Positions 1 to 64,000 of a DNA stretch of 64,000 nt are shown here, one piece after another. The stretch is from Alphaproteobacteria bacterium (GTDB lineage Bacteria; Pseudomonadota; Alphaproteobacteria; Caulobacterales; Maricaulaceae): NCBI GenBank assembly GCA_024742735.1, contig JANSXV010000005.1, positions 62,001 to 126,000 on the forward strand. Reading direction: 5' to 3'. The notes beneath the pieces are model-generated. The model had not been told where the DNA came from. It did no database searches and was given only the letters and a program-made list of their open reading frames with translations. The translations under genes and the position numbers were made by a program. Numbering within the stretch: the first letter of the stretch is position 1; each line of letters opens with the position of its first letter.

Positions 1-1561
1 CATCATACGACCGTGCGCCGAGCGTCACGGCGAACACGTTCGGCACGAGGTCATAGGTGACCTCGCCGAAGAAGCCGAGCTGCTCGTCGGTGCGCAGCAC
101 GTCGTTGCGGAAGATCACGCCCGGCGGAAACGGCCCCGGATCAGAGATGTAACCGGTCTGATAGGGGAAGTTCGGCGCGAACGGACCGAACGGTTCAGCT
201 GCGATCGAGCCCCAGTAGGTGAAGTCGTTGCGCTCAGCCACTTCCGTGCTCGAATAGAACACACCCGCGGTGATTTCATAGCGCTCGCCGCTGGTGTTGA
301 AGCGGAATTCGTGGCTTTCGACCTGGGTGTCGGTGAAGGAGTCCACGATCGAGGCCGGACTCTGGCAGACGCCGGACGGGGCCGCCGCGCCGGGATAGGT
401 CACCGAGCCGTCGCAGGTGTAGTACGGGAAGTACTGACCCACGAGCATGTACTCGGTGTAGTCCACGACCTGGTCGCTTTCCCGATCGGTGAAGGCGCCG
501 GTGTAGACGATGTCCAGCATCGCCAGGCGGCCTTCCAGCGTCCAGGACAGGTTGGTGAACTCGTCGGTCAGCTTATCCGGCTGATAGCGCTGGATTTCAT
601 AATCGCCCAGGTCCGGGTCCTGGAAGAACACGCCGTCGGTATCCAGGCCCTGCTGCATGACCGAGGCGGTCAGGCGCCAGTCGGCGTTGAACTCGTAACG
701 GCCGGTCAGGCGATAGCCCTGATAGCGCGTGTCGTTGAAATCATCCTCGACCAGCGGGGCGTTGTCGGCGACGCCGAACGTGACCGCCGACAGGTCGGCG
801 CCGGCCTGGAAGCCCGCACGGCGCGGGGAGACCGGCACGCCGTTGTCACGCACAGTGCCTGCAGACCGGAAGCGCGCCGACTGGGACGTATCGATCTGGC
901 CGGGAACATTGTCGATATAGCCGCCCTGACGGTCATAGAAGACGACGCCGCGCAGCGCGAACTGCTCGCCGACCGGCAGGTTCACGACGGCTTCGGTGGA
1001 ATAACTTTCTTCCCCGCCCTCGGTGAAGGAGAAGCCGAAGCTCGCCGAGGCCTCATAAACGCCGAGTACCGGCTTGTTGGTGATCATGCGCACCGTACCG
1101 GCTTGCGAAGACGCGCCGAACAGCGTGCCCTGCGGCCCGGGCAGAACCTCAACACGCTCCAGATCGACCGCGTAGACGTCCAGGTTCCGGCCGGGCTGGG
1201 CCAGCGGCTGTTCGTCCAGATAGAAGGCGACATTCGGGGCGAGGCCCGCGACGCCGGCGGTCGTCAGATTCGGCGTGGTGGACGCGACGCCGCGGATATA
1301 GATCGTATTCTGGCCGGGCCCGCTCCCGCCGGCGGTCACGCCCGGCAGCTGCTGCAGGTAGTCCGTGAAAACATCGACATCGAGCTCTTCAAGATCGCTG
1401 GCGTCGATCGCGGAAACCGCGACTGGAATGTCCTGGGCGTCCTGCTCGGTCTTGGTCGCCGTCACGGTGATGACGTCGACCTGCGCGTTCGCCGCACCGC
1501 CCAGCGCGAGCGCTGCGGTGAGCATCGAAGTTCCAAGGATACGCTGCTTCAGAGTCGTCAT
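1..1561 (-). CDS. TonB-dependent outer-membrane receptor (3' end outside window)
   Basis: Read leftward from ATG at 1561, the protein starts with a signal peptide ending near ANAQ. A TonB box-like stretch (DVITVTATK) follows, then a plug domain with YIRGV and a segment LERVEVLPGPQGTLFGASS, which is diagnostic of TonB-dependent receptors. It would import an iron chelate, vitamin or carbohydrate across the outer membrane, and the substrate cannot be told. A strong ribosome site (GGAGGCGAA) precedes the ATG. About 520 codons are visible and the C-terminal barrel is cut by the window edge. The MarR gene next door is divergent and could control it, which is inference from position only. Confidence 0.9.
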   Translation of the reverse strand, partial: MTTLKQRILGTSMLTAALALGGAANAQVDVITVTATKTEQDAQDIPVAVSAIDASDLEELDVDVFTDYLQQLPGVTAGGSGPGQNTIYIRGVASTTPNLTTAGVAGLAPNVAFYLDEQPLAQPGRNLDVYAVDLERVEVLPGPQGTLFGASSQAGTVRMITNKPVLGVYEASASFGFSFTEGGEESYSTEAVVNLPVGEQFALRGVVFYDRQGGYIDNVPGQIDTSQSARFRSAGTVRDNGVPVSPRRAGFQAGADLSAVTFGVADNAPLVEDDFNDTRYQGYRLTGRYEFNADWRLTASVMQQGLDTDGVFFQDPDLGDYEIQRYQPDKLTDEFTNLSWTLEGRLAMLDIVYTGAFTDRESDQVVDYTEYMLVGQYFPYYTCDGSVTYPGAAAPSGVCQSPASIVDSFTDTQVESHEFRFNTSGERYEITAGVFYSSTEVAERNDFTYWGSIAAEPFGPFAPNFPYQTGYISDPGPFPPGVIFRNDVLRTDEQLGFFGEVTYDLVPNVFAVTLGARSYD

Positions 1562-1891
1562 GGGGTGTTCGCCTCCGGTTATTTCGTTCGTGGGCGATGT
1601 ATCCCAAGGCGTTTGCAGAAACCAGTTTGTTCGGGAGCTGAAATGTTTAGGCCCCTTAAAGTTCCGTGCAGAAATGTCGCACGCAGGAGCTATATCTATA
1701 TGTTCATAAAGCTTTTTTGAGGCGACGTTGCAGAGAAGCAACATGCCTTTATGTTTTGCGGTCGCAGCATTATTTGCTTCAGAGACCGCGCCATTTCAGT
1801 GGAGCCTGAGACCCCGCGCAAAAGCGCTGGCGCGGCGAAGGTTAGAGGCCTAAATTCAAACCAGCCTCATCGCGACGGAGACCGTGTTTCG
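1562..1891. promoter_or_regulatory. Divergent intergenic region between receptor and MarR gene
   Basis: These 330 bases are clearly more AT-rich than the flanking genes, especially about 1620-1760, and must carry the promoters of both divergent genes. A short inverted repeat (GTTGC/GCAAC) lies near 1729-1742. I see no confident -35/-10 pair and no further gene. Confidence 0.4.
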
Positions 1892-2377
1892 ATGAATGAC
1901 CATGACGATATTCTCATTGCGCTCCGGCGCATCATCCGGGCCGTCGACCTGCATTCCAAGCGACTGGTCAAGGAAACCGGTCTGACCGCGCCGCAGCTGG
2001 TCGTCCTGCAGACCCTGTTGCGGACCGGGCCTTTGAAGCCCAGCACGCTGTCCCGCGACATCTCGCTCAGCCAGCCGACCGTGACGGCCATTCTCGACCG
2101 GCTTGAGAAGGCCGGGCTGATCCGCCGGGCGCGCAGCGAGCTGGACCGTCGCGCCGTGTTGGCTGAACTGACCGAGAAGGGCCGACTCGCAGCGACCTCT
2201 GCGCCGGAGCTGCTCCAGGCCGGCTTTCTGAGCGCGTTCCGCGAACTGCCGGGCTGGGAGCAGCACATGCTGATCGCAGCCCTGCAACGGGTCTCCGACC
2301 TCATGGACGCCGATGCCCTGGACGCCTCGCCCTTTCTTTCGGCCGGTGAGATCGAGAAGCGCGAACCTGCGGCTTAG
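1892..2377 (+). CDS. MarR-family transcriptional regulator
   Basis: A 161-residue winged-helix regulator. The core LTAPQLVVLQTLLRTGPLKPS, the recognition region SLSQPTVTAILDRLEKAGLIRR and the wing with ELDRRAVLAELTEKG match the MarR pattern. The reading frame is open upstream to 1751, but ATG 1892 is preferred: it gives normal MarR length and has GGAG about 11 bases upstream. Such proteins bind as dimers to palindromes and usually answer to small ligands. It is divergent from the TonB-dependent receptor gene and convergent with the DUF2189 gene (11-base gap). The target is unknown. Confidence 0.9.
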   Translation: MNDHDDILIALRRIIRAVDLHSKRLVKETGLTAPQLVVLQTLLRTGPLKPSTLSRDISLSQPTVTAILDRLEKAGLIRRARSELDRRAVLAELTEKGRLAATSAPELLQAGFLSAFRELPGWEQHMLIAALQRVSDLMDADALDASPFLSAGEIEKREPAA

Positions 2378-2388
2378 GCCTGGTGGCT

Positions 2389-3183
2389 CTATCCTTCGCT
2401 GCGGTGCGCCTCGGCCTCAAGTTCGGCGGCGCTGGGCAGCGGGGTCGGATTGAAGTCCTTGTAGGCCCGCCAGCTGGCGTGAGCGATCAGCGGGAAGGTC
2501 ACGGCCAGCCCGACCAGGAAGAACGCCGCGCCCATGGCTGTCGTGACCGCGATGATCACCGACCAGAAGATCATGACCGACGGTTGGGTGGTGACCGCCT
2601 TCACGCTGGCGACCAGCGCGGTGATCGCGTCGACGTCACGGTCCACCAGCATGGGGAAGGACAGCGCCGAAACCGTAAACGCCGCGAACGCCAGAAGCGC
2701 GCCGATCGCCGTTCCCACCACCAGCAGCAACACTCCTGACGGGTCGGTCAGCAGAAAGTTCTGCAGGGTGGCCAGCTGAAAGTCCGAATCGCCGCTCAAC
2801 ATGGCGAACAGGAACTGCGCCAGGCGCGCCCAGGCCAGGAAAAACACGAACAGCAGCACGCTGAGCAAGCCGAGCTGGGTCAGCCGGGACCCCGAAATGC
2901 TCCAGAAGTCGAAAAGGCCCGGCGTCTCGCCACGGTCGCGGATCTCGCTGATCCGGTAGATGCCGACCGCGAACATGGGCGCCACAAGCGCAAAGCCGCC
3001 GACCAGCACGGGCGCGAAACCGCCATATCCCGCCGCGATCAGCCCGAACGTGATCGCCAGCCCGACGGCGGTGAAGGCCGCGCCATAGCCCAGCGAGATA
3101 AGCGGCGCGGCTTTCATGTCCTCCAGCGCACGCGCGAGCCAGGTCCAGGGCGCATCCTTGCGCACAGTTTCGAGCTTGACCAT
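2389..3183 (-). CDS. DUF2189-family integral membrane protein
   Basis: 264 residues with about six hydrophobic helices, for example AAFTAVGLAITFGLIAAGYGG, a stretch with LLSVLLFVFFLAWA, and IIAVTTAMGAAFFLVGLAV. The sequence and layout fit the DUF2189 family found in many Proteobacteria, whose function is unknown. The ATG at 3183 has a GGGAGGAAACG ribosome site. The frame extends further upstream to 3846, but that part overlaps the dehydrogenase gene antisense and is not likely coded. It is divergent from the SDR gene at 3325. Confidence 0.8.
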   Translation of the reverse strand: MVKLETVRKDAPWTWLARALEDMKAAPLISLGYGAAFTAVGLAITFGLIAAGYGGFAPVLVGGFALVAPMFAVGIYRISEIRDRGETPGLFDFWSISGSRLTQLGLLSVLLFVFFLAWARLAQFLFAMLSGDSDFQLATLQNFLLTDPSGVLLLVVGTAIGALLAFAAFTVSALSFPMLVDRDVDAITALVASVKAVTTQPSVMIFWSVIIAVTTAMGAAFFLVGLAVTFPLIAHASWRAYKDFNPTPLPSAAELEAEAHRSEG

Positions 3184-3324
3184 CGTTTCCTCCCGACCGG
3201 CGATTTGCGCTCGCCGTAATGTTTGACCCGACAAGTGTTGCGGAAATAGGGCCCGCCACGCAAGCGTCAGCGTTGCCGCAGGGGCCGCGCTGTGCTGCAA
3301 ACAGACAGACACAGGGAGGCAGTC

Positions 3325-4143
3325 ATGCCAGCGGGATTCGATTTCGGCGGCCGAACCGCCGTCATTACAGGCGCTGGAAGCGGCATCGGAGCGGCGCTGG
3401 CCGGCGCGCTGGCTGCACGCGGCGCGGATCTGGCGCTGGCCGATGTGAATCGGGCCGGACTGACAGCCACAGCCGAGCGGCTCGCCGGCGCGGGCGTACG
3501 GATCACCACTGAGGTGCTGGATGTTTCCGATCCCGCCGCGCCGGCCGCCTATGCCGACAAGGTGAAGGCCGAGCATGGCGGGGCCGCCCTGCTGTTCAAC
3601 AATGCGGGCATCGCCGTGGGAGGGACGTTCGACCGCGTGACGCCGGAGGATTTCGACAAGGTCCTGGCGGTGAATTTTGAAGGTGTCGTGCGCATGACCC
3701 GCGCCTTCCTGCCTCTTCTTCAGGCCGAGCCTGAAGCCCGGCTTGTGAATATCTCCAGCATTTTCGGGATCATCGCACCGCCCGGACAAACCGCCTACTC
3801 GGCCTCGAAATTCGCGGTACGCGGCTTCTCCATGGCGCTCGCCCACGAGCTGGAAGGGTCAAACGTCGGTGTGACGGTCGTTCATCCTGGCGGCGTAGCG
3901 ACCCGCATCGCGGAGGACGCAATCAAGCCGGCCGGCGCCACCAACGCCGAGATCAACGAATCGCTGGAGCGCGCCCGTCAGGCCCTTGTCATGCCGCCGC
4001 CGGAAGCGGCGCAGATCATCCTGCGCGGCGTGGAGCGTCGAAAGCGCCGGGTCCTCGTGGGCCGGGACGCCCACATCCTCATGTGGATGGAGCGGCTCTT
4101 CCCCACCTCCTACATCCGGTTTCTGAAAAGCCGGCTGAGCTAG
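3325..4143 (+). CDS. Short-chain dehydrogenase/reductase (SDR)
   Basis: A 272-residue classical SDR. Visible are the cofactor loop TGAGSGIG (residues 15-22), the NNAG motif, the catalytic serine region NISSIFG and the active-site YSASK. The aspartate after beta-strand 2 (ALADVN) suggests NAD preference. The C-terminal end (residues about 215-272) resembles SDRs that act on hydrophobic alcohols or ketones, but the substrate cannot be named. ATG 3325 is preceded by GGGAGG. The stop codon overlaps by 4 bases with the convergent SGNH gene. Confidence 0.9.
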   Translation: MPAGFDFGGRTAVITGAGSGIGAALAGALAARGADLALADVNRAGLTATAERLAGAGVRITTEVLDVSDPAAPAAYADKVKAEHGGAALLFNNAGIAVGGTFDRVTPEDFDKVLAVNFEGVVRMTRAFLPLLQAEPEARLVNISSIFGIIAPPGQTAYSASKFAVRGFSMALAHELEGSNVGVTVVHPGGVATRIAEDAIKPAGATNAEINESLERARQALVMPPPEAAQIILRGVERRKRRVLVGRDAHILMWMERLFPTSYIRFLKSRLS

Positions 4144-5231
4144 TCCAGCTCCGAAGCCAGCGCCTCGGTGAAAAGCGCGGCGCCCGCCAGACTGAGATGG
4201 TTGCCGTCGAAGGACTCGATCCTGCCGTTGCGGTCGAGGCGATCGGCGTAAGCGGCGTAGGCCTCGGTGCTGCTCCACACCTGATAAGGGTAGTCCGGAT
4301 CGCCCATCCGGTTCACGTAATGGCGCAGATCCAGCCCCCACCCCGCGGCGTCGCGCGCGATAACCCGGCGCGCGCACGGCAGCCAGGCCTCCAGGTCCAC
4401 GCCCAGCGCCTCGAGGGATTCGGGCAGGTCTGGATTACCCAGGGCTTGCATGCGCTCGATCGTTTCCCGGGGCGGCGGGCCCACCACCACATCCAGCATC
4501 ACTCCGCGCTGATCCAGCGCCGCGCAGAACTGCGCCAGCAGTTCCTGCCGCCTGGGGTAGGGCCGGGCGTCCGCCAGCAACGTGGACAAGGCGCTGAAGC
4601 TCGCCATGTCCCGGCTTGCGACGACGGCTTCCACAGCTTCAGGGATCAGAGCGTCGAGCGCTTGAAGCTGCCGGGCGAGACGGGTGCGGCGTTCCTCTGC
4701 GTTCACAGGCAAGGGCGCACCGGTACGTTCGATCATGGCCGACCACTGGCCACGGATGCGGTCCTGATGCTCACGGGACTGAAACGCGTCACGCGCGCGG
4801 TCCAGACGCGCGTCAGTTATGGAGGTCTCCAGAACCGACATGGCGTCGGCGATCCAGATGATCCGGCGTGGCGTGATCTGCTGGTCTTCAAGGAACTCGA
4901 TCAACAGGCTGAAATGCCCCACGGTCCAGGCCGGCAAGGCGCAAACCGCCGTAGACCGAGGCGCGTACCGCTCAGCCAGGATGACCGCATCAATGGCGGC
5001 ATAGGCCTGGGAGGATCCGACGACCAGCACGTCCACATCGTCCATGGCGGTGAGCGCGATACAGCCGTCACCATTTCGCCGGTAGCGTTGCCCAGCCTGA
5101 AAATCCTCGCTGCGAACGATGTCAACGAACGCATCGGCTTTGCCGGTGCGCCGGTCGGCGAGGACCAGACCCGCCGCGATCGCCATCACGGCGATGGCGA
5201 GAAAGGTGAAACGGGCGGCGGCGGGGGACAT
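4140..5231 (-). CDS. SGNH/AlgJ-like membrane-anchored protein of the MBOAT unit
   Basis: A 363-residue protein with an N-terminal membrane anchor (about residues 8-26) and a periplasmic domain. It has the block DVLVVGSSQAY (GSSQ at 72-75) near the N-terminus and DGNHLSLAGAALF near the C-terminus. These match the nucleophile serine and the Asp-His pair of SGNH-fold proteins such as AlgJ, AlgX or DltD partners of MBOAT acyltransferases. ATG 5231 follows the MBOAT stop by 16 bases and has GCGGAG upstream, so the two are co-transcribed. Likely role, by analogy: moving an acyl group onto a glycan or other extracytoplasmic target. Confidence 0.75.
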   Translation of the reverse strand: MSPAAARFTFLAIAVMAIAAGLVLADRRTGKADAFVDIVRSEDFQAGQRYRRNGDGCIALTAMDDVDVLVVGSSQAYAAIDAVILAERYAPRSTAVCALPAWTVGHFSLLIEFLEDQQITPRRIIWIADAMSVLETSITDARLDRARDAFQSREHQDRIRGQWSAMIERTGAPLPVNAEERRTRLARQLQALDALIPEAVEAVVASRDMASFSALSTLLADARPYPRRQELLAQFCAALDQRGVMLDVVVGPPPRETIERMQALGNPDLPESLEALGVDLEAWLPCARRVIARDAAGWGLDLRHYVNRMGDPDYPYQVWSSTEAYAAYADRLDRNGRIESFDGNHLSLAGAALFTEALASELD

Positions 5232-5247
5232 GAAATAGCTCCGCAGG

Positions 5248-6711
5248 TCAGAACTGGAAGTATATGAACGGCGCGCTCTCACCGGCGAACCAGACACCCG
5301 TCAGGAACAGGACGGCGGCGAACAGCGCCCAGCCCGGCCCAAGCACGAACAGGGGAGGCCGCCAGCCGAACAGGGTGCGCCGTGGATGACCGCGCTCCGC
5401 GGCGATCAGCGTCTGGGTGGAGATTTCCGTCTTGGCCAGGGCATAGACGCCCAGCACCGCGAGCAGGCTCATCCCGTCACGCGTCCAGCTGAACTGCGCC
5501 CAGCTCCAGGCGCCTTCCCCGATGCCGACAGCCGACAGAAGCACCCGCGCCGCGATCTCGCCGCTGGGCGCGACGAACACCACGGCGATGACGCCGGACA
5601 GGATCAGCTCCACGCCGATATAGCGCCAGGCGCCTTTTCCGGGCGCGAATTTCAGCCGCATGCCCAGAAGTATGAAGGCGAACACGCCCAGCCCCCAGAC
5701 CAGGAACTGGACATTGTCCACGTGCCACAGGGCCGAGAGCATCACCGCGATGAACATGGCCAGCAAGCCGCCGAGCGGAACCCCGGCGAGACGCCGGCTC
5801 AGCGGGCCATAGACATGGTCGCGGATGAACTGATGGAAGGTGATGTGCCAGTGCCGCCAGCCCTCGCGGAAATTGCCGACCCGGAACGCCGCGTTGAAGT
5901 TCGCCGGCAGGCGCACGCCGAACAGCAGCCCCAGCCCGACCGCCATGTCGGAATACCCGGCGAAGTCAAAATAGATGCGCAAGGGGCTGGCCAGCATCAG
6001 CCGCCAGGCCTCGAAGGCGGCGATGTCGCCGCCCGCCGCCGCAGTCAGATCCGGCACGGTCAGGCGCGCCAGGGAGTCGGCGATCACAGCCTTCTTGAAC
6101 AGGCCCATGGCGACCCAGAAGAAGCCCTGCCCGGCCATGTCCAGGCGCTCGCTCATCGGTACTCCGGCCCGCACCCGGTCGAACTCCGCGCCCATGCGCT
6201 TGTGGCGCACGATGGGACCGGCCAGCAGCTGGGGAAAAAACAGGACGAAGGCGGCGTAATCCAGCAGCCCGCGGACCCGGGTCCGGTCTTTGTGAAGATC
6301 CAGCAGATAACCGATCTGCTGCAGGGCGTAGAAGGAGATGCCCAGCGGCATCAGGAGGCCCGGCTCGCGCGCCTCGAACGGCGTGAGCGTATTGAACGCC
6401 TCCACCAGCGAGTCGCCGTACTTCCAAACGCCCAGCGCAGAGATATTCACCAGCACGCCGGCGAGGATCACCGCCCCGGCCAGCCCGCCGCCCTTCAAAG
6501 CCGCGTGGAGCCGGCTCAACAGCCAGGTCGCGGCGATCAGCGTGAGCAGGAGCGCCAGGTGCGCCAGCGAACTCGACGCGTAGAAGGCCACCGACACGGC
6601 CGCCAAAGCCGGGACGAACAGCCGGGCTCCGCCGATGGCGGTGGCGATCCAGACCACCACGAGCGCCAGGGGCAGGAACTCGAACAGAAAGTCGTAAGAG
6701 GCGAAGGACAC
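5248..6711 (-). CDS. MBOAT-family O-acyltransferase (AlgI-like)
   Basis: 487 residues, polytopic. The family core is clear: FDFAGYSDMAVGLGLLFG, the block NFREGWRHWHITFHQFIRDH with its conserved WH, and ALWHVDNVQFLVWG with the catalytic histidine. AlgI/PatA-type proteins take an acyl group from a cytoplasmic donor and pass it across the inner membrane. The gene sits between the radical SAM gene (9-base gap) and the SGNH gene (16-base gap), all leftward, so the three form one unit. The acyl acceptor is not identifiable. Confidence 0.9.
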   Translation of the reverse strand: MSFASYDFLFEFLPLALVVVWIATAIGGARLFVPALAAVSVAFYASSSLAHLALLLTLIAATWLLSRLHAALKGGGLAGAVILAGVLVNISALGVWKYGDSLVEAFNTLTPFEAREPGLLMPLGISFYALQQIGYLLDLHKDRTRVRGLLDYAAFVLFFPQLLAGPIVRHKRMGAEFDRVRAGVPMSERLDMAGQGFFWVAMGLFKKAVIADSLARLTVPDLTAAAGGDIAAFEAWRLMLASPLRIYFDFAGYSDMAVGLGLLFGVRLPANFNAAFRVGNFREGWRHWHITFHQFIRDHVYGPLSRRLAGVPLGGLLAMFIAVMLSALWHVDNVQFLVWGLGVFAFILLGMRLKFAPGKGAWRYIGVELILSGVIAVVFVAPSGEIAARVLLSAVGIGEGAWSWAQFSWTRDGMSLLAVLGVYALAKTEISTQTLIAAERGHPRRTLFGWRPPLFVLGPGWALFAAVLFLTGVWFAGESAPFIYFQF

Positions 6712-6720
6712 GCCTGAAAA

Positions 6721-7968
6721 TCAGCCCGCGTCAGCGCCGACGCCGAAGTGCTCGCGCCAGGCGGCCGGCGGCGGCGGCGCGCCGCGCCAGACCTCGGCGT
6801 CATCATCGCGCAGGAAGAAGCGCCCGGCCTGGAACGCGGTCTCGATCCAGAACAGGAAGTCCTCCATGGACCCCGCATAAAGACGGGCGTTGTGCAGGAC
6901 CGAGGTCGTGCTCGCCGGAACGATGCGGCAATGGGCGCAGTCAGTGTCGGCCAGCGCGCACTTGGCCTCAATCGGCTTCAGATCCGTGCCGTAAAGCTCA
7001 TGGGCGCTGCGGTGGCGCACGGCACATTCCGCCGCGAAACCGTCCTCGTCCAGCGCGTAGCGCGAACCCGGCGCGGTGAGCCACTTATTGTAGTCGAGAC
7101 CCTGAAGCAGCGTCTTTGGGTGCTTGGACGTCAGCTCGGCGATGATCGCGTCGGCCTGCTCGAAATCCTCCTGCGACATCATCATGTGATCGTCCGAGCG
7201 TGAGAACCGGTAGAAGCGGTTGTCATTGGGCGCTTCGGCGCTGAGCTTGTCGAGATAGCTGTAGGAGGGCGAGAAATAGCTGATCGTCGCTGACACGCCG
7301 GCCGCGACCAGGTCCGCGACGATGTCGGGCAGCTGGCGGTAATTCTGCGCGCTGACGATGATGGAGAAGCGCGCGCGCGGATCATTCTCGAAATTGCGCA
7401 GCGCCTTGCGATAGGTGTTCCCGCCCCGGACCTTCTCGGTGGAGTCCTCGTCGCCCCAGATGGAGACATTGCGCACGAACGGAATGGAGTCGTGCAGGCG
7501 CAGCGTGCCGTTGGTGTAGATGATGCCGCGCTCGAACAGCTCGCCGGCGGCCATGAGGCGGTCCTGTTTCAGCGCCGGCTCGGCCCCGTGAAAGATCGCG
7601 TAGCGCTTGCCGTCATCCCACTGGGACTGGAAGAAGGCGCGCCACTCGCCTACGTCCTCCGGTTCGGGCTTGGCCTCGAAATCATCATGGAAATAGCAAC
7701 AGCCCTCGCAGAAGAGATTGCAGGTCGCCGTGACCTCCACCGTCATGACCGGGCGGATGGCGCGGCGCACCCTGCGGGCGGTCGCATAGGCCTCGCGCAG
7801 CGCCGGGTCGTTCGCCAGAGCCTCTGACCGCGCACGCACAGAAAGCGCCGGCGCGCCGCCGATCGGGCGATCATGCAGGCTGTCGCCGGCATAGTCGAAC
7901 GCGCCGAACGCATCAGCGCGCCCAGAGCCGGGCGCGGCACTCCGGGAAATCAAAGAGATGGCGGACAT
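6721..7968 (-). CDS. Radical SAM protein linked to MBOAT/SGNH genes
   Basis: 415 residues. The [4Fe-4S]-SAM motif is TCNLFCEGCC (C-x3-C-x2-C, residues about 81-88). It is followed by HGAEP in place of the usual GGEP. The C-terminal third has more cysteines (AECAVRH, CALADTDCAHCR) that could bind an auxiliary cluster, as in SPASM/twitch enzymes. No close family is recognised. It is first in the leftward unit with the MBOAT and SGNH genes, so it may make or modify the molecule that is acylated (inference). The start is uncertain: ATG 7968 has only a weak ribosome site. Confidence 0.75.
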   Translation of the reverse strand: MSAISLISRSAAPGSGRADAFGAFDYAGDSLHDRPIGGAPALSVRARSEALANDPALREAYATARRVRRAIRPVMTVEVTATCNLFCEGCCYFHDDFEAKPEPEDVGEWRAFFQSQWDDGKRYAIFHGAEPALKQDRLMAAGELFERGIIYTNGTLRLHDSIPFVRNVSIWGDEDSTEKVRGGNTYRKALRNFENDPRARFSIIVSAQNYRQLPDIVADLVAAGVSATISYFSPSYSYLDKLSAEAPNDNRFYRFSRSDDHMMMSQEDFEQADAIIAELTSKHPKTLLQGLDYNKWLTAPGSRYALDEDGFAAECAVRHRSAHELYGTDLKPIEAKCALADTDCAHCRIVPASTTSVLHNARLYAGSMEDFLFWIETAFQAGRFFLRDDDAEVWRGAPPPPAAWREHFGVGADAG

Positions 7969-8106
7969 TCAGTGGTCCCGGCTTGATCAGCGAGAATCGT
8001 GACGCAAGTAGAGTAAGGTTGCTGAATCGTGTCAATTTCAATTGACGCGGCTCCGCCCATCAATCCTGAAGTGAGGAAGTGGCGCCACACGGGAGGCCCA
8101 CCAGAG

Positions 8107-9786
8107 CTAATCGAACGGAAAGCTCGTCACCGCGCCCTCACTGGCCGACCCCACCAGGGCGGCATACTTGGCCAGCGCCCCACTGCGGTAGCGCGGTTCC
8201 GGCGGCGTGAACCCCTTGGCCATGCGCGCCTTGAGATCGGCGGCGACGTCGATGCGACGCGCTTCGACATCAATCGTCACCCGGTCGCCGGTCTCAAGAA
8301 AGGCGATCGGCCCGCCGCGCGCGGCTTCCGGCGCCACATGACCGACCATGAATCCATAGGTCGCCCCGGAGAACCGCCCGTCGGTGATCAGGGCGACGTC
8401 ATCGCCCAGCCCGGCTCCCTGGATCGCGGCCGTGACCGCCAGCATTTCGCGCATGCCCGGCCCGCCTGCGGGCCCTTCGCCGCGGATCACCACGATATCG
8501 CCGGCCTCGATCTCGCCGGCATTGATGGCGGCGAAGCAGGCCTCCTCGCCGTCATAGACGCGAGCGGGACCTTCGAACTTCAACCGGTCATGGCCAGCGA
8601 GCTTGGCGACACACCCCTCCGGCGCGAGATCGCCATAGAGCACGCCGAACCCGCCGCGTTTCTTCAAAGGCCTGTCGGCGCTCAGGATGACGTCCTGGCC
8701 TGCGGCTTCCCTGGCGTTCGCGCTTTCCTCAAACAGCGTCTTGCCCGTAACCGTGGGCGCATCGGTGATGAGCCCGCCTTCGCGCAGACGTTCGATTAAC
8801 AGGGGCGTGCCGCCCGCCGCGCTCATGTCCGGCGCCATGTAGCGCCCGCCCGGCTTCAGGTTCGCGATGACGGGGGTGGCGCGGGAAATGTGGTCGAACT
8901 GGTCGATGTCGAAATCAGACCTGGACAGACCGGCCTCGCGCGCGATCGCCAGCAGGTGGAGCACGGCGTTGGTGGAGCCCGCCGTCGCGGTGACGGCGGC
9001 GGCGGCGTTCTTCAAACCCTGCGGGGTGATCAGGTCGCGCGGACGGATCCCTGCCTCCAGCGCCGCCATGAGGACGCGGCCCGCCGCCTCAGCCGTAGCC
9101 GGCTTGCCCGCATCGACCGCGGGCACGTCATTCAATCCCATGGGCGACAGGCCCAGCGTGGTCAGCGCCAGCGCCATGGTGTTGGCGGTGAACTGGCCTC
9201 CGCAGGCGCCCGCGCCGGGACAGGCGGCCTTCTCCACCTCGATCAGCTCGTCCTCGCTGATCTTTCCGGCCGCGCAGGCGCCGACCGCCTCGAATACGTC
9301 CTGGACGGTGAGCGCGGTATCGCCGCGCTTGCCGGGCATGATCGAGCCGCCATAGAGGATGACGCTGGGCAGGTTCAGCCGCGCCGCCGCCATGGCCGCA
9401 CCCGGCAGCGTCTTGTCGCATCCGACCAGAAACAGCACCGCGTCCAGGCAATGGCCGCGCACGGCGAGCTCGGCTGAATCCGCGATGCAGTCCCGGCTCA
9501 TGAGCGAGGCGCGCATGCCTTCGGTGCCCATGGCGATGCCGTCGGTCACGACGATCGTGTTGAACTCCACCGGCGTTCCGCCCGCCGCCTCGATGCCCGC
9601 CGAAGCATGGGCCGCGAGGTCCTTCAGGTGCATGTTGCAGGGCGTGACCGTCGTCCAGGTGTTGACGATGGCGACCATCGGTCTGGCCATTTTCTCGTCG
9701 TCAAAACCGGCCGCGCGCAGCATGGCCCGGGCCGGAGCGCGGGCGGGGCCTTCGATGAGAGTGCGGGAGGGGCGTTTCTCGCTCAT
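8107..9786 (-). CDS. ilvD: Dihydroxy-acid dehydratase
   Basis: 559 residues, normal length for IlvD/Edd. It dehydrates 2,3-dihydroxy-3-methylbutanoate or -pentanoate to the 2-oxo acids that give valine, leucine and isoleucine. Three cluster-ligand cysteines are visible: Cys50 (VTPCN), Cys123 (GCDKT) and Cys195 ([12 protein letters not shown]). The C-terminal block [15 protein letters not shown] is also diagnostic. Its ATG overlaps the thrC stop by 4 bases, so it is translated as the last gene of the thr operon. That places a shared Ile/Val step under threonine-type control. Confidence 0.96.
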
Positions 9787-11078
9787 GCGTACTCAGACTC
9801 CAGATGATCAAGATGGTCCGCCAGCGCCGGCAGATCCGGGTCGCAAGGTTGCGCCCGCGCAGGCCGGTCAAGCACGGCGGCGAGCGCAGGCGGAGGGCAG
9901 ATTCTCTCGCCCGTCATCGGCTCGACGACGTCAGCGAACTTGTAAGGGTGCGCGGTCGCCGCGACCAGCCAGGGCCGCTCGCGCACGACGCGCTCCGGCT
10001 GGCGCGCCAGCGCTTCAGCCGCGCAGGCCGAGTGCGGACACCAGACATAGCCGAAGCGCTCGTGATCAGCCTTGATCCGGGTCCTGATCGCCGCGTCGTC
10101 GACGCGCTCCACGATCATGCCGGACAGGTCGAAAGCGCCTGACTCAAGCCGCTCGAAATTGCTGGGCGCCCCGACATCCATGGCGTTGGCCAGCGTCGCG
10201 ATGGAGGCGCGAGGCTCATACCGCCCTGAACGCGCCCAGTCAGACAGCGTGGCGTTGGCGTTGGTCGCAAGGATCACCGGCCCGATCGGGGCGCCGCAGG
10301 CGCGCGCCATGAGCGCCGCGACGCCGTGGCCCAGATTGCCGGTGGGCATGGAAAAGCCCGGCGCGGCGTCGCCGTCAGCCGCCGCGCGTCGGGCGGCGAA
10401 GGCGATATAGGCCGCCTGGGGCAGAAGCCGGGCGATATTTATGGAGTTTGCGCTGGTCAGGCGGTGCCGCGCGACCAGCCCTGCATCGCTGAACGCCGCC
10501 TTCACCAGGCGCTGGCAGGCGTCGAAATCCGCGGCGAGCTTCAGGGTCGTGACCGGCGCATCCCAGCACGAGAGCTGGTGGGCCTGAAACGGGGAGACCT
10601 TGCCGTCGGGATATAGGATCACGGCGCGCACGCCGGACCGTCCCTCCGCCGCGCAGCCCGCCGCCCCTCCGGTGTCGCCGGAGGTCGCGGCCAGCACGGT
10701 GAAGGGATGAGCCGGATCGCCCAGCCGGTCCAGGCAGGCCATCAGAAAGCGCGCGCCGAAATCCTTGAAGGCGCCGGTGGGGCCGTGAAACAGCTCCAGC
10801 GCACTCACGCCTTCGCCAGGCTCCACCACAGGGATGGAAATGTCGAAGGCTTCAGCGCAGATCGCCGGCAAATCGGCCTCCAGCGCATCGCCCTGGAAGA
10901 AGGGCGCTAGGAACGCCGCCGCAAAGCCTGGCAGATCATCGTCAGCGGCGGCGGTCTCGAAGGCGTCGGCCGGGAACGCGTCCGGCATGAACAGCCCGCC
11001 ATCGCCGGCCTGACCGACGCGGATCGCTGCGCTGATGGAGACTGGCGAAGCCTGGCCCCTTGTGGAGTGAAACTTCAC
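9783..11078 (-). CDS. thrC: Threonine synthase
   Basis: 431 residues. It converts O-phosphohomoserine to threonine using PLP. The PLP lysine is Lys105 in [16 protein letters not shown], and the phosphate-binding glycine loop is [10 protein letters not shown]. The N-terminus (MKFHSTRG...GGLFMP) is of the E. coli ThrC type. It overlaps thrB by 4 bases upstream and ilvD by 4 bases downstream, so expression is translationally coupled. Confidence 0.96.
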
Positions 11079-12037
11079 CGCACCGCCTCCGGCGCCGGCT
11101 CCAGGCGCACGCCTTCACTGGTCAGGGGCGCGCGGTAGGCGCGGGCCCCGCGTCCGGCCGCGACGAACGCCTCGGCCATGGCTTGCTGAACCTGATCCGC
11201 GTCAGCGTCTTCGGCCCAGGCAAACACCGAGGGCCCGGACCCGGAGAAGGAACAGCCCAGCGCCCCGGCCTTGAGGGCTGCGGCCTTCACCGCGCCCAGC
11301 TCCGGCAGCAAAAAGGCGCGTTGAGGCTCGACCAGAACATCCTCCAGCCCTGCCCGGATCAGGGCCCGGTCACCCGTGGCGCAGCCCAGCGTGAAGGCGC
11401 TGATACGGCGGGCATGCTCCACGGCGGTCTGCAAGGGGACGTGCTCAGACAGCACGCCGCGCGCGGCGGCCGTCTCGGTCTTCGCATCGGGATGGAACAG
11501 GACAGCCGTGAGTCCGGACGGCGCCGGAACCGGCGCGATCAGCGCGGGCTCCAGCCGCGCCGCGATCACCAGCCCGCCCAGCAGCGCGGCCATGACATTG
11601 TCCCACGGCGGCGGATCGGCGGACACGGTTTCACCCGCCAGCGCGAAAGGCAAAAGGTCGGCGATCGGGTATGGGCTTTCCAGCAGCGCGTTGACCGCCG
11701 CCGCGGCGGCGACAGCGGACGCGGCCGAGCCGCCCATGCCGGCGCTGACGGGGATCTGCTTGTCGATGTCCAGCGTGACGCCGAACTCCGTCCCCGCGGC
11801 CTTCAGCAGCGCATCGGCGGCGGCGAGCGCGGTGTTGGCGTTCACATCCGACGGCAGGCTGTCCACGATCCCCGTCACCGCGCCCAGCCGCACGCCGGGC
11901 TCGGTTTCGCGATGGGCCGTGACCGTGTCGCGCGCTGCGTCGAAGGCCTGGCCGAGGACGTCAAAGCCCACGCCCACATTGCCGATGCTAGCCGGCGCGC
12001 TGGCTCGTGCGGCCTGATTCACGGCGAACTCCCTCAT
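11075..12037 (-). CDS. thrB: Homoserine kinase, GHMP type
   Basis: 320 residues. It phosphorylates homoserine with ATP. The GHMP fold shows as PASIGNVGVGFDVLG near the N-terminus, the ATP loop PVSAGMGGSAASAV (about 96-109) and the late glycine motif SFSGSGPSVFAW. This is the E. coli/plant-type kinase. The unrelated aminoglycoside-phosphotransferase-like ThrB seen in many Alphaproteobacteria is not what this gene encodes. It lies 6 bases after thrA and overlaps thrC by 4 bases. Confidence 0.95.
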   Translation of the reverse strand: MREFAVNQAARASAPASIGNVGVGFDVLGQAFDAARDTVTAHRETEPGVRLGAVTGIVDSLPSDVNANTALAAADALLKAAGTEFGVTLDIDKQIPVSAGMGGSAASAVAAAAAVNALLESPYPIADLLPFALAGETVSADPPPWDNVMAALLGGLVIAARLEPALIAPVPAPSGLTAVLFHPDAKTETAAARGVLSEHVPLQTAVEHARRISAFTLGCATGDRALIRAGLEDVLVEPQRAFLLPELGAVKAAALKAGALGCSFSGSGPSVFAWAEDADADQVQQAMAEAFVAAGRGARAYRAPLTSEGVRLEPAPEAVR

Positions 12038-12043
12038 GGCGCG

Positions 12044-13837
12044 TCAGGCCCGCTGCAGACGGGGACGGGCAGGCTCGGCGGATGTGTGGACCGGCGAAGC
12101 GCTGACTGAGCCGCCATCACAAGCCGATGCGCGCTGAATGTCCATCATGTCCGCAAACACCGCCGCCGCCGTCGGCCAGCGCCCGGCGCCCTTGCCGTAG
12201 ACGGCGTGAACCCGGCCGTGAGAGTCGGTCACCAGGGCGCGGTTCTGTTCGTTGCGCGCGCCTGCAAACGGGTGGGAGAGCGCCACCGGCTCGATCGCGA
12301 CCTCGGCGTCCACAGCCCCGCCCGGCACGCGCCAGGCTCGGGCGATCTGCTTGTAAACCTTACCCTCTTCAGCGGCCGCCGCGCACATGTCCGGCGTGAT
12401 CTCGGACAGGGACCGCTTGGCGATGCGTTCGGGCGGCAGGGCGACGCCGAAGGCCTCGCGGATCAGGATGGACAGCTTGTCGGCGGCGTCATGGCCGTCC
12501 ACATCCGCGCTGGGATCGGCTTCGGCGAAGCCCAGACGCTGGGCTTCAGCGAGCGCATCCTCGAACGCTTCGCCCTCGCCCAGCCTAGACAGGATGAAGT
12601 TCGCCGTCCCGTTCATGACGCCTTCCACCGCCGAGACCCCGACGGGCTGAAGGCGGCGGACCGTTTCGATCATGGGCGCCCCGCCCCCGACCGCTGCGGA
12701 GTACTCAAACCGCGCGCCGCCGCGCCTGGCGGCGTCGTGGAGCTTGTCGAAATGCTTGGCGACCGCGGCCTTGTTGGCCGTGACCACGTGAACGCCGGCT
12801 TCCAGCGCATCGGCCATCAGCGCGGCGGGGTCATCGGCGCCGCCCATCATCTCCACCAGCAGGTCAGGTCCGCCGGCGAGCGCTTCAGCGCCCTGGCTGG
12901 TGAAACTGGCGCGGCGGTCACCCGCACGCATTTCCGGATGCCGGACCAGAACCGGGTTCAGGGCGAACAGATCCCGGCGCTGGCGCACATGGTCAAGCAC
13001 GCCGGAGCCCACCGAACCGCACCCAAGCAGGGCGACGCGCTGACGGCGGCGGCCTCGCGCCGCGCCGATAACCGCCGGCCCTGGAAGCACGCGGGTGGCT
13101 TCCGCTGCGCCCATGGCGGCGACTTCCAGGATGACGCCTTCGGCTTCGGCGGCCCGGATCGCCTTGTCCTGGATCAAGCCGTTGCTGGCTTTCAGAGCGG
13201 CCGCGTAATCGAGCCGGTCATAGCGCCCGGCGTTCGGATTCTTCGCCGGATCATCGGTGTAGACCCCGTCCACGTCCTTGATCAGGCGCACGCGCTGGGC
13301 CCCGGACTTCGCCGCGAACACGACGGCCGTCAGATCCGTGCCGCCCCGGCCGAGCACCGCGGCCCCGGCCTCGGCATGGCTGGCGGTGAAGCCGGGCACG
13401 ATGACTGCGTCGGCCTGCTCGACCTTTTCCGCCAGGCGATTGACGTCCAGCCCGCACAGATCGGCATCCAGGGGATCGCCTTCGGCATAGAGGCCGATCT
13501 CGTGGGGATCGACCACGGCGGCGCGCACGCCGATGCGCTCCAGCGCCAGTCCCATCAGCGCGGCCGAGCGGAACTCGCCCAGACGGACAAGGCGGGCGCG
13601 GGCCTCAGGGGAACAGCCCGCACCCACCTTTTCAGCCTCGTCATAGAGGCCGTCGGTCTCGCCATGGAGCGCGCTTACAATCACGATGGTCTTCTCGCCT
13701 GACCGGATGTGCCGGTAGGTCTCCGCGGCCGCCTCGGCATAGGCGGACAGGTTGGTGAGAACCGAGCCGCCGAATTTCAGAACACAAAGCCGGGCGGCCT
13801 TGCGAAGAGGTTCGAGTGAATCGCCATCGGGTTTCAT
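12044..13837 (-). CDS. thrA: Fused aspartate kinase-homoserine dehydrogenase without ACT domains
   Basis: 597 residues from ATG 13837 (AGGA eight bases upstream). The aspartate kinase half (about 17-257) has KFGGS (21-25), GEFRSA and GRGGTDLTA (163-171). The homoserine dehydrogenase half (about 266-560) has the NAD(P) loop LLGCGSVGSGV, NGTANFILS and the catalytic region DGHDAADKLSIL. E. coli ThrA is about 820 residues and carries ACT regulatory domains between the halves. Here the kinase core runs straight into the dehydrogenase with only a short linker, so the usual allosteric module is absent. It is the first structural gene after the thr attenuator. Confidence 0.93.
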   Translation of the reverse strand: MKPDGDSLEPLRKAARLCVLKFGGSVLTNLSAYAEAAAETYRHIRSGEKTIVIVSALHGETDGLYDEAEKVGAGCSPEARARLVRLGEFRSAALMGLALERIGVRAAVVDPHEIGLYAEGDPLDADLCGLDVNRLAEKVEQADAVIVPGFTASHAEAGAAVLGRGGTDLTAVVFAAKSGAQRVRLIKDVDGVYTDDPAKNPNAGRYDRLDYAAALKASNGLIQDKAIRAAEAEGVILEVAAMGAAEATRVLPGPAVIGAARGRRRQRVALLGCGSVGSGVLDHVRQRRDLFALNPVLVRHPEMRAGDRRASFTSQGAEALAGGPDLLVEMMGGADDPAALMADALEAGVHVVTANKAAVAKHFDKLHDAARRGGARFEYSAAVGGGAPMIETVRRLQPVGVSAVEGVMNGTANFILSRLGEGEAFEDALAEAQRLGFAEADPSADVDGHDAADKLSILIREAFGVALPPERIAKRSLSEITPDMCAAAAEEGKVYKQIARAWRVPGGAVDAEVAIEPVALSHPFAGARNEQNRALVTDSHGRVHAVYGKGAGRWPTAAAVFADMMDIQRASACDGGSVSASPVHTSAEPARPRLQRA

Positions 13838-13880
13838 CGTGGGTGTCCTTTGACCGTGTGAAGTGCTGATTTCGCGCAAG

Positions 13881-13912
13881 AAAAAACCCGCTTCCGGAGG
13901 CCGGGAGCGGGT
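13881..13912 (-). terminator. Intrinsic terminator of the thr attenuator
   Basis: On the minus strand ACCCGCT-CCGG pairs with CCGG-AGCGGGT (13886-13912; one mismatch, 3-base loop), followed directly by a run of six T. It sits about 31 bases after the leader stop codon and 44 bases before thrA, as expected for a leader-peptide attenuator. Confidence 0.9.
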
Positions 13913-13942
13913 CGGTTCGGGTTGCTTGTTCGAGGTGTTTCC

Positions 13943-14077
13943 TCAGCCCGTACCAGTCCGCCCCCTTGAGCGAAGGATGGTGGTAATGGTGACGGTGGTG
14001 AGCATGAGGGCGCGCGCAGTCACGCCGGCCGGAGCCGCCGTCTGCACCATCGCGATCGAGGCCGGGGCGACGCCCAT
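13943..14077 (-). CDS. thrL: thr operon leader peptide
   Basis: A 44-codon reading frame from ATG 14077 (GGGAG about 8 bases upstream) to TGA at 13943. Its late part reads MLTTVTITTIL, with five Thr, two Ile and one Val in a ten-codon run. This resembles the Thr/Ile run in the E. coli thr leader. A shorter 20-residue version from ATG 14005 is possible but lacks a clear ribosome site. Stalling on Thr or Ile codons when charged tRNA is scarce should stop the downstream terminator from forming and let thrABC-ilvD be read. This is inferred from the layout. Confidence 0.85.
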   Translation of the reverse strand: MGVAPASIAMVQTAAPAGVTARALMLTTVTITTILRSRGRTGTG

Positions 14078-14237
14078 GACCAACTCCCTCAACAGGCCGA
14101 ACGACGCCCGCACCGTTGCGAGCGACGATTGAACCGTGGCTGCGATATCCACACCCCGTCAATGGCCCTTGTGTTGCGCATTTGCACCATTTCCGCGCTG
14201 CGGCTGCGAAAAAACAGTCTCAGGCTTTTGAAATTAT

Positions 14238-14256
14238 GCAGGAAAAATTTTTCTGC
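14238..14256. promoter_or_regulatory. AT-rich near-palindrome between the two attenuated operons
   Basis: GCAGGAAAAATTTTTCTGC is palindromic apart from one extra G. It sits in the centre of the AT-rich island (about 14200-14275) between divergent leaders. The divergent promoters are expected around here. The symmetric CAG...CTG ends around an A/T core recall Lrp-type sites, which would suit Leu/Ile/Val genes, but this is a guess. No clear -35/-10 pair was found. Confidence 0.4.
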
Positions 14257-14389
14257 GTTGTCCGTACATTTTCCGGGTTTACGCGGAGCCGCTTTCGACC
14301 GTACCGTTTTCCACAGCTCGCGGACGACCAGACCGGTCGCCCGCGTTGAAGTTCGCCCCGCCCTTGAGCGGATAGACAGGACGACCGTC

Positions 14390-14521
14390 ATGCGTGACGC
14401 GAAGGCCATTGCGAAGACTGAAACGCGCGACACCCGCATGGGTATCGCGCTGTCCGCGCTCGTCCTTCTTACCGTCGTCGTCCTTATTCCCTCCATAGCT
14501 GGAGCGGCGGCCCCTGTCTGA
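14390..14521 (+). CDS. ilvL: ilv/leu operon leader peptide
   Basis: A 43-residue frame from ATG 14390 (AGGACG about 7 bases upstream) to TGA at 14521. The run ALSALVLLTVVVLIPSI holds five Leu, four Val and two Ile, the end products of the operon. An intrinsic terminator begins 31 bases after the stop, and ilvC begins 50 bases after that. Codon stalling would therefore sense all three branched-chain aminoacyl-tRNAs. Confidence 0.88.
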   Translation: MRDAKAIAKTETRDTRMGIALSALVLLTVVVLIPSIAGAAAPV

Positions 14522-14552
14522 CGGATAAGAAAATCCTCCAAGACGCCAAGGC

Positions 14553-14582
14553 CCCCCGCTCCAGACCGGAGCGGGGGTTTTT
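14553..14582 (+). terminator. Intrinsic terminator of the ilv attenuator
   Basis: CCCCCGCTCC (14553-14562) pairs perfectly with GGAGCGGGGG (14568-14577) over a 5-base loop, followed by five T. It lies between the Leu/Val/Ile leader peptide and ilvC. Confidence 0.93.
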
Positions 14583-14632
14583 CTTTGCGCGTCGCTGGAG
14601 GGTCCTCACCAGAACCCACGGAGACCTGAACG

Positions 14633-15667
14633 ATGCCCACCACCATCTACACCGACGACGACGCCTCGCCTGAGGCCATCAAGCCCGGCCCCATCGCCAT
14701 CATCGGCTACGGCAGCCAGGGCCGCGCCCATGCGCGGAACCTGCGCGATTCCGGCCATGACGTGATCGTCGGCGCCCGGCCGGGCGGCAAGGCGGAGCGC
14801 CAGGCGCAGACCGACGGCTTCAAGACCTTCACGCCGGCGGAGGCCGCGAAACAGGCGAGCTTCATCGCCCTTCTGACCCCGGACATGACCCACAAGGCGG
14901 TCTATGAGGCCGATATCGAGCCCAACATGGCGCCCGGCGAGACGCTGATGGTCGCCCATGGCTTCTCGATCCATTACGGCCAGATCCGTCCGCGCGCCGA
15001 TATCGACGTCATCCTGGTGGCGCCCAAAGGCCCCGGCGATCTGGTCCGGCGCGAATACGAGATCGGCCGCGGCGTGCCCAGCCTGTTCGCCATCCACCAG
15101 GATGCCTCCGGCCATGCCAAGGACCGCGCGCTGGCTTATTGCGCCGGCAATGGCGGAACCACGGGCGGGGCGATCGAGACCACGTTCGCGGAAGAAACCG
15201 AAACCGACCTGTTCGGCGAGCAGGCCGTGCTGTGCGGCGGTGCGACGGAGCTGGTCACCGCCGGCTACGAAACCCTGGTGCAGGCCGGCTATCAGCCTGA
15301 AATCGCTTACTTTGAATGCCTGCACGAGCTGAAGCTGATCGTGGACCTGCTCTATGAAGGCGGCATCTCGCGCATGCACGACTTCATCTCGGAAACCGCC
15401 AAGTACGGCGATCTGGTTTCCGGTCCGCGCGTCATCAACGAGGAGACCCGGGCGCGCATGCGCGAGGTGCTGACCGACATCCAGTCGGGCAAGTTCGCGC
15501 GCGACTGGATCATCGAGAACCAGGCCGGAAAGCCCCAGTACGACGCCCTGCTGCGCGCCGACTGCGAGCAGGAGATCGAGAAGACCGGCGCGCGCCTGCG
15601 CGAACGGATGGCCTGGCTGCAGCCCGGCGCGAACGCCGGCGGCTCCAAACCCGAGGCGGCGGAATAA
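14633..15667 (+). CDS. ilvC: Ketol-acid reductoisomerase, class I
   Basis: 344 residues, the class I length. It isomerises and reduces acetolactate or acetohydroxybutyrate with NADPH and Mg2+. The dinucleotide site is [17 protein letters not shown], and the Mg ligand region is [14 protein letters not shown] with [17 protein letters not shown] 14633 has GGAG upstream. It is the first structural gene of the attenuated ilv-leu operon, and ilvB follows after 2 bases. Confidence 0.97.
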
Positions 15668-15669
15668 TC

Positions 15670-17373
15670 ATGGCAGCCCTGGCCGCCCCTATCGCCCAAG
15701 CCCGGACCGCGCCCTTCACCGGCGCGCACGCCGTCGTGCGCGCGTTGGAGGCGCAAGGGGTCGAATATGTCTTCGGTTATCCCGGCGGCGCGATCATGCC
15801 GGTGTATGACGCGCTGACCGGGTCCAGTCTGAAACATGTGCTGGTCCGCCATGAGCAGGGCGCGGCCCTGGCTGCGGACGGCTATGCGCGGGTCAGCGGC
15901 AAGCCGGGCGTGTGCATCGCCACGTCCGGTCCCGGAGCGACCAATCTGGTCACCGGGATCGCCAACGCCTTCCTGGATTCAGTCCCGATGATCGCGATCA
16001 CCGGCCAGACGCCGACGCCGCTCATGGGCACCGACGCGTTCCAGGAAATCGATACGTTCGGCATCACCCTGCCGATCGTGAAGCACTCCTTCGTGGTGCG
16101 TGATCCCGCCGACATCCCGTCAGTCTTCGCCGAGGCTTTCGCTTTGGCGACGGCGGGGCGTCCGGGACCGGTTCTGATCGATCTGCCAAAGGACGTCACC
16201 CAGGCGTCCCTGGCTGTCCCCCCCGGCATCGATCAGACCGGCCCGGCGCCTCGCCGGAAATTCGAGCAGCCCGGCGCCGGCGCGATCGCGAACGCCATCG
16301 CCCTGATCGAGCAGGCGAAAAAGCCCCTGCTCTATGTCGGCGGCGGCGTGGGCATCGCGGCCGCGGAACAGGCCCTGCGCGCCTTCCATGCGCGCACCGG
16401 CATTCCAGCGGTGGCGACGCTCAAAGGACTTGGCGCAATCCCGACCGGATCGGAAAACTATCTGGACATGCTGGGCATGCATGGAGGCCAGGCGGCGAAT
16501 CTGGCGGTGCAGGAAAGCGATCTGCTGATCGCCTGCGGCGCGCGCTTCGACGACCGCGCGACCGGCAAGCTGGACACGTTCGCCCCCAACGCGCGGATCA
16601 TCCATTTCGACGCCGACCCGTCGGAAATCTCCAAGCTGCGCGATGCGGATGTGAGTTTGATCGGGGAGATGACCGCCATTCTGGACGCGCTGCGCCCGGC
16701 CCGGCTGGACATTCAGGACTGGCGCGATCACTGCGCGGCCATGAAGACCCGCTACGCCCCGCGCTATGACGCGCCGGGATCAGGCGTCTTCGCACCAGCC
16801 CTGCTGAAAGCGCTGTCAGAACAGGCCGGCGATGACTTTATCGCCACCTGCGATGTGGGTCAGCACCAGATGTGGGTGGCCCAGCACTGCCGCTTCTCCC
16901 GGCCCCAGGCGCACCTGACCAGCGGCGGTCTTGGAACCATGGGCTACGGCATCCCCGCCGGGATCGGCGCCTTGTTCGCCGAGCCGGACGCCACGGTCGT
17001 CACCATCACCGGCGACGGCTCCATCATGATGAACATCCAGGAGCTGGCGACCATCAAGCGCTACCGCCTGCCCCTGAAGATCGTGCTGCTGGACAACGCC
17101 CAGCTGGGCATGGTGCGCCAGTGGCAGGAGCTGTTCTTCGAGGAGAACTTCTCCGAGATCGATCTCTACGACAATCCCGACTTCGCCGAGCTGGCGCGCG
17201 CCTTCGGCATCGAGGCGTTCACCGTGGACCGCCGCAGCGAGGTCCCGGACGCCATCGACCGCCTGTTGTCCGCGCGCGGCCCGATCCTGGCCCATGTGCG
17301 CATTGATCCGCGTGAAAACGTGTGGCCGCTCGTCCCGCCGGGCGCAGCCAATTCCCAAATGATGGAGGCCTGA
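15670..17373 (+). CDS. ilvB: Acetolactate synthase large subunit
   Basis: 567 residues. It condenses pyruvate with pyruvate or 2-oxobutyrate using thiamine diphosphate and FAD. The N-terminal block [15 protein letters not shown] and catalytic Glu ([15 protein letters not shown]) are present. The ThDP motif starts [15 protein letters not shown] and ends in LLDN. The small subunit gene starts 1 base after the stop. Confidence 0.97.
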
Positions 17374-17374
17374 C

Positions 17375-17638
17375 ATGACCGCAGACATTGTCATCGACTT
17401 CACCCGGAGCGAGGGCGCGGTCCTTCGCCTCATCGGCCAGGTCGAGCGCCGCGGCTTCGAAGTCACCTCCATGACCATGGCCGAGCATGGCGCCGGACCG
17501 GCCCGCCTGACCCTGGGCGTGGCGCCGCGCGACGCCTCGCGCAGCTTCGACACGCTGAGCCGCCATGTGGCCAAGATCCATGGCGTGACGTCCGTGCGCG
17601 CCGCGGAACGAGCCCCCTTCATGGAGCGCGCGTCATGA
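17375..17638 (+). CDS. ilvN: Acetolactate synthase small regulatory subunit, short IlvM-like
   Basis: 87 residues forming one ACT-type domain (SEGAVLRLIGQVERRGFEVTSMTM, then a strand-helix-strand with FDTLSRHVAKIHGVTSVR). It is much shorter than the usual 160-residue IlvN/IlvH and comparable to E. coli IlvM (about 87). It would pair with IlvB and set feedback by valine or other end products. It overlaps leuA by 4 bases. The symbol ilvM would be equally defensible. Confidence 0.85.
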   Translation: MTADIVIDFTRSEGAVLRLIGQVERRGFEVTSMTMAEHGAGPARLTLGVAPRDASRSFDTLSRHVAKIHGVTSVRAAERAPFMERAS

Positions 17639-19209
17639 TCGACACGATCCGGATTTTCGACACCACGCTGCGCGACGGCGAGCAGGCGCCCGGCTTCTCG
17701 ATGACCGAGGCCGGAAAGCTGAAGATGGCCCGCGCCCTGGCCGCCCTGAATGTCGACATCATCGAGGCCGGGTTCGCAGCGGCGAGCCCAGGCGATCACG
17801 CCGCCATAAAGCGAATCGCCGAGGAGATCGACGGCCCGGCGATCTGCTCCCTGGCCCGCACGGTCAAAGGCGATATCGATGCCGCGGCCAGCGCGCTTAA
17901 GCCGGCGAAAAAGAAGCGCATCCATGTGTTTCTGGGGACCAGCCCGCTGCATCGCGAGCACAAGCTGAACATGACCCCGGCCGAGATCCTGGCCCGGATC
18001 CGGGAGATGGTCGGCTATGCCCGCCAGTTCGCCGACGATGTGGAGTTCTCCGCCGAGGACGCGATCCGCACCGAGCCGGGCTTCCTGGTCGAAGCCCTGT
18101 CCACGGCCGCCGAGGCCGGCGCCATGACGCTGAATGTCCCTGACACGGTCGGATACTCCACGCCGGACGAGATCTTCCAGCTCTTCTCCATGCTGAGCAA
18201 GAAGGTCAGCCGCCCTGACGGGGTCATCTTCTCGGCCCATTGCCACGACGATCTGGGCATGGCGGTCGCCAATTCGCTGGCCGCCGTGCGCGGCGGGGCG
18301 CGTCAGATCGAGTGCGCCATGAACGGCATAGGCGAGCGCGCCGGAAACTGCGCCCTGGAGGACGCCGTCATGGCCCTGCGGACCCGCCGGGACGCGTTCG
18401 GCTTCTCCACCAATATCAAGACCGAGCAGATCATGGCGGCCAGCCGCACCCTGTCCCAGGTCACGAACACTCACCCGCCGCGCAACAAGGCGGTCGTGGG
18501 CGCCAACGCCTTCGCTCATGAAAGCGGGATCCACCAGCATGGTGTCCTGAAGAACCGGGAGACCTATGAGATCATGCGCCCTGAAGATATCGGGCTTCCC
18601 TCCAACCAGATCATTCTGGGCAAGCATTCGGGCAAGCATGCCCTGAAGGCCCGCGCCGCCGAGCTGGGCCATGAGCTGGACGGCGACGCGCTGAACGCGG
18701 CTTTCACCCGCTTCAAGCAGGTCGCCGACGAGGTCGGGATCGTGGATGCGGCGCGCCTGATGGCGATCCTGGCCGAGCAGGAGGCCGGCGAGCCGGACTG
18801 GAAGCTGTCGCGCCTGGATATTCGCTCGCCCGTCGCCGCCAACGCCGATCCGGTCGCGCGCATCGAGCTGGAGCACCGCACGCGCGGACGCATCAGTGAT
18901 CTGGCCTCCGCGCCGGGCGCGCTGGACGCGGCCTATACCGCCATCAGCCAGATCATGGACCTGCCCGCCCGGGTCGCCGACATCGACATGCAATATGTCG
19001 CCGCCGATCCTGAGGAGACCGGGGACGACGGTCAGGGCGCGGACGTGCTGGTGGATCTCAAAGCGGAGGTCGAGGGCGAGATTTTCGCCGGCCGGGCCCG
19101 CGCCCGTGACATCATACCGGCCTGCGTCGGCGCCTATGTGGACGCGCTCAACAACGCCCTGGCGATCCGGCGCGCCCGCACGAATGCGCGCGGCGGGGCC
19201 GCCGCCTGA
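17635..19209 (+). CDS. leuA: 2-Isopropylmalate synthase
   Basis: 524 residues. It joins acetyl-CoA to 2-oxoisovalerate, the first step to leucine. The TIM-barrel start IFDTTLRDGEQAPGFSM and the metal motif SAHCHDDLGMA are visible. The second conserved block is NAFAHESGIHQHG. A full C-terminal LeuA allosteric domain (about 390-515) is present, so leucine feedback is expected. It overlaps the acetolactate synthase small subunit gene by 4 bases. Confidence 0.97.
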   Translation: MIDTIRIFDTTLRDGEQAPGFSMTEAGKLKMARALAALNVDIIEAGFAAASPGDHAAIKRIAEEIDGPAICSLARTVKGDIDAAASALKPAKKKRIHVFLGTSPLHREHKLNMTPAEILARIREMVGYARQFADDVEFSAEDAIRTEPGFLVEALSTAAEAGAMTLNVPDTVGYSTPDEIFQLFSMLSKKVSRPDGVIFSAHCHDDLGMAVANSLAAVRGGARQIECAMNGIGERAGNCALEDAVMALRTRRDAFGFSTNIKTEQIMAASRTLSQVTNTHPPRNKAVVGANAFAHESGIHQHGVLKNRETYEIMRPEDIGLPSNQIILGKHSGKHALKARAAELGHELDGDALNAAFTRFKQVADEVGIVDAARLMAILAEQEAGEPDWKLSRLDIRSPVAANADPVARIELEHRTRGRISDLASAPGALDAAYTAISQIMDLPARVADIDMQYVAADPEETGDDGQGADVLVDLKAEVEGEIFAGRARARDIIPACVGAYVDALNNALAIRRARTNARGGAAA

Positions 19210-19233
19210 TCAGACACGAAAGACCTTACGACC

Positions 19234-20205
19234 ATGGCCATCAACGAAGCAGACTTCATCTGGCGCAACGGCGAGCTCATCGCCTGGAAGGACGCCCAGA
19301 TCCATGTGCTCAGCCACGCCCTGCACTACGGCACCTCCATGTTCGAGGGGATCCGGGTCTATGAGACGCCGGACGGCCCAGCCGTGTTCCGCCTGACCGA
19401 CCATATCCGCCGGCTGGTGGATTCGGCGCGAATCTACTCCCTGGCCCTGCCCCACTCGGAAACCGAGCTGATCGCGGCCTGCAAGCAGGTCGTCGCCGCC
19501 AACAAGCTGGACAGCGCCTATATCCGGCCCATCGCCTTCGTCGGCTACGGCTCCATCGGCGTGGTGCCGCCCGCTGACGCGACCATCGAGGTGCATATCG
19601 CCGCCTTCAGCTGGGGCGCCTATCTGGGCGAGACCGCCCGCCAGCAAGGTGTGGATGTGTGCGTGTCCAGCTGGAACCGCCTGGCCCCCAATACCGCGCC
19701 CACCGGCGCGAAGGCCGGAGGCAATTACCTGTCCAGCTATCTGATCAGCCGGGAAGCCAAATCGCGCGGCTACGCCGAGGGCATCGGCCTGGATATTGAC
19801 GGCCGCCTGTCGGAAGGCGCGGGCGAGAACCTGTTCCTGGTCAAGGACGGCAAGCTGATGACGCCCCCGGCGTCGAGCTCCATCCTTCAGGGCATCACCC
19901 GCGACAGCGTGATCAAGCTGGCCAAGCGCGAGGGCATCGAGGTCATCGAGCAGACCCTGCCGCGCGAGATGCTCTACCTGTGCGACGAAGCGTTCTTCAC
20001 CGGCACCGCCGCCGAAGTCACGCCCATCCGCTCCGTCGACGACAAGCCGACCCGCGCCGGCGGCGCGGGACCCGTCACCAAGCTGATCCAGGACAAGTTC
20101 TTCGGCCTGTTCGACGGAACGAGCGCCGATGACTGGGGCTGGCTGGAGCCGGTCCACGACACCGCAGACCAAACCCCTGACCGCGTACCCGAGGAAGCGA
20201 GATAG
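19234..20205 (+). CDS. ilvE: Branched-chain amino acid aminotransferase
   Basis: 323 residues of fold-type IV PLP enzyme. [17 protein letters not shown], the PLP lysine in [14 protein letters not shown] and [13 protein letters not shown] are family marks. It transaminates the 2-oxo acids to valine, leucine and isoleucine with glutamate. It sits inside the operon between leuA and leuC (24-base gap before, 5 bases after). Confidence 0.95.
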
Positions 20206-20210
20206 AAGCC

Positions 20211-21632
20211 ATGAGCGCCGACCCGAAAACCCTGTTCGACAAGCTGTGGGAGGCCCATGAGGTCGTCCCGGAAACCCAGGCCGCGCCGGCGCTCCTGTAT
20301 ATTGATCTTCACCTCATTCATGAGGTGACGAGCCCCCAGGCCTTCACCGAGCTGCAGACACGCGGCCTGCCGGTCCGGCGTCCGGACCTGACGTTTGCGA
20401 CGCTGGATCATTCTACGCCGACGACTCCGCGCGCGCCGGGTTCGAAGCCGATCTACGCCAACCCGGCGGCGCAAAATCAGGTGGAACGCCTGGAGGAGAA
20501 CTGCCGGCGCAACGGCATTCGCCTGGCCGGCTGGGACAGCGACGACCGGGGCATCGTTCATGTGATCGGACCTGAGCTGGGCCTGACCCAGCCCGGCATG
20601 ACCATCGTGTGCGGCGACAGCCATACCGCCACCCATGGCGCGTTCGGCGCGCTGGCCTTCGGGATCGGTACGACCGAAGTGGGCCATGTGCTGGCCACCC
20701 AGTCCCTGCTCCAGCGCAAGCCGAAGACCATGCGCGTGCATGTGGACGGCGAGCTGCGCGCCGGGGTCGGCGCCAAGGACCTGATCCTGGCCATCATCGC
20801 CGAGCTGGGCGCAGGCGGCGCGGCCGGTCATGTGATCGAATACGCCGGGCCGGGCGTCGAGGCGCTGTCCATGGAAGAGCGCATGACGGTCTGCAACATG
20901 AGCATCGAAGCCGGCGCCCGCGCCGGCATCATCGCGCCAGACCAGACCACGTTCGACTGGATCGAGGGCCGCAAGTACGCGCCGAAGGGCGCGGCCTTCG
21001 AAGCGGCCCGGCGGCGCTGGTCGCAGCTGAAAACCGATCCGGGGGCGACATTCGACGCCGAAGTGCGCATCGACGCCTCGGCCATCGCGCCCATGGTCAC
21101 CTGGGGCGACAGCCCGGACATGGCCGCCCCGGTGGACGCCTCCGCACCCCAGCCCGGCGAAGGCGAGGCGGCCGAGGCGCTGGCCTATATGGGTTTCAAG
21201 CCCGGCGAAGCCCTGCTGGGCGAGAAGATCGACGCCGTATTCGTAGGCTCGTGCACCAATGCGCGCCTGTCAGACCTTCGCGAAGCCGCCGCCGTCATGG
21301 CGGGCCGCCATGTGAAGGTGGGCGTGCGCATGCTGGTCGTGCCCGGCTCTCAAGCCGTCAAGCGCGCCGCCGAGGCCGAGGGCCTGGACGCCATCTTCAC
21401 GACAGCGGGCGCGGAATGGCGCGAGCCGGGCTGCTCCATGTGCATCGCCATGAACGGCGATAGCGGCAAGCCGGGCGAGCTGGTGGTGTCCACATCGAAC
21501 CGGAACTTCGCAGGCCGTCAGGGCAAGGGCGTGCGCACCGTGCTCGCCAGTCCCGCCACCGCCGCGGCGTCAGCCGTCGCGGGCGCCATCGCTGATCCAC
21601 GCCGCATTCTGGAGGCCAGCCATGCCCAGTGA
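20211..21632 (+). CDS. leuC: 3-Isopropylmalate dehydratase large subunit
   Basis: 473 residues, aconitase family. The [4Fe-4S] ligand cysteines are seen in GSCTNAR and EPGCSMC. The substrate-site block is [14 protein letters not shown]. It partners LeuD to isomerise 2-isopropylmalate. GAGGAAG precedes the ATG. The last 11 bases overlap the start of leuD. Confidence 0.97.
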
Positions 21633-22200
21633 ACCCATCACCAAGATCCGCTCGAACGCCTTCACCCTGCGCGAGCCGAACATCGACACCGACCAGATCA
21701 TCCCTGCCCGCTTCCTGACCACGACCGAGCGCGGGGCGCTGGCCGACGCCTGTTTTCGTGACTGGCGCTTTGATGATGACGGTCAGCCCAATGGTCACCC
21801 GCTGAACGCCCGCGACCCTGAGACCGCGCGCATCCTGATCGCCGGTGACAATTTCGGCTGCGGCTCCTCGCGCGAGCATGCCCCCTGGGCGTTGAAGGAT
21901 TTCGGCTTTGACGCGGTGATCACCTCGCGCGCGGCGGACATCTTCAAGTCCAACGCCCTGAAGAACGGTCTTGTCGTCTGCGAAGTCGACGAAGCCTCTC
22001 ACGCCGCCCTTCTGGACCGGGCCGGCGAGCCGGTGGAGGTCAATGTCATCGACCAGACGGTCACCTACGGCAACAACCAGGCAAGCTTCAAGCTGGAGCC
22101 CTTTGCGCGCACCTGCCTGATCGAGGGTGTCGACCCCATGGGCTACATCCTGGGCCAGAGCGCGGCCATCGCCCGGTTCGAGAAAGGGCGCGCGGCGTGA
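21622..22200 (+). CDS. leuD: 3-Isopropylmalate dehydratase small subunit
   Basis: 192 residues, the aconitase swivel domain. [13 protein letters not shown] and the substrate loop [15 protein letters not shown] identify it. It forms the heterodimer with LeuC and overlaps leuC by 11 bases and leuB by 4. Confidence 0.97.
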
Positions 22201-23261
22201 CGCATTCCGTTCTGCTATTGCCCGGCGACGGGATCGGGCCGGAAGTCACCGAAGTCGCCCGCACCTGCATGGAAGCGGCGGCGGCGGCCGAGGGGTTCGC
22301 GGTGCGTTTCGACGAGGCCCCGTTCGGCGGCGCAGCGATCGACGAAGCTGGAACGCCCCTGCCCGACGCCACGCTTGAGAAGGCGAAAGCGTCTGATGCA
22401 ATCTTCCTGGGCGCCGTGGGCGGGCCGAAATGGGATGACGCGCCGGAGCGGCCGGAGAAAGGCCTGCTCGGCATTCGCAAGGCGCTGGGCCTGTTCGCCA
22501 ATCTGCGGCCCGTGAAAGTCTTCGACGGGCTGGAGGACTTCTCGCCCCTGAAGCTTGAGCGGGTCAAAGGCGCGGACGTGTTGATCGTGCGCGAGCTGAC
22601 GGGCGGGCTGTATTTCGGCGAGAAGCGCGAGGGCGATGACGAGGCCTTCGACGGCTGCGCCTACAGCGCCGAAGAAGTCGAGCGCATCGCCCGCATCGCG
22701 TTCAAGGCCGCGCAAGCGCGATCAGGCCGGGTGACCAGCGTGGACAAGGCCAATGTGCTCGCCACCTCCCGCCTGTGGCGGCGAACGGTGGAGCGGGTTT
22801 CCGGCGACTATCCCGATGTGGTGCTCGACCACATGTATGTGGACGCCGCGGCCATGGCCCTGGTCACCCATCCCGCGCGCTTCGATGTGATCCTCACCGA
22901 AAACCTGTTCGGCGATATCCTGTCCGACGAGGCGGCCGTCATCGCGGGCTCCATAGGGCTGCTCGGCTCGGCGAGCCTTGGCGCTTCGGGGCCCGGCCTG
23001 TTCGAACCCATCCATGGCAGCGCTCCCGACATCGCCGGAAGAGGGATCGCCAATCCCGGCGGCGCGATCGCCAGCGCGGCGATGCTGATGCGCCATGGGC
23101 TCGATAGGCCGGGCGCCGCTGACCGGATCGAAGCCGCGCTGGCCGGAGCGCTGAAGGCCGGGGCGCGCACGGCGGATCTGGGCGGCGAGGACGGGACGCA
23201 GGCCTTCGCCGAGGCTGTGCTGACCCGCCTGAAGTCCGAAGCCAGGCGCGGCGCCGCCTGA
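22197..23261 (+). CDS. leuB: 3-Isopropylmalate dehydrogenase
   Basis: 354 residues from a GTG start that overlaps the leuD stop. It oxidises and decarboxylates 3-isopropylmalate with NAD. Visible are LPGDGIGPEV, the substrate arginine region ENLRPVKVF-like NLRPVKVFDG, DHMYVDAAAM and the block starting ENLFGDILSDEAAVIAGS. It is the last gene of the ilv-leu operon. I see no strong terminator in the 62 bases before the next gene. Confidence 0.96.
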   Translation: MTHSVLLLPGDGIGPEVTEVARTCMEAAAAAEGFAVRFDEAPFGGAAIDEAGTPLPDATLEKAKASDAIFLGAVGGPKWDDAPERPEKGLLGIRKALGLFANLRPVKVFDGLEDFSPLKLERVKGADVLIVRELTGGLYFGEKREGDDEAFDGCAYSAEEVERIARIAFKAAQARSGRVTSVDKANVLATSRLWRRTVERVSGDYPDVVLDHMYVDAAAMALVTHPARFDVILTENLFGDILSDEAAVIAGSIGLLGSASLGASGPGLFEPIHGSAPDIAGRGIANPGGAIASAAMLMRHGLDRPGAADRIEAALAGALKAGARTADLGGEDGTQAFAEAVLTRLKSEARRGAA

Positions 23262-23323
23262 TCCCTTCTCGCCATTTTGTCCGGACATGTTAGAATCGTT
23301 CCGGCAAAGGCGGGAGGATCGAC

Positions 23324-24148
23324 ATGACCGGCTTCACACGACGCGGCGCGGCCGCAGGCCTTCTCGGCGCCGCCGCGGCGGCAGGCGCTGCGCCCGCCTA
23401 CAGCCAGGGTACGAACCGGAAGACCTTCGTTCTGGTGCACGGCACCTGGCATGGCGGCTGGTGCTGGGTGCATGTGGCCGATCGGCTGCGCGCCCAGGGT
23501 CACAGGGTCATCACGCCGACCGTGACGGGGTGCGGCGATCGCGCTCACCTGATCCAGCCTGAGACCGGGCTTGAGACCCACATCACCGACATCGTGCGGG
23601 CGATCGAGTGGGAGGAGCTGGAGGATGTGATCCTGATCGGTCACTCGTTCTCGGGCATCACCATCACCGGCGTCGCCGACCGCATCCCGGACCGCATCCG
23701 CCACATCGCCTTCTTCGACGCCCTGATCCCGACCGACGCCCGGCGCGCCGCGATCATGCCGGACCCGGAAACCGGCGCATATCCGCAATGGTGGCTCGAT
23801 CGGCTGCCCGCCTTTGAAGACGGCTACAAGATGAATTTCTGGGACCACTACCCCGCGAAGATGCTCGTCCCGGAAGACGATGAGGCGAACATCGCCTGGC
23901 TGCGCCGGCGCCTGACCTGGCATCCGGTGCGGCAGTGGACCGATCAGCTGGAGCTGCGCAATGGCGGTTGGGCGGCGCACCCGCGAACATGCATCCATTG
24001 CGTGGGTCAGGTCTACAGCCCCAGCTCCGAAGCCATGGTCGGCCCGGGACGCGGACCCGGCTGGCGCTTCATCGAGCTGAACACCGCGCGCAACGGCTTC
24101 ATGACCGATCCTGACGCCGTGACCGAGTGCTTCCTGTCGCTGGCTTGA
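23324..24148 (+). CDS. Exported alpha/beta hydrolase
   Basis: 274 residues with a twin-arginine-like leader (TRRGAAAGLLGAAAAAGA, cleavage near AYSQG), so it is probably exported folded by Tat. The mature part shows the oxyanion HGTWHGGWCW, nucleophile elbow GHSFSG and a late TARNGFM region of the alpha/beta hydrolase fold. It resembles plant-type methylesterase/hydroxynitrile-lyase-like hydrolases. The substrate is unknown. ATG 23324 has GGGAGG upstream. The TetR gene follows in the same direction after 89 bases. Confidence 0.85.
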   Translation: MTGFTRRGAAAGLLGAAAAAGAAPAYSQGTNRKTFVLVHGTWHGGWCWVHVADRLRAQGHRVITPTVTGCGDRAHLIQPETGLETHITDIVRAIEWEELEDVILIGHSFSGITITGVADRIPDRIRHIAFFDALIPTDARRAAIMPDPETGAYPQWWLDRLPAFEDGYKMNFWDHYPAKMLVPEDDEANIAWLRRRLTWHPVRQWTDQLELRNGGWAAHPRTCIHCVGQVYSPSSEAMVGPGRGPGWRFIELNTARNGFMTDPDAVTECFLSLA

Positions 24149-24237
24149 GGCGTCCAGCGCGCGGCTGCGCGTTGAGCGGATCAGCAACTCATGACAGTTT
24201 AACCGTCATTATCTGAAGAGAAGGGCAGCGGCTGGAC

Positions 24238-24858
24238 ATGGCGGATGCTCAACCGGTCGATGGCCGTCACGCGAGACGGGACACGAACCGCGACAGGATC
24301 GTAAAGGCCTTTCTGGAGCTGGTGCGCGCCGGCGTCAGCGAGCCGGGCGCCCACACCATCGCGCATAAGGCCGGGGTCAGCCCGCGCACCGTCTTTCGAT
24401 GCTTTGAAGACATGGAAGCGCTGTACTGCGAGCTGACCGCGAAGGTGCGCGACGAGTTTCTTCCCCGCGCCAGGCTGGACCTGAATACGACCGACCGCGC
24501 CGAGCGGCTCGAGCGCCTGTTGAAGAATCGCATCTCCATTTTCGCAGACATAGAGCCCTTCCGGTTCGCAGCTGAGCCCTACCGGCACCGATACGCGGGC
24601 GTGGCTGAGGACATGCGCCTTCTGGTCCAGGTTGAGCGCGAGCGGCTCGTTCTGGTGATCAATCCCGATGGCGCCCTTGATCGCGATTACTTCGAGGCGC
24701 TTCAGGCGGTGACGAGCTTTGATTACTGGCGCCGGCTGCGTATCGACCAGGCGCTGCCCAGGACCAAGGCCGGCCACGTCATGTCCATAGCGGCGCGCGC
24801 CGTCTATCGGTCAGCCCCCGATCCGGGCGCGGTGCGTGACGGCGGCGGCGTTCGATGA
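24238..24858 (+). CDS. TetR-family transcriptional regulator
   Basis: 206 residues. The N-terminal helix-turn-helix (HTIAHKAGVSPRTVFRCFEDMEALY, about 39-63) fits TetR proteins. The C-terminal ligand domain is unlike any specific subfamily I know. It is followed after 43 bases by the Gfo/Idh oxidoreductase gene in the same direction, which could be its target or partner. Confidence 0.88.
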   Translation: MADAQPVDGRHARRDTNRDRIVKAFLELVRAGVSEPGAHTIAHKAGVSPRTVFRCFEDMEALYCELTAKVRDEFLPRARLDLNTTDRAERLERLLKNRISIFADIEPFRFAAEPYRHRYAGVAEDMRLLVQVERERLVLVINPDGALDRDYFEALQAVTSFDYWRRLRIDQALPRTKAGHVMSIAARAVYRSAPDPGAVRDGGGVR

Positions 24859-24901
24859 GCCGCGCCCCCCAGTCCGGCGCTCTTCACCAAGGGGGCGCCT
24901 C

Positions 24902-25891
24902 ATGAGTGTAGCAGGCAGACCTGTGCGATGGGCCATTCTGGGCGCGGGCCGCATCGCCCATGCCTTCGCCGGCGATATCGCCCTTGTCCCCGAGGCGCGA
25001 TTACAAGCCGTGGCGGCGCGCGAGTTCGGCCGCGCGCGCGCATTCGCAGATCAATACCGCGCGCCCGACGCGTTCGGCGACTATGACTCCATGCTGGCGA
25101 GCCAGGATGTGGATGCGGTCTATATCGCCACGCCGCACAGTTTTCATTTTGAGCAGACCCGCGCCGCGTTGCGCGCCGGCAAGGCTGTCCTGTGCGAAAA
25201 ACCTCTGACGGTGACGCCGCAGGAGACCCGCATCCTGATCGAGGAGGCCTCGGCGGCGGGCGTGTTCCTGGCTGAGGCCATGTGGACATGGACCCTGCCG
25301 GCGATCCAGCGGGCGGCGGCCTGGATCAAGGACGGCCGTATCGGCGAGGTTCGCCAGATCGACGCCCGGTTCGGCTTCACCGCCAAGCGTGACCGGGAAG
25401 GCCGGCTGTTCAATCCCGCCCTGGCGGGCGGGGCGTTGCTGGATCTGGGCGTTTACCCTGTGGCGCTGAACCGCCTGATTCTGGGCCGCGGCCCGGACAC
25501 GGTGCGCGCCCTGGCCGGAAAGGCGGAGACCGGCGTCGAAGACCAGGTCGAGGCGATCTTTCAGACAGGGCCGGTGCTGACGAGCCTGGGCTGTTCTTTC
25601 CTGGGCCAGCTGTCCAACACCGCCTTCATCACCGGAGACCGGGGCGCGATCCGCATTCCGCGCTTCTGGAGCACGACCGAGGCCGAGCTGATCCAGGGCG
25701 GCAAGGTCGTTGAGCACTTCGAAGATGGCCGCAAAGGCCACGGCTTCGAGTTCGAGATCGCTGCGGCCACGCACGACATTCTGGCCGGGCGCACCGTTTC
25801 CAGCGTCGTTCCCCTTGCCGCGAGCCTGGGGTTTCAGGAAGACATGGACATGATCCGCACCGCCGCCGGGCTTCAGCCGCCCATCGTGTAA
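24902..25891 (+). CDS. Gfo/Idh/MocA-family oxidoreductase
   Basis: 329 residues from ATG 24902, which has a GGGGGCG site; the frame is open further upstream but without need. The N-terminal Rossmann loop is ILGAGRIAHAF, and the family lysine is in LCEKPLTV. A C-terminal domain with GGALLDLGVYPVALNRLILG follows, as in sugar or diol dehydrogenases of the family. The substrate is not identifiable. The 3' end overlaps the convergent abgT-like gene by 19 bases. Confidence 0.9.
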   Translation: MSVAGRPVRWAILGAGRIAHAFAGDIALVPEARLQAVAAREFGRARAFADQYRAPDAFGDYDSMLASQDVDAVYIATPHSFHFEQTRAALRAGKAVLCEKPLTVTPQETRILIEEASAAGVFLAEAMWTWTLPAIQRAAAWIKDGRIGEVRQIDARFGFTAKRDREGRLFNPALAGGALLDLGVYPVALNRLILGRGPDTVRALAGKAETGVEDQVEAIFQTGPVLTSLGCSFLGQLSNTAFITGDRGAIRIPRFWSTTEAELIQGGKVVEHFEDGRKGHGFEFEIAAATHDILAGRTVSSVVPLAASLGFQEDMDMIRTAAGLQPPIV

Positions 25892-27465
25892 TAGGTCGGC
25901 GAGCCGGGCCCCACCGGAAGGCCGAGGATGAAGGTCCAGACGTAGAAGAAGATCGACCACAGGAAGAGGAAGGCGATCGAGTAGGGCAGCATCAGCGCGA
26001 TCATGGTGCCCACGCCGAGATTTTTATCGTAGCGCGTCGCCCAGGCCAGGATCAGCCCGAAATAGCTCATCATCGGGGTGATGATGTTGGTGGTGGAATC
26101 CCCGATCCGGTAGGCGGCCTGAATGGCTTCAGGCGAATAGCCGATAATCATCAGCATCGGCACGAAGATCGGGGCCGTCACCGCCCATTGCGCGGATGCC
26201 GAGCCGAGCGACAGATTGATCACCGCACACATCAGGATGAACAGGAAGAACAGGGCCGGACCTGTCAGGCCGGTGTCCTGCAGGAAGTTCGCTCCCGAGA
26301 CCGCGGTGATCGCGCCCAGATTGGTCCAGCCGAAAAAGGCCACGAACTGGGCGGCGAAGAAGACCAGAACGATGTAGAGGCCCAGCGTGCTGAGCGCATG
26401 GGCCATGGCGTTGATGATGTCGCGATCGGTCTTCATCGTTCCTGTGGCGCGGCCATAGGCGTAGCCGAGCGCCACGAAGAAGATCAGGATCCAGACCACG
26501 AAGCCGTCGAAGAAGGGGCTGTCGATCCGGTCGCCGGTTTCCGGGTTTCGAAGCACGCCCCAGTCCGGCGCCAGCGTCAGCGCCATGACGCCGAGCACGC
26601 CAAGAAACGCCAGCCCGGCCCAGACCAGGCCTTTGCGCTCGTTCGCTTCCAGCGGCTTCATCATGGAGTCATCAAGGATCGACTCGTCCGCCCCGGATCG
26701 GTCGTATTTTCCGAGCCGCGGCTCGACGATGAGGATCGTGACGAGCGATCCCACGATCGTCACCAGGAAGGTCGAGGCGGCCATGAAGTAGTAGTTCGCC
26801 GTCGCCACCACAGTGTATTCCGGGTCGATGAGCTGGGCGGCTTCTTCCGTGATCCCCGCCAGCAGCGGATCGATCGTTCCGATCAGAAGATTGGCGCTGT
26901 ACCCACCGGACACGCCGGCGAACGCCGCCGCCATGCCTGCCAGCGGATGGCGGCCCAGCGCGTAGAAGATCGCTGCGGCCAGCGGCACCAGAACGACATA
27001 GCCCACTTCCGAAGCGGTGTTGGAGATCACCCCGGCGAAGACGATGGCCACCGTCACCAGGTGCTTGGGCGCGCCCAGAACCATGGCGCGCACGGCCGCC
27101 GACAACAGGCCCGACCGCTCCGCCACGCCCACGCCAAGCATGGCGACCAGCACCACGCCGAGCGGCGCGAAGCCTGTGAAATTGTCGACCATGCCGGTGA
27201 AGATGCGCCGGAGGCCGTCGGCGTTGAGCAGGCTGACCGCCTCGATCATGCCGTTCTCGGCCACGCCTGTTGATCCGGCCGGGCGCGGATCCTCCACCGC
27301 CAGGCCCATCCACCCGAACAGGCCGGACAGAAGCACGATGCCGACGGCCAGCACGGCGAACAGCGTGACCGGATGGGGCAGCAGATTGCCGAGCCATTCC
27401 ACCCCGTCGAGGAACCGGCTGAATGCGTTGCGCTTCGCCGGCGCGGGGGTGTTCGGGTCGGCCAT
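25873..27465 (-). CDS. AbgT-family transporter
   Basis: 530 residues, normal for AbgT (about 500-540), with roughly a dozen hydrophobic segments. Family blocks include NFTGFAPLGVVLVAMLGVG, the stretch SNTASEVGYVVLVPLAAAIF and the late RIGDSTTNIITPMMSY. Known relatives take up p-aminobenzoyl-glutamate or export sulfonamides. Which applies here is unknown. It is convergent with the oxidoreductase gene. Confidence 0.93.
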   Translation of the reverse strand: MADPNTPAPAKRNAFSRFLDGVEWLGNLLPHPVTLFAVLAVGIVLLSGLFGWMGLAVEDPRPAGSTGVAENGMIEAVSLLNADGLRRIFTGMVDNFTGFAPLGVVLVAMLGVGVAERSGLLSAAVRAMVLGAPKHLVTVAIVFAGVISNTASEVGYVVLVPLAAAIFYALGRHPLAGMAAAFAGVSGGYSANLLIGTIDPLLAGITEEAAQLIDPEYTVVATANYYFMAASTFLVTIVGSLVTILIVEPRLGKYDRSGADESILDDSMMKPLEANERKGLVWAGLAFLGVLGVMALTLAPDWGVLRNPETGDRIDSPFFDGFVVWILIFFVALGYAYGRATGTMKTDRDIINAMAHALSTLGLYIVLVFFAAQFVAFFGWTNLGAITAVSGANFLQDTGLTGPALFFLFILMCAVINLSLGSASAQWAVTAPIFVPMLMIIGYSPEAIQAAYRIGDSTTNIITPMMSYFGLILAWATRYDKNLGVGTMIALMLPYSIAFLFLWSIFFYVWTFILGLPVGPGSPTYYTMGG

Positions 27466-27677
27466 GGTGAATCCGGATGTTGGAGGGTTGAGAGGCGGGC
27501 CGGACAGTCAGGCGGTAACCGCCCTGAAAATCAACCTTATACACAATGTGGACATGAACCGCTGGTGAGCGCGGCGCCCGGCACTGTCATGAGGGCTGAT
27601 CATCGCGCGCGATGCAGTCTAGGATGCGCGCCGTTCGATACCGAGCGCGCACGCGCACAGCATGGACACGAGGCTCT

Positions 27678-28661
27678 ATGACGTCGCCCATCCTCGTCAC
27701 CGGCGCGGCCGGCTTCATCGGAATGCACGTGGCCGAGCGCCTGCTCGACCAGGGCCGTCCGGTCGTGGGCGTGGACTGCTTCAACGCCTATTACGATCCC
27801 TCGCTCAAGGAAGCGCGCGCCGCCCGGCTCGAAGGCCGAACGGGCTTCGATATGGTGCGCGCCGATATCGCCGAGCCGGAGGCCATGGCCGAGCTGGTTC
27901 GGTCACGCGGCGTGAAGCGGATCATTCACCTCGCAGCCCAGGCCGGAGTCCGGTACTCGCTGGAGAACCCGTTCGCCTATGAGCGCTCGAACCTGGCCGG
28001 CCATCTCTCCATTCTGGAAGCGGCCCGCCATAACGGCGTCGAGCATCTGGTCTACGCCTCGTCCAGCTCGGTCTATGGCGCACGGCCGCTGACCGACGCC
28101 GGCTTCCGGGAAGATGACCCGACGGTGTCCCCCGTCTCGCTCTACGCCGCGACCAAGCGGTCCTGCGAGCTCCTCAGCGCCAGTTACGCCCACCTCTATC
28201 AGATCCCCCAATCGGGCCTTCGGATCTTCACCGTCTATGGTCCCATGGGGCGGCCGGACATGGCCTATTTCAAATTCACCAACGCCATCGCCCGCGGCGA
28301 GCCCATCGAAGTCTATGGCCAGGGCCAGATGGCGCGGGACTTTACGTATATCGACGACATCATCGACGGCGTCGTCGCCCTGATCGATGCGCCGCCGCAG
28401 AACGGCGGCCATGAGATGTACAATATCGGCGACAGCCGCCCCATCGGCCTTATGGACATGATCTCCACGCTGGAAGCCTGCCTCGGCGTCACCGCGCAGA
28501 AGATCATGAAGCCCATGCAGCCCGGCGACGTGCCGGCGACCTATGCCGACATCTCCAAGCTGAACGCCCGCATCGGCTTCAAGCCCAAGGTCATGCTGGA
28601 GGACGGGCTGGAACGGTTCGCGGCCTGGTGGAAGGACTTCTACGGCGACCTCGCCGCCTGA
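27678..28661 (+). CDS. NAD-dependent sugar epimerase (UDP-glucuronate 4-epimerase-like)
   Basis: 327 residues, extended SDR. It has TGAAGFIGMHV at the N-terminus, HLAAQAGVRYSLENP, the serine block ASSSSVYG and active-site LYAATKR. The segment TVYGPMGRPDMAYFKFTNAI is typical of UDP-glucuronate 4-epimerases used in capsule and exopolysaccharide synthesis. ATG 27678 follows GAGG. It is convergent with the sugar-phosphate transferase (9-base gap), consistent with a surface-polysaccharide role for both. Confidence 0.9.
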   Translation: MTSPILVTGAAGFIGMHVAERLLDQGRPVVGVDCFNAYYDPSLKEARAARLEGRTGFDMVRADIAEPEAMAELVRSRGVKRIIHLAAQAGVRYSLENPFAYERSNLAGHLSILEAARHNGVEHLVYASSSSVYGARPLTDAGFREDDPTVSPVSLYAATKRSCELLSASYAHLYQIPQSGLRIFTVYGPMGRPDMAYFKFTNAIARGEPIEVYGQGQMARDFTYIDDIIDGVVALIDAPPQNGGHEMYNIGDSRPIGLMDMISTLEACLGVTAQKIMKPMQPGDVPATYADISKLNARIGFKPKVMLEDGLERFAAWWKDFYGDLAA

Positions 28662-28670
28662 CAGCCCGAC

Positions 28671-30098
28671 TCACCGCCCGCTGCTGGCGACCAGTTCGCG
28701 CAGGGTCCGCACCAGGATCACGAAGTCCCGCCACAGCGACCAGTTGCGCACATACCAGGCGTCCAGACGGGCGCGCTCGGCGAAGGTGGTGGCGTTGCGG
28801 CCATTGGTCTGCCACAGCCCGGTGATGCCGGGGCGCATGCGGATATAGGCCGCCAGCCGCTCTCCGTACTCACCGGTCTGGGTGTCCATCATGGGGCGCG
28901 GGCCGACCAGGCTCATGTCCCCGCGCAGCACGTTGATCAGCTGGGGCAGCTCATCGAGATTGAGCTTGCGGATGATCCTGCCCACCGGCGTGATGCGCGG
29001 GTCGTGGGTCAGCTTCTGATAGGCGCGCCATTCCTCGGCGGCGTCCCTGTCCGCCTTCAGCAGCGCCTCAAGGCGCACATCGGCGTCCAGCACCATGGAG
29101 CGCAGCTTCAGGCACTGGAAGATGCGCCCGCCCTTGCCGATGCGCGGCTGGCGGTAAATCGCCGGTCCGCCGTCGGACCGGATCGCGAGCATCAGAAGCG
29201 CCAGCACCGGCGACAGCGCCAGCACGGCCAGGCCGGCCACGGCGACATCAAAAGCGCGCTTCACCATGACGGCCAGCGGCCGGCCCAGCGGATCGCGAAC
29301 TTCCATCAGGGCCACGTCCTCGGGCGGGAAATCCAGGACCTCCGCCTCATTCGGCAGGCGGCCGATCTGGGGCGACAGCATGAAGGGCGTGCCGGTCATC
29401 ACCAGCTGATCGATCACAGCCTGCTGGAGGGGGTCGCCGGCCGACGGCGCGTAGATGACAGCCTGGCCGTCATTGACCGCACGGCGCATGGCCTGAACCA
29501 GCGCTTCAGCGGTCATGGCGTTGACGGCGACCACCCGGTCGAGGCGCGCGCCAATCTCGTCGCGCTTGGTGATGAAATCCCCGACCTCTTCGGCGCGGCT
29601 GGCGCAGGTGAACACGACCGAGGGCATGGACCATGCGCCGGTCGCACGCAGGATGTCGCGCGCCGCCATCCGACCGAGCATGACCAGGACCGGCAGGAGC
29701 GCCCAGTAGGACAGAGTCAGAAGGCGCGAGCCGACCTCCACAAAGGCGAACTGAACGGTCGCGGCGCATAGCGCGCCGATCACGGCGCCGCCCATGACCG
29801 CCTTGAGCTGATCGGCGAGCGCCTGTCGCCGGTGATAGTGACCCTCGGCGCGGTACCAGAACAGGACACAGACCGTGAGCACGGTGATGATCGTCAGGTG
29901 CAGGCGAAAGCCCGGGTCGGTCAGCGCGATGACCGGCTCGCCGAGCTGGGCGCGGATCAGATTGGTGCCGATCAGGGACACAGAAGCGGCGGCCAGAGCC
30001 GCGGCGACGTCGGCGGCCAGCGTCGCAACCCCTTTCAGGCTCGACCCGGCATGGGTCGCGCTCGCCTGAAGCTTTGCAGCCTGATCGTAATGCACCAT
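28671..30098 (-). CDS. Polyprenyl sugar-phosphate transferase (WbaP/exoY-like)
   Basis: 475 residues from ATG 30098 (AAGGG upstream). It has several N-terminal membrane helices, a central CoA-binding-like region, and a C-terminal bacterial sugar transferase domain starting KRAFDVAVAGLAVLALSP. Key blocks are FQCLKLRSMV, RKLNLDELPQLINVLRGDMSLVGPRP and RPGITGLWQTNGR. Such enzymes attach the first sugar phosphate to undecaprenyl phosphate for exopolysaccharide or O-antigen. The frame runs upstream to 30185, but the added residues are not membrane-like. Confidence 0.9.
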   Translation of the reverse strand: MVHYDQAAKLQASATHAGSSLKGVATLAADVAAALAAASVSLIGTNLIRAQLGEPVIALTDPGFRLHLTIITVLTVCVLFWYRAEGHYHRRQALADQLKAVMGGAVIGALCAATVQFAFVEVGSRLLTLSYWALLPVLVMLGRMAARDILRATGAWSMPSVVFTCASRAEEVGDFITKRDEIGARLDRVVAVNAMTAEALVQAMRRAVNDGQAVIYAPSAGDPLQQAVIDQLVMTGTPFMLSPQIGRLPNEAEVLDFPPEDVALMEVRDPLGRPLAVMVKRAFDVAVAGLAVLALSPVLALLMLAIRSDGGPAIYRQPRIGKGGRIFQCLKLRSMVLDADVRLEALLKADRDAAEEWRAYQKLTHDPRITPVGRIIRKLNLDELPQLINVLRGDMSLVGPRPMMDTQTGEYGERLAAYIRMRPGITGLWQTNGRNATTFAERARLDAWYVRNWSLWRDFVILVRTLRELVASSGR

Positions 30099-30250
30099 GG
30101 CGGCCCTTGTCCCTCGTGGACGTCCCGCAGCGGGACGCCTCACGGGCGCACACGCAAGAGCGGGGCCGGTGGCGAGTTGGATCACAGGGCGAAAGGCCCG
30201 GCTGCCCGGACGAGCATCGTCAGTCGGCGCAGATGAGGACGGACTGGCCC

Positions 30251-30265
30251 TGGCGGAGAGGGAGG
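30251..30265 (+). repeat. Outer attachment-site-like copy of tRNA-Ser 3' end
   Basis: TGGCGGAGAGGGAGG is identical over 15 bases to the 3' end of tRNA-Ser (53099-53113) and to the copy at 31507. All three are in the same orientation. It marks the left limit of a 1.26-kb segment with the sulfotransferase. The rest of the 354-base gap 30099-30452 is AT-richer than its surroundings and shows no gene. Confidence 0.7.
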
Positions 30266-30452
30266 AAATTGATAGGTAGTGAAGTTCAATCTGGAACGAT
30301 TACAGCGACACATTGGAAAGTATCCGCTTTCCCGCCTACGCTCTCAGCTAAAACTGTGGGGATTAATCCAGCTTGTGACGTGACCCTCTGCTTTTATCCA
30401 GCCGAAGCGAGAGTCAGGGGGCAGAGCACTCTTTCTTGATTGAGGTGGGCGG

Positions 30453-31163
30453 TCATGGCGTAATGGTCGAGCGTTCCGGTGCAAGCGAGTCGAATCGATA
30501 GCCGAACAACCCGATGTCCGGCTCAAATAGCTCAGCGACTAAATCAACGCACTCAGACGTGGTGTAATATCTCTGCCAGCCCTCACGCGGAGAGCTGTTG
30601 AGCTGGGGCAGGTCCGTCGGCTCCAGACCGATCCGCCGAAGCACCGCAGGCAGGCGCGCGGCGAGACACTCCACCGGAATGATGTCATCAACCAATTGTT
30701 GTCCACTTTCGCTGAACGCTATCTGCGCGATGTCGAAGCCATGCTGCCCCTCACGCGGTGGCATGACGGTTTCGCGAAGATAATCAGAGAAGTATCTTAT
30801 AAAATCTTGGAAATTACCGGTGCGTTGGGCTAACGCCGCCCAGATCGAGCGCGGCTGACGGTTCGCGAACACCCAGAATGACACCATCCGGTCCCACGGG
30901 TGCCGGACCGTGGTGAGCGAGTTGTATTCAAACCAATCCCAGCCGCTTTCGTCGAAGTGACGCTTTAGACGGCGCGCTGTGACGTGGCTGTTATAGGGAA
31001 AATCCTTACGCCCGCGAATAGTCGAATAAGGGTCCAGCAAGTGACGCAGGCTCTGGCTCGCGCACTTGGGGTTCGCGATAAGGATAAACTTATGGCGGTG
31101 CGAAATGCGCATAGCCACAAGACCATAGCAATAAACCGACCAACGCGCAGCCTCCATTGGCAT
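30453..31163 (-). CDS. Sulfotransferase-family protein (carbohydrate type)
   Basis: 236 residues. The phosphosulfate-binding start KFILIANPKCASQSLRHLL and the 3'-phosphate motif TTVRHPWDRMVSFW fit PAPS-dependent sulfotransferases of the Sulfotransfer_2 kind, which often sulfate glycans. The start may be ATG 31112 (MRISHRHKF), because the first 17 residues look non-coding and neither start has a good ribosome site. It is visibly lower in GC than genes to its left and lies between two att-like repeats, so it looks acquired. Confidence 0.75.
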   Translation of the reverse strand: MPMEAARWSVYCYGLVAMRISHRHKFILIANPKCASQSLRHLLDPYSTIRGRKDFPYNSHVTARRLKRHFDESGWDWFEYNSLTTVRHPWDRMVSFWVFANRQPRSIWAALAQRTGNFQDFIRYFSDYLRETVMPPREGQHGFDIAQIAFSESGQQLVDDIIPVECLAARLPAVLRRIGLEPTDLPQLNSSPREGWQRYYTTSECVDLVAELFEPDIGLFGYRFDSLAPERSTITP

Positions 31164-31506
31164 CGCCGGTCTGCGGCTTAGGACGCAGGCGTAGAGCAGA
31201 AACGCTGGTGACCTGAGCCCCGCGTCGCCCGTCCTTCAGGCGAGGGTGACGTTGATTTTCGAACGATGGCGGCGGAGTTTGTAAGGCTAGAACTTCGGAG
31301 ACGGCTATTTGCTAGGTTAGGGATGGTGAGGCCGGTTGCTGTATCGGGTTCCCTAACCCTGATGGAGCCAAACTGAGTTAAAGGGGGGGAGCTGGGGGTC
31401 GAAAATCGAGAGCCTTTCCAGATCGCGCAATATGTTAGGCAAAATGTTGGGTGAGATAAAGCCGGTATTGAAAACGCCTTCCTATCCAGATGGATAGCGA
31501 AGCAAA
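31164..31506. other. Gene-free stretch with inverted repeats
   Basis: 343 bases without a plausible gene. It holds a 9-bp inverted repeat GGTTAGGGA (31315-31323) / TCCCTAACC (31350-31358). A short palindrome CTATCC-agat-GGATAG (about 31482-31498) lies just before the attachment core at 31507. The second feature could be a recombinase arm site, which is inference from position. Confidence 0.45.
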
Positions 31507-31523
31507 TGGCGGAGAGGGAGGGA
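31507..31523 (+). repeat. Left attachment site of the island (direct repeat of tRNA-Ser 3' end)
   Basis: TGGCGGAGAGGGAGGGA is identical over 17 bases to 53099-53115, the 3' end of tRNA-Ser including CCA. The match stops at base 18. Together the two copies bound a segment of about 21.6 kb that contains a tyrosine recombinase at the tRNA end, the classic layout of a tRNA-integrated island. Confidence 0.88.
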
Positions 31524-31629
31524 GGGGAAGCTCAAGACCGATCTCCTTGTAACATATTGAAATTGTTGCAGAGGGATCAGAAGGGTCAAGGGAAATTGGA
31601 ACAGTGGATAGGGACGATGTTGGAACAGT

Positions 31630-32274
31630 CTATCGATGAACTGAGGCGTCTCCACATTCCACAATAAGATAGCGAAATAACCCGAAGCTCTTGTCTGCCG
31701 TTCCGTAATCCCGCCACGCAATTTCGTATCGCCCCTCCAGGCTAAGCGGTGCCTCCCGGTTCTTCATCGAACCAGCCCCTGTAGCCTCCGACCAAGCCAA
31801 TGCGCCGGAAACCACTCGACCTTCTTTAATCGAGAAGTCAGCGTCATTCGTGCCCGCAAGCTTTGGTCCAGCCCAATAGGCAGGATCGTTCGTAAGGGCC
31901 ACCACGGCTGCGTAATCAACCTCGGTGGCCCGCATTTTCTCCATCCGGGAGACATCCTTCAGGACGTCATAGCGTCGAACATCATGTGCGCTGTGGTTCT
32001 TTAGGTTGAATTGCTCACCGTGCACTTCTCCCGACGCTTTCCGGGTTAAGTACTTAAGCTCTATCGCCGCCGTTCCGTTAGGAGTGCCGACCCAAATATC
32101 GACCGCAGCGTTGCCCAGAACACGGATCGGGCGTTCTAATCGCACCACGAAGTGAGGCCAAATATTTGTTATCTGCTGTGCAACCGCATGCTGAAAGTCG
32201 GCCTCGGAATGGAATACTGGCCTTTTTTCCGCGAGCAAAGAAAGGGCGTTCGGTATATTTATGACCTTATCCAA
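31630..32274 (-). CDS. PD-(D/E)XK nuclease-like protein, last gene of the defence operon
   Basis: 214 residues. The segment with Asp59 (AAVDIWVG) followed by Glu72-x-Lys74 (AAIELKYLTRK) and an upstream Glu25 fits the PD-(D/E)XK nuclease core. The remaining C-terminal part is unrecognised. It begins 32 bases after the MBL-fold gene and ends about 107 bases before the left attachment site. A role in cutting foreign DNA is likely but inferred. Confidence 0.6.
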   Translation of the reverse strand: MDKVINIPNALSLLAEKRPVFHSEADFQHAVAQQITNIWPHFVVRLERPIRVLGNAAVDIWVGTPNGTAAIELKYLTRKASGEVHGEQFNLKNHSAHDVRRYDVLKDVSRMEKMRATEVDYAAVVALTNDPAYWAGPKLAGTNDADFSIKEGRVVSGALAWSEATGAGSMKNREAPLSLEGRYEIAWRDYGTADKSFGLFRYLIVECGDASVHR

Positions 32275-32306
32275 TCAGCCATACCCCACAGCATACTCGG
32301 TCATTA

Positions 32307-33497
32307 TCATCGCTCGAAATATGTTGTGACTAACCTGGTCGAGCCATCTTCGGACACTTGATGCGGATCGCGACCAAAAACACGTCGATAGTCAGCCTTC
32401 GTTGATGCGTCGGGGTGTTCATATTTGTTGTTTGTTGACGCGGCAGCAAATCCGATAGGTCGGCCGCCAATTCGTTGAAACAACCGCAGATCGCCGCTGG
32501 AGCTTGACCCATGATGTGGCAGCTGAAACACATCAAGGTCCGGAAGCACTCCTGCATAACGAGATAGAAAGGCGTTCCGTCGACGCGTTCGAACGAGGTT
32601 TGCGTCGCCGGTCAGCAGCCAACCGCCTGCGACCTCCGACCAGTGAACTGCTTCCCCTATCTCAAACCACGAAACACTGCGAAGACTGGAGGGGCGCTCA
32701 GGGCCCGCGTAAACAGACATCGAAACCAAATTGTGATCGCTGCTCCAAATTGCGTCATACGCTGCTCGAAGCTTTTCCCGCCCTGCGCTGGACCGAGCTG
32801 CTTCCGCGTAATGCCGGTATGCGTCTTTGCGGCCAAATTCCGTGTGGAGAGAGGCTCGAAATCGTTGGAGCTGAACCGATGATGGCTTGTAAGCTTGCGG
32901 CCAAAACACCCAATAAGAATGGCTGTTTGGAAGCCGGCAGTAGGCGTCCTGACGCCCCACGCCAACAGTACTCTTCTCATTTGATGCACGATGATCCGCA
33001 CTAATTAACCCAGACCATTTATGTTTTGATGGGTCTCTGGGCCGAAGGTCAGGCGGCTCTTCTCGACCTTCTGGCTCGCTATCGGGATCATCTGCGCTAA
33101 CGAACCGAATTCTTTCCACCCCTCGGTCCACAAACCATTTGGCTGGGTCATCTAGAAAATCTCGAAAGGTCGTTCGAAGAACGCCTCTGGCTGCCTCTCG
33201 GGCCAGCATTAATATACGTTCCCTTTGCCCTAGATACGGCAACACCACTTCGGTCACTCTAATTTCCGAAAGCAGAGCATCAACCCCGTTCACATGGTCA
33301 GCATGCAAATGGCTTAGGAACAGCACATCAACATCGCCACCTTGGGCGTGCAGGCGAATTTCATCTTGCAAGGGCCGTTGATCGTCAGAGCCGCAGTCAT
33401 AAACCCAGCGGAAGGGGCCTCGGTCTGTTTCGACCCATCCAATCGTGAAACCACCTTGACCGACTGGGCATTGCTCAATTTGCGCCAATCGCTTCAT
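32307..33497 (-). CDS. ComEC-like metallo-beta-lactamase-fold hydrolase
   Basis: 396 residues. The metal-binding motif is LSHLHADHVNG (HLHADH at 63-68), followed later by LLTGDANL and QLPHHGSSSSGD. That combination is typical of the soluble MBL domain of ComEC/Rec2 relatives, several of which are nucleases. No membrane segments are present. Its start overlaps the GIY-YIG stop by 4 bases, so both are made together. The substrate is unknown, and a nucleic-acid or nucleotide target is the natural guess here. Confidence 0.8.
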   Translation of the reverse strand: MKRLAQIEQCPVGQGGFTIGWVETDRGPFRWVYDCGSDDQRPLQDEIRLHAQGGDVDVLFLSHLHADHVNGVDALLSEIRVTEVVLPYLGQRERILMLAREAARGVLRTTFRDFLDDPAKWFVDRGVERIRFVSADDPDSEPEGREEPPDLRPRDPSKHKWSGLISADHRASNEKSTVGVGRQDAYCRLPNSHSYWVFWPQAYKPSSVQLQRFRASLHTEFGRKDAYRHYAEAARSSAGREKLRAAYDAIWSSDHNLVSMSVYAGPERPSSLRSVSWFEIGEAVHWSEVAGGWLLTGDANLVRTRRRNAFLSRYAGVLPDLDVFQLPHHGSSSSGDLRLFQRIGGRPIGFAAASTNNKYEHPDASTKADYRRVFGRDPHQVSEDGSTRLVTTYFER

Positions 33498-34234
33498 TTT
33501 GGAAAACCATGATACATGAACGGGTTGGCAGCTCCGCGCTTCTTGGGCGGAACTCGTTTGTGGAGATAGTGGACCTTAGTTGCCCCGGTGGCTTCCCGTC
33601 CTTCAAAGCCGATGCGTTCCGGTATTTCCTCATCAAGAAATGGGAAGTTTTCCGGCGTCGCTCTGAGCCATCTCTCTGGCTCGAAGACCCCAACAATCAA
33701 TCCCTTGAGGACCGCGACCACCAGCTCTGCGCGCTTTGCCTTTGGGAGGCTCATTCGCCAAGTGCCGCGGACAGCATCATAGATGGACCGATCTGCTGCC
33801 GAATTGTTGATGACGATTGAAATCGTGCGGTGCTTAAACACAACCTCTTCAGCGGAGTACGCTCGAACAATTTCTTCCGCGTGCCGGATGCCCCGGTCGT
33901 TGGACCCATGCCCCGCAGTCGCGTTGGTCAGGCCAGGAAAACAATCCAGCAGAGCGGCTTCCACCTCTAGCGCGACAGCCTCGGTCATTCCGTGGCGGTG
34001 AATAACGTGCTGAACGTCAAAGCCAGCATTTTGAATTTCGCGAATTCGTTTGAGCTTGCCGGAGAGGTTGTCGTCAGAGCTCGGCAGGACCCCGCGGGCA
34101 TGTGAGAAGACACGGTCGCCTTTCCCTTTGCCGACATAGAAAGTTTCCCCGGATCGCGGGTCGATCAGCCGGTAGACGTAAAACTTGATCGCGTCATGAA
34201 CCTCGGGTGGGAAAGCGGTGGCTGCCAAATTCAA
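33494..34234 (-). CDS. GIY-YIG nuclease (LEM-3-like)
   Basis: 246 residues. KFYVYRLIDPRSGETFYVGKG (about 17-37) is a GIY-YIG start with Tyr19 and Gly35. Arg41 follows (GDRVFSHARG), and a glutamate is in ALEVEAALL. This form is seen in LEM-3-type GIY-YIG proteins. The second half (about 130-246) is unrecognised. It overlaps the upstream gene by 4 bases and the downstream MBL gene by 4 bases. Confidence 0.8.
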   Translation of the reverse strand: MNLAATAFPPEVHDAIKFYVYRLIDPRSGETFYVGKGKGDRVFSHARGVLPSSDDNLSGKLKRIREIQNAGFDVQHVIHRHGMTEAVALEVEAALLDCFPGLTNATAGHGSNDRGIRHAEEIVRAYSAEEVVFKHRTISIVINNSAADRSIYDAVRGTWRMSLPKAKRAELVVAVLKGLIVGVFEPERWLRATPENFPFLDEEIPERIGFEGREATGATKVHYLHKRVPPKKRGAANPFMYHGFPK

Positions 34235-34860
34235 GCCTCCCGAGCCGGATCATCGAATAAGCGATACCCAGACCGAAGCGCATCCACGGTCGGCTTTGGC
34301 GTCAGGACTTCCACCTCATCCGGCATGCTGCGGTCTTGGAGCGAGTATCCGTTGAAACTCCACGCCCATATTTGGCCGCCCCGGACAAGCAAGGGTGGCC
34401 CGCTTGGCGTCGCCTTGAAGAACGCTCCCTCAGGAAGCGAAGCGAATTCCGCCCGATGTGTAACCTGAGCCCTGGAGCGCGAATTTACCCGTGCCTTGTG
34501 GAGCAACTTATCCATCTCAGGCGCCGGAATTTTTTGGTCGCCTATTCCCTGTCCAACCGAGAATGCAGCCTGAAACCTGTTGAAGTCATCGCGGCGACAT
34601 TGCGCGCATGGGCGATGCCCGGCCGCCAAGGCCACAGCCTCATCGGAAAAGAAGAGCTCGGTATACCAGTTGGGTCGCATCAGCGTCCGCCGCACACCTT
34701 TGTATGAGAGCGTGCATGTCACCCACGCCTGATGCTTCCAGCGGGCGGTTCCTAGCTGACGGTCAGCATCGTGCAGAATGCCCCTGTTCCCCATCAGCGT
34801 CCCGCGGGCTGTATGGGCGACAATTTCGCCGGTCGGCGTCACGCGATTTTGGAGAGGCAT
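34231..34860 (-). CDS. Conserved hypothetical protein with an Ada-like Cys motif
   Basis: 209 residues. The central part TELFFSDEAVALAAGHRPCAQCRRDDFNRF (Cys85-x2-Cys88) resembles the zinc-binding N-terminal domain of Ada, which has GYRPCKRCRP. Cys49 (WVTCTL) could be a third ligand. The opening residues with HTARGTLMGNRG recall a widespread family of unknown function. No enzyme motif is visible. It lies 4 bases after the preceding gene and overlaps the GIY-YIG gene by 4 bases. Confidence 0.6.
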   Translation of the reverse strand: MPLQNRVTPTGEIVAHTARGTLMGNRGILHDADRQLGTARWKHQAWVTCTLSYKGVRRTLMRPNWYTELFFSDEAVALAAGHRPCAQCRRDDFNRFQAAFSVGQGIGDQKIPAPEMDKLLHKARVNSRSRAQVTHRAEFASLPEGAFFKATPSGPPLLVRGGQIWAWSFNGYSLQDRSMPDEVEVLTPKPTVDALRSGYRLFDDPAREA

Positions 34861-34864
34861 CCAA

Positions 34865-35851
34865 CTATTCCCAGACTGCCGATGGTGACAGCGTAAATGA
34901 GCGCCGTTCCTCGAGGTCTTCTAAAAATTCGTTCCACAAATCACGCCCCAGACGCCGCGCACAGAATTGACCTGCGCATGACAGAAATGCGCGAAGAACA
35001 AGATCGAGGTCACTGACAAACTGTGCGGCGACTTTTTCGGGTTCGGCACCATATCCAAGGAACAGGGCGTCGCGGTAGTTCGCCTTTCCACGATACCGGA
35101 ACGCCATATGCAGGAAACTGATGGAACGCCGTCTCAGCACATTATCTCGAACCTCACGCGCGGCTTTGGTCCGAAAATTTTCAACTCCCAGATCGCGGAA
35201 TTGTTTGGTTTGCCGGACACTTTCCTCGGCGCGCCACGACCACCATTCAATACTGCCAGAAATATAGGCCAAATGTGCCGCCTCAGCTTCCTCAGGCGTA
35301 CTCGGCACTTGCTCGGCCATTTTGAACGTCCCGACACGTCCTTTCATTGCCGCGATCTCAGCTTCTGCGTCTGCCTTCAAAAGGGATGAAATGCGATAAT
35401 CGAACGGTGACGGTATCAAACCTCGCGCAGCGATTTCCTGAGAAAACAGGTTCGCCGTGCTCGAATGGTCGTCCTGAGTTGCTTTGGTTTGAGCGGTAAC
35501 CATTGCGGAACTGGCAGCGTAAATCCCGTAGTACCACGTCACGATCCCCACACGCATGACGTCCACAGGATGCTCCACGGCAGCCATCGTCGAAAGCGCA
35601 CTACCTTGATGTAGCGCCAAGAGAAGCTGATCTAGGACGCTGTTCGCCTGTTGATCTGTCAACGCCGGATTTGGTCGTGCAACGCCTGCCGAAAATGCCT
35701 TCGCTGTTGCGGAAGAAATGCCTGCATTTTCCACTATCAGCGCCAAAGCCCGCATCCAGTTCACTGTTCCAGGAAGAGCGTAAACCGGATTGGGTACACC
35801 GTTTGGTTCAGACAACGTCCCCTGTTCTGTGAGCCGCTTATATAACGCCAT
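34865..35851 (-). CDS. Helical protein of unknown function in the defence operon
   Basis: 328 residues from ATG 35851, two bases after the DUF499 stop; a TTG three codons' worth earlier is also open. It is predicted to be mainly helical. The stretch VTWYYGIYAASSAMVTAQ followed by GLIPSPFDYRISSLL recalls HEPN-like proteins, but no clear RX4-6H catalytic motif is seen, so that reading is weak. The tight spacing to the ATPase gene suggests a subunit or effector of the same system. Confidence 0.55.
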   Translation of the reverse strand: MALYKRLTEQGTLSEPNGVPNPVYALPGTVNWMRALALIVENAGISSATAKAFSAGVARPNPALTDQQANSVLDQLLLALHQGSALSTMAAVEHPVDVMRVGIVTWYYGIYAASSAMVTAQTKATQDDHSSTANLFSQEIAARGLIPSPFDYRISSLLKADAEAEIAAMKGRVGTFKMAEQVPSTPEEAEAAHLAYISGSIEWWSWRAEESVRQTKQFRDLGVENFRTKAAREVRDNVLRRRSISFLHMAFRYRGKANYRDALFLGYGAEPEKVAAQFVSDLDLVLRAFLSCAGQFCARRLGRDLWNEFLEDLEERRSFTLSPSAVWE

Positions 35852-35853
35852 GG

Positions 35854-38800
35854 TCAATCAAACCGCTGGGTGTCAAACCCAAGGTCCTTGGCGTTGTCGC
35901 GGACGATCTCTTCGACATCCTCCGGGAAGCCGCTCCTCGATGTAGCGGTGATTTCGAGCGTGATTTTGAGATCGACGCCATCGGCGCTGTCGAGCTCTCC
36001 GATCACATCGTTGAAAATCAGCCCTGCCTTTGACGCTCCGCGCAGGGCGTCCAGGGAGATGGTGCCGGTGAACCGGGTCGGGCGCGCCTTCTCGGGCTCC
36101 TTGACGCCTCCAGGAGCGCTGGGGCGGCCTGGCTGGGCTCCGCCCTCATCTCCGGCTTCACTCGCTGGCTGAGCGGCCTGCAATTGCGTTTCGGCGACCT
36201 CCCGCCGCACCAGCAACTGACCAGAGCCGAAGCGGACGACCGCCGACTGGTTGAACTTGAGGTCGGAATATTTCCCGTCTTGTTCCGCGCTGGCGATGCC
36301 GAAGGCCACGTTCCGCTCATCGAGATCGACGAGGGCGTCCGCAAGCGCATCGGCGAGGACCTGATCATCCCGCAGGCGCTCCATGTAGGGAAACTCGAAG
36401 AACCAGTCCTTAACCTGATCGACCGAGAGATGCGACTGTTCGTCCGGCCAGAGATCCCGCAGGCGGTCGGTGAGGCTCGCTTTGCCAAGGCGGGAGATGA
36501 CGAAGTCGGCTTCCTGGGCCTTGTCCCAGGCGGCTTCAGCTGGTGAGCGTTGCCCGGTCGGGCGAAGGCCGGTCCTGTCGAGTATCAGCGTCGCCCCGCC
36601 GTCCGAAGACGGTTCCGGCGAGAGAAGGTGGCTCCAGGCCTTCCGGATCGCCTGGCGCGCGCCCTTCATGGCCTCGGCGGCGCGTGAGGCCGCGTCCTGT
36701 TTCTGGCTTTCGGTCAGATCGAGCGCGCGGTCTTCGGAAATGCCTTTCCATGCGAGGGCGCGACGCATCGTCTTGCGTACCTCTTCGAGCTGGCGCTCAT
36801 CCGCGGCCAGGAAGACCAGAGCGTTACGGAAGCGTCTTTGCCCCCCGGCCCGCCGAGAAACCGCGTCCAGGGCCGCCAGATAGGCCGCTGAGGCGTCTCC
36901 CTGGCTGTACGGCGTGTCAGGCCCCAGAATGACCAGACGCGTCGCTGGGCGGTCCTCTACGTCCTGCGGCGGATAGGGTGCGGTGTGCACCCCGGACCAC
37001 TGTCCGCGCGCCCGTTCGTCCTCCTGGAGCGCCTTGACGATCTCGGCGTCGATCTGATCCGCATCGACATCACCGGCTCGATTGGCAGCCAGCTTGTTCA
37101 GTGTTGGTTTCGAACCAAACCAATAGCGGCCTTCCGCCTCATAGAGGTAGGAGGATTGTTCTGACAGTTCGCGGAGCGCGTCGCCGAAGATTGAAACCTG
37201 ATCGCCGGGCTGCACACAGGCGAGGCGCAGCTCCGGCCCGGTCAGACCGCCACGAGCATCGCCCTGCGGGGCCGTACAGACGAAAACCGCGCGAGAGGCC
37301 CGGCTAGCGATACGCTTTTCGCGGTAGCGGGTGCGGGACATCTCGATCCGGACCGGGAGCGAGCGGTCTCCATCAACCTCGGCATCGACGATGGAGCCCC
37401 AGGCTGGACTATCGAGCGGCTCGATCAGGGCGCCCCGGACTTCCGGGTCATCGATCTGCAAGGAGCTCGGCAGGATCAGCGGATCGTCCCGGCCTTCCCG
37501 ATAACTGGCGTAGATGGTGCGCGCCAGGAGAGACAGAACGCCGCGCGTCCGCTGGAACTTGTCCAAGCCGCCCCATTCCGAGGAGAGCTTGTCGAACAGC
37601 ATTGGGTGGACGGGATAAGCTTCAAAAAGCTTCTCTTCGTAGTCCTTCTCCGCTGTGCCTGCCGGGAAGTCGCCCTTGTTGTCGCGGTAGATTTTGCGGA
37701 AGGCCTCGACCGTCCGTTTGCGGGCCTTTTCGCCGTTATCGTCCAGCTCCTGGAAAAGACGGCGACGGATCACCGCGTAGGTTTCAGACCCTTGCGCCGG
37801 CTGCCAGGAGGATTGGGTCCGGCCAAACAGTTTTTCGAGACGCCGTAGCGTATCCAGACCCTTCTCGCCGCCACCGGCCTCGATATCGCTTTCCGGCAGT
37901 GAGCCGACAATTAGGGCGTTGTCAGACTGAGCCGCGGCCTCTGTCATCGACTGGATGAAGGAGAGGTGCGCCTCATAGCGCTCATTGTCGAGCTGGCGGA
38001 CATAGGCGACCAATTCATCCAGCAGGATGAGTGACGGGCCACCTGCTGCATCCAGGACGCGCTTGAACGCCTCACCGCCCGGATTGGTTCCGGCGGCTTC
38101 TGCTGCTTCGATGATCGAAAGACCTTCGCGGCCCGCCAGAGAATGCGCAAGATAACCCCAGAGCGTCCGCACAGGATGACCATCGACGGTATCCAAGGGC
38201 ACATCAGGCCCCTTATCGGTACCGACGAAGACAGCGGTCTTCACATTGCCGAGGGACAGCCCGTCGAACTGAGACTTCATCGAGGCCAGCGCTTCTACAC
38301 TCGCCGGATCGCCCAGGCGCGCCATGTGGAGCAGCGAGAGCAAGGTGTGCGTCTTGCCGCCACCGAAATTAGTCTGAAGGCCGATGGTCGACGGGCCGCC
38401 TCCTCCACCGAGCCGTTTGGCGGCATTCCCCAGGGTCAGTTCCAGGCCGTGGGTCAGATGCGTGGCGTTGAAGAAGGCGCGGCTATCCTTGTAGGTCTCA
38501 GACCCTTCGCCACGCGCCGCAGCGGCAAGATTGGCGGCGAAGGCGTCCTTGTTGAGCCGTCCTTCCAGTACATCATCGCGCGGTGGACAGGCGATCCGCC
38601 AGGGCGTCAGGCCTTCGACGCGTCCCCCGCCCAGGAAATCGGGCTGCTTTTCTTCCTCGGTCTTTTTGGTGACCGCCGGAGCGGCGGGTTTGTCGTCAGC
38701 GGCAGCGGGCTTCTTCAGCTTGCCTTCCGCTTCCAGGCGGCGGCGCACCATGTCGTTCTGGAGGCCATCGAACAACGCCTTGGCGGCCTCGGCCTGCTGC

Positions 38801-39156
38801 TTGGCGAACATTCCAACCAAAAGCTCATGCGCGCCGGACAGGGCTCGCAGCGTGATGCTGTCGTCGATAGCGCCCGACGAATGGGAATACTTGTTGCGGC
38901 CAGCGAGAGCGGCAGACGCGGCGTCGCGCATCTCCGGCTTCAAATGGTTCTGGAAGACGTCCCGCCAATTATTGATGATGACGTAGAGCAAGGCATAGGC
39001 ATCAAGATCGGCCTTCGGCGCCAGGCTGTTGGGCACCCGCGCCTGCATGCGCCAATGCGTGCCGTATTGCTTTTTCATATACTCGTTGACGAAGGGCAGC
39101 GCGCCCTTCTCCACGAGCTCCAGCATCGTGCCAATCCGGTCCCTGTTTGTCGTCAT
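35854..39156 (-). CDS. DUF499 ATPase with N-terminal HEPN-like domain (HmaC-like)
   Basis: 1100 residues. The N-terminal 120 residues look like a Swt1-type HEPN domain with RNKYSH (Arg87 to His92), an RX4H motif. A charged linker (about 145-175) leads to a DUF499 AAA-type ATPase: Walker A TNFGGGKTH (262-270) and Walker B-like SLILLDELVAYVR (about 380). The C-terminal part holds further DUF499 sequence. DUF499 ATPases travel with DUF1156 methylases in defence islands. It follows the methylase by 34 bases. Antiviral action is inferred from family and context. Confidence 0.88.
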   Translation of the reverse strand: MTTNRDRIGTMLELVEKGALPFVNEYMKKQYGTHWRMQARVPNSLAPKADLDAYALLYVIINNWRDVFQNHLKPEMRDAASAALAGRNKYSHSSGAIDDSITLRALSGAHELLVGMFAKQQAEAAKALFDGLQNDMVRRRLEAEGKLKKPAAADDKPAAPAVTKKTEEEKQPDFLGGGRVEGLTPWRIACPPRDDVLEGRLNKDAFAANLAAAARGEGSETYKDSRAFFNATHLTHGLELTLGNAAKRLGGGGGPSTIGLQTNFGGGKTHTLLSLLHMARLGDPASVEALASMKSQFDGLSLGNVKTAVFVGTDKGPDVPLDTVDGHPVRTLWGYLAHSLAGREGLSIIEAAEAAGTNPGGEAFKRVLDAAGGPSLILLDELVAYVRQLDNERYEAHLSFIQSMTEAAAQSDNALIVGSLPESDIEAGGGEKGLDTLRRLEKLFGRTQSSWQPAQGSETYAVIRRRLFQELDDNGEKARKRTVEAFRKIYRDNKGDFPAGTAEKDYEEKLFEAYPVHPMLFDKLSSEWGGLDKFQRTRGVLSLLARTIYASYREGRDDPLILPSSLQIDDPEVRGALIEPLDSPAWGSIVDAEVDGDRSLPVRIEMSRTRYREKRIASRASRAVFVCTAPQGDARGGLTGPELRLACVQPGDQVSIFGDALRELSEQSSYLYEAEGRYWFGSKPTLNKLAANRAGDVDADQIDAEIVKALQEDERARGQWSGVHTAPYPPQDVEDRPATRLVILGPDTPYSQGDASAAYLAALDAVSRRAGGQRRFRNALVFLAADERQLEEVRKTMRRALAWKGISEDRALDLTESQKQDAASRAAEAMKGARQAIRKAWSHLLSPEPSSDGGATLILDRTGLRPTGQRSPAEAAWDKAQEADFVISRLGKASLTDRLRDLWPDEQSHLSVDQVKDWFFEFPYMERLRDDQVLADALADALVDLDERNVAFGIASAEQDGKYSDLKFNQSAVVRFGSGQLLVRREVAETQLQAAQPASEAGDEGGAQPGRPSAPGGVKEPEKARPTRFTGTISLDALRGASKAGLIFNDVIGELDSADGVDLKITLEITATSRSGFPEDVEEIVRDNAKDLGFDTQRFD

Positions 39157-39190
39157 GCTATCCCTCCGGCGATCTGCGCCGCCTCAATTC

Positions 39191-42106
39191 TCAAAATAAG
39201 TTTGATTGTTCAGGCGCTGGCGAATAACCGCGCTCGTTCGCCTCGTCTGCCGCCGTCTCGATACCCGGCCAGCTGGTCTGAAGCTGGTTCCAGACCAGCG
39301 CTTCGTCATTCTCGCCACGCGTGGTCGCCATTTCGAACATTCGTTCGGCGATCAGGAGCACGTCTGCCGCCGCCGTCGGCTTCTCGGCCAGCAGCTGACC
39401 GCACTTCGCCAGTCCGCCATCTTCGGCGGTCAGCGCCCGCGCCAGATGCTGGGCCATCTCCCAGAGCGTGAAAGTCGCATCCTTGGACGGCGTCCAGCCG
39501 TCTTCCATCTCACCGCGGGACAGGAGCTTGGCGTCGCCTTGCCGGGCGTGAAACAATCCGGAAGCGTTGAGCGAATTGATATCCAGATTGAAGCCTTGAA
39601 GCTGCTGGATTGCATCGCCTGCCCTACCCTTGTGGAGCCCGTAGCCGAATTGCTGATACCATTCGAGGGCAAAGCGGGTTTCCGCATCCAAATCCTCGGT
39701 GCCTTCGGTTAGGATGGCGTCGATCTCACGATTGATCAGCGCCAAGGCGGTCGCCACACTCATCGGGCTATCGTCGCTTTCGCGGATCATGGCGTATTTT
39801 GAAAACACGCCGATGCCTGGGCCGATAGCAGCCTGGCGGCGGTCGGGGAGCGGAATGCCAGCTTTCTGGTGATCCAGAATTGCCTGCTGCATGGCCGGGC
39901 GAAGTTCACGGAGGAAGTCTCGGCGGTTGATGGCACCAGCCGTCGCTGCACGAGGACGGCAAACGAGAACTACGGAAGCGGCCAGAGCATTAGTGCCCGA
40001 CGCGATCATCCGGTTTGATAGCTCTGTGCGGATTGGCCAGGTGCCGTCTATTTGCAACCCAGCGTCAACAACCGCTTGAAGGAAGGCTGCCCAACCCGGG
40101 GAAAGAACACCATCCTTCGAAACTTCCGACTGCTTGAATGCATAGTAAACCGCCAGCGGGAAATCTTGGTCCGACATGGATCGAAAAGCCTGAATGGCGT
40201 CGCGCATACCGGACATAAAGTGCTGTTCTGCCGACTTTCGACCACCGTGCCGGTACGGGGAGGCGACAAGCTCGTCCAGCTTTGGGGTCAATGAGCGCCG
40301 GAACAATCCGCTAAATGTTCCCTTCAAGGTTCGGCGAAGCCAAACGTAGAAGAAATCTGAAAGGTCCGCATAACCGATGTTGTCATAGTAGGGCGGATCG
40401 GTCGAAATAATGGGTGGTATGGCCGCGCTTTTTACGTTTTGCGCTGTGATCAATTCAATCTGACCACACGCACCACCAGACTGCCACCCCTCGATGCTTT
40501 CCGCTGTCCAGTTTACCGCTCCCAAAAATGAACCGGTACCCTCCAATAGCGTGTTCAGCTCAGCATAGTCCCAAACCATCGCGAGCGACTGGCGTGCAAA
40601 GGTTGGGCGGGTACTGTCGCGCGCGGTAAACCAACTACATAGTGTAGACCCTCTATCCGCGAGCTTGGACAGTGCAAATCCTAGATAGATGGAAATCGCC
40701 TGCGAATAAGCGCGCGCTCCTGCGCCGCCATCTTCTACGGAATTTGGATCGGTTCGCTGACACCAATATGAGCTGCGAGACGCATCCCCCATAACCTCTT
40801 CCTCAACAGATTTTATCAAATCTGAGAAGGTCGAAAGTGCGGTCAATTGCCGAGGACTGAACAGCTTGTCAAAACTGTCTAGCCCATAATTTGCAACCCA
40901 GAAATTTCGAGGATCGTCCGGCAGCTTTTGCTCAATTTCTGGGAGCTCTGGGCGGGGCACCGAGCTAGCGGCTTCATGTTCTGCTGTGGGCTCCAAATAC
41001 ACGCGACCACTTGTACCTTCTGCCACTCTGGCGATTAATCGACTTCTCAGGTTGCCGCTTAATGCTTCGGCTTTGAGGTAATCAGGCGAAATTGCAGCCC
41101 CAGAAAAGGCACAAGTGAAGTTGGCTCCGCGCCCTGCCTGGGTACCGGATTTTGCTTTGGCGAGAGCATCCTTTGTGTGCGGCCCGCTGACTAACTTAAA
41201 GGTCCAGCCGTCTGTTGAATGAGGGTCGAGCGTTGGTCGCGCAATAACTTCTCTGCCAGGCTTGGAAGAGATTATCTGCGTCGACATTAGCGGTGTGTGC
41301 CGCCCGTTTTGCGCTGGGTCAGGAGAAGCTACAGTTCTCGCCCAAAGCCATGCCACGGTACGCAATTCGTTGCCGTTTTCGCCAATCGACAGCGGGTACA
41401 TTCCAGCTAGAAGCTCATGCGCTTTGTCTCGCACACGTGAGCCATAGTAGCGAATATCATTCGCCAAGCCGCGGGCACCATCCCAGCTCTCGGCAATCAA
41501 CCCCTGCCCCTGGCGCTCTGGACATACTGATGGCGCACCGTCAAACCGCGCAGGAAAGTCCACGAGCGATTTACTAATCAGTGCTGATACCGGGTTTATG
41601 TCGGAGCCTTTCGCGAGCAACCCCAGACGCTGGGCCTCCAGCGGGATGGACCCACCCCCGCAGAACGGGTCATAGACCGGCGGCGCATATTCCTGAAGGT
41701 AGGCGAGGACGGCCTTGTCATCGGATCGCGCTGGCGGTTCCTCACCACGCCCCCAAGCCACCGAGCGTGCAATCTCCCATCGGGCCGCCTCAATTGCGGA
41801 TTTGAAACGCGTCTGATCCTTGGCGTCGGATTTCGGCCATTCGACCATGTTCTCGATCACGCCATGCAAACGGCGGCGCTCCCGATCCTGATCCTCTTCT
41901 GTCTTGAACTTTTCCGGCCAGGCTGACGGGTCATCGACTAGCTGCGCAAAGATCACCGCCCGGCAAGCCGCCAAAGGCCGCCGCGCCCACCACAAATGCA
42001 GGGTCGACGGATGCCCATGACGAACTGACTTCTCCCGGCTCGACGCGGCATTGATCGCGTCCAGGGGCAGGGAATGTTCGATGAGTTTCTTGCGGATGGT
42101 GGTCAT
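39191..42106 (-). CDS. DUF1156 DNA adenine methyltransferase (HmaB-like)
   Basis: 971 residues. The DUF1156 signature LPLDAINAASSREKSVRHGHPSTLHLWWARRPLAA occupies residues 13-47, here cited as LPLDAINA and HPSTLHLWWARRPLA. The SAM site is DPFCGGGSIPLEA (146-158), and the N6-adenine catalytic motif is DPPYYDNIGYADLSDFF. It probably marks host DNA for the linked helicase/ATPase/nuclease genes. It starts 12 bases after the upstream nuclease gene. The middle of the gene (about 40.3-41.4 kb) is visibly less GC-rich than its ends. Confidence 0.9.
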   Translation of the reverse strand: MTTIRKKLIEHSLPLDAINAASSREKSVRHGHPSTLHLWWARRPLAACRAVIFAQLVDDPSAWPEKFKTEEDQDRERRRLHGVIENMVEWPKSDAKDQTRFKSAIEAARWEIARSVAWGRGEEPPARSDDKAVLAYLQEYAPPVYDPFCGGGSIPLEAQRLGLLAKGSDINPVSALISKSLVDFPARFDGAPSVCPERQGQGLIAESWDGARGLANDIRYYGSRVRDKAHELLAGMYPLSIGENGNELRTVAWLWARTVASPDPAQNGRHTPLMSTQIISSKPGREVIARPTLDPHSTDGWTFKLVSGPHTKDALAKAKSGTQAGRGANFTCAFSGAAISPDYLKAEALSGNLRSRLIARVAEGTSGRVYLEPTAEHEAASSVPRPELPEIEQKLPDDPRNFWVANYGLDSFDKLFSPRQLTALSTFSDLIKSVEEEVMGDASRSSYWCQRTDPNSVEDGGAGARAYSQAISIYLGFALSKLADRGSTLCSWFTARDSTRPTFARQSLAMVWDYAELNTLLEGTGSFLGAVNWTAESIEGWQSGGACGQIELITAQNVKSAAIPPIISTDPPYYDNIGYADLSDFFYVWLRRTLKGTFSGLFRRSLTPKLDELVASPYRHGGRKSAEQHFMSGMRDAIQAFRSMSDQDFPLAVYYAFKQSEVSKDGVLSPGWAAFLQAVVDAGLQIDGTWPIRTELSNRMIASGTNALAASVVLVCRPRAATAGAINRRDFLRELRPAMQQAILDHQKAGIPLPDRRQAAIGPGIGVFSKYAMIRESDDSPMSVATALALINREIDAILTEGTEDLDAETRFALEWYQQFGYGLHKGRAGDAIQQLQGFNLDINSLNASGLFHARQGDAKLLSRGEMEDGWTPSKDATFTLWEMAQHLARALTAEDGGLAKCGQLLAEKPTAAADVLLIAERMFEMATTRGENDEALVWNQLQTSWPGIETAADEANERGYSPAPEQSNLF

Positions 42107-42118
42107 GAAATGGCGTGC

Positions 42119-42748
42119 TCAAATATCTTCTGATGGATTGGGATAGACCTTGCCGTCAGGTCCGACAAACAGGGCGGTCACCTGAACGCGCTGTTTCGCC
42201 AGCTCCGGCAATCGGTCCCACAGGCCGCGAAACTGCTTCATGTCCGGCAGGGCGATGGAATAGCGGGCATCCGGATCGTCCATACGCTGGAGAAGCTCGC
42301 CCAGCATGGCGATGAAGTAATTGACGCGCATGGCCTGGCGCGATCCACAGCCCTTCGCCTCGATCAGCCAACGCTCCTGACCACGCTGGGCGATGATGTC
42401 GACACCCCGCTCACGGCCCCAGGCAACCTCGACAGTCCAACCGTCATTCTCAAGCCATGTCTTGATCGCGGCTTTAACTTCATCCTCGGACAATCCATCG
42501 CTTTCATCCGACGTGGGGATAGGTTCCGCCCGCTGCGTCACAATCGGTGCATCCCCGATCCAGTTCCGGATCGTACCAGAGGCAGGATCGGACAACCGCT
42601 TGATTGCTCCAGCAGATGCCATCCGGCGGCAATACTGATTGGCCTGGCTGGGATGATCGGCGCGGCTTTTAAGCCGGTCGGTCAGCTCCCGATCCGTCTG
42701 GCCGTCCTTTGCCCGCAGCGCATCGATGATCTGGTCAGAAAACGCCAT
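42119..42748 (-). CDS. Winged-helix plus PD-(D/E)XK domain protein
   Basis: 209 residues. The first about 65 look like a winged helix (ELTDRLKSRADHPSQANQYCRRMASAGAIKRL). After a linker, the second half has GVDIIAQRGQERWLIEAKG with Asp117, Glu130 and Lys132 in the spacing of a PD-(D/E)XK nuclease, followed by conserved-looking helices. Its ATG shares one base with the helicase stop. It may be the DNA-cutting or DNA-reading part of the system. Confidence 0.75.
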   Translation of the reverse strand: MAFSDQIIDALRAKDGQTDRELTDRLKSRADHPSQANQYCRRMASAGAIKRLSDPASGTIRNWIGDAPIVTQRAEPIPTSDESDGLSEDEVKAAIKTWLENDGWTVEVAWGRERGVDIIAQRGQERWLIEAKGCGSRQAMRVNYFIAMLGELLQRMDDPDARYSIALPDMKQFRGLWDRLPELAKQRVQVTALFVGPDGKVYPNPSEDI

Positions 42749-45700
42749 CAGACGAGCCTCGGCTCGGCCGCTCCCTGGGCGACCAGGTCACGAACCAGAA
42801 AAGCGCGCTTGGTGTCCTTGAAATCGCCCTGGTCCCAGAAGCGGCTGGCCGGGTCGGTGATGTAAACCGGCCGCTGGGCGAAGCCATCTTCGACCGGTAC
42901 GACAACCAGATGATATTGCTCCCCGGCATTGCGCGCCTGGAGCATCTCATTCTTCGTGACGAAGATTTCCTTGCCGCCGACGACGCGCGCCTTCACCTCC
43001 AGCATCAGCATGCGGTTGTCGCTGGTGAAGCTCTCAATGTCCCAGCCGCGATTGAGGTGGGAAACATCAACCGGCGTACGACCGGCGGCGCGCTCGGCGG
43101 CAATAACAGCGTCCATGCCGATTTTCTCGCTGATGGAAGTATCCTCGGCCATGCCGTCCGGCCCTACATCCTCGCCCTTGAGACGCGCCAGAAGGCCGCT
43201 GGGGACGACCAGCGCACCGCCGCATACTTCTGGTGCCCGCGCAGACAGGGCGCGCTCCTTTTCGATCTCGGCGAGCCGCTGATCGAGACGGTTGGTCAGG
43301 CGCTCGACCCGCTCCTGCGCTTTGCGCTTAGGCAGGGTCTCGTCCTTGCCCGCCCGGATCGCCGTGTCGTGCTTGGCGATGCGATTGTCCCAGAAACGGA
43401 TTTCCTTGCCGAGCCGGTAGCGAACCTCCCGCTCGACCTTCTCCAGATGCTCCAGCCGCCGCGCCTTGATCTGTTCCAGGTGCTTGGCGACCAGATGCTC
43501 GGCCACGAAGGCGCGCGCCCGTTCCGCCAGATCGCCGGTAAGCCAGCCAGCTTCAAGCAACGGGGCAACCAGGGCTTCCTCGCCGTCTTCCAGGGGTCGC
43601 AGGTCGAGATAGGGGGCAGCGCCCGCCGACTTCGCCTCGCCGCGTTCATTCATAAGGACAAAGTCTATCCGCCGGGACACTGACCGCGCCGCTCCGTTGG
43701 GAGCCAGCCGACCGTCCGTGACTTCATGCTCCGCCATAACGAGCAGCTGAGGCTCAATGCCGGGATTAATCTCGTTGACCAGGACAGTACCCTGTTGAAG
43801 GGCCAGGCCGTAATTCTGAAGCGTCAAATCGAGCACCGCTTCCAAGAGCGGATGGCCCGGAGCAATCAGAGCCGCCTGAGGCTCCTTCCCGCGATGGGCC
43901 TTGTCGAAACAGACCCGCTCATAGCGCTCGAGCACCGGATCGCCAGACCCGGTATGTTGATCGTGCGCCCGCACCGAAGCCGGGACGCGCAGGATTTCAT
44001 ACCGACCCGTCTCGCGCTCTTCCATCACACCGCCCAATCGGCGGAAAGCCTCCTGGAAGAATTGCCGGACATAGTGCGGCTGGAGCCGCTCCGCCGAGGC
44101 CCGTTCCATTTCGAGGCGAAGCTTCTCCACATCGCCGACCGACAAGCTCTCCATCGAGAGCTGGGCACGCCGGGAGAGCTCCTCGATATGCTCGCGATTG
44201 ACCGCGCCATCGACCGCAATCTGGAGCCGTTCCCTCACGGCCGGATCATCCCCATAGCGGACAGCCTCAAACAGGAGATCATTGAGTGACTTCTGTTCGA
44301 ACAGCTCGCCCAGCACATCATAGACCTTGCCCTTGAGCGCCTTGCGCGCCTCTTCCAGCTTTTCCAGCAGGCGCTCATAGACCTGGCCTTCACGGGTTTC
44401 GCCCGCGACGAGGTTGAAGAGGTGGCAAACTTCCGTCTGGCCGATCCGGTGAATACGCCCGAAGCGCTGTTCCAGCCGGTTCGGGTTCCAGGGCAGATCG
44501 TAATTGATCATGAGGTGCGAACCGCGCTGGAGGTTCACGCCTTCGCCCGCCGCGTCATTGGCGATCAGGACCCGCACCTCCGGGTCGTCATTGAAGGCCG
44601 CCACCGCAGCCCGGCGATGCTGGCGCGGCACGCCGCCATGAATGACCCGTACCGCATTAGGATCGCCGATCCGCGCCGTGATCTTCTCCTGGAGATATTC
44701 CAGCGTGTCCTTGGGTTCGGTGAAGATCAGGACTTTTTTCTGCTTGCCCTCTACCGGGTCATAAACCGGCGGTTGGTCCAGTATGGAGGCCAGTTGGCTC
44801 CATTTCGTGTCTTCGCCTGACTGGCAGACAGCATAGGCCTGCTCTTCGAGGATTTTCAGGCTGGAGATTTCCGCCTCCAGCTCGGCCAGTGTCCGGGCGC
44901 TTGACGCCTGATCGATGGCGTCCTCCTCCATCGCCTCGCGTTCTTCCTCGGACAAATCCTCCAGATCATCGAGATCGTCCGGGATGCGCGTCGCCGGGTT
45001 CAGTTCGAGCAGACCGCCGCCCTGGCTGCGAATGCGCTCCTCATCGAGGCGCGCTTCCAGGCGCTCCTTACGCCGTTTCAGCGACCGCCAGATCGCCCGC
45101 GGTGATGAGGCCAGACGACGCTGGAGGGTTTGCAGGGCGAAGCCGACATTATTGCGCCGGCGGCCGCCACCCTCCTCGATATTGTCCGCCCGGTTCATTT
45201 CCTCGCGGACATAGTCCGTCACCGCCGTGTAGAGCGCGGCTTCCGCTGGGGAGAGCTTGTAGCTGACCGTCTTGGCCACGCGCTCCGGAAAGAGCGGGCG
45301 TCCATCGAACCAATAGAGCTCTTCCTTCACTAGTCGGCGCATCAGGTCGCTGGGGTCCGCGCCGCGCATGCCCTCACGGAATTTGCCCTCGAACCGGTCC
45401 GCATCGAGCAGGGACAGGAAGAGCTGGAAGTCCTCCTCCTTGCCGTTGTGCGGCGTGGCGGTCATCAGCAGGAGATTGCGTGTCTGTTCGCCCAGAAATT
45501 TGCCCAGACGGAAGCGTTTGGTGAACTTCGCCTCATTGCCGAAATAGCTCGCCGACATGCGGTGCGCTTCGTCGCAGATGATCAGGTCGAAGTCAGCGGC
45601 CGCCTTGATCTTCTCCTGAAGCTCCTCGGACCGCGAGGCCATGTCGAGGCGCATGATCAAGCGGTCATGCGAGGAGAACGGATTGCCGCCATAGGAGGCG

Positions 45701-46260
45701 TTGATCATGTCGCGCGTGACGATCTCGAAGCTGAGATCGAACTTTTCCTGGAGCTCGTCCTGCCACTGCTCGACCAGCGATCCCGGCGCCACGATCATGC
45801 AGCGCTGCAGATCCCCGCGCAGGGCCAGCTCTTTGATCAGAAGGCCCGCCATGATCGTCTTGCCTGCCCCAGGGTCATCGGCCAGCAGGAAGCGCAGCGG
45901 CTGGCGGGGCAGCATCTCGCCATAGACCGCTGTGATCTGGTGCGGAAGCGGTTCGATAGCCGCTGAGGTGAGTGCGAGGTAGGGATCAAAAAGGTGAGCC
46001 AGCCGAATACGGCGCGCCTCAGCGGCCAGCCGGAAGTCCTCGGCGTCGCCATCCAGGGCAAAGGGCCGGGTTGCCGAACCCGAAGAGAGAGCGCCTTCCT
46101 CGTCGCGCGTGACAATCCGCTCGTCGAGGCGCTTGTTGTCTTTGTAGACCACCTCGACCCGGTCCGAACCCAGCCATTTCACGCTTTTGACAAGCGCAAC
46201 GCCGTGCGGGCTCAGCCCTTCAACGGATATTCCTTCGACGATCTCCTCGAGCTTCAGCAT
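42748..46260 (-). CDS. SNF2-type helicase with C-terminal DUF3883 (HmaA/DrmD-like)
   Basis: 1170 residues. Helicase motif I is DDPGAGKT (128-135), motif II DEAH (230-233), motif III MTATPHNGKEEDFQLFL, and motif VI QRFGRIHRIGQ. A helical middle region and a coiled coil (about 920-1010) follow. The C-terminus has DUF3883 (WDIESFTSDNRMLMLEVKAR), a restriction-enzyme-like fold. GGGGG lies just before ATG 46260. It is the first gene of the tight operon. The architecture matches helicases of DISARM (DrmD) and of helicase-methylase-ATPase systems. Confidence 0.9.
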   Translation of the reverse strand: MLKLEEIVEGISVEGLSPHGVALVKSVKWLGSDRVEVVYKDNKRLDERIVTRDEEGALSSGSATRPFALDGDAEDFRLAAEARRIRLAHLFDPYLALTSAAIEPLPHQITAVYGEMLPRQPLRFLLADDPGAGKTIMAGLLIKELALRGDLQRCMIVAPGSLVEQWQDELQEKFDLSFEIVTRDMINASYGGNPFSSHDRLIMRLDMASRSEELQEKIKAAADFDLIICDEAHRMSASYFGNEAKFTKRFRLGKFLGEQTRNLLLMTATPHNGKEEDFQLFLSLLDADRFEGKFREGMRGADPSDLMRRLVKEELYWFDGRPLFPERVAKTVSYKLSPAEAALYTAVTDYVREEMNRADNIEEGGGRRRNNVGFALQTLQRRLASSPRAIWRSLKRRKERLEARLDEERIRSQGGGLLELNPATRIPDDLDDLEDLSEEEREAMEEDAIDQASSARTLAELEAEISSLKILEEQAYAVCQSGEDTKWSQLASILDQPPVYDPVEGKQKKVLIFTEPKDTLEYLQEKITARIGDPNAVRVIHGGVPRQHRRAAVAAFNDDPEVRVLIANDAAGEGVNLQRGSHLMINYDLPWNPNRLEQRFGRIHRIGQTEVCHLFNLVAGETREGQVYERLLEKLEEARKALKGKVYDVLGELFEQKSLNDLLFEAVRYGDDPAVRERLQIAVDGAVNREHIEELSRRAQLSMESLSVGDVEKLRLEMERASAERLQPHYVRQFFQEAFRRLGGVMEERETGRYEILRVPASVRAHDQHTGSGDPVLERYERVCFDKAHRGKEPQAALIAPGHPLLEAVLDLTLQNYGLALQQGTVLVNEINPGIEPQLLVMAEHEVTDGRLAPNGAARSVSRRIDFVLMNERGEAKSAGAAPYLDLRPLEDGEEALVAPLLEAGWLTGDLAERARAFVAEHLVAKHLEQIKARRLEHLEKVEREVRYRLGKEIRFWDNRIAKHDTAIRAGKDETLPKRKAQERVERLTNRLDQRLAEIEKERALSARAPEVCGGALVVPSGLLARLKGEDVGPDGMAEDTSISEKIGMDAVIAAERAAGRTPVDVSHLNRGWDIESFTSDNRMLMLEVKARVVGGKEIFVTKNEMLQARNAGEQYHLVVVPVEDGFAQRPVYITDPASRFWDQGDFKDTKRAFLVRDLVAQGAAEPRLV

Positions 46261-46406
46261 TGCTCCCCCATCCAGGCTGCGAGCCGCAGCAACTAAATTG
46301 TTAATATCGTTACCGGCTGCTCCGCTCGCGGTCTAGTTGCCAACTGGCTTTATTCCGACCGGTGGAAGAGCAAATCAGATCAGGATGGAGGCACAAGACG
46401 ACAAAA

Positions 46407-47489
46407 CTAGTCACCCATGAGCTGGCGGCGAATTTTCTGGACCTGCGCCCAATCCGCCCTGAGGGCTTCGTAGAGCGCCGCGGCGTTTTCAGGTAGCCTG
46501 TGAGGGCCGAGGGCCTGAACGCGTCTCCACAGGGCTGTATGAGCTGGAATTTGCGCCCTCCGGGCAAGGTTAGCGCTTTCGAACTCGAAATGGGCGTCCG
46601 CCAGGGCGCGGAAGCGCTGTTCGGCGGTGGCGGCCCGGCGTTCGAGGTCGGCAGCGATGGCCGGGCATTCTGTGCGGGCCCGTCGGAGGGCGGACTTACC
46701 GGGCCAGGTGTATTGATCGAACGTCCAGCTCGGCAGGCCTCCGATCCGCTCTTCCGGGGGCATGGGATCGGCAGTAGCTGTCACATCACCCTTTTCCTGG
46801 TTCCCGGCCTCTTCGAGCACTGAGATCAGCGGCAGAACATGCCCCGTCAATCGAAGCCCTTCGCGGGCGATAATCTCCAAGACGGGATCGCCTGCCAAAC
46901 CGGAAAGGATTGACAGGACACGCTCCCGGTCCGCCTCCGGATGTTGAACCACCTGACCTGAGCACCCGATCCCGCTTAGCTGCCAAACGGCCTTGGCCTG
47001 TTGAACCGCCGTCGCCGTGTCACCCGTGACCCAGCATTCAGCCTCAGCGAAGGGCAGCAGGTCGAAATCGACCATCGGCTCCGCCTCACCCAAATCATAC
47101 AGGCCCAGGTGGAGCAGGTTGTTCGCGACCTGGGTTTTCGGCGCGTCGCAGAGACGACCGATCAGATGGGCGGCCACACTCCAGCAAACCGGAGATGCGC
47201 CACGTCGAGGCGCACAGGCGAGCACGTCCAGCGCGAGCTGTTTGTCCAGCAGGCCAACATCCTCGAAGAGTGTGACGCTCACGCGCCTCCAAAAACGGGC
47301 CGGCTGAACATCAAACAGTCGTTGGCCCGCCTTCAGCGCCCAATCTGTTTCGCTGCGGCGGATAGCCTTTTGCAGGAGAGATGCGGCGATGTGGGTGTCG
47401 ATGCGCAGATAGGGCGTATCGGGCAAGGGCCTCGCCATCGCCTCGGTTACGACCTGCTGTCGAACGCCGGAAAGAAATGCATTGATCAT
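46407..47489 (-). CDS. Protein with a RarA/MgsA collar-like domain
   Basis: 360 residues. The N-terminal region with ASLLQKAIRRSETDWALKAG, FWRRVSVTLFEDVGLLDKQLALDVL resembles the C-terminal collar of RarA/MgsA clamp-loader-like ATPases, yet no ATPase domain is present. The rest is helical and unrecognised, with a charged C-terminal coiled coil. A perfect AGGAGGT precedes the ATG. It lies 146 bases before the helicase in the same direction, so it may be co-transcribed with the defence operon or be separately promoted. Confidence 0.6.
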   Translation of the reverse strand: MINAFLSGVRQQVVTEAMARPLPDTPYLRIDTHIAASLLQKAIRRSETDWALKAGQRLFDVQPARFWRRVSVTLFEDVGLLDKQLALDVLACAPRRGASPVCWSVAAHLIGRLCDAPKTQVANNLLHLGLYDLGEAEPMVDFDLLPFAEAECWVTGDTATAVQQAKAVWQLSGIGCSGQVVQHPEADRERVLSILSGLAGDPVLEIIAREGLRLTGHVLPLISVLEEAGNQEKGDVTATADPMPPEERIGGLPSWTFDQYTWPGKSALRRARTECPAIAADLERRAATAEQRFRALADAHFEFESANLARRAQIPAHTALWRRVQALGPHRLPENAAALYEALRADWAQVQKIRRQLMGD

Positions 47490-47646
47490 TTGAACCTCCT
47501 GATGTCGGGAGGTCCGCGACCATTCGCGCCCACTTCGATCGTGGCTGGGGGAGCGGCGAGGTCAATTGATTGACATTAAGTGCAACTGGATTGGATTGGA
47601 TTTAAATAGAAAAACAATAAATTTCAGCGCCCTAGGCTATTTCTAC

Positions 47647-47675
47647 TTGATTACATTCTACACCAGCGGTATACG
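47647..47675 (+). promoter_or_regulatory. Putative sigma-70 promoter for the HTH-RT pair
   Basis: TTGATT (47647-47652) and TATACG (47670-47675) are separated by 17 bases, each matching the consensus at four of six positions, about 76 bases before the HTH start. The surrounding 47490-47751 region is AT-rich and must also serve the leftward gene at 47489. Confidence 0.4.
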
Positions 47676-47751
47676 GAAATTTCCAAGGAAGGAGACGTGA
47701 TAACAACACGGCCGTCCTTGGGGCGCGCCACAGATGCGGAGGCGCGCAGAC

Positions 47752-47943
47752 ATGACTTACCTAAATCGCAATCAAGCAGCGGCCTATCTCGGCTGTCGGC
47801 CCTGCACGCTGGCCAAATGGGCCAGCAAAGGCACCGGGCCGACCTACTACCGCCGTGGACGTAATACGGCCTATCTCCAGCAAGACCTCGACGCCTGGCG
47901 AGATACCCATCAACGCCGCGATCCCGCGAAGGGAGGCGCGTGA
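47752..47943 (+). CDS. Small helix-turn-helix protein (AlpA/excisionase-like)
   Basis: 63 residues from ATG 47752 with GGAGG nine bases upstream. TYLNRNQAAAYLGCRPCTLAKW with a following YYRRGRNTAYLQQDLDAW is the MerR-like HTH_17 fold of AlpA regulators and phage excisionases. Its stop overlaps the start of the reverse transcriptase-like gene by one base (TGATG), so the two are coupled. It may regulate the RT gene or act as the island's excision factor; the coupling favours the first. Confidence 0.8.
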   Translation: MTYLNRNQAAAYLGCRPCTLAKWASKGTGPTYYRRGRNTAYLQQDLDAWRDTHQRRDPAKGGA

Positions 47944-49220
47944 TGAAAATCGGTATCGAACAGTTATTGGCCAAGAACGCGCTACCGCACTTATTGCGAC
48001 ACCTGCGGCTCTTCGCGTTGACGGTCGGCGGAACCGAAGCCCACGCTCAATTCTTGAAAGACCAAGATCAAGTGCGCGTTGTGATGCAGGCGGGCCTGGG
48101 ACGCCTCAAAAAGCTGAGGATGAACCGGTCTCGCGGCAAACGATGGTGCCAAGCGGAGACGATGCGAATGTTCCAGAGCAGGAACTTCCTGACAGCCGTC
48201 GCCCTCATTCAAGCGCTGATCAAGGAACAGCATCTTTCCTTAGCCGGTGCGAGGCACCTGGCGGACCGTGCTCGAGATTGGTCAGTCGGTGAGGCGATCA
48301 TCTTCGAACCACAACCAAAGTCGAATGGCGATCAGCGCATCATCTCTAAATTCGGTCCGATGAAGCGTGTGCGCAACCGTGCCATGGCATTACTGATCGA
48401 GGCCGTTTCAGGCCCGTTTCAATTCGATTTCTGCCACCTTGGCAGGGGCGGTGTGGAGGGCGCCGTCAAACAGATTGGTGAGAGTGTTCTCCAGGGCTAC
48501 AGGTTCTGGATAACGTGCGACCTCACCAGTGCTTACCCGTCGGTGACACTAGACCATGTGAAGGGCATAATTCCCATCCATGGCCGTCTGTTGAGCGAGG
48601 TAGGTTTTTCTACTCGCTACAACGGATACACCACCAACAAGGAAGGGGCTCGGCCGGGATTGGCAGAGGGTGCATCGCATTCGTCCAAAATCCTGAGCGC
48701 GTTCACTGACGGGCCGCTCCGCCAAGTCGGCGGTAGCGTTCAGGTGCTTTGCTTTGCTGACAACATCGCAATAGGCGCTCGCACCTTGGACAGCGTGGAA
48801 TGCGCGTTTAATACCTTCAAGAACGCATTATCCGCATCGAAGGCCGGCCCCATCCACCTTCATTCCGTGACAATCTGTGATGCTTTCCACCACCACAGCC
48901 ACATCAAAAAGGGCAATCTGACCTACCGAAATGGCGTCGATTTCTGCCAGTACCGAATTTCGTACGACGAGCACGACGCCAAGCTGCGTTATCGAGCGAA
49001 TACGTTGGCCTTCGCCAAGGCAAAGCGGAAAGCCTTTTCTCGGCTGTCAGGTGTCAACGAAGAGGACGAAATGGAGGACATCGTCGATGCCTACCTAAGA
49101 AACTGGGCCAGGTCGTTTAGACTGTGGAAGGTCGACGACAACACCTTAGAGTGCCTCAAGCAAACCCGGGACCAGTGGCTCTACGAATTCAAATACAGCA
49201 AGACCATCGACGCCGCCTGA
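47943..49220 (+). CDS. Reverse transcriptase-like protein with FADN in motif C
   Basis: 425 residues from ATG 47943 (GGGAGG six bases upstream; a GTG at 47940 is also in frame). RT features in order are PKSNGDQRIISKFGPMKRVRNR (fingers), motif A ITCDLTSAYPS (Asp193), motif B GARPGLAEGASHSSKIL, motif C VQVLCFADNIAIG (271-274), a motif D-like stretch after 280, and motif E-like GVDFCQYRIS. The usual YADD reads FADN, so the second catalytic Asp is Asn. The first about 115 residues are unrecognised. The type (retron, Abi/UG-like or other) cannot be told by eye. GC content is lower than the host average. Confidence 0.75.
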   Translation: MKIGIEQLLAKNALPHLLRHLRLFALTVGGTEAHAQFLKDQDQVRVVMQAGLGRLKKLRMNRSRGKRWCQAETMRMFQSRNFLTAVALIQALIKEQHLSLAGARHLADRARDWSVGEAIIFEPQPKSNGDQRIISKFGPMKRVRNRAMALLIEAVSGPFQFDFCHLGRGGVEGAVKQIGESVLQGYRFWITCDLTSAYPSVTLDHVKGIIPIHGRLLSEVGFSTRYNGYTTNKEGARPGLAEGASHSSKILSAFTDGPLRQVGGSVQVLCFADNIAIGARTLDSVECAFNTFKNALSASKAGPIHLHSVTICDAFHHHSHIKKGNLTYRNGVDFCQYRISYDEHDAKLRYRANTLAFAKAKRKAFSRLSGVNEEDEMEDIVDAYLRNWARSFRLWKVDDNTLECLKQTRDQWLYEFKYSKTIDAA

Positions 49221-49244
49221 TAGATTGGCGCAGAAATTAGGTTT

Positions 49245-49279
49245 GGTGATGATGGCGAAAAAGCAGCGTCATCATCACC
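49245..49279. terminator. Strong hairpin between RT and membrane-protein genes
   Basis: GGTGATGATG (49245-49254) pairs with CATCATCACC (49270-49279), and three more inner pairs leave a 9-base loop. There is no T-run. It sits 24 bases after the RT stop between convergent genes, so it may be a bidirectional terminator or the structured part of an RNA used by the RT. Confidence 0.6.
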
Positions 49280-49298
49280 CATCTCGCCTTCCTGAACG

Positions 49299-50708
49299 CT
49301 AGCCGTCAAACATTCCTAAATCGGGGCCGGTCAGCAGGCGTCCCGACATTGTTTCACCCAAACGGTCGAATACCGCCAGATCACCTTGCTGGGTCACGAT
49401 CAGGTACTCGCCCAGGCTCGCCCCGGTGTCGTCTGTAATCTCAAACCGGAATGAGCCACCGGCGGGCGTGGGCGTGCTGAGCGGTCTTTCCAGCTCTCCG
49501 CCATCTGGAAATGTCCAGAAGCTGACGACCTCACCCGCCTCTAAAACTTCAATCCTTATTTCGCATGGTGCACCACAGTCCGCACTCCATTGACCGATGG
49601 TGCCGGGCCGGTTGGCCGTCAGGGCGTGCCGCGTTGAGCGCCTTTCTGCGGTATCCAACCTCACGGCGACTGCGCCACGCCAGACGACGATCTCGGCATC
49701 ATCAGGCGATGTGGAAAGCGCATATCGCGAACCTGGCCCGCCTTCATACTCCCTGAAAACGGCCTCATCGAAGCGAAGCCGCAATAGTGTTTCACGAAGT
49801 CCCTGGAAGTCGGCCTGAATACTCCGGTTCAGAACGTAGCTCGGGTTCGTAAATTCGATGGTTCGAAAACCTCGACCAATAGTTCTGGCTGAACCGTCAT
49901 CAATCCAAAGCTCTCGGCGGAACACCGGTCCAACAGCATCTCGAATGCGGGGAAATTCTCGGCGCTGAAACTCAATCAGTCGTGCCCGGAACGACGAAAG
50001 GCGGGAGGCCGTATCGTCCTCCAATGACAGCCTCTCAGCCTCCGATATTACCGAGGAGTAGCGTGCGATGCGCTGGAGGAAAGCCTCAACCTCTTGAACT
50101 GAACTTGGCGTTGTGACGGGGCGCTCAATGTCGTCCTCCGCCCGCTCAAGGCTGGCGACGAACCTTTCTAGGTTTCGCGTGTCCTCCCCCGCTTGAGCAG
50201 ATCGCCGCCTGACCTCTGCTGCCCGCCCTCTTTCCTCGACGGCCAATGCAGCCGCTGCCGCCTCCTCAGCCTCCTGGACCCGCCGCCGTTCCAATTCGGC
50301 TTCGAACTCCTGGGGATCAAGCGCCTCGAGCTCGGCCAGCCAAAATTCGTCCCCTCGATCTTCGCGAACGCGGTCGAGATATTGTTCGGGCGCCGCTTCT
50401 CGTAGCGCCGCCAGCTCAGCAGCATCTCGGCGCTGATCCGCCAGTTGGAGCTGGGTGCTCACAACGGCCATCGGCAACATTACGGCGATCCATAGCAATC
50501 CTGCCGCCCGCGCTCGACGGATGCCCGGAAGGCTAACCTTGCCGAGTAAAACGGCGATCCCGGCAGCTCCAATTGCGAGCGCGATGGTTACAGCAGCGAT
50601 AGGGCTGATCAGCGCGACAAAAATCGGAATGATCAATCCAGCGAGAACCCAGGCGCAGGCCTCCCCAGCCCTTCCGATAAAACTTCTTCCTCGAACTGCC
50701 GCAGCCAT
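49299..50708 (-). CDS. Membrane-anchored coiled-coil protein, unknown
   Basis: 469 residues. The first about 90 hold three hydrophobic helices (ACAWVLAGLIIPIFVALISPI, then LAIGAAGIAVLLG, LLWIAVMLPMAVVS). A long Glu/Arg/Ala-rich coiled coil (about 95-185) follows, then a soluble beta-rich C-terminal domain with two Cys (SADCGAPCEIRIEV). No family is recognised. The ATG at 50708 follows GAGGGGACG. It shares a divergent, palindrome-containing promoter region with the XRE gene. Confidence 0.65.
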   Translation of the reverse strand: MAAAVRGRSFIGRAGEACAWVLAGLIIPIFVALISPIAAVTIALAIGAAGIAVLLGKVSLPGIRRARAAGLLWIAVMLPMAVVSTQLQLADQRRDAAELAALREAAPEQYLDRVREDRGDEFWLAELEALDPQEFEAELERRRVQEAEEAAAAALAVEERGRAAEVRRRSAQAGEDTRNLERFVASLERAEDDIERPVTTPSSVQEVEAFLQRIARYSSVISEAERLSLEDDTASRLSSFRARLIEFQRREFPRIRDAVGPVFRRELWIDDGSARTIGRGFRTIEFTNPSYVLNRSIQADFQGLRETLLRLRFDEAVFREYEGGPGSRYALSTSPDDAEIVVWRGAVAVRLDTAERRSTRHALTANRPGTIGQWSADCGAPCEIRIEVLEAGEVVSFWTFPDGGELERPLSTPTPAGGSFRFEITDDTGASLGEYLIVTQQGDLAVFDRLGETMSGRLLTGPDLGMFDG

Positions 50709-50710
50709 TA

Positions 50711-50769
50711 ATGCGTCCCCTCAGGTCTTTTTTCCCTTTATTCAAGAACCGTATTCTTGAGGGACGCAT
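50711..50769. promoter_or_regulatory. Nested palindromic operators upstream of the XRE regulator
   Basis: A perfect 7-bp palindrome TCAAGAA-ccgta-TTCTTGA lies at 50742-50760. An outer inverted repeat ATGCGTCCC(c)TCA / TGAGGGACGCAT (50711-50723 and 50758-50769) surrounds it. Both lie between the divergent membrane-protein and XRE genes. A leftward TTGTCA with a 17-base spacer overlaps them. These are probable binding sites of the XRE regulator. Confidence 0.6.
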
Positions 50770-50824
50770 ATGACAAGAATGGCAATCTCTGTTTGAACGG
50801 CATCCGACTTCTTAATCAGGATGG

Positions 50825-51172
50825 ATGAGCCAACGGTATTCAGAGAACGAGATCAAAACGATATTCGGACGACGGCTTCGCGAGGCCCGGACGAAATCGG
50901 GGCGAACACAAGAAGCGCTCGCTGCCGAGATAAACATGAGCGTCGACATGGTCGGACGACTGGAACGTGGGACGGCCCAACCATCATTCGAAACGATAGC
51001 GCGCCTTTCCACGGCCCTATCAATCCATCCAGCCTTCCTTTTTGGTGGTGAAGTCGAGACGACCACGCTTCGGTATTCATCTGAAACTGCGGCACTCATA
51101 GACCGAATTCGGACCCTGTCGGACGAAGACAAGAGGCGGGTCAGCTCGGCCATTGACCTGATCGTCAGATAG
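50825..51172 (+). CDS. XRE-family transcriptional regulator
   Basis: 115 residues. The helix-turn-helix is FGRRLREARTKSGRTQEALA plus EINMSVDMVGRLERG (about 14-48), followed by PSFETIARLSTALSIHPAFLF, a classic Cro/CI-type domain. The C-terminal 45 residues may dimerise. A TCAGGA site precedes the ATG. It likely controls itself and the divergent membrane-protein gene through the palindromes at 50711-50769. Confidence 0.88.
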   Translation: MSQRYSENEIKTIFGRRLREARTKSGRTQEALAAEINMSVDMVGRLERGTAQPSFETIARLSTALSIHPAFLFGGEVETTTLRYSSETAALIDRIRTLSDEDKRRVSSAIDLIVR

Positions 51173-51277
51173 CCCCCTAGCGTGTCATGCTGGACGTAAC
51201 TGGTTCAGCATTCGCCGAAGGTAGAGAAACAGCCTGAATTAAGACCGGAGAGGTCATTTGTCACAAACGGTGTTCAA

Positions 51278-52990
51278 CTAGTTTTTCGCGTTCCCGATCA
51301 AGAGCGTTTTCACACCTTCGCTCAGCCCGAAATCCACCCCGTTCATGAGCTTACCGAGGGCCTGCAAATTCGCTCCCTGCCCATAGCCTCCGGTTACGCT
51401 TTTGTCCGTATGCCCGACGAACTCGTGTAGGCGCTGTTCAGGGACATTCGCGCTCCGCATCGCGTCTACGAAGGCATGTCGGAAGCTATGGAAGGTCAGG
51501 TCGGGTCCGGTCTTCACGCCGATCTGCACCAGGTATTTGTTCAGCTTCTTGGAAGCGATTGCGGTCAGATTTCCCGGCGGCCCCAGCTTGATCTCAAAGA
51601 AGAGGCGCTTTTCGGCTTTCTTAGCCCGCGCCTTCAGCCACTCCCTCAGTCCGAAGTCGAACAGGTCGGGGTGTATCGGCACCCGCCGCTCAGAGGCTTC
51701 AGTTTTCAGGTCGAGCTCGCCCCGGATATCGAAGAAGGGTACGTCGTAATCCACATGCAGGTCGGACCGCGTCAACTGGATCAGCTCGCCTTCTCGCATC
51801 CCGGTGTAGAGCCCGATCAGATAGACCCAATAAAGGCCGTCCTGGGCCTTGTGCTTGCCTGGGAGATACCGCCTGTGCCGCGAACTAAACCCGCTATAGA
51901 GCGGTGAGGAGAAAATCTTGTTCAGCTCATCTTGCGTGAACGGCCGGCGCGGCTTCTTCAGGCTCGGCTTTGGAGCGGCGATCTTTACGGACGCGCCTGG
52001 CACACCGTCGATATAGCCTTCCGCGTCCAGCCAGATCAGGAAGGACTTCACGTAGCTAAAATACTTGCCCGAGGTCTTTGGGTTCAGACGCTTCTCGCCC
52101 TCTTTCGCGGTCAGCCGTTTGGGATACTTCGGGTCGACCTCCGCCCGTGGTTTCAGCGCCTCGATCACGTCCCTGACATCGCGAACATGGGCGCTGGTCA
52201 GTTGTTCGACCGTGATCGCCTCGCCCCATGTTTTCATCGCGATCTGCAGGATGCGGATTTTCTCGTCGCGAGTTCTGGGCTTCCACGCTCGGGGGCCTGA
52301 TGAGTACGCGTTGATATAGAGATCAACGGCCTCTTTGACCGGCAGCCCCGCCTCAATTGCAATTGATTGCAATCCCGGAACGCTGGGACGCGTGGCTGGC
52401 ATTTCTACCGGCACGAAGAGTTCGTCTTGCGGGCTGTATTTTCCCAGGATGTTGCTCTGCCGGAAGAGGGTGAACCGGGCATGCTCGATCTGCGCTCGCG
52501 CAATCCCCTCACAAAGCGCCCGGAATTCATCGCTTCCATGTGGCGGCATCTGGAAGCCGTGTGCCTCAGCAACGGTCATCGCTTGCGATTGGACACCAGA
52601 CTTGAACGTGCGCGACTGAACCTGACTTTCCAGAGCGTTGATGAACTCTTCAGCCATAACCTCCTGGTGTCCGGCATCATAGTCCAGCTCGCCCTCCGCA
52701 ATTGGCGCTGGTGAGCGATAGCTTTGGGCCAGATCGTGATAGAACGCCTGCGCGATTTCACGCGCATCGTCGATGCTTAAGTCCTTCATACGCCGCAGCT
52801 TATCGCAGAGCCCGTGAAAGGCGAGCGTGGCGTTAAGCACGCGCCGCGCCGCTAGCTTCGGATCGCGTGTTCTGACCGACCATCTAAGCTCTTTCCGCCG
52901 GAGCAAGCATTGGACGTCCGCCGGGACAGGCAAGCGCACCTGGAAGCCCCGGCCACGCGCTACGAGATGCTGAACCCTGCGCCCGCTCAA
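51278..52990 (-). CDS. Tyrosine recombinase (island integrase)
   Basis: 570 residues, starting at TTG 52990 (GAGGG upstream). An N-terminal DUF6538-like arm (HLVARGRGFQVRLPVPADV) and a SAM-like core-binding domain precede the catalytic domain. Catalytic residues are seen in TGMREGELIQL (Arg), TFHSFRHAF (His, Arg) and GHTDKSVTGGYGQG (His and nucleophile Tyr). It is 108 bases from the tRNA-Ser 3' end and is the enzyme expected to recombine the 17-bp repeats. Confidence 0.93.
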   Translation of the reverse strand: MSGRRVQHLVARGRGFQVRLPVPADVQCLLRRKELRWSVRTRDPKLAARRVLNATLAFHGLCDKLRRMKDLSIDDAREIAQAFYHDLAQSYRSPAPIAEGELDYDAGHQEVMAEEFINALESQVQSRTFKSGVQSQAMTVAEAHGFQMPPHGSDEFRALCEGIARAQIEHARFTLFRQSNILGKYSPQDELFVPVEMPATRPSVPGLQSIAIEAGLPVKEAVDLYINAYSSGPRAWKPRTRDEKIRILQIAMKTWGEAITVEQLTSAHVRDVRDVIEALKPRAEVDPKYPKRLTAKEGEKRLNPKTSGKYFSYVKSFLIWLDAEGYIDGVPGASVKIAAPKPSLKKPRRPFTQDELNKIFSSPLYSGFSSRHRRYLPGKHKAQDGLYWVYLIGLYTGMREGELIQLTRSDLHVDYDVPFFDIRGELDLKTEASERRVPIHPDLFDFGLREWLKARAKKAEKRLFFEIKLGPPGNLTAIASKKLNKYLVQIGVKTGPDLTFHSFRHAFVDAMRSANVPEQRLHEFVGHTDKSVTGGYGQGANLQALGKLMNGVDFGLSEGVKTLLIGNAKN

Positions 52991-53054
52991 GACGCCGCCC
53001 TCAGGAGGGAGGATTGGAACAGGGAATTGGAACGTTTTGCTGGGGCCGAAATCC

Positions 53055-53093
53055 CTGGAAACCGTAGCCTATTGGGATAATAGGGGTTTCCAG
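53055..53093. promoter_or_regulatory. Long inverted repeat beside the attachment core
   Basis: CTGGAAACC (53055-53063) pairs with GGTTTCCAG (53085-53093). Inside, CCTATT pairs with AATAGG around a 5-base loop, with a GTAG bulge on one side. It ends 5 bases before the attachment core, inside the island. It could be an integrase arm or cruciform site, or a terminator for the tRNA on the minus strand. Confidence 0.55.
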
Positions 53094-53098
53094 AAAAG

Positions 53099-53115
53099 TG
53101 GCGGAGAGGGAGGGA
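53099..53115 (+). repeat. Right attachment site within tRNA-Ser 3' end
   Basis: TGGCGGAGAGGGAGGGA, identical to 31507-31523 and, for 15 bases, to 30251-30265. It is the encoded CCA plus the 3' acceptor arm and part of the T-arm of tRNA-Ser, so integration restores a working tRNA. Confidence 0.88.
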
Positions 53116-53188
53116 TTCGAACCCTCGGAACGCTTGCGCGCTCAACGGTTTTCGAGACCGCCCCGTTCGACCACTCCGGCACCTCTCC
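53099..53188 (-). tRNA. tRNA-Ser (anticodon CGA)
   Basis: A 90-base class II tRNA with CCA encoded. The acceptor GGAGAGG pairs with CCTCTCC, the T-arm contains GGTTCGAATCC, and a long variable arm (TTGAGCGCGCAAGCG region) is present. The anticodon loop CTCGAAA gives CGA (53152-53154 on the plus strand as tcg), which reads UCG serine codons. It is the integration target of the island. Confidence 0.96.
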
Positions 53189-53327
53189 GAACAGAGGTGC
53201 GGTGTGTCGCACGAGCACGCTCGTAAAATCAAGCCTCCCTTGGCGCCCAAAGCGTGTTGCATGCCTTGCTGCGTTTCAATAGCGTGCCGGGCCGTATCGA
53301 GCGACGCAATCAACCAGGTGCAACCTT

Positions 53328-53624
53328 ATGAGATTTGGAATCCTGCTTTCCGCATTTGCGGCCGTGTCCGTGACGGCCTGCGCGACCAGCGGAACACAAC
53401 CTACGCAGCGAGAAGCCGCCGAGCTTCGCGCCGAAGACAGCGATGACCCGGTGATCTGCCGCTCCGAGCGTCCGATCGGCAGCCGCCTGAGTGAACGCGT
53501 CTGCCATCCGCGCAGCGTGTGGGCGGAAATGCGCCGGGACGCCGAGCGCGTTCGTCAGAACGCCGACTCGGTCGGGCAGACGGTTGACGTGTTCGAAGGT
53601 CCGGCGGGACCGGGCGGGCGCTGA
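53328..53624 (+). CDS. Small lipoprotein, unknown
   Basis: 98 residues. A signal peptide ends in a lipobox VTAC at about residue 18, so the mature protein is probably lipid-anchored. Two further Cys (VICRSERP, ERVCHP) and the phrase RPIGSRLSERVCHPRSVW recur in small alphaproteobacterial lipoproteins of unknown role. The ATG lies in host DNA just beyond the tRNA gene. Confidence 0.75.
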   Translation: MRFGILLSAFAAVSVTACATSGTQPTQREAAELRAEDSDDPVICRSERPIGSRLSERVCHPRSVWAEMRRDAERVRQNADSVGQTVDVFEGPAGPGGR

Positions 53625-53682
53625 ACCAGCGGCTCTGCATTGACTCAGGCGTCTGAGAACGCCTATACACCGCGCTCCGCCG

Positions 53683-53712
53683 CGCCCGGTCCTGCCCGGG
53701 CGGGGCGGTTTC
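53683..53712 (+). terminator. Possible terminator after the lipoprotein gene
   Basis: CGCCCGG (53683-53689) pairs with CCGGGCG (53696-53702) over a 6-base loop, followed by GGGCGG and only three T. It is strong in GC but lacks a proper T-run. Confidence 0.35.
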
Positions 53713-53811
53713 GCGTTTGACAACGCCGGATCGATCAAGAACTGGCGAAGAAAAAGGGCGCCGGCCGGGCATGGGCCTTGAGCACGGTTCCGAACAAGAA
53801 GGATGAATGAC

Positions 53812-54471
53812 ATGTACGCGGTGATCAAAACCGGCGGCAAGCAATACAAGGTCGCCGAGGGCGACATTCTGAAGGTCGAAAAACTCGACGCCGAAGCCGG
53901 CGACGTGGTGGCCTTCGACGAGGTCCTCATGCTCGGCGGCGACGGCGACGCCATGGTCGGCTCTCCGACTGTGGACGGCGCCTCTGTGACCGGCGAAGTG
54001 CTGGACATCCGCAAGGACAAGAAGGTCCTGGTGTTCAAGAAGCGCCGCCGTCAGAACTATCGCCGCAAGAAGGGCCACCGCCAGTGGATCGCCGTGATCT
54101 CCGTGGCCGAAATCCTGAAGCCCGGCGCCAAGTCCAAGCTGAGCGCCAAGGCCAAGACTGCGAAGACTGAAGCTCCGGCGGCCGAAGCGAAGGCTGAAAA
54201 GCCCGCCTCAAAAGCCGCGCCGAAGAAAGAGGCTCCCAAGAAAGAAGCCCCGAAAGCGGCGGCGGCCACGAATGACGACCTGACCCAGCTGACGGGTGTG
54301 GGTCCGGCTTTCGCCAAGAAGCTCAACGAAGCCGGCGTGACGGGTTTCGCCCAGATCGCCGCCTGGGACGCAGCCGAGATCGATCGCCTGGACGGCGAGA
54401 TCTCCGGTCTGAAAACCAAAGCTGAAAAAGGCGACTGGGTCGCTGAAGCCAAGAAACTCGCCGGCTCGTAA
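53812..54471 (+). CDS. rplU: 50S ribosomal protein L21 with C-terminal helix-hairpin-helix extension
   Basis: 219 residues from ATG 53812 (AAGGA eight bases upstream; ATG 53803 is possible). Residues 1-105 are a normal L21 (MYAVIKTGGKQYKV, a Lys/Arg stretch with KKRRRQNYRRKKGHRQ). A Lys/Ala-rich linker leads to LTGVGPAFAKKLNEAGVTGFAQIAAW, a helix-hairpin-helix domain. Typical L21 is about 103 residues; such extensions are common in Alphaproteobacteria. It forms the rplU-rpmA pair. Confidence 0.96.
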   Translation: MYAVIKTGGKQYKVAEGDILKVEKLDAEAGDVVAFDEVLMLGGDGDAMVGSPTVDGASVTGEVLDIRKDKKVLVFKKRRRQNYRRKKGHRQWIAVISVAEILKPGAKSKLSAKAKTAKTEAPAAEAKAEKPASKAAPKKEAPKKEAPKAAAATNDDLTQLTGVGPAFAKKLNEAGVTGFAQIAAWDAAEIDRLDGEISGLKTKAEKGDWVAEAKKLAGS

Positions 54472-54499
54472 GCCGCGCGTCTGAACGAAGGAGAGCAAG

Positions 54500-54769
54500 A
54501 TGGCTCACAAGAAGGCAGGCGGCTCATCGCGTAACGGCCGCGACTCGGCAGGCCGGCGCCTCGGCGTCAAGAAGTCCGGCGGTCAGCACGTGATCCCGGG
54601 CAACATCATCATCCGCCAGCGCGGCACCAAGTACTATCCCGGCGAAAATGTCGGCATGGGCAAGGACCACACCCTGTTCGCCCTGACCGAGGGCCGTGTG
54701 GAATTCGCGCGCAAGAAAGACAAGAAGCTCTTCGTCAACGTGGCCCCGCTCGCCGAGGCCGCCGAATAG
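54500..54769 (+). CDS. rpmA: 50S ribosomal protein L27
   Basis: 89 residues, with the typical start [22 protein letters not shown] and [23 protein letters not shown]. The basic N-terminal tail reaches the peptidyl-transferase centre. GAAGGAGAG precedes the ATG. Confidence 0.98.
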
Positions 54770-54831
54770 GGCGATCTGACGACAGATCGCCTCTCCCATA
54801 GGGGGCGATCCGGTCTGATGAGACAGATGAA

Positions 54832-54860
54832 GGGGAGACGGATCGCCGTCTCCCCTTTTT
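54832..54860 (+). terminator. Intrinsic terminator after rplU-rpmA
   Basis: GGGGAGACG (54832-54840) pairs perfectly with CGTCTCCCC (54847-54855) over a 6-base loop, followed by five T. A weaker hairpin (GGCGATCTG/CAGATCGCC) lies just upstream at about 54769-54791. Confidence 0.9.
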
Positions 54861-54896
54861 CTTTTCCCTTCGCCAGCCCCTGGAGCGGCTGACGCC

Positions 54897-55469
54897 ATGA
54901 CTGACACGCTGAAAGAGACCCCGACCTTAAAGCCCGCCCGTTTCATCGTTCCGGCGGGCATCGCGACACTGGAGACCGCGCGTTTGATGCTCCGCCCGCT
55001 CGTCCTGACGGATGCAGACTGGGTCGCGCGTGAGAGCGGTCGGCCGGAAGTGGCGAACACGCTCGCGCTCGTCCCGGCGCCGAACCCGTCCTTGTTCGCA
55101 GAGATGTTCATCCTGACGGTTCTGGCGAAGCCCGCCGATATCGTGCGCGCGGTCATCGACCGGGCAAGCGGCGAGCCGCTGGGGGTCATCGGCGCCCATC
55201 ACAAGGGCGAAGGCGTCTACGGATTCGGCTATTGGTACGGGCCCGCAGCATGGGGCCGCGGGATCGCCACGGAAGCGGGAGCGGCGCTGCGCGACGCCCT
55301 GCGCGAAGCCGGCGCGGCTCGCCTGACCGCAGGCTACTTCACCACAAACAAGGCGTCCGCCCGCGTGCTGGAGAAGCTTGGGTTTGAGCACACCGGCGAT
55401 GACGAACCTCAATTCTGTATCGCCCAGATGAAAGCCCTGCCCCATCGCGGCATGGCGCTCGATCTTTAG
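54897..55469 (+). CDS. GNAT-family N-acetyltransferase
   Basis: 190 residues. ETARLMLRPLVLTDADW opens a RimJ/RimL-type GNAT fold, and the acetyl-CoA loop is AWGRGIATEAGAALRDAL. The late ASARVLEKLGFEHTG is also typical. The acceptor (protein N-terminus or small amine) is unknown. Its place between rpmA and obgE is common for such genes in this group. Confidence 0.88.
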   Translation: MTDTLKETPTLKPARFIVPAGIATLETARLMLRPLVLTDADWVARESGRPEVANTLALVPAPNPSLFAEMFILTVLAKPADIVRAVIDRASGEPLGVIGAHHKGEGVYGFGYWYGPAAWGRGIATEAGAALRDALREAGAARLTAGYFTTNKASARVLEKLGFEHTGDDEPQFCIAQMKALPHRGMALDL

Positions 55470-55502
55470 TCCCTACTCCACAAGCGGTTCGGAACCGGTT
55501 AG

Positions 55503-57717
<2,215 letters not shown>

Positions 57718-57721
<4 letters not shown>

Positions 57722-58308
57722 GGATGGCGGCGCTGAAATCCGAAACCCTCGCACCGGGCATGACGGTCGGTCTTTATGGCGGCACGTTCGATCCGCCCCA
57801 TGCCGGCCACGCCCATGTCGCGCGCACAGCGCTGAAGCGTCTGGGGCTCGATCGCGTCTGGTGGCTCGCCACGCCCGGTAATCCGTTCAAGACCCACGCG
57901 CCCGCGCCGCTGGATCAGCGGCTCGACGCCATCAAGGCGCTTGCACCGGAGCCGTGTCAGGTCGCCAGCGATCTGGAAGCCCGGCTGGGCTCGAACCGGA
58001 CCATCGAAGTGATCCGCCATCTCCAGACACGCCACCCCCAGGTGCGCTTTGTCTGGATCATGGGCGCCGACGGGCTGGCGCAGCTGCACCGCTGGGCGTC
58101 CTGGCGCGAGATCGCGCACCGGGTCCCGATCTGCGTGGTCGCCCGCCCCGGCCCAGCGCTAAAGGCGCGGCTGGCGCCGGCTGCGCGGATGATGGCGCGC
58201 GATCGCGTTTCTGATTGCGCTGCTCGTGCGCTCCCGAGCCGGAAACCGGGGTGGACTTATCTGACCGAGCCGCTACACCCGCAGGCCTCGCGCCAGATGC
58301 GGGCCTGA
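57718..58308 (+). CDS. nadD: Nicotinate-nucleotide adenylyltransferase
   Basis: 196 residues. It adenylylates nicotinate mononucleotide in NAD synthesis. The nucleotidyl-transferase motif GGTFDPPHAGHAHVA and VWWLATPGNPFK are diagnostic, with FVWIMGADGLAQLHRW. The usual C-terminal ISSTxIR block is weakly kept (LPSRKPGWTYL follows), so the last 30 residues look divergent. Confidence 0.93.
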
Positions 58309-58347
58309 CCGGCCCGCGCCCCCTGAAGCAGCCGCCGAAACCTCTCC

Positions 58348-59343
58348 ATGACCGACGCTTCCCCGCAGAGCGAGGGCGATCTCGCCTTCTTTGAAGACCT
58401 GCAGCCGCCCGCCTCGGACTTCCGCGCCGACGTGCTGGCCGGCCTGTCGCGCCCTCAGAAGGCGCTGAGCCCGAAATATTTCTACGACAAGACCGGTTCG
58501 GAGATTTTCGACCGGATCACCCAGGCGCCGGAGTATTACGTGTCGCGCACCGAGATCGCGCTGCTGGACCGGATCGGCCCGGAGCTACGCGACCTCGCCG
58601 GGCCGGCCGCGGTCGTGCTGGAGCCCGGCGCCGGGTCCAGCGTAAAAATCCGCAAGCTGATCGACGCGCTCGACCGGCCAGCGGCCTTTGTCGGCATGGA
58701 TATTTCCGGCGACCATGTGAAGGCGGCCTGCCGCGATATCGCAAGCGACCATCCCGACCTCCTGGTGGGCGCCGTTTGCCATGACTTCACCCAGGGCATC
58801 GATCTGTCGGCCCTGCCCCTGCCGGACGGCCGGCGCGTCGTGTTCTTTCCCGGCTCGACCATCGGCAATTTCGAGCTCGACGGCGCGCTGGCGCTGCTGC
58901 AGACCCTGCGCGGCTGGCTGCGCGACGGCGATGCGCTGCTGATCGGCGTGGACCTCAGGAAAGACGGTGCGACGCTGGAAGCGGCCTATGACGACGCCGG
59001 GCGGGCCACGGCGGACTTCAACTATAATCTGCTCAAGCGCATCAATGTGGAGCTGGACGGCACGCTTGATCCCTCCGGTTTCGACTATCGCGCGTTCTGG
59101 AATCCCTATCGGTCGCGAGTGGAGATGTATCTCCAGGCGAGCCGCGACATGGCGTTTTCAGTCGCCGGGCAGGACTTCATGATCCGCAAGGACGAAACGA
59201 TCCACACCGAGAACTCCCACAAGTTCACCGTCGACACCTTCCAGGACCTGGCGCGCAAGGCCGGTCTGGCTCCACGCACCCAGTGGGTCAGCGACGGCGA
59301 ACCCTTCTCCATTCACTGGCTCGAAGTCTCCGGCGAAGCGTGA
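58348..59343 (+). CDS. egtD: L-histidine N-alpha-methyltransferase (EgtD)
   Basis: 331 residues, normal for EgtD (about 320-330). It trimethylates histidine to hercynine with SAM, the first step to ergothioneine. KYFYDKTGSEIFDRITQAPEYY, VLEPGAGSSVKIRKLIDA and FFPGSTIGNF are family blocks. NYNLLKRINVELDG and the C-terminal FTVDTFQDLARKAG are also kept. No egtB is adjacent. It sits between nadD and rsfS, which are usually neighbours. Confidence 0.93.
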   Translation: MTDASPQSEGDLAFFEDLQPPASDFRADVLAGLSRPQKALSPKYFYDKTGSEIFDRITQAPEYYVSRTEIALLDRIGPELRDLAGPAAVVLEPGAGSSVKIRKLIDALDRPAAFVGMDISGDHVKAACRDIASDHPDLLVGAVCHDFTQGIDLSALPLPDGRRVVFFPGSTIGNFELDGALALLQTLRGWLRDGDALLIGVDLRKDGATLEAAYDDAGRATADFNYNLLKRINVELDGTLDPSGFDYRAFWNPYRSRVEMYLQASRDMAFSVAGQDFMIRKDETIHTENSHKFTVDTFQDLARKAGLAPRTQWVSDGEPFSIHWLEVSGEA

Positions 59344-59344
59344 T

Positions 59345-59788
59345 ATGCACGCTCTTGGTTCAACAAAGGGAGCTTGGACGCTGTCCACCGAACTGCAACG
59401 CCATCAGGCTGCACCCGCCGACACCGCTGACGCGGCCGGCGAGAGCGTGCTGGGAACCGACGCGCTGGAAGCGCTGGTCCTTGACGCGCTCGAAGACGAC
59501 AAGGCCGAGGATATCGTGTCCATCGACCTGACCGGAAAATCCTCAGTCACCGACGTGATGGTCGTCGCCTCCGGGCGCTCGAACCGCCATGTGGGCGCCA
59601 TCGCCGACCACCTGATCCGCAAGCTGAAGGAGGCCGGGCACGGCCGGGCGAAAGTCGAAGGCCTGAAGACCTGCGACTGGGTCCTGATCGATGCGGGCGA
59701 CGTGATCGTCCACGTCTTCCGCCCGGAAGTGCGCAGCTTCTACGATCTGGAGAAGATGTGGTCGGTCAGCCCGGCTGACGCGAACTAG
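59345..59788 (+). CDS. rsfS: Ribosomal silencing factor RsfS
   Basis: 147 residues. The DUF143/RsfS domain spans about 42-142 (DALEDDKAEDIVSIDLTGKSS, DVMVVASGRSNRHVGAIAD, DWVLIDAGDVIVHVFRP). It binds L14 and blocks subunit joining in starvation. The first about 40 residues exceed the usual length, and an internal start near residue 34 is possible. ATG 59345 is one base after the egtD stop. Confidence 0.93.
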   Translation: MHALGSTKGAWTLSTELQRHQAAPADTADAAGESVLGTDALEALVLDALEDDKAEDIVSIDLTGKSSVTDVMVVASGRSNRHVGAIADHLIRKLKEAGHGRAKVEGLKTCDWVLIDAGDVIVHVFRPEVRSFYDLEKMWSVSPADAN

Positions 59789-59793
59789 AGCCG

Positions 59794-60267
59794 GTGCGCC
59801 TGGAGATCCGTGCGATCGGCCGGATGAAAGCCGGCCCGGAACGCGATCTCGTGGATGACTATCTCGCCCGTGCGACCGCCCAGGCCCGCAGCCTCGGGCT
59901 GGGTCCGGCGCAGGACCGCGAGTTTGATCCGCGAAACCTCAAGGACAAGGCCGCCGAAACCGACGCTCTGACCGCCGATCTGGAGCCGGGCGCCTTTATC
60001 ATCGCGCTGGATGAGACCGGCAAGGCGCTGCGCTCACAGGATCTCGCCGAACTGATCGCCACGCATCGCGATGACGGGACACGCCAGGCCGTGTTCCTGA
60101 TCGGCGGGGCCGACGGACATGCCAGGGACAGACTTCCCGCCGGCGCGGCGCTTGTCTCCTTCGGCAAGGCCACCTGGCCGCACAAGCTGGTGCGGGCCAT
60201 GCTGGCCGAGCAGATTTATCGGGCGGTATCGATCATCGCCGGTTCGCCCTATCATCGCGAGGGATGA
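59794..60267 (+). CDS. rlmH: 23S rRNA pseudouridine-1915 N3-methyltransferase
   Basis: 157 residues from a GTG start. It is a SPOUT-class enzyme with MRLEIRAIGRMKAGPE and FIIALDETGKALRSQDLA. It also has VFLIGGADGH and the conserved end LAEQIYRAVSIIAGSPYHREG. It methylates pseudouridine 1915 in helix 69. It lies 5 bases after rsfS and overlaps the next gene by 4 bases. Confidence 0.96.
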   Translation: MRLEIRAIGRMKAGPERDLVDDYLARATAQARSLGLGPAQDREFDPRNLKDKAAETDALTADLEPGAFIIALDETGKALRSQDLAELIATHRDDGTRQAVFLIGGADGHARDRLPAGAALVSFGKATWPHKLVRAMLAEQIYRAVSIIAGSPYHREG

Positions 60268-61532
60268 TGCTCGCCGCCCTTCTCACCCTCGCCGCCCTCA
60301 CCGCCCAGGAGGCTGAGGGTCAGGTCCCAGACCCCGATCAGATCGAGGCGCTTGAGGACGAAGCGGAGATGCTTGAGGACGCCGCGCGCGCCCGCGAACT
60401 GGAGGCCGAAGCCGCCCGTATTGAAATCGCCCGTCTGCAGCGCCGACTGGTCGAGGCCGGCGACCGGGTGCGCGCCCGTGAAGCCGAGGCCGAAGCTGCA
60501 CGGACCCGGCTGGAGCAGCTGGAAGCCGAAGAGACTGTACTCTTGTCGCGCCTGGGAGAGGAACGCGCCGGACTGGCGCGCGTTCTCGCCGCGCTGCAAC
60601 GCATCGAGCTTTCAGACCCGCCCGCTCTTGCAGTGACGCCCGATGACGCCACCGAGGCCGCCCGGGCGGCGGGATTGCTCGCGCGCATCGCTCCGGAGCT
60701 CGACAGGCGCGTCGCCTCCATGAACGCCCGCCTGGCAGAGCTCGCAGCCCTGCGCGAACGCCTCTCCGCCCAGGCCGCAACCCTGGGCGACGCGCGCGAG
60801 TCTCTGGCGATCACACGGGAAGACGTCGAAGCCCTGATCGAGGAGCGGCGTGCAGCCGAGGCCCGCCTTCGCTCTGAAGCCGGCGATCTGTCGCGGCGCG
60901 CGCGCCGTATCGCCGAGCAGGCAGGGGATCTGCGCGAGCTGTTGGCCGAGCTCCGGCGTTTCGCCGCCGCTGAACCGCGCCTGGCGCCGCGGCCGGAACC
61001 GCAGCTTCGGCCCGATGATGCGATCCCGGTTCCGCGCGTCCGCCCGAACCGCCCGGCCGAAGTCCCGCAGGGTGTGCTGGTCGACGCAGCGCCGCTGGCA
61101 GGGCCGGCTGAAACCCTGCGCTTCACTGACATGCGCGGACGGTTGCGCCCGCCGGTCACCGGCCGCATCGCGGTCGGCCCCAATGAGCGCGGTCCGGACG
61201 GCACGGTCCGCCCCGGGATCTGGTTTGAAACCAGCCGCCGCGCCCAGGTCAGCGCGCCCTTTGACGGGGTGGTGATCTATGCCGGGGAGTTTCAGGGATT
61301 CGGCACCATGGTGATGATCAATACGCCCGATGGATACACCCTGGTGCTCGGCGGACTTGCGCTGACCTATGTCCACGAGGGACAGTCTGTTCTGGCTGGA
61401 GAACCGGTCGGGGTGGCGTCAGACCGTGAAAACCCCGATCCGATGCTCTATCTTGGGATAAGACGATCGACAGACGACGCTGAAAACCCGGAGGACTGGC
61501 TCCGGCCCGAATTTCGCAGGGGCCAGGGTTGA
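60264..61532 (+). CDS. EnvC-like murein hydrolase activator with degenerate LytM domain
   Basis: 422 residues. A signal peptide (MMLAALLTLAALTAQEAEG) is followed by a very long coiled coil (about 25-240), a Pro-rich linker and a C-terminal M23/LytM domain (about 290-415: FETSRRAQVSAPFDGVVIYAG, FGTMVMINTPDGYTLVLGGL). The zinc-binding His residues of active LytM enzymes are not visible, as in EnvC, so it is probably an activator of an amidase at the division site. ctpA follows after 38 bases. Confidence 0.88.
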   Translation: MMLAALLTLAALTAQEAEGQVPDPDQIEALEDEAEMLEDAARARELEAEAARIEIARLQRRLVEAGDRVRAREAEAEAARTRLEQLEAEETVLLSRLGEERAGLARVLAALQRIELSDPPALAVTPDDATEAARAAGLLARIAPELDRRVASMNARLAELAALRERLSAQAATLGDARESLAITREDVEALIEERRAAEARLRSEAGDLSRRARRIAEQAGDLRELLAELRRFAAAEPRLAPRPEPQLRPDDAIPVPRVRPNRPAEVPQGVLVDAAPLAGPAETLRFTDMRGRLRPPVTGRIAVGPNERGPDGTVRPGIWFETSRRAQVSAPFDGVVIYAGEFQGFGTMVMINTPDGYTLVLGGLALTYVHEGQSVLAGEPVGVASDRENPDPMLYLGIRRSTDDAENPEDWLRPEFRRGQG

Positions 61533-61570
61533 ACAAGAGCCGAAGCTCCGGCCGATCACAGGATTAGCTC

Positions 61571-62875
61571 ATGCGTTTGCACATCATCGCCTCCGCCGTC
61601 GCCTTTGGAATCGGCGCCGCAGCCCTGACCGTCCAGGCCCAGGGCGACGACCGCGCCCGCGAGGAGACCTTCCGCCAGCTTGAGCTTTTCGGTGACGTGC
61701 TGTCCCGGATCGAGGCCGATTATGTGACCGAGCCGGACAAGGCCGAGCTGATCGAAAGCGCCATCAACGGCATGCTCCGCTCGCTCGACCCGCACTCGGC
61801 ATACCTCAATCCTGAAGACTTTCAGGACATGCAGGTCACGACTTCGGGCGAGTATGGCGGGATCGGCATCGAAGTGACGATCCGCGACGAGATGATCACG
61901 GTCGTCTCTCCCATCGCCGACACGCCCGGCGAGCGGGCGGGCCTTGAGTCCGGCGACCGCATCATCGCCGTCGAGGGCGAGTCCATGATCGGGGCGGATG
62001 TCTCCGAAGCTGTGGATCGCATGCGCGGCCCGGCTGGCGAACCGATCACCATCACGATCGCGCGTGAAGGCATGGATCCCTTCGATGTGACCATCGTTCG
62101 CGACATCATCGAGGTGCGCGCGGCGCGCTGGCGTATGGAGGGCGAGGACAATTCCATCCCCTACCTGCGCATCACCACCTTCAACGAGCACACCACCGAG
62201 AACGCCGTGGAAGGCCTGCGCGACCTGCGCGAGGCCGCCGGCGGCGAGATTCCGGGCCTGATTCTGGATCTTCGCTCCAATCCGGGCGGGCTTCTGGACC
62301 AGTCGGTAACCCTGTCCAGCCTGTTCCTGAGCGGCGGCGAAGTGGTCTCGACCCGCGGGCGCGATCCGCGCGACACCCAGCGCTATAACGCTGAGCCCGG
62401 CGATATGCTCGGCGGCGCGCCCATCGTCATCCTGATCAATCAGGGCACGGCCAGCGCCTCTGAGATCGTCACCGGCGCTCTGCAGGACCGCGAACGCGCG
62501 ACCGTCATCGGCATGACCAGCTTCGGCAAGGGCTCCATGCAAAGCGTCGTGCCCCTGCGCGGCGGCCGGGACGGCGCCCTGCGCCTGACCACGGCGCGCT
62601 ATTACACGCCGGCTGGACGATCGATCCAGGCGACCGGCATCGTGCCGGACATTCTCGTCTCCCCGCGCCGCCTCGACCCGGAAGCGCCCACCGGCTTCAC
62701 CGAGGCCGATCTGCGCAACTCGCTGCAGAACGAGACCGGCGCCGAGCGCGAGGAGGTCGACGAAACCAGCATCGAGCAGCCTCCGGAAGACTGGCCCGAA
62801 GGCGAAGACTACCAGCTGCATCGCGCCATCGAGGTGCTGGAAAGCCTGATGGGCCGGGTCGAGGCGCGCCTTTAG
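61571..62875 (+). CDS. ctpA: Carboxy-terminal processing protease (S41 family)
   Basis: 434 residues. It has a signal peptide ending near VQAQG and a PDZ domain (about 90-165). The S41 catalytic region has Ser297 in INQGTASASEIV and Lys320 in SFGKGSMQSV. It acts in the periplasm on proteins or on murein hydrolases. The neighbouring EnvC-like gene suggests shared work in cell-wall remodelling. Confidence 0.95.
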   Translation: MRLHIIASAVAFGIGAAALTVQAQGDDRAREETFRQLELFGDVLSRIEADYVTEPDKAELIESAINGMLRSLDPHSAYLNPEDFQDMQVTTSGEYGGIGIEVTIRDEMITVVSPIADTPGERAGLESGDRIIAVEGESMIGADVSEAVDRMRGPAGEPITITIAREGMDPFDVTIVRDIIEVRAARWRMEGEDNSIPYLRITTFNEHTTENAVEGLRDLREAAGGEIPGLILDLRSNPGGLLDQSVTLSSLFLSGGEVVSTRGRDPRDTQRYNAEPGDMLGGAPIVILINQGTASASEIVTGALQDRERATVIGMTSFGKGSMQSVVPLRGGRDGALRLTTARYYTPAGRSIQATGIVPDILVSPRRLDPEAPTGFTEADLRNSLQNETGAEREEVDETSIEQPPEDWPEGEDYQLHRAIEVLESLMGRVEARL

Positions 62876-63000
62876 CCCTCACAGGCGCGGGCCTCCCAGT
62901 CGTTAACGCTTCTTTACCTCGCCGCGCGGCAGGGTGAGCGTCGAATCACTCGGCCGTCTCTGGCCGGGACACCTTGCGTCAGGATCGACACGACAGCGCC

Positions 63001-64000
63001 ATGCCCGAACCGGCCGCCAAAGCCTCACCCTTGCGCGCCCCGCTGCTCGCGGGATTGTCGGCCGCCGTTCTGATCGCCGGCGGCGCCGGCGTATTGTCCT
63101 GGCTGGCGGGCGGCGAGCCCGCGCCGGTGCGCGCCAGCGCCGAAATCAGCCGCCCGGACGCGACCCCGCTCGCCACAGCCGATCACGCCGAGCGGGCCGA
63201 CCCCTTCGCCGATGCGGCCGCCGAAGACGTGAGCCTCCCCGGCGTCACAGAGACCGAAACGGCGCTCGCCGCCGCGCCCGAGCCCGAACCCCGTGCGACC
63301 CCTGCGCCCGCGCGCCGCACCGTCAATGCGCCGCCTGCGCCGCTGGAAGGTCTGTTCGAAGCCGGTCCCGGCGGCGCGCCGCTGCCGGTCATCGCTGCAG
63401 ACGGAACCCGCCCCGATCAAGGCTACGCCGCGCCGTTCGAAGGCTCGGCGAGCGCGCCGACCATCGCGCTGATCGTCGGCGGGCTGGGCCTTTCGGAACG
63501 CCTGACCGAGCAGGCGATCGAGACGCTCCCCGCCGAGGTGACTCTGAGCTTCGCGCCCTATGCCGACAATCTGCAGGACTGGATCGACCGGGCCCGCGCC
63601 GACGGCCATGAGGTGCTGGTCGAACTGCCCATGGAGCCGTTTGACTATCCCAACAACGATCCCGGTCCCCACACCCTTCTGGCGGAAGCCAGCGACGCGG
63701 AGAATGAGCGCCGCCTGCTCTGGCTGCTGTCCCGCGCGTCAGGCTATGCGGGCGTCACCAACTATCTCGGCGCGCGTCTGGGCGCTGATCGCGCGGCGCT
63801 CGCCGGCGTCCTGTCCAAGCTCGAGGCCCGAGGCCTCTCGGTCTTCCATGACGGAGCCGGGCGGCGGCCGGTGATCACGGCGGCGGCGCACGAGACAGAT
63901 GCTCGCCTGGCCATCGCGGACAGGGTCATCGATGTCGACCCCGCACCCCAGGCGGTGGACCGGCGGCTTCTCGAGCTGGAGGCGCTCGCCCTTCAGAACG
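63001..64000 (+). CDS. Divergent polysaccharide deacetylase (YibQ-like), cut by right edge
   Basis: An open frame from ATG 63001 runs to the window end (333 codons). An N-terminal membrane anchor (LLAGLSAAVLIAGGAGVLSWL) and a long Ala/Pro-rich linker (about 35-150) lead to PTIALIVGGLGLSERLTEQAI. The blocks VTLSFAPYADNLQDW, VLVELPMEPFDYPNNDPGPHTLL and NYLGARLGADRAAL are those of the divergent polysaccharide deacetylase family found after ctpA in many Alphaproteobacteria. The C-terminus is outside the window. Confidence 0.9.
   Translation, partial: MPEPAAKASPLRAPLLAGLSAAVLIAGGAGVLSWLAGGEPAPVRASAEISRPDATPLATADHAERADPFADAAAEDVSLPGVTETETALAAAPEPEPRATPAPARRTVNAPPAPLEGLFEAGPGGAPLPVIAADGTRPDQGYAAPFEGSASAPTIALIVGGLGLSERLTEQAIETLPAEVTLSFAPYADNLQDWIDRARADGHEVLVELPMEPFDYPNNDPGPHTLLAEASDAENERRLLWLLSRASGYAGVTNYLGARLGADRAALAGVLSKLEARGLSVFHDGAGRRPVITAAAHETDARLAIADRVIDVDPAPQAVDRRLLELEALALQN

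Follow-up and report, generated by a model that had tools for sequence, protein, structure and literature searches.

The nine leftward genes described here very probably represent an Hma system on a tRNA-Ser island which is extended by separate, co-expressed defence layers and does not form one complex with them. This reading is based on the family matches of the core together with its conserved catalytic motifs, on the lack of co-occurrence of the additional genes with the core or with each other, on the variable slot between HmaA and HmaB in other loci, on the ends of the island, and on the GC3 values of core, tail and flanking chromosomal genes. The window is the whole stretch of 64,000 nucleotides that was analysed, and its features are listed in Table 1.

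Table 1. Genes and boundary elements of the island, with positions in the window.
Feature	Position	Strand	Description
tRNA-Ser (CGA)	53099..53188	-	right island end; ARAGORN
Tyrosine integrase	51278..52990	-	570 aa; Phage_integrase 49.9 bits, above cut-off
HmaA	42748..46260	-	1170 aa; SNF2 helicase with C-terminal NOV_C (DUF3883) PD-(D/E)XK domain
P0002	42119..42748	-	209 aa; putative PD-(D/E)XK protein in HmaA-HmaB slot
HmaB	39191..42106	-	971 aa; DUF1156 DNA methyltransferase
HmaC	35854..39156	-	1100 aa; DUF499 AAA+ ATPase with N-terminal Swt1-like HEPN domain
P0005	34865..35857	-	328/330 aa; helical protein, HEPN-like fold, family without library name
P0006	34231..34860	-	209 aa; PDC-S40 family
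P0007	33494..34234	-	246 aa; CMoRE / PD-T4-3 GIY-YIG endonuclease
P0008	32307..33497	-	396 aa; ComEC-like metallo-beta-lactamase-fold hydrolase
P0009	31630..32274	-	214 aa; PD-(D/E)XK-like family
17-nt copy of tRNA-Ser 3' end	31507..31523	.	identical to 53099-53115; probable left island end

Gene order, island ends and the Hma core

The ORF list and translations place all nine ORFs on the minus strand, from 46260 down to 31630. HmaA and P0002 overlap by 1 nt, and gaps of 12 and 34 nt follow between P0002 and HmaB and between HmaB and HmaC. HmaC and P0005 overlap by 4 nt (a gap of 2 nt if P0005 starts at the ATG two codons later), P0005 and P0006 are 4 nt apart, P0006/P0007 and P0007/P0008 each overlap by 4 nt, and 32 nt separate P0008 from P0009. 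By these coordinates the original prediction was right in stating gaps of at most 34 bases and several overlaps of 1-4 bases; its five accessory genes become six once P0002 is counted. Such spacing is usual for operons, and the nine genes are presumably co-transcribed. A consensus scan of positions 31000-48200 returned promoter-like sites (4 seen, 5.3 expected) and terminator-like sites (17 seen, 17.5 expected) at chance level.

The nine genes and the integrase are located on an island of about 21.6 kb, which reaches from the tRNA-Ser to the 17-nt repeat. Among 13 same-genus loci the tRNA-Ser and the right flank are present in all 13, none has a clean empty integration site, and only one (L208) has a stretch related to the left flank of the window (28671-30185), at some 6 kb distance from the tRNA. 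The five tail genes fill the space from the core to 106 nt before the attachment repeat, and their GC3 values differ from each other (0.49-0.65). Both would fit a tail that accumulated at the island end as short-lived cargo, without common expression or a selected role, its overlaps reflecting dense packing. This is improbable, since none of the five tail ORFs is interrupted and, counting from HmaC, four of the five junctions overlap or leave at most 4 nt, which would seldom arise from insertion alone. The GC3 of the three core genes is 0.61-0.77, a range overlapping that of the tail, and about 0.85 is found in two flanking chromosomal genes.

Judged by its sequence, the core is a complete Hma system. 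HmaA scores 1477 bits with the PADLOC HmaA profile (residues 1-1162); its Helicase_C and NOV_C domains are above cut-off (NOV_C 60 bits, cut-off 22.1), and the D and ExK of the nuclease are conserved in 17/17 aligned rows. HmaB reaches 961 bits with its PADLOC profile, DUF1156 is above cut-off, and DPPY is found in 18/18 aligned rows. For HmaC the PADLOC match (717 bits) runs from residue 183 onward, and HEPN_Swt1 (49.1 bits) and DUF499 (77.2 bits) are both above cut-off, with the HEPN motif RNKYSH at residue 87. Rows with at most 100 bits or at most 800 aa were dropped for the core motif counts, and the HEPN column refers to 21 of 23 rows. The N-terminal Swt1-like HEPN domain of the DUF499 protein had been absent from the original prediction.

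The gene order HmaA-HmaB-HmaC is that of the Type-1 BREX-related (BR) systems, with P0002 inserted between A and B; a helicase with NOV_C, a methylase with DUF1156 and a HEPN-DUF499 ATPase are further shared features (PMC12839542, PMC8565338). PMC12839542 gives a helicase with a C-terminal PD-(D/E)XK domain for 79% of the Type-1 taxa, and HmaA has such a domain in its NOV_C. PglZ (Type 3) and DUF3780 (Type 2) matched none of the nine proteins, for HmaA among the best 25 of 55 PADLOC matches. The former description of the locus as Hma-like and DISARM-related holds in its first half, by PADLOC and by the same two papers; DISARM is a loose term here. Although the SNF2 helicase is related to DrmD, it scores 394 bits against an equivalog cut-off of 610, and DrmA, DrmB and DrmC are the best match for none of the nine proteins; DISARM membership was rejected. 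This Hma core would protect its host against phage.

The accessory genes

Family matches confirmed the earlier labels SNF2 with NOV_C (DUF3883), DUF1156, DUF499, GIY-YIG and MBL, and the genes outside the core are nuclease-rich. For P0002 and P0009, both labelled PD-(D/E)XK before, the libraries (Pfam, NCBIfam, PADLOC, PHROGs) gave no family match, but the motif itself is invariant: D117...E130xK132 in 4/4 aligned rows of P0002 and D59...E72xK74 in 8/8 rows of P0009. L224 was omitted from alignment A3, as it appears to be the same as L223. A single-sequence search found no relatives of P0002 in viral contigs, and none were found in phages. The P0009 model (pLDDT 82.3) has HincII on top in a Foldseek search of the PDB, together with Hjc and RecU-type entries; with a best E of 0.063 none of these is significant.

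The HmaA-HmaB slot which holds P0002 varies in content among the loci. It contains an AAA_21 ATPase and a 213-aa protein in L036, an ASCH-containing pair with relatives in L230 in L042, and single genes of 424, 210 and 239 aa in L040, L231 and L233, and it is empty in L037, L038, L044, L232, L235, L236 and L237.

The most novel part of the operon is the HEPN-like P0005 family. It is without a name in Pfam, PADLOC, NCBIfam and PHROGs, which refers to these libraries and not to print. The model of P0005 is almost all helix, in agreement with the previous label of a helical unknown, and this label can be refined towards HEPN: the best match is the HEPN protein 2hsb (AF0298), at a Foldseek E of 1.8, which is not significant. 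Compared with this member of the HEPN-T clade, P0005 is more than twice as long and has extra helices. There is no Pfam HEPN match, no match to solved structures by sequence and none to viral models at E <= 0.001. The classical Rx4-6H motif is absent, with no conserved Arg-His at that spacing in 64 rows (alignment A2, P0005 plus 63 of 78 loci, 15 being omitted as partial, frame-broken or near-duplicate); HEPN members without this motif are on record (PMC3710099).

The P0005 alignment query (A1) gave 86 relatives, of which the best 80 were kept, representing 78 distinct loci. A single-sequence search returned nothing in genome contigs or viral contigs, and the window's own copy was the sole hit in 385 class and 99 family genomes. 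A simple gene caller placed 74 of the 78 loci and left four unplaced. In 40 of these 74, P0005 lacks same-strand neighbours within 60 nt in both directions; an ORF at such a distance occurs upstream in 13 and downstream in 18, so the gene is not always alone, and one neighbour cluster is repeated in eight loci. The copy on a Vibrio plasmid has repeats on both flanks, which we take to be attC-like, and it looks like an integron cassette. Both the solitary loci and this copy argue for separate layers.

P0006 matches the PADLOC candidate family PDC-S40 (267.7 bits, residues 1-200 of 209), a name which was not found in a literature search, and C49, C85 and C88 are invariant in 22 sequences. The label Ada-like had a sub-threshold match as its sole basis: the metal-binding domain scores 15.8 bits against a curated cut-off of 23, with 21 residues matched. 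Against solved structures the sequence gave only weak Ada matches (best E 0.076). P0008 is above cut-off for Lactamase_B (43.7 bits) and below it for ComEC_Rec2 (44.6 bits), carries HLHADH, and has no relatives in viral contigs by single-sequence search.

P0007 scores 301.5 bits with PADLOC PD-T4-3, and its residues 5-241 of 246 align to residues 8-258 of the solved CMoRE 9u75 (E 1.6e-71), which covers the GIY-YIG domain with the GIYxY-YIG tyrosines as well as the C-terminal CMoRE sensing domain. The two differ in the acidic-loop stretch, with two consecutive acidic residues in P0007 and four in 9u75. PMC12923530 describes this loop, presents CMoRE (PD-T4-3) as a type IV restriction endonuclease, a modification-dependent nuclease, and terms 274/274 CMoRE systems single-component, which likewise supports the stacking of separate layers.

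Linkage of the accessory genes to the core

Co-occurrence was searched with phmmer (E<=1e-3) in limited flanks of sampled loci, which can miss remote relatives; the same search recovers all nine genes in the window's own locus (L052). Relatives of the six extras are absent from all 24 other HmaC loci, so that one gene between HmaA and HmaB plus five behind HmaC sets this locus apart from the Hma systems sampled. Conversely, HmaB or HmaC is found in 0/130 accessory loci (P0005 0/85, P0006 0/22, P0007 0/8, P0008 0/4, P0009 0/8, P0002 0/3), and a second of the six extras also in 0/130. HmaA-related helicases lie near P0005 in L145 (56 bits) and L170 (16 bits) and near the MBL gene in L220 (146 bits). 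The 24 HmaC loci, several of which are remote in sequence or confined to short contigs (L045-L051), derive from 15 of 22 other class genomes (16 regions; seven with short, weak matches of at most 97 bits were omitted) and from 8 of 140 plasmid records with a match; for S40, 20 regions from 35 other genomes were used, for CMoRE 7 of 11 other genomes, and for MBL 3 of 3 other class genomes. Flanks were mostly 8-14 kb (1.5-6 kb for L199 and L221-L229, less on short contigs).

The accessory homologues thus occur mostly away from the core in the sets examined, and the proposal that the second half belongs to a larger, undescribed variant was not supported. Nor was an integrated nine-gene Hma variant with several effectors downstream of one sensor, as 154 other loci gave no second example of HmaB or HmaC together with an extra, and the closest core found (L044, HmaC 1258 bits) has neither a slot insert nor any of the extras. 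The single direction, the short gaps and the four overlaps would favour it, as would the nucleases described as recurring backup effectors of BREX-related loci in PMC12839542, the main text of which has 0 occurrences each of the words 'GIY-YIG' and 'MBL'; we nevertheless give it little chance.

Probable stacking of defence layers

Taken together, the data suggest that the extras came together on one mobile island as separate defence genes and are not parts of one machine. The core would tolerate cargo at two places, between HmaA and HmaB (P0002) and behind HmaC (P0005-P0009), and the short overlaps would place the extras under its expression. The data show the gene order, the families of the core and of CMoRE, the absence of linkage in the sampled loci and the island ends, and from these we infer co-transcription and every biochemical activity in this organism: HmaB would methylate host adenines, HmaC and HmaA would scan and cut unmodified DNA via the NOV_C nuclease, and the HEPN domain of HmaC may be a last-resort RNase. 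CMoRE alone would cut DNA carrying 5hmC/5ghmC, in phages that these modified bases would protect from Hma. P0005 would be another HEPN-like protein, distinct from HmaC and perhaps an RNase of abortive infection; P0002 and P0009 would serve as auxiliary DNases, with S40 and MBL as further autonomous candidates.

Against stacked layers, selection for one unit could explain equally well why genes overlap and why no clear terminator interrupts the operon. The overlapping GC3 of core and tail, the sampling of loci, the P0005 copies that are not alone and the helicases in L145, L170 and L220 also weigh against this reading. More tentatively, with the odds somewhat against it, the P0005 family may be an unnamed, widespread and self-sufficient HEPN-fold defence with an AF0298-like site, carried as single-gene cargo of plasmids, islands and integrons; here it would form a second RNase layer translationally coupled behind Hma, with CMoRE covering modified-DNA phages left uncut by Hma.

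If the stacked layers work in this way, the operon combines a restriction-like core with a modification-dependent nuclease, and this pairing would close the gap which modified phage DNA leaves in methylation-based defence. P0005 adds a HEPN-like family that the libraries do not name, with 78 loci kept from the best 80 of 86 relatives, which is amenable to study as a single gene.

Architecture of the operon and its Hma core

The nine leftward genes, whose arrangement and spacing had been described in the original prediction, were confirmed by ORFs and translations. Four junctions show overlaps of 1-4 nt and the widest gap is 34 nt, while a consensus scan across the operon found promoter- or terminator-like sites in no more than chance numbers. 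Operons are usually tightly spaced, and spacing tells little about joint function.

Features in and around the defence operon (positions in the window)
Feature	Position	Strand	Assignment
Nine-gene operon	31630-46260	-	Hma core and six extras
P0001	42748-46260	-	HmaA (PADLOC, 1477 bits)
P0002	42119-42748	-	
P0003	39191-42106	-	HmaB (PADLOC, 961 bits)
P0004	35854-39156	-	HmaC (PADLOC, 717 bits, from residue 183 on)
P0005-P0009	31630-35857	-	tail genes
P0005	34865-35857	-	HEPN-like
360-aa protein	46407-47489	-	
Further island genes (at least three)	46407-50708		
Reverse-transcriptase-like protein	47940-49220	+	RVT_1, below cut-off
tRNA-Ser	53099-53188		
17-nt copy of tRNA-Ser 3' end	31507-31523		
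Sulfotransferase gene	30453-31163		
15-nt partial copy	30251-30265		

Pfam assigns NOV_C (DUF3883) to the helicase HmaA, DUF1156 to the methylase HmaB, and DUF499 together with an N-terminal Swt1-like HEPN domain, located before residue 183, to the ATPase HmaC. The catalytic motifs are intact in the window proteins and retained among the aligned relatives: the nuclease D and ExK of HmaA (17/17 rows) and its DEAH box (15/17, the other two rows lacking the region), DPPY of HmaB (18/18) and the Walker A motif GGGK of HmaC (23/23). The HEPN motif of HmaC reads RNKYSH in the window; in the 21 listed of 23 aligned rows RN...H is found in 14, the region is missing in six and one is degenerate (RSAWRS). 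The DPPY motif agrees with an N6-adenine assignment of HmaB, which is given in PMC12839542, while PMC8565338 names an m5C enzyme. The core is a standard Hma system, named in PMC8565338 and later called Type-1 BREX-related (PMC12839542); a HEPN-DUF499 protein next to a SNF2 helicase-DUF3883 fusion was already described in 2013 (PMC3710099).

Linkage of the additional genes to the core

Using phmmer, we searched 155 loci with the window proteins: the window's own locus, 24 other HmaC loci and 130 with one extra (85 P0005, 22 P0006, 8 P0007, 4 P0008, 8 P0009, 3 P0002). The window's locus served as positive control and returned nine of nine genes. Within these sampled loci, with their limited flanks, the phmmer threshold and some distant HmaC loci (L045-L051), no locus other than the window's own combines an extra with HmaB or HmaC or holds two different extras. 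A helicase related to HmaA lies near an extra in three loci (L145, L170, L220). Two Bradyrhizobium plasmids carry both P0005 and HmaC, and one Rhodobacter plasmid carries both S40 (P0006) and HmaC, in each case separated by tens to hundreds of kilobases. Although the operon itself was read well, its interpretation as one larger system does not hold in the sampled loci, where the extras occur away from the core, an outcome that the original prediction had itself named as refuting.

P0002, placed between HmaA and HmaB, has no match in Pfam, PADLOC, NCBIfam or PHROGs; aligned with three plasmid proteins, it shows invariant D117 and E130xK132. Other Hma loci carry different genes in this slot, of 424 (L040), 210 (L231) and 239 aa (L233), and seven have no insert (L037, L038, L044, L232, L235, L236, L237). 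The best match of P0002 among 12 slot proteins, a small set, had an E-value of 0.026, with no convincing relative. Thus the slot recurs across cores, but not its content. The same two-gene ASCH-containing pair was found twice in the slot, in the different loci L042 (4674-5444) and L230 (1443-2323), whereas none of the window's extras recurs beside a core. In L036 (4105-6079) the slot is occupied by an AAA_21 ATPase together with a 213-aa protein whose pattern, judged by eye, is HNH-like, an insert that recalls a Septu pair within an Hma core; Hma is often close to Septu type I (PMC8565338).

Genomic island

The integrase of the island, its further genes and the operon all lie between the tRNA-Ser gene and a 17-nt repeat of that gene's 3' end. 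GC, about 0.66 in the left flank, drops to 0.54 at the tail. All 13 same-genus loci fetched retain tRNA-Ser and the right flank; a clean empty integration site was not found among them. A second, partial copy of the tRNA-Ser 3' end, 15 nt long and separated from the island end by the sulfotransferase gene, may be left over from another element. The gene of the 360-aa protein has the same orientation as HmaA, lies upstream of it at a distance of 146 nt and could share its transcript; it has no match in Pfam, PADLOC, PHROGs or plasmids. Reverse transcriptases usually have a YxDD/FxDD catalytic box; the reverse-transcriptase-like protein (E 1.9e-6, 28.2 bits, cut-off 29.6) has FADN, and no plasmid relatives were found at E 1e-5.

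Probable stacking of single-gene defences

P0006 is a PADLOC candidate, PDC-S40, with C49, C85 and C88 invariant in 22 sequences; the name was not found in the literature searched. P0007 is CMoRE (PD-T4-3), described as a single-component type IV enzyme cutting 5hmC and 5ghmC DNA (PMC12923530) and active also in a native host (PMC12409345). The MBL hydrolase P0008 is rare in the class (4/337 genomes at E 1e-10, including its own). P0009 represents a family of PD-(D/E)XK-like proteins, in which 8/8 rows have D59 and E72xK74, with relatives on viral contigs in five loci; one on a Paracoccus plasmid (L197, 7995-8624) directly follows phage head genes (portal, protease-capsid, DUF2190). Among the Foldseek hits of its model, none of them significant, HincII, Hjc and RecU-type nucleases are frequent.

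The window operon most probably combines a standard Hma system with a stack of single-gene defences. P0005 deserves follow-up because it represents a HEPN-like family that the libraries do not name, as does the pairing of Hma and CMoRE, which we infer to be complementary layers.
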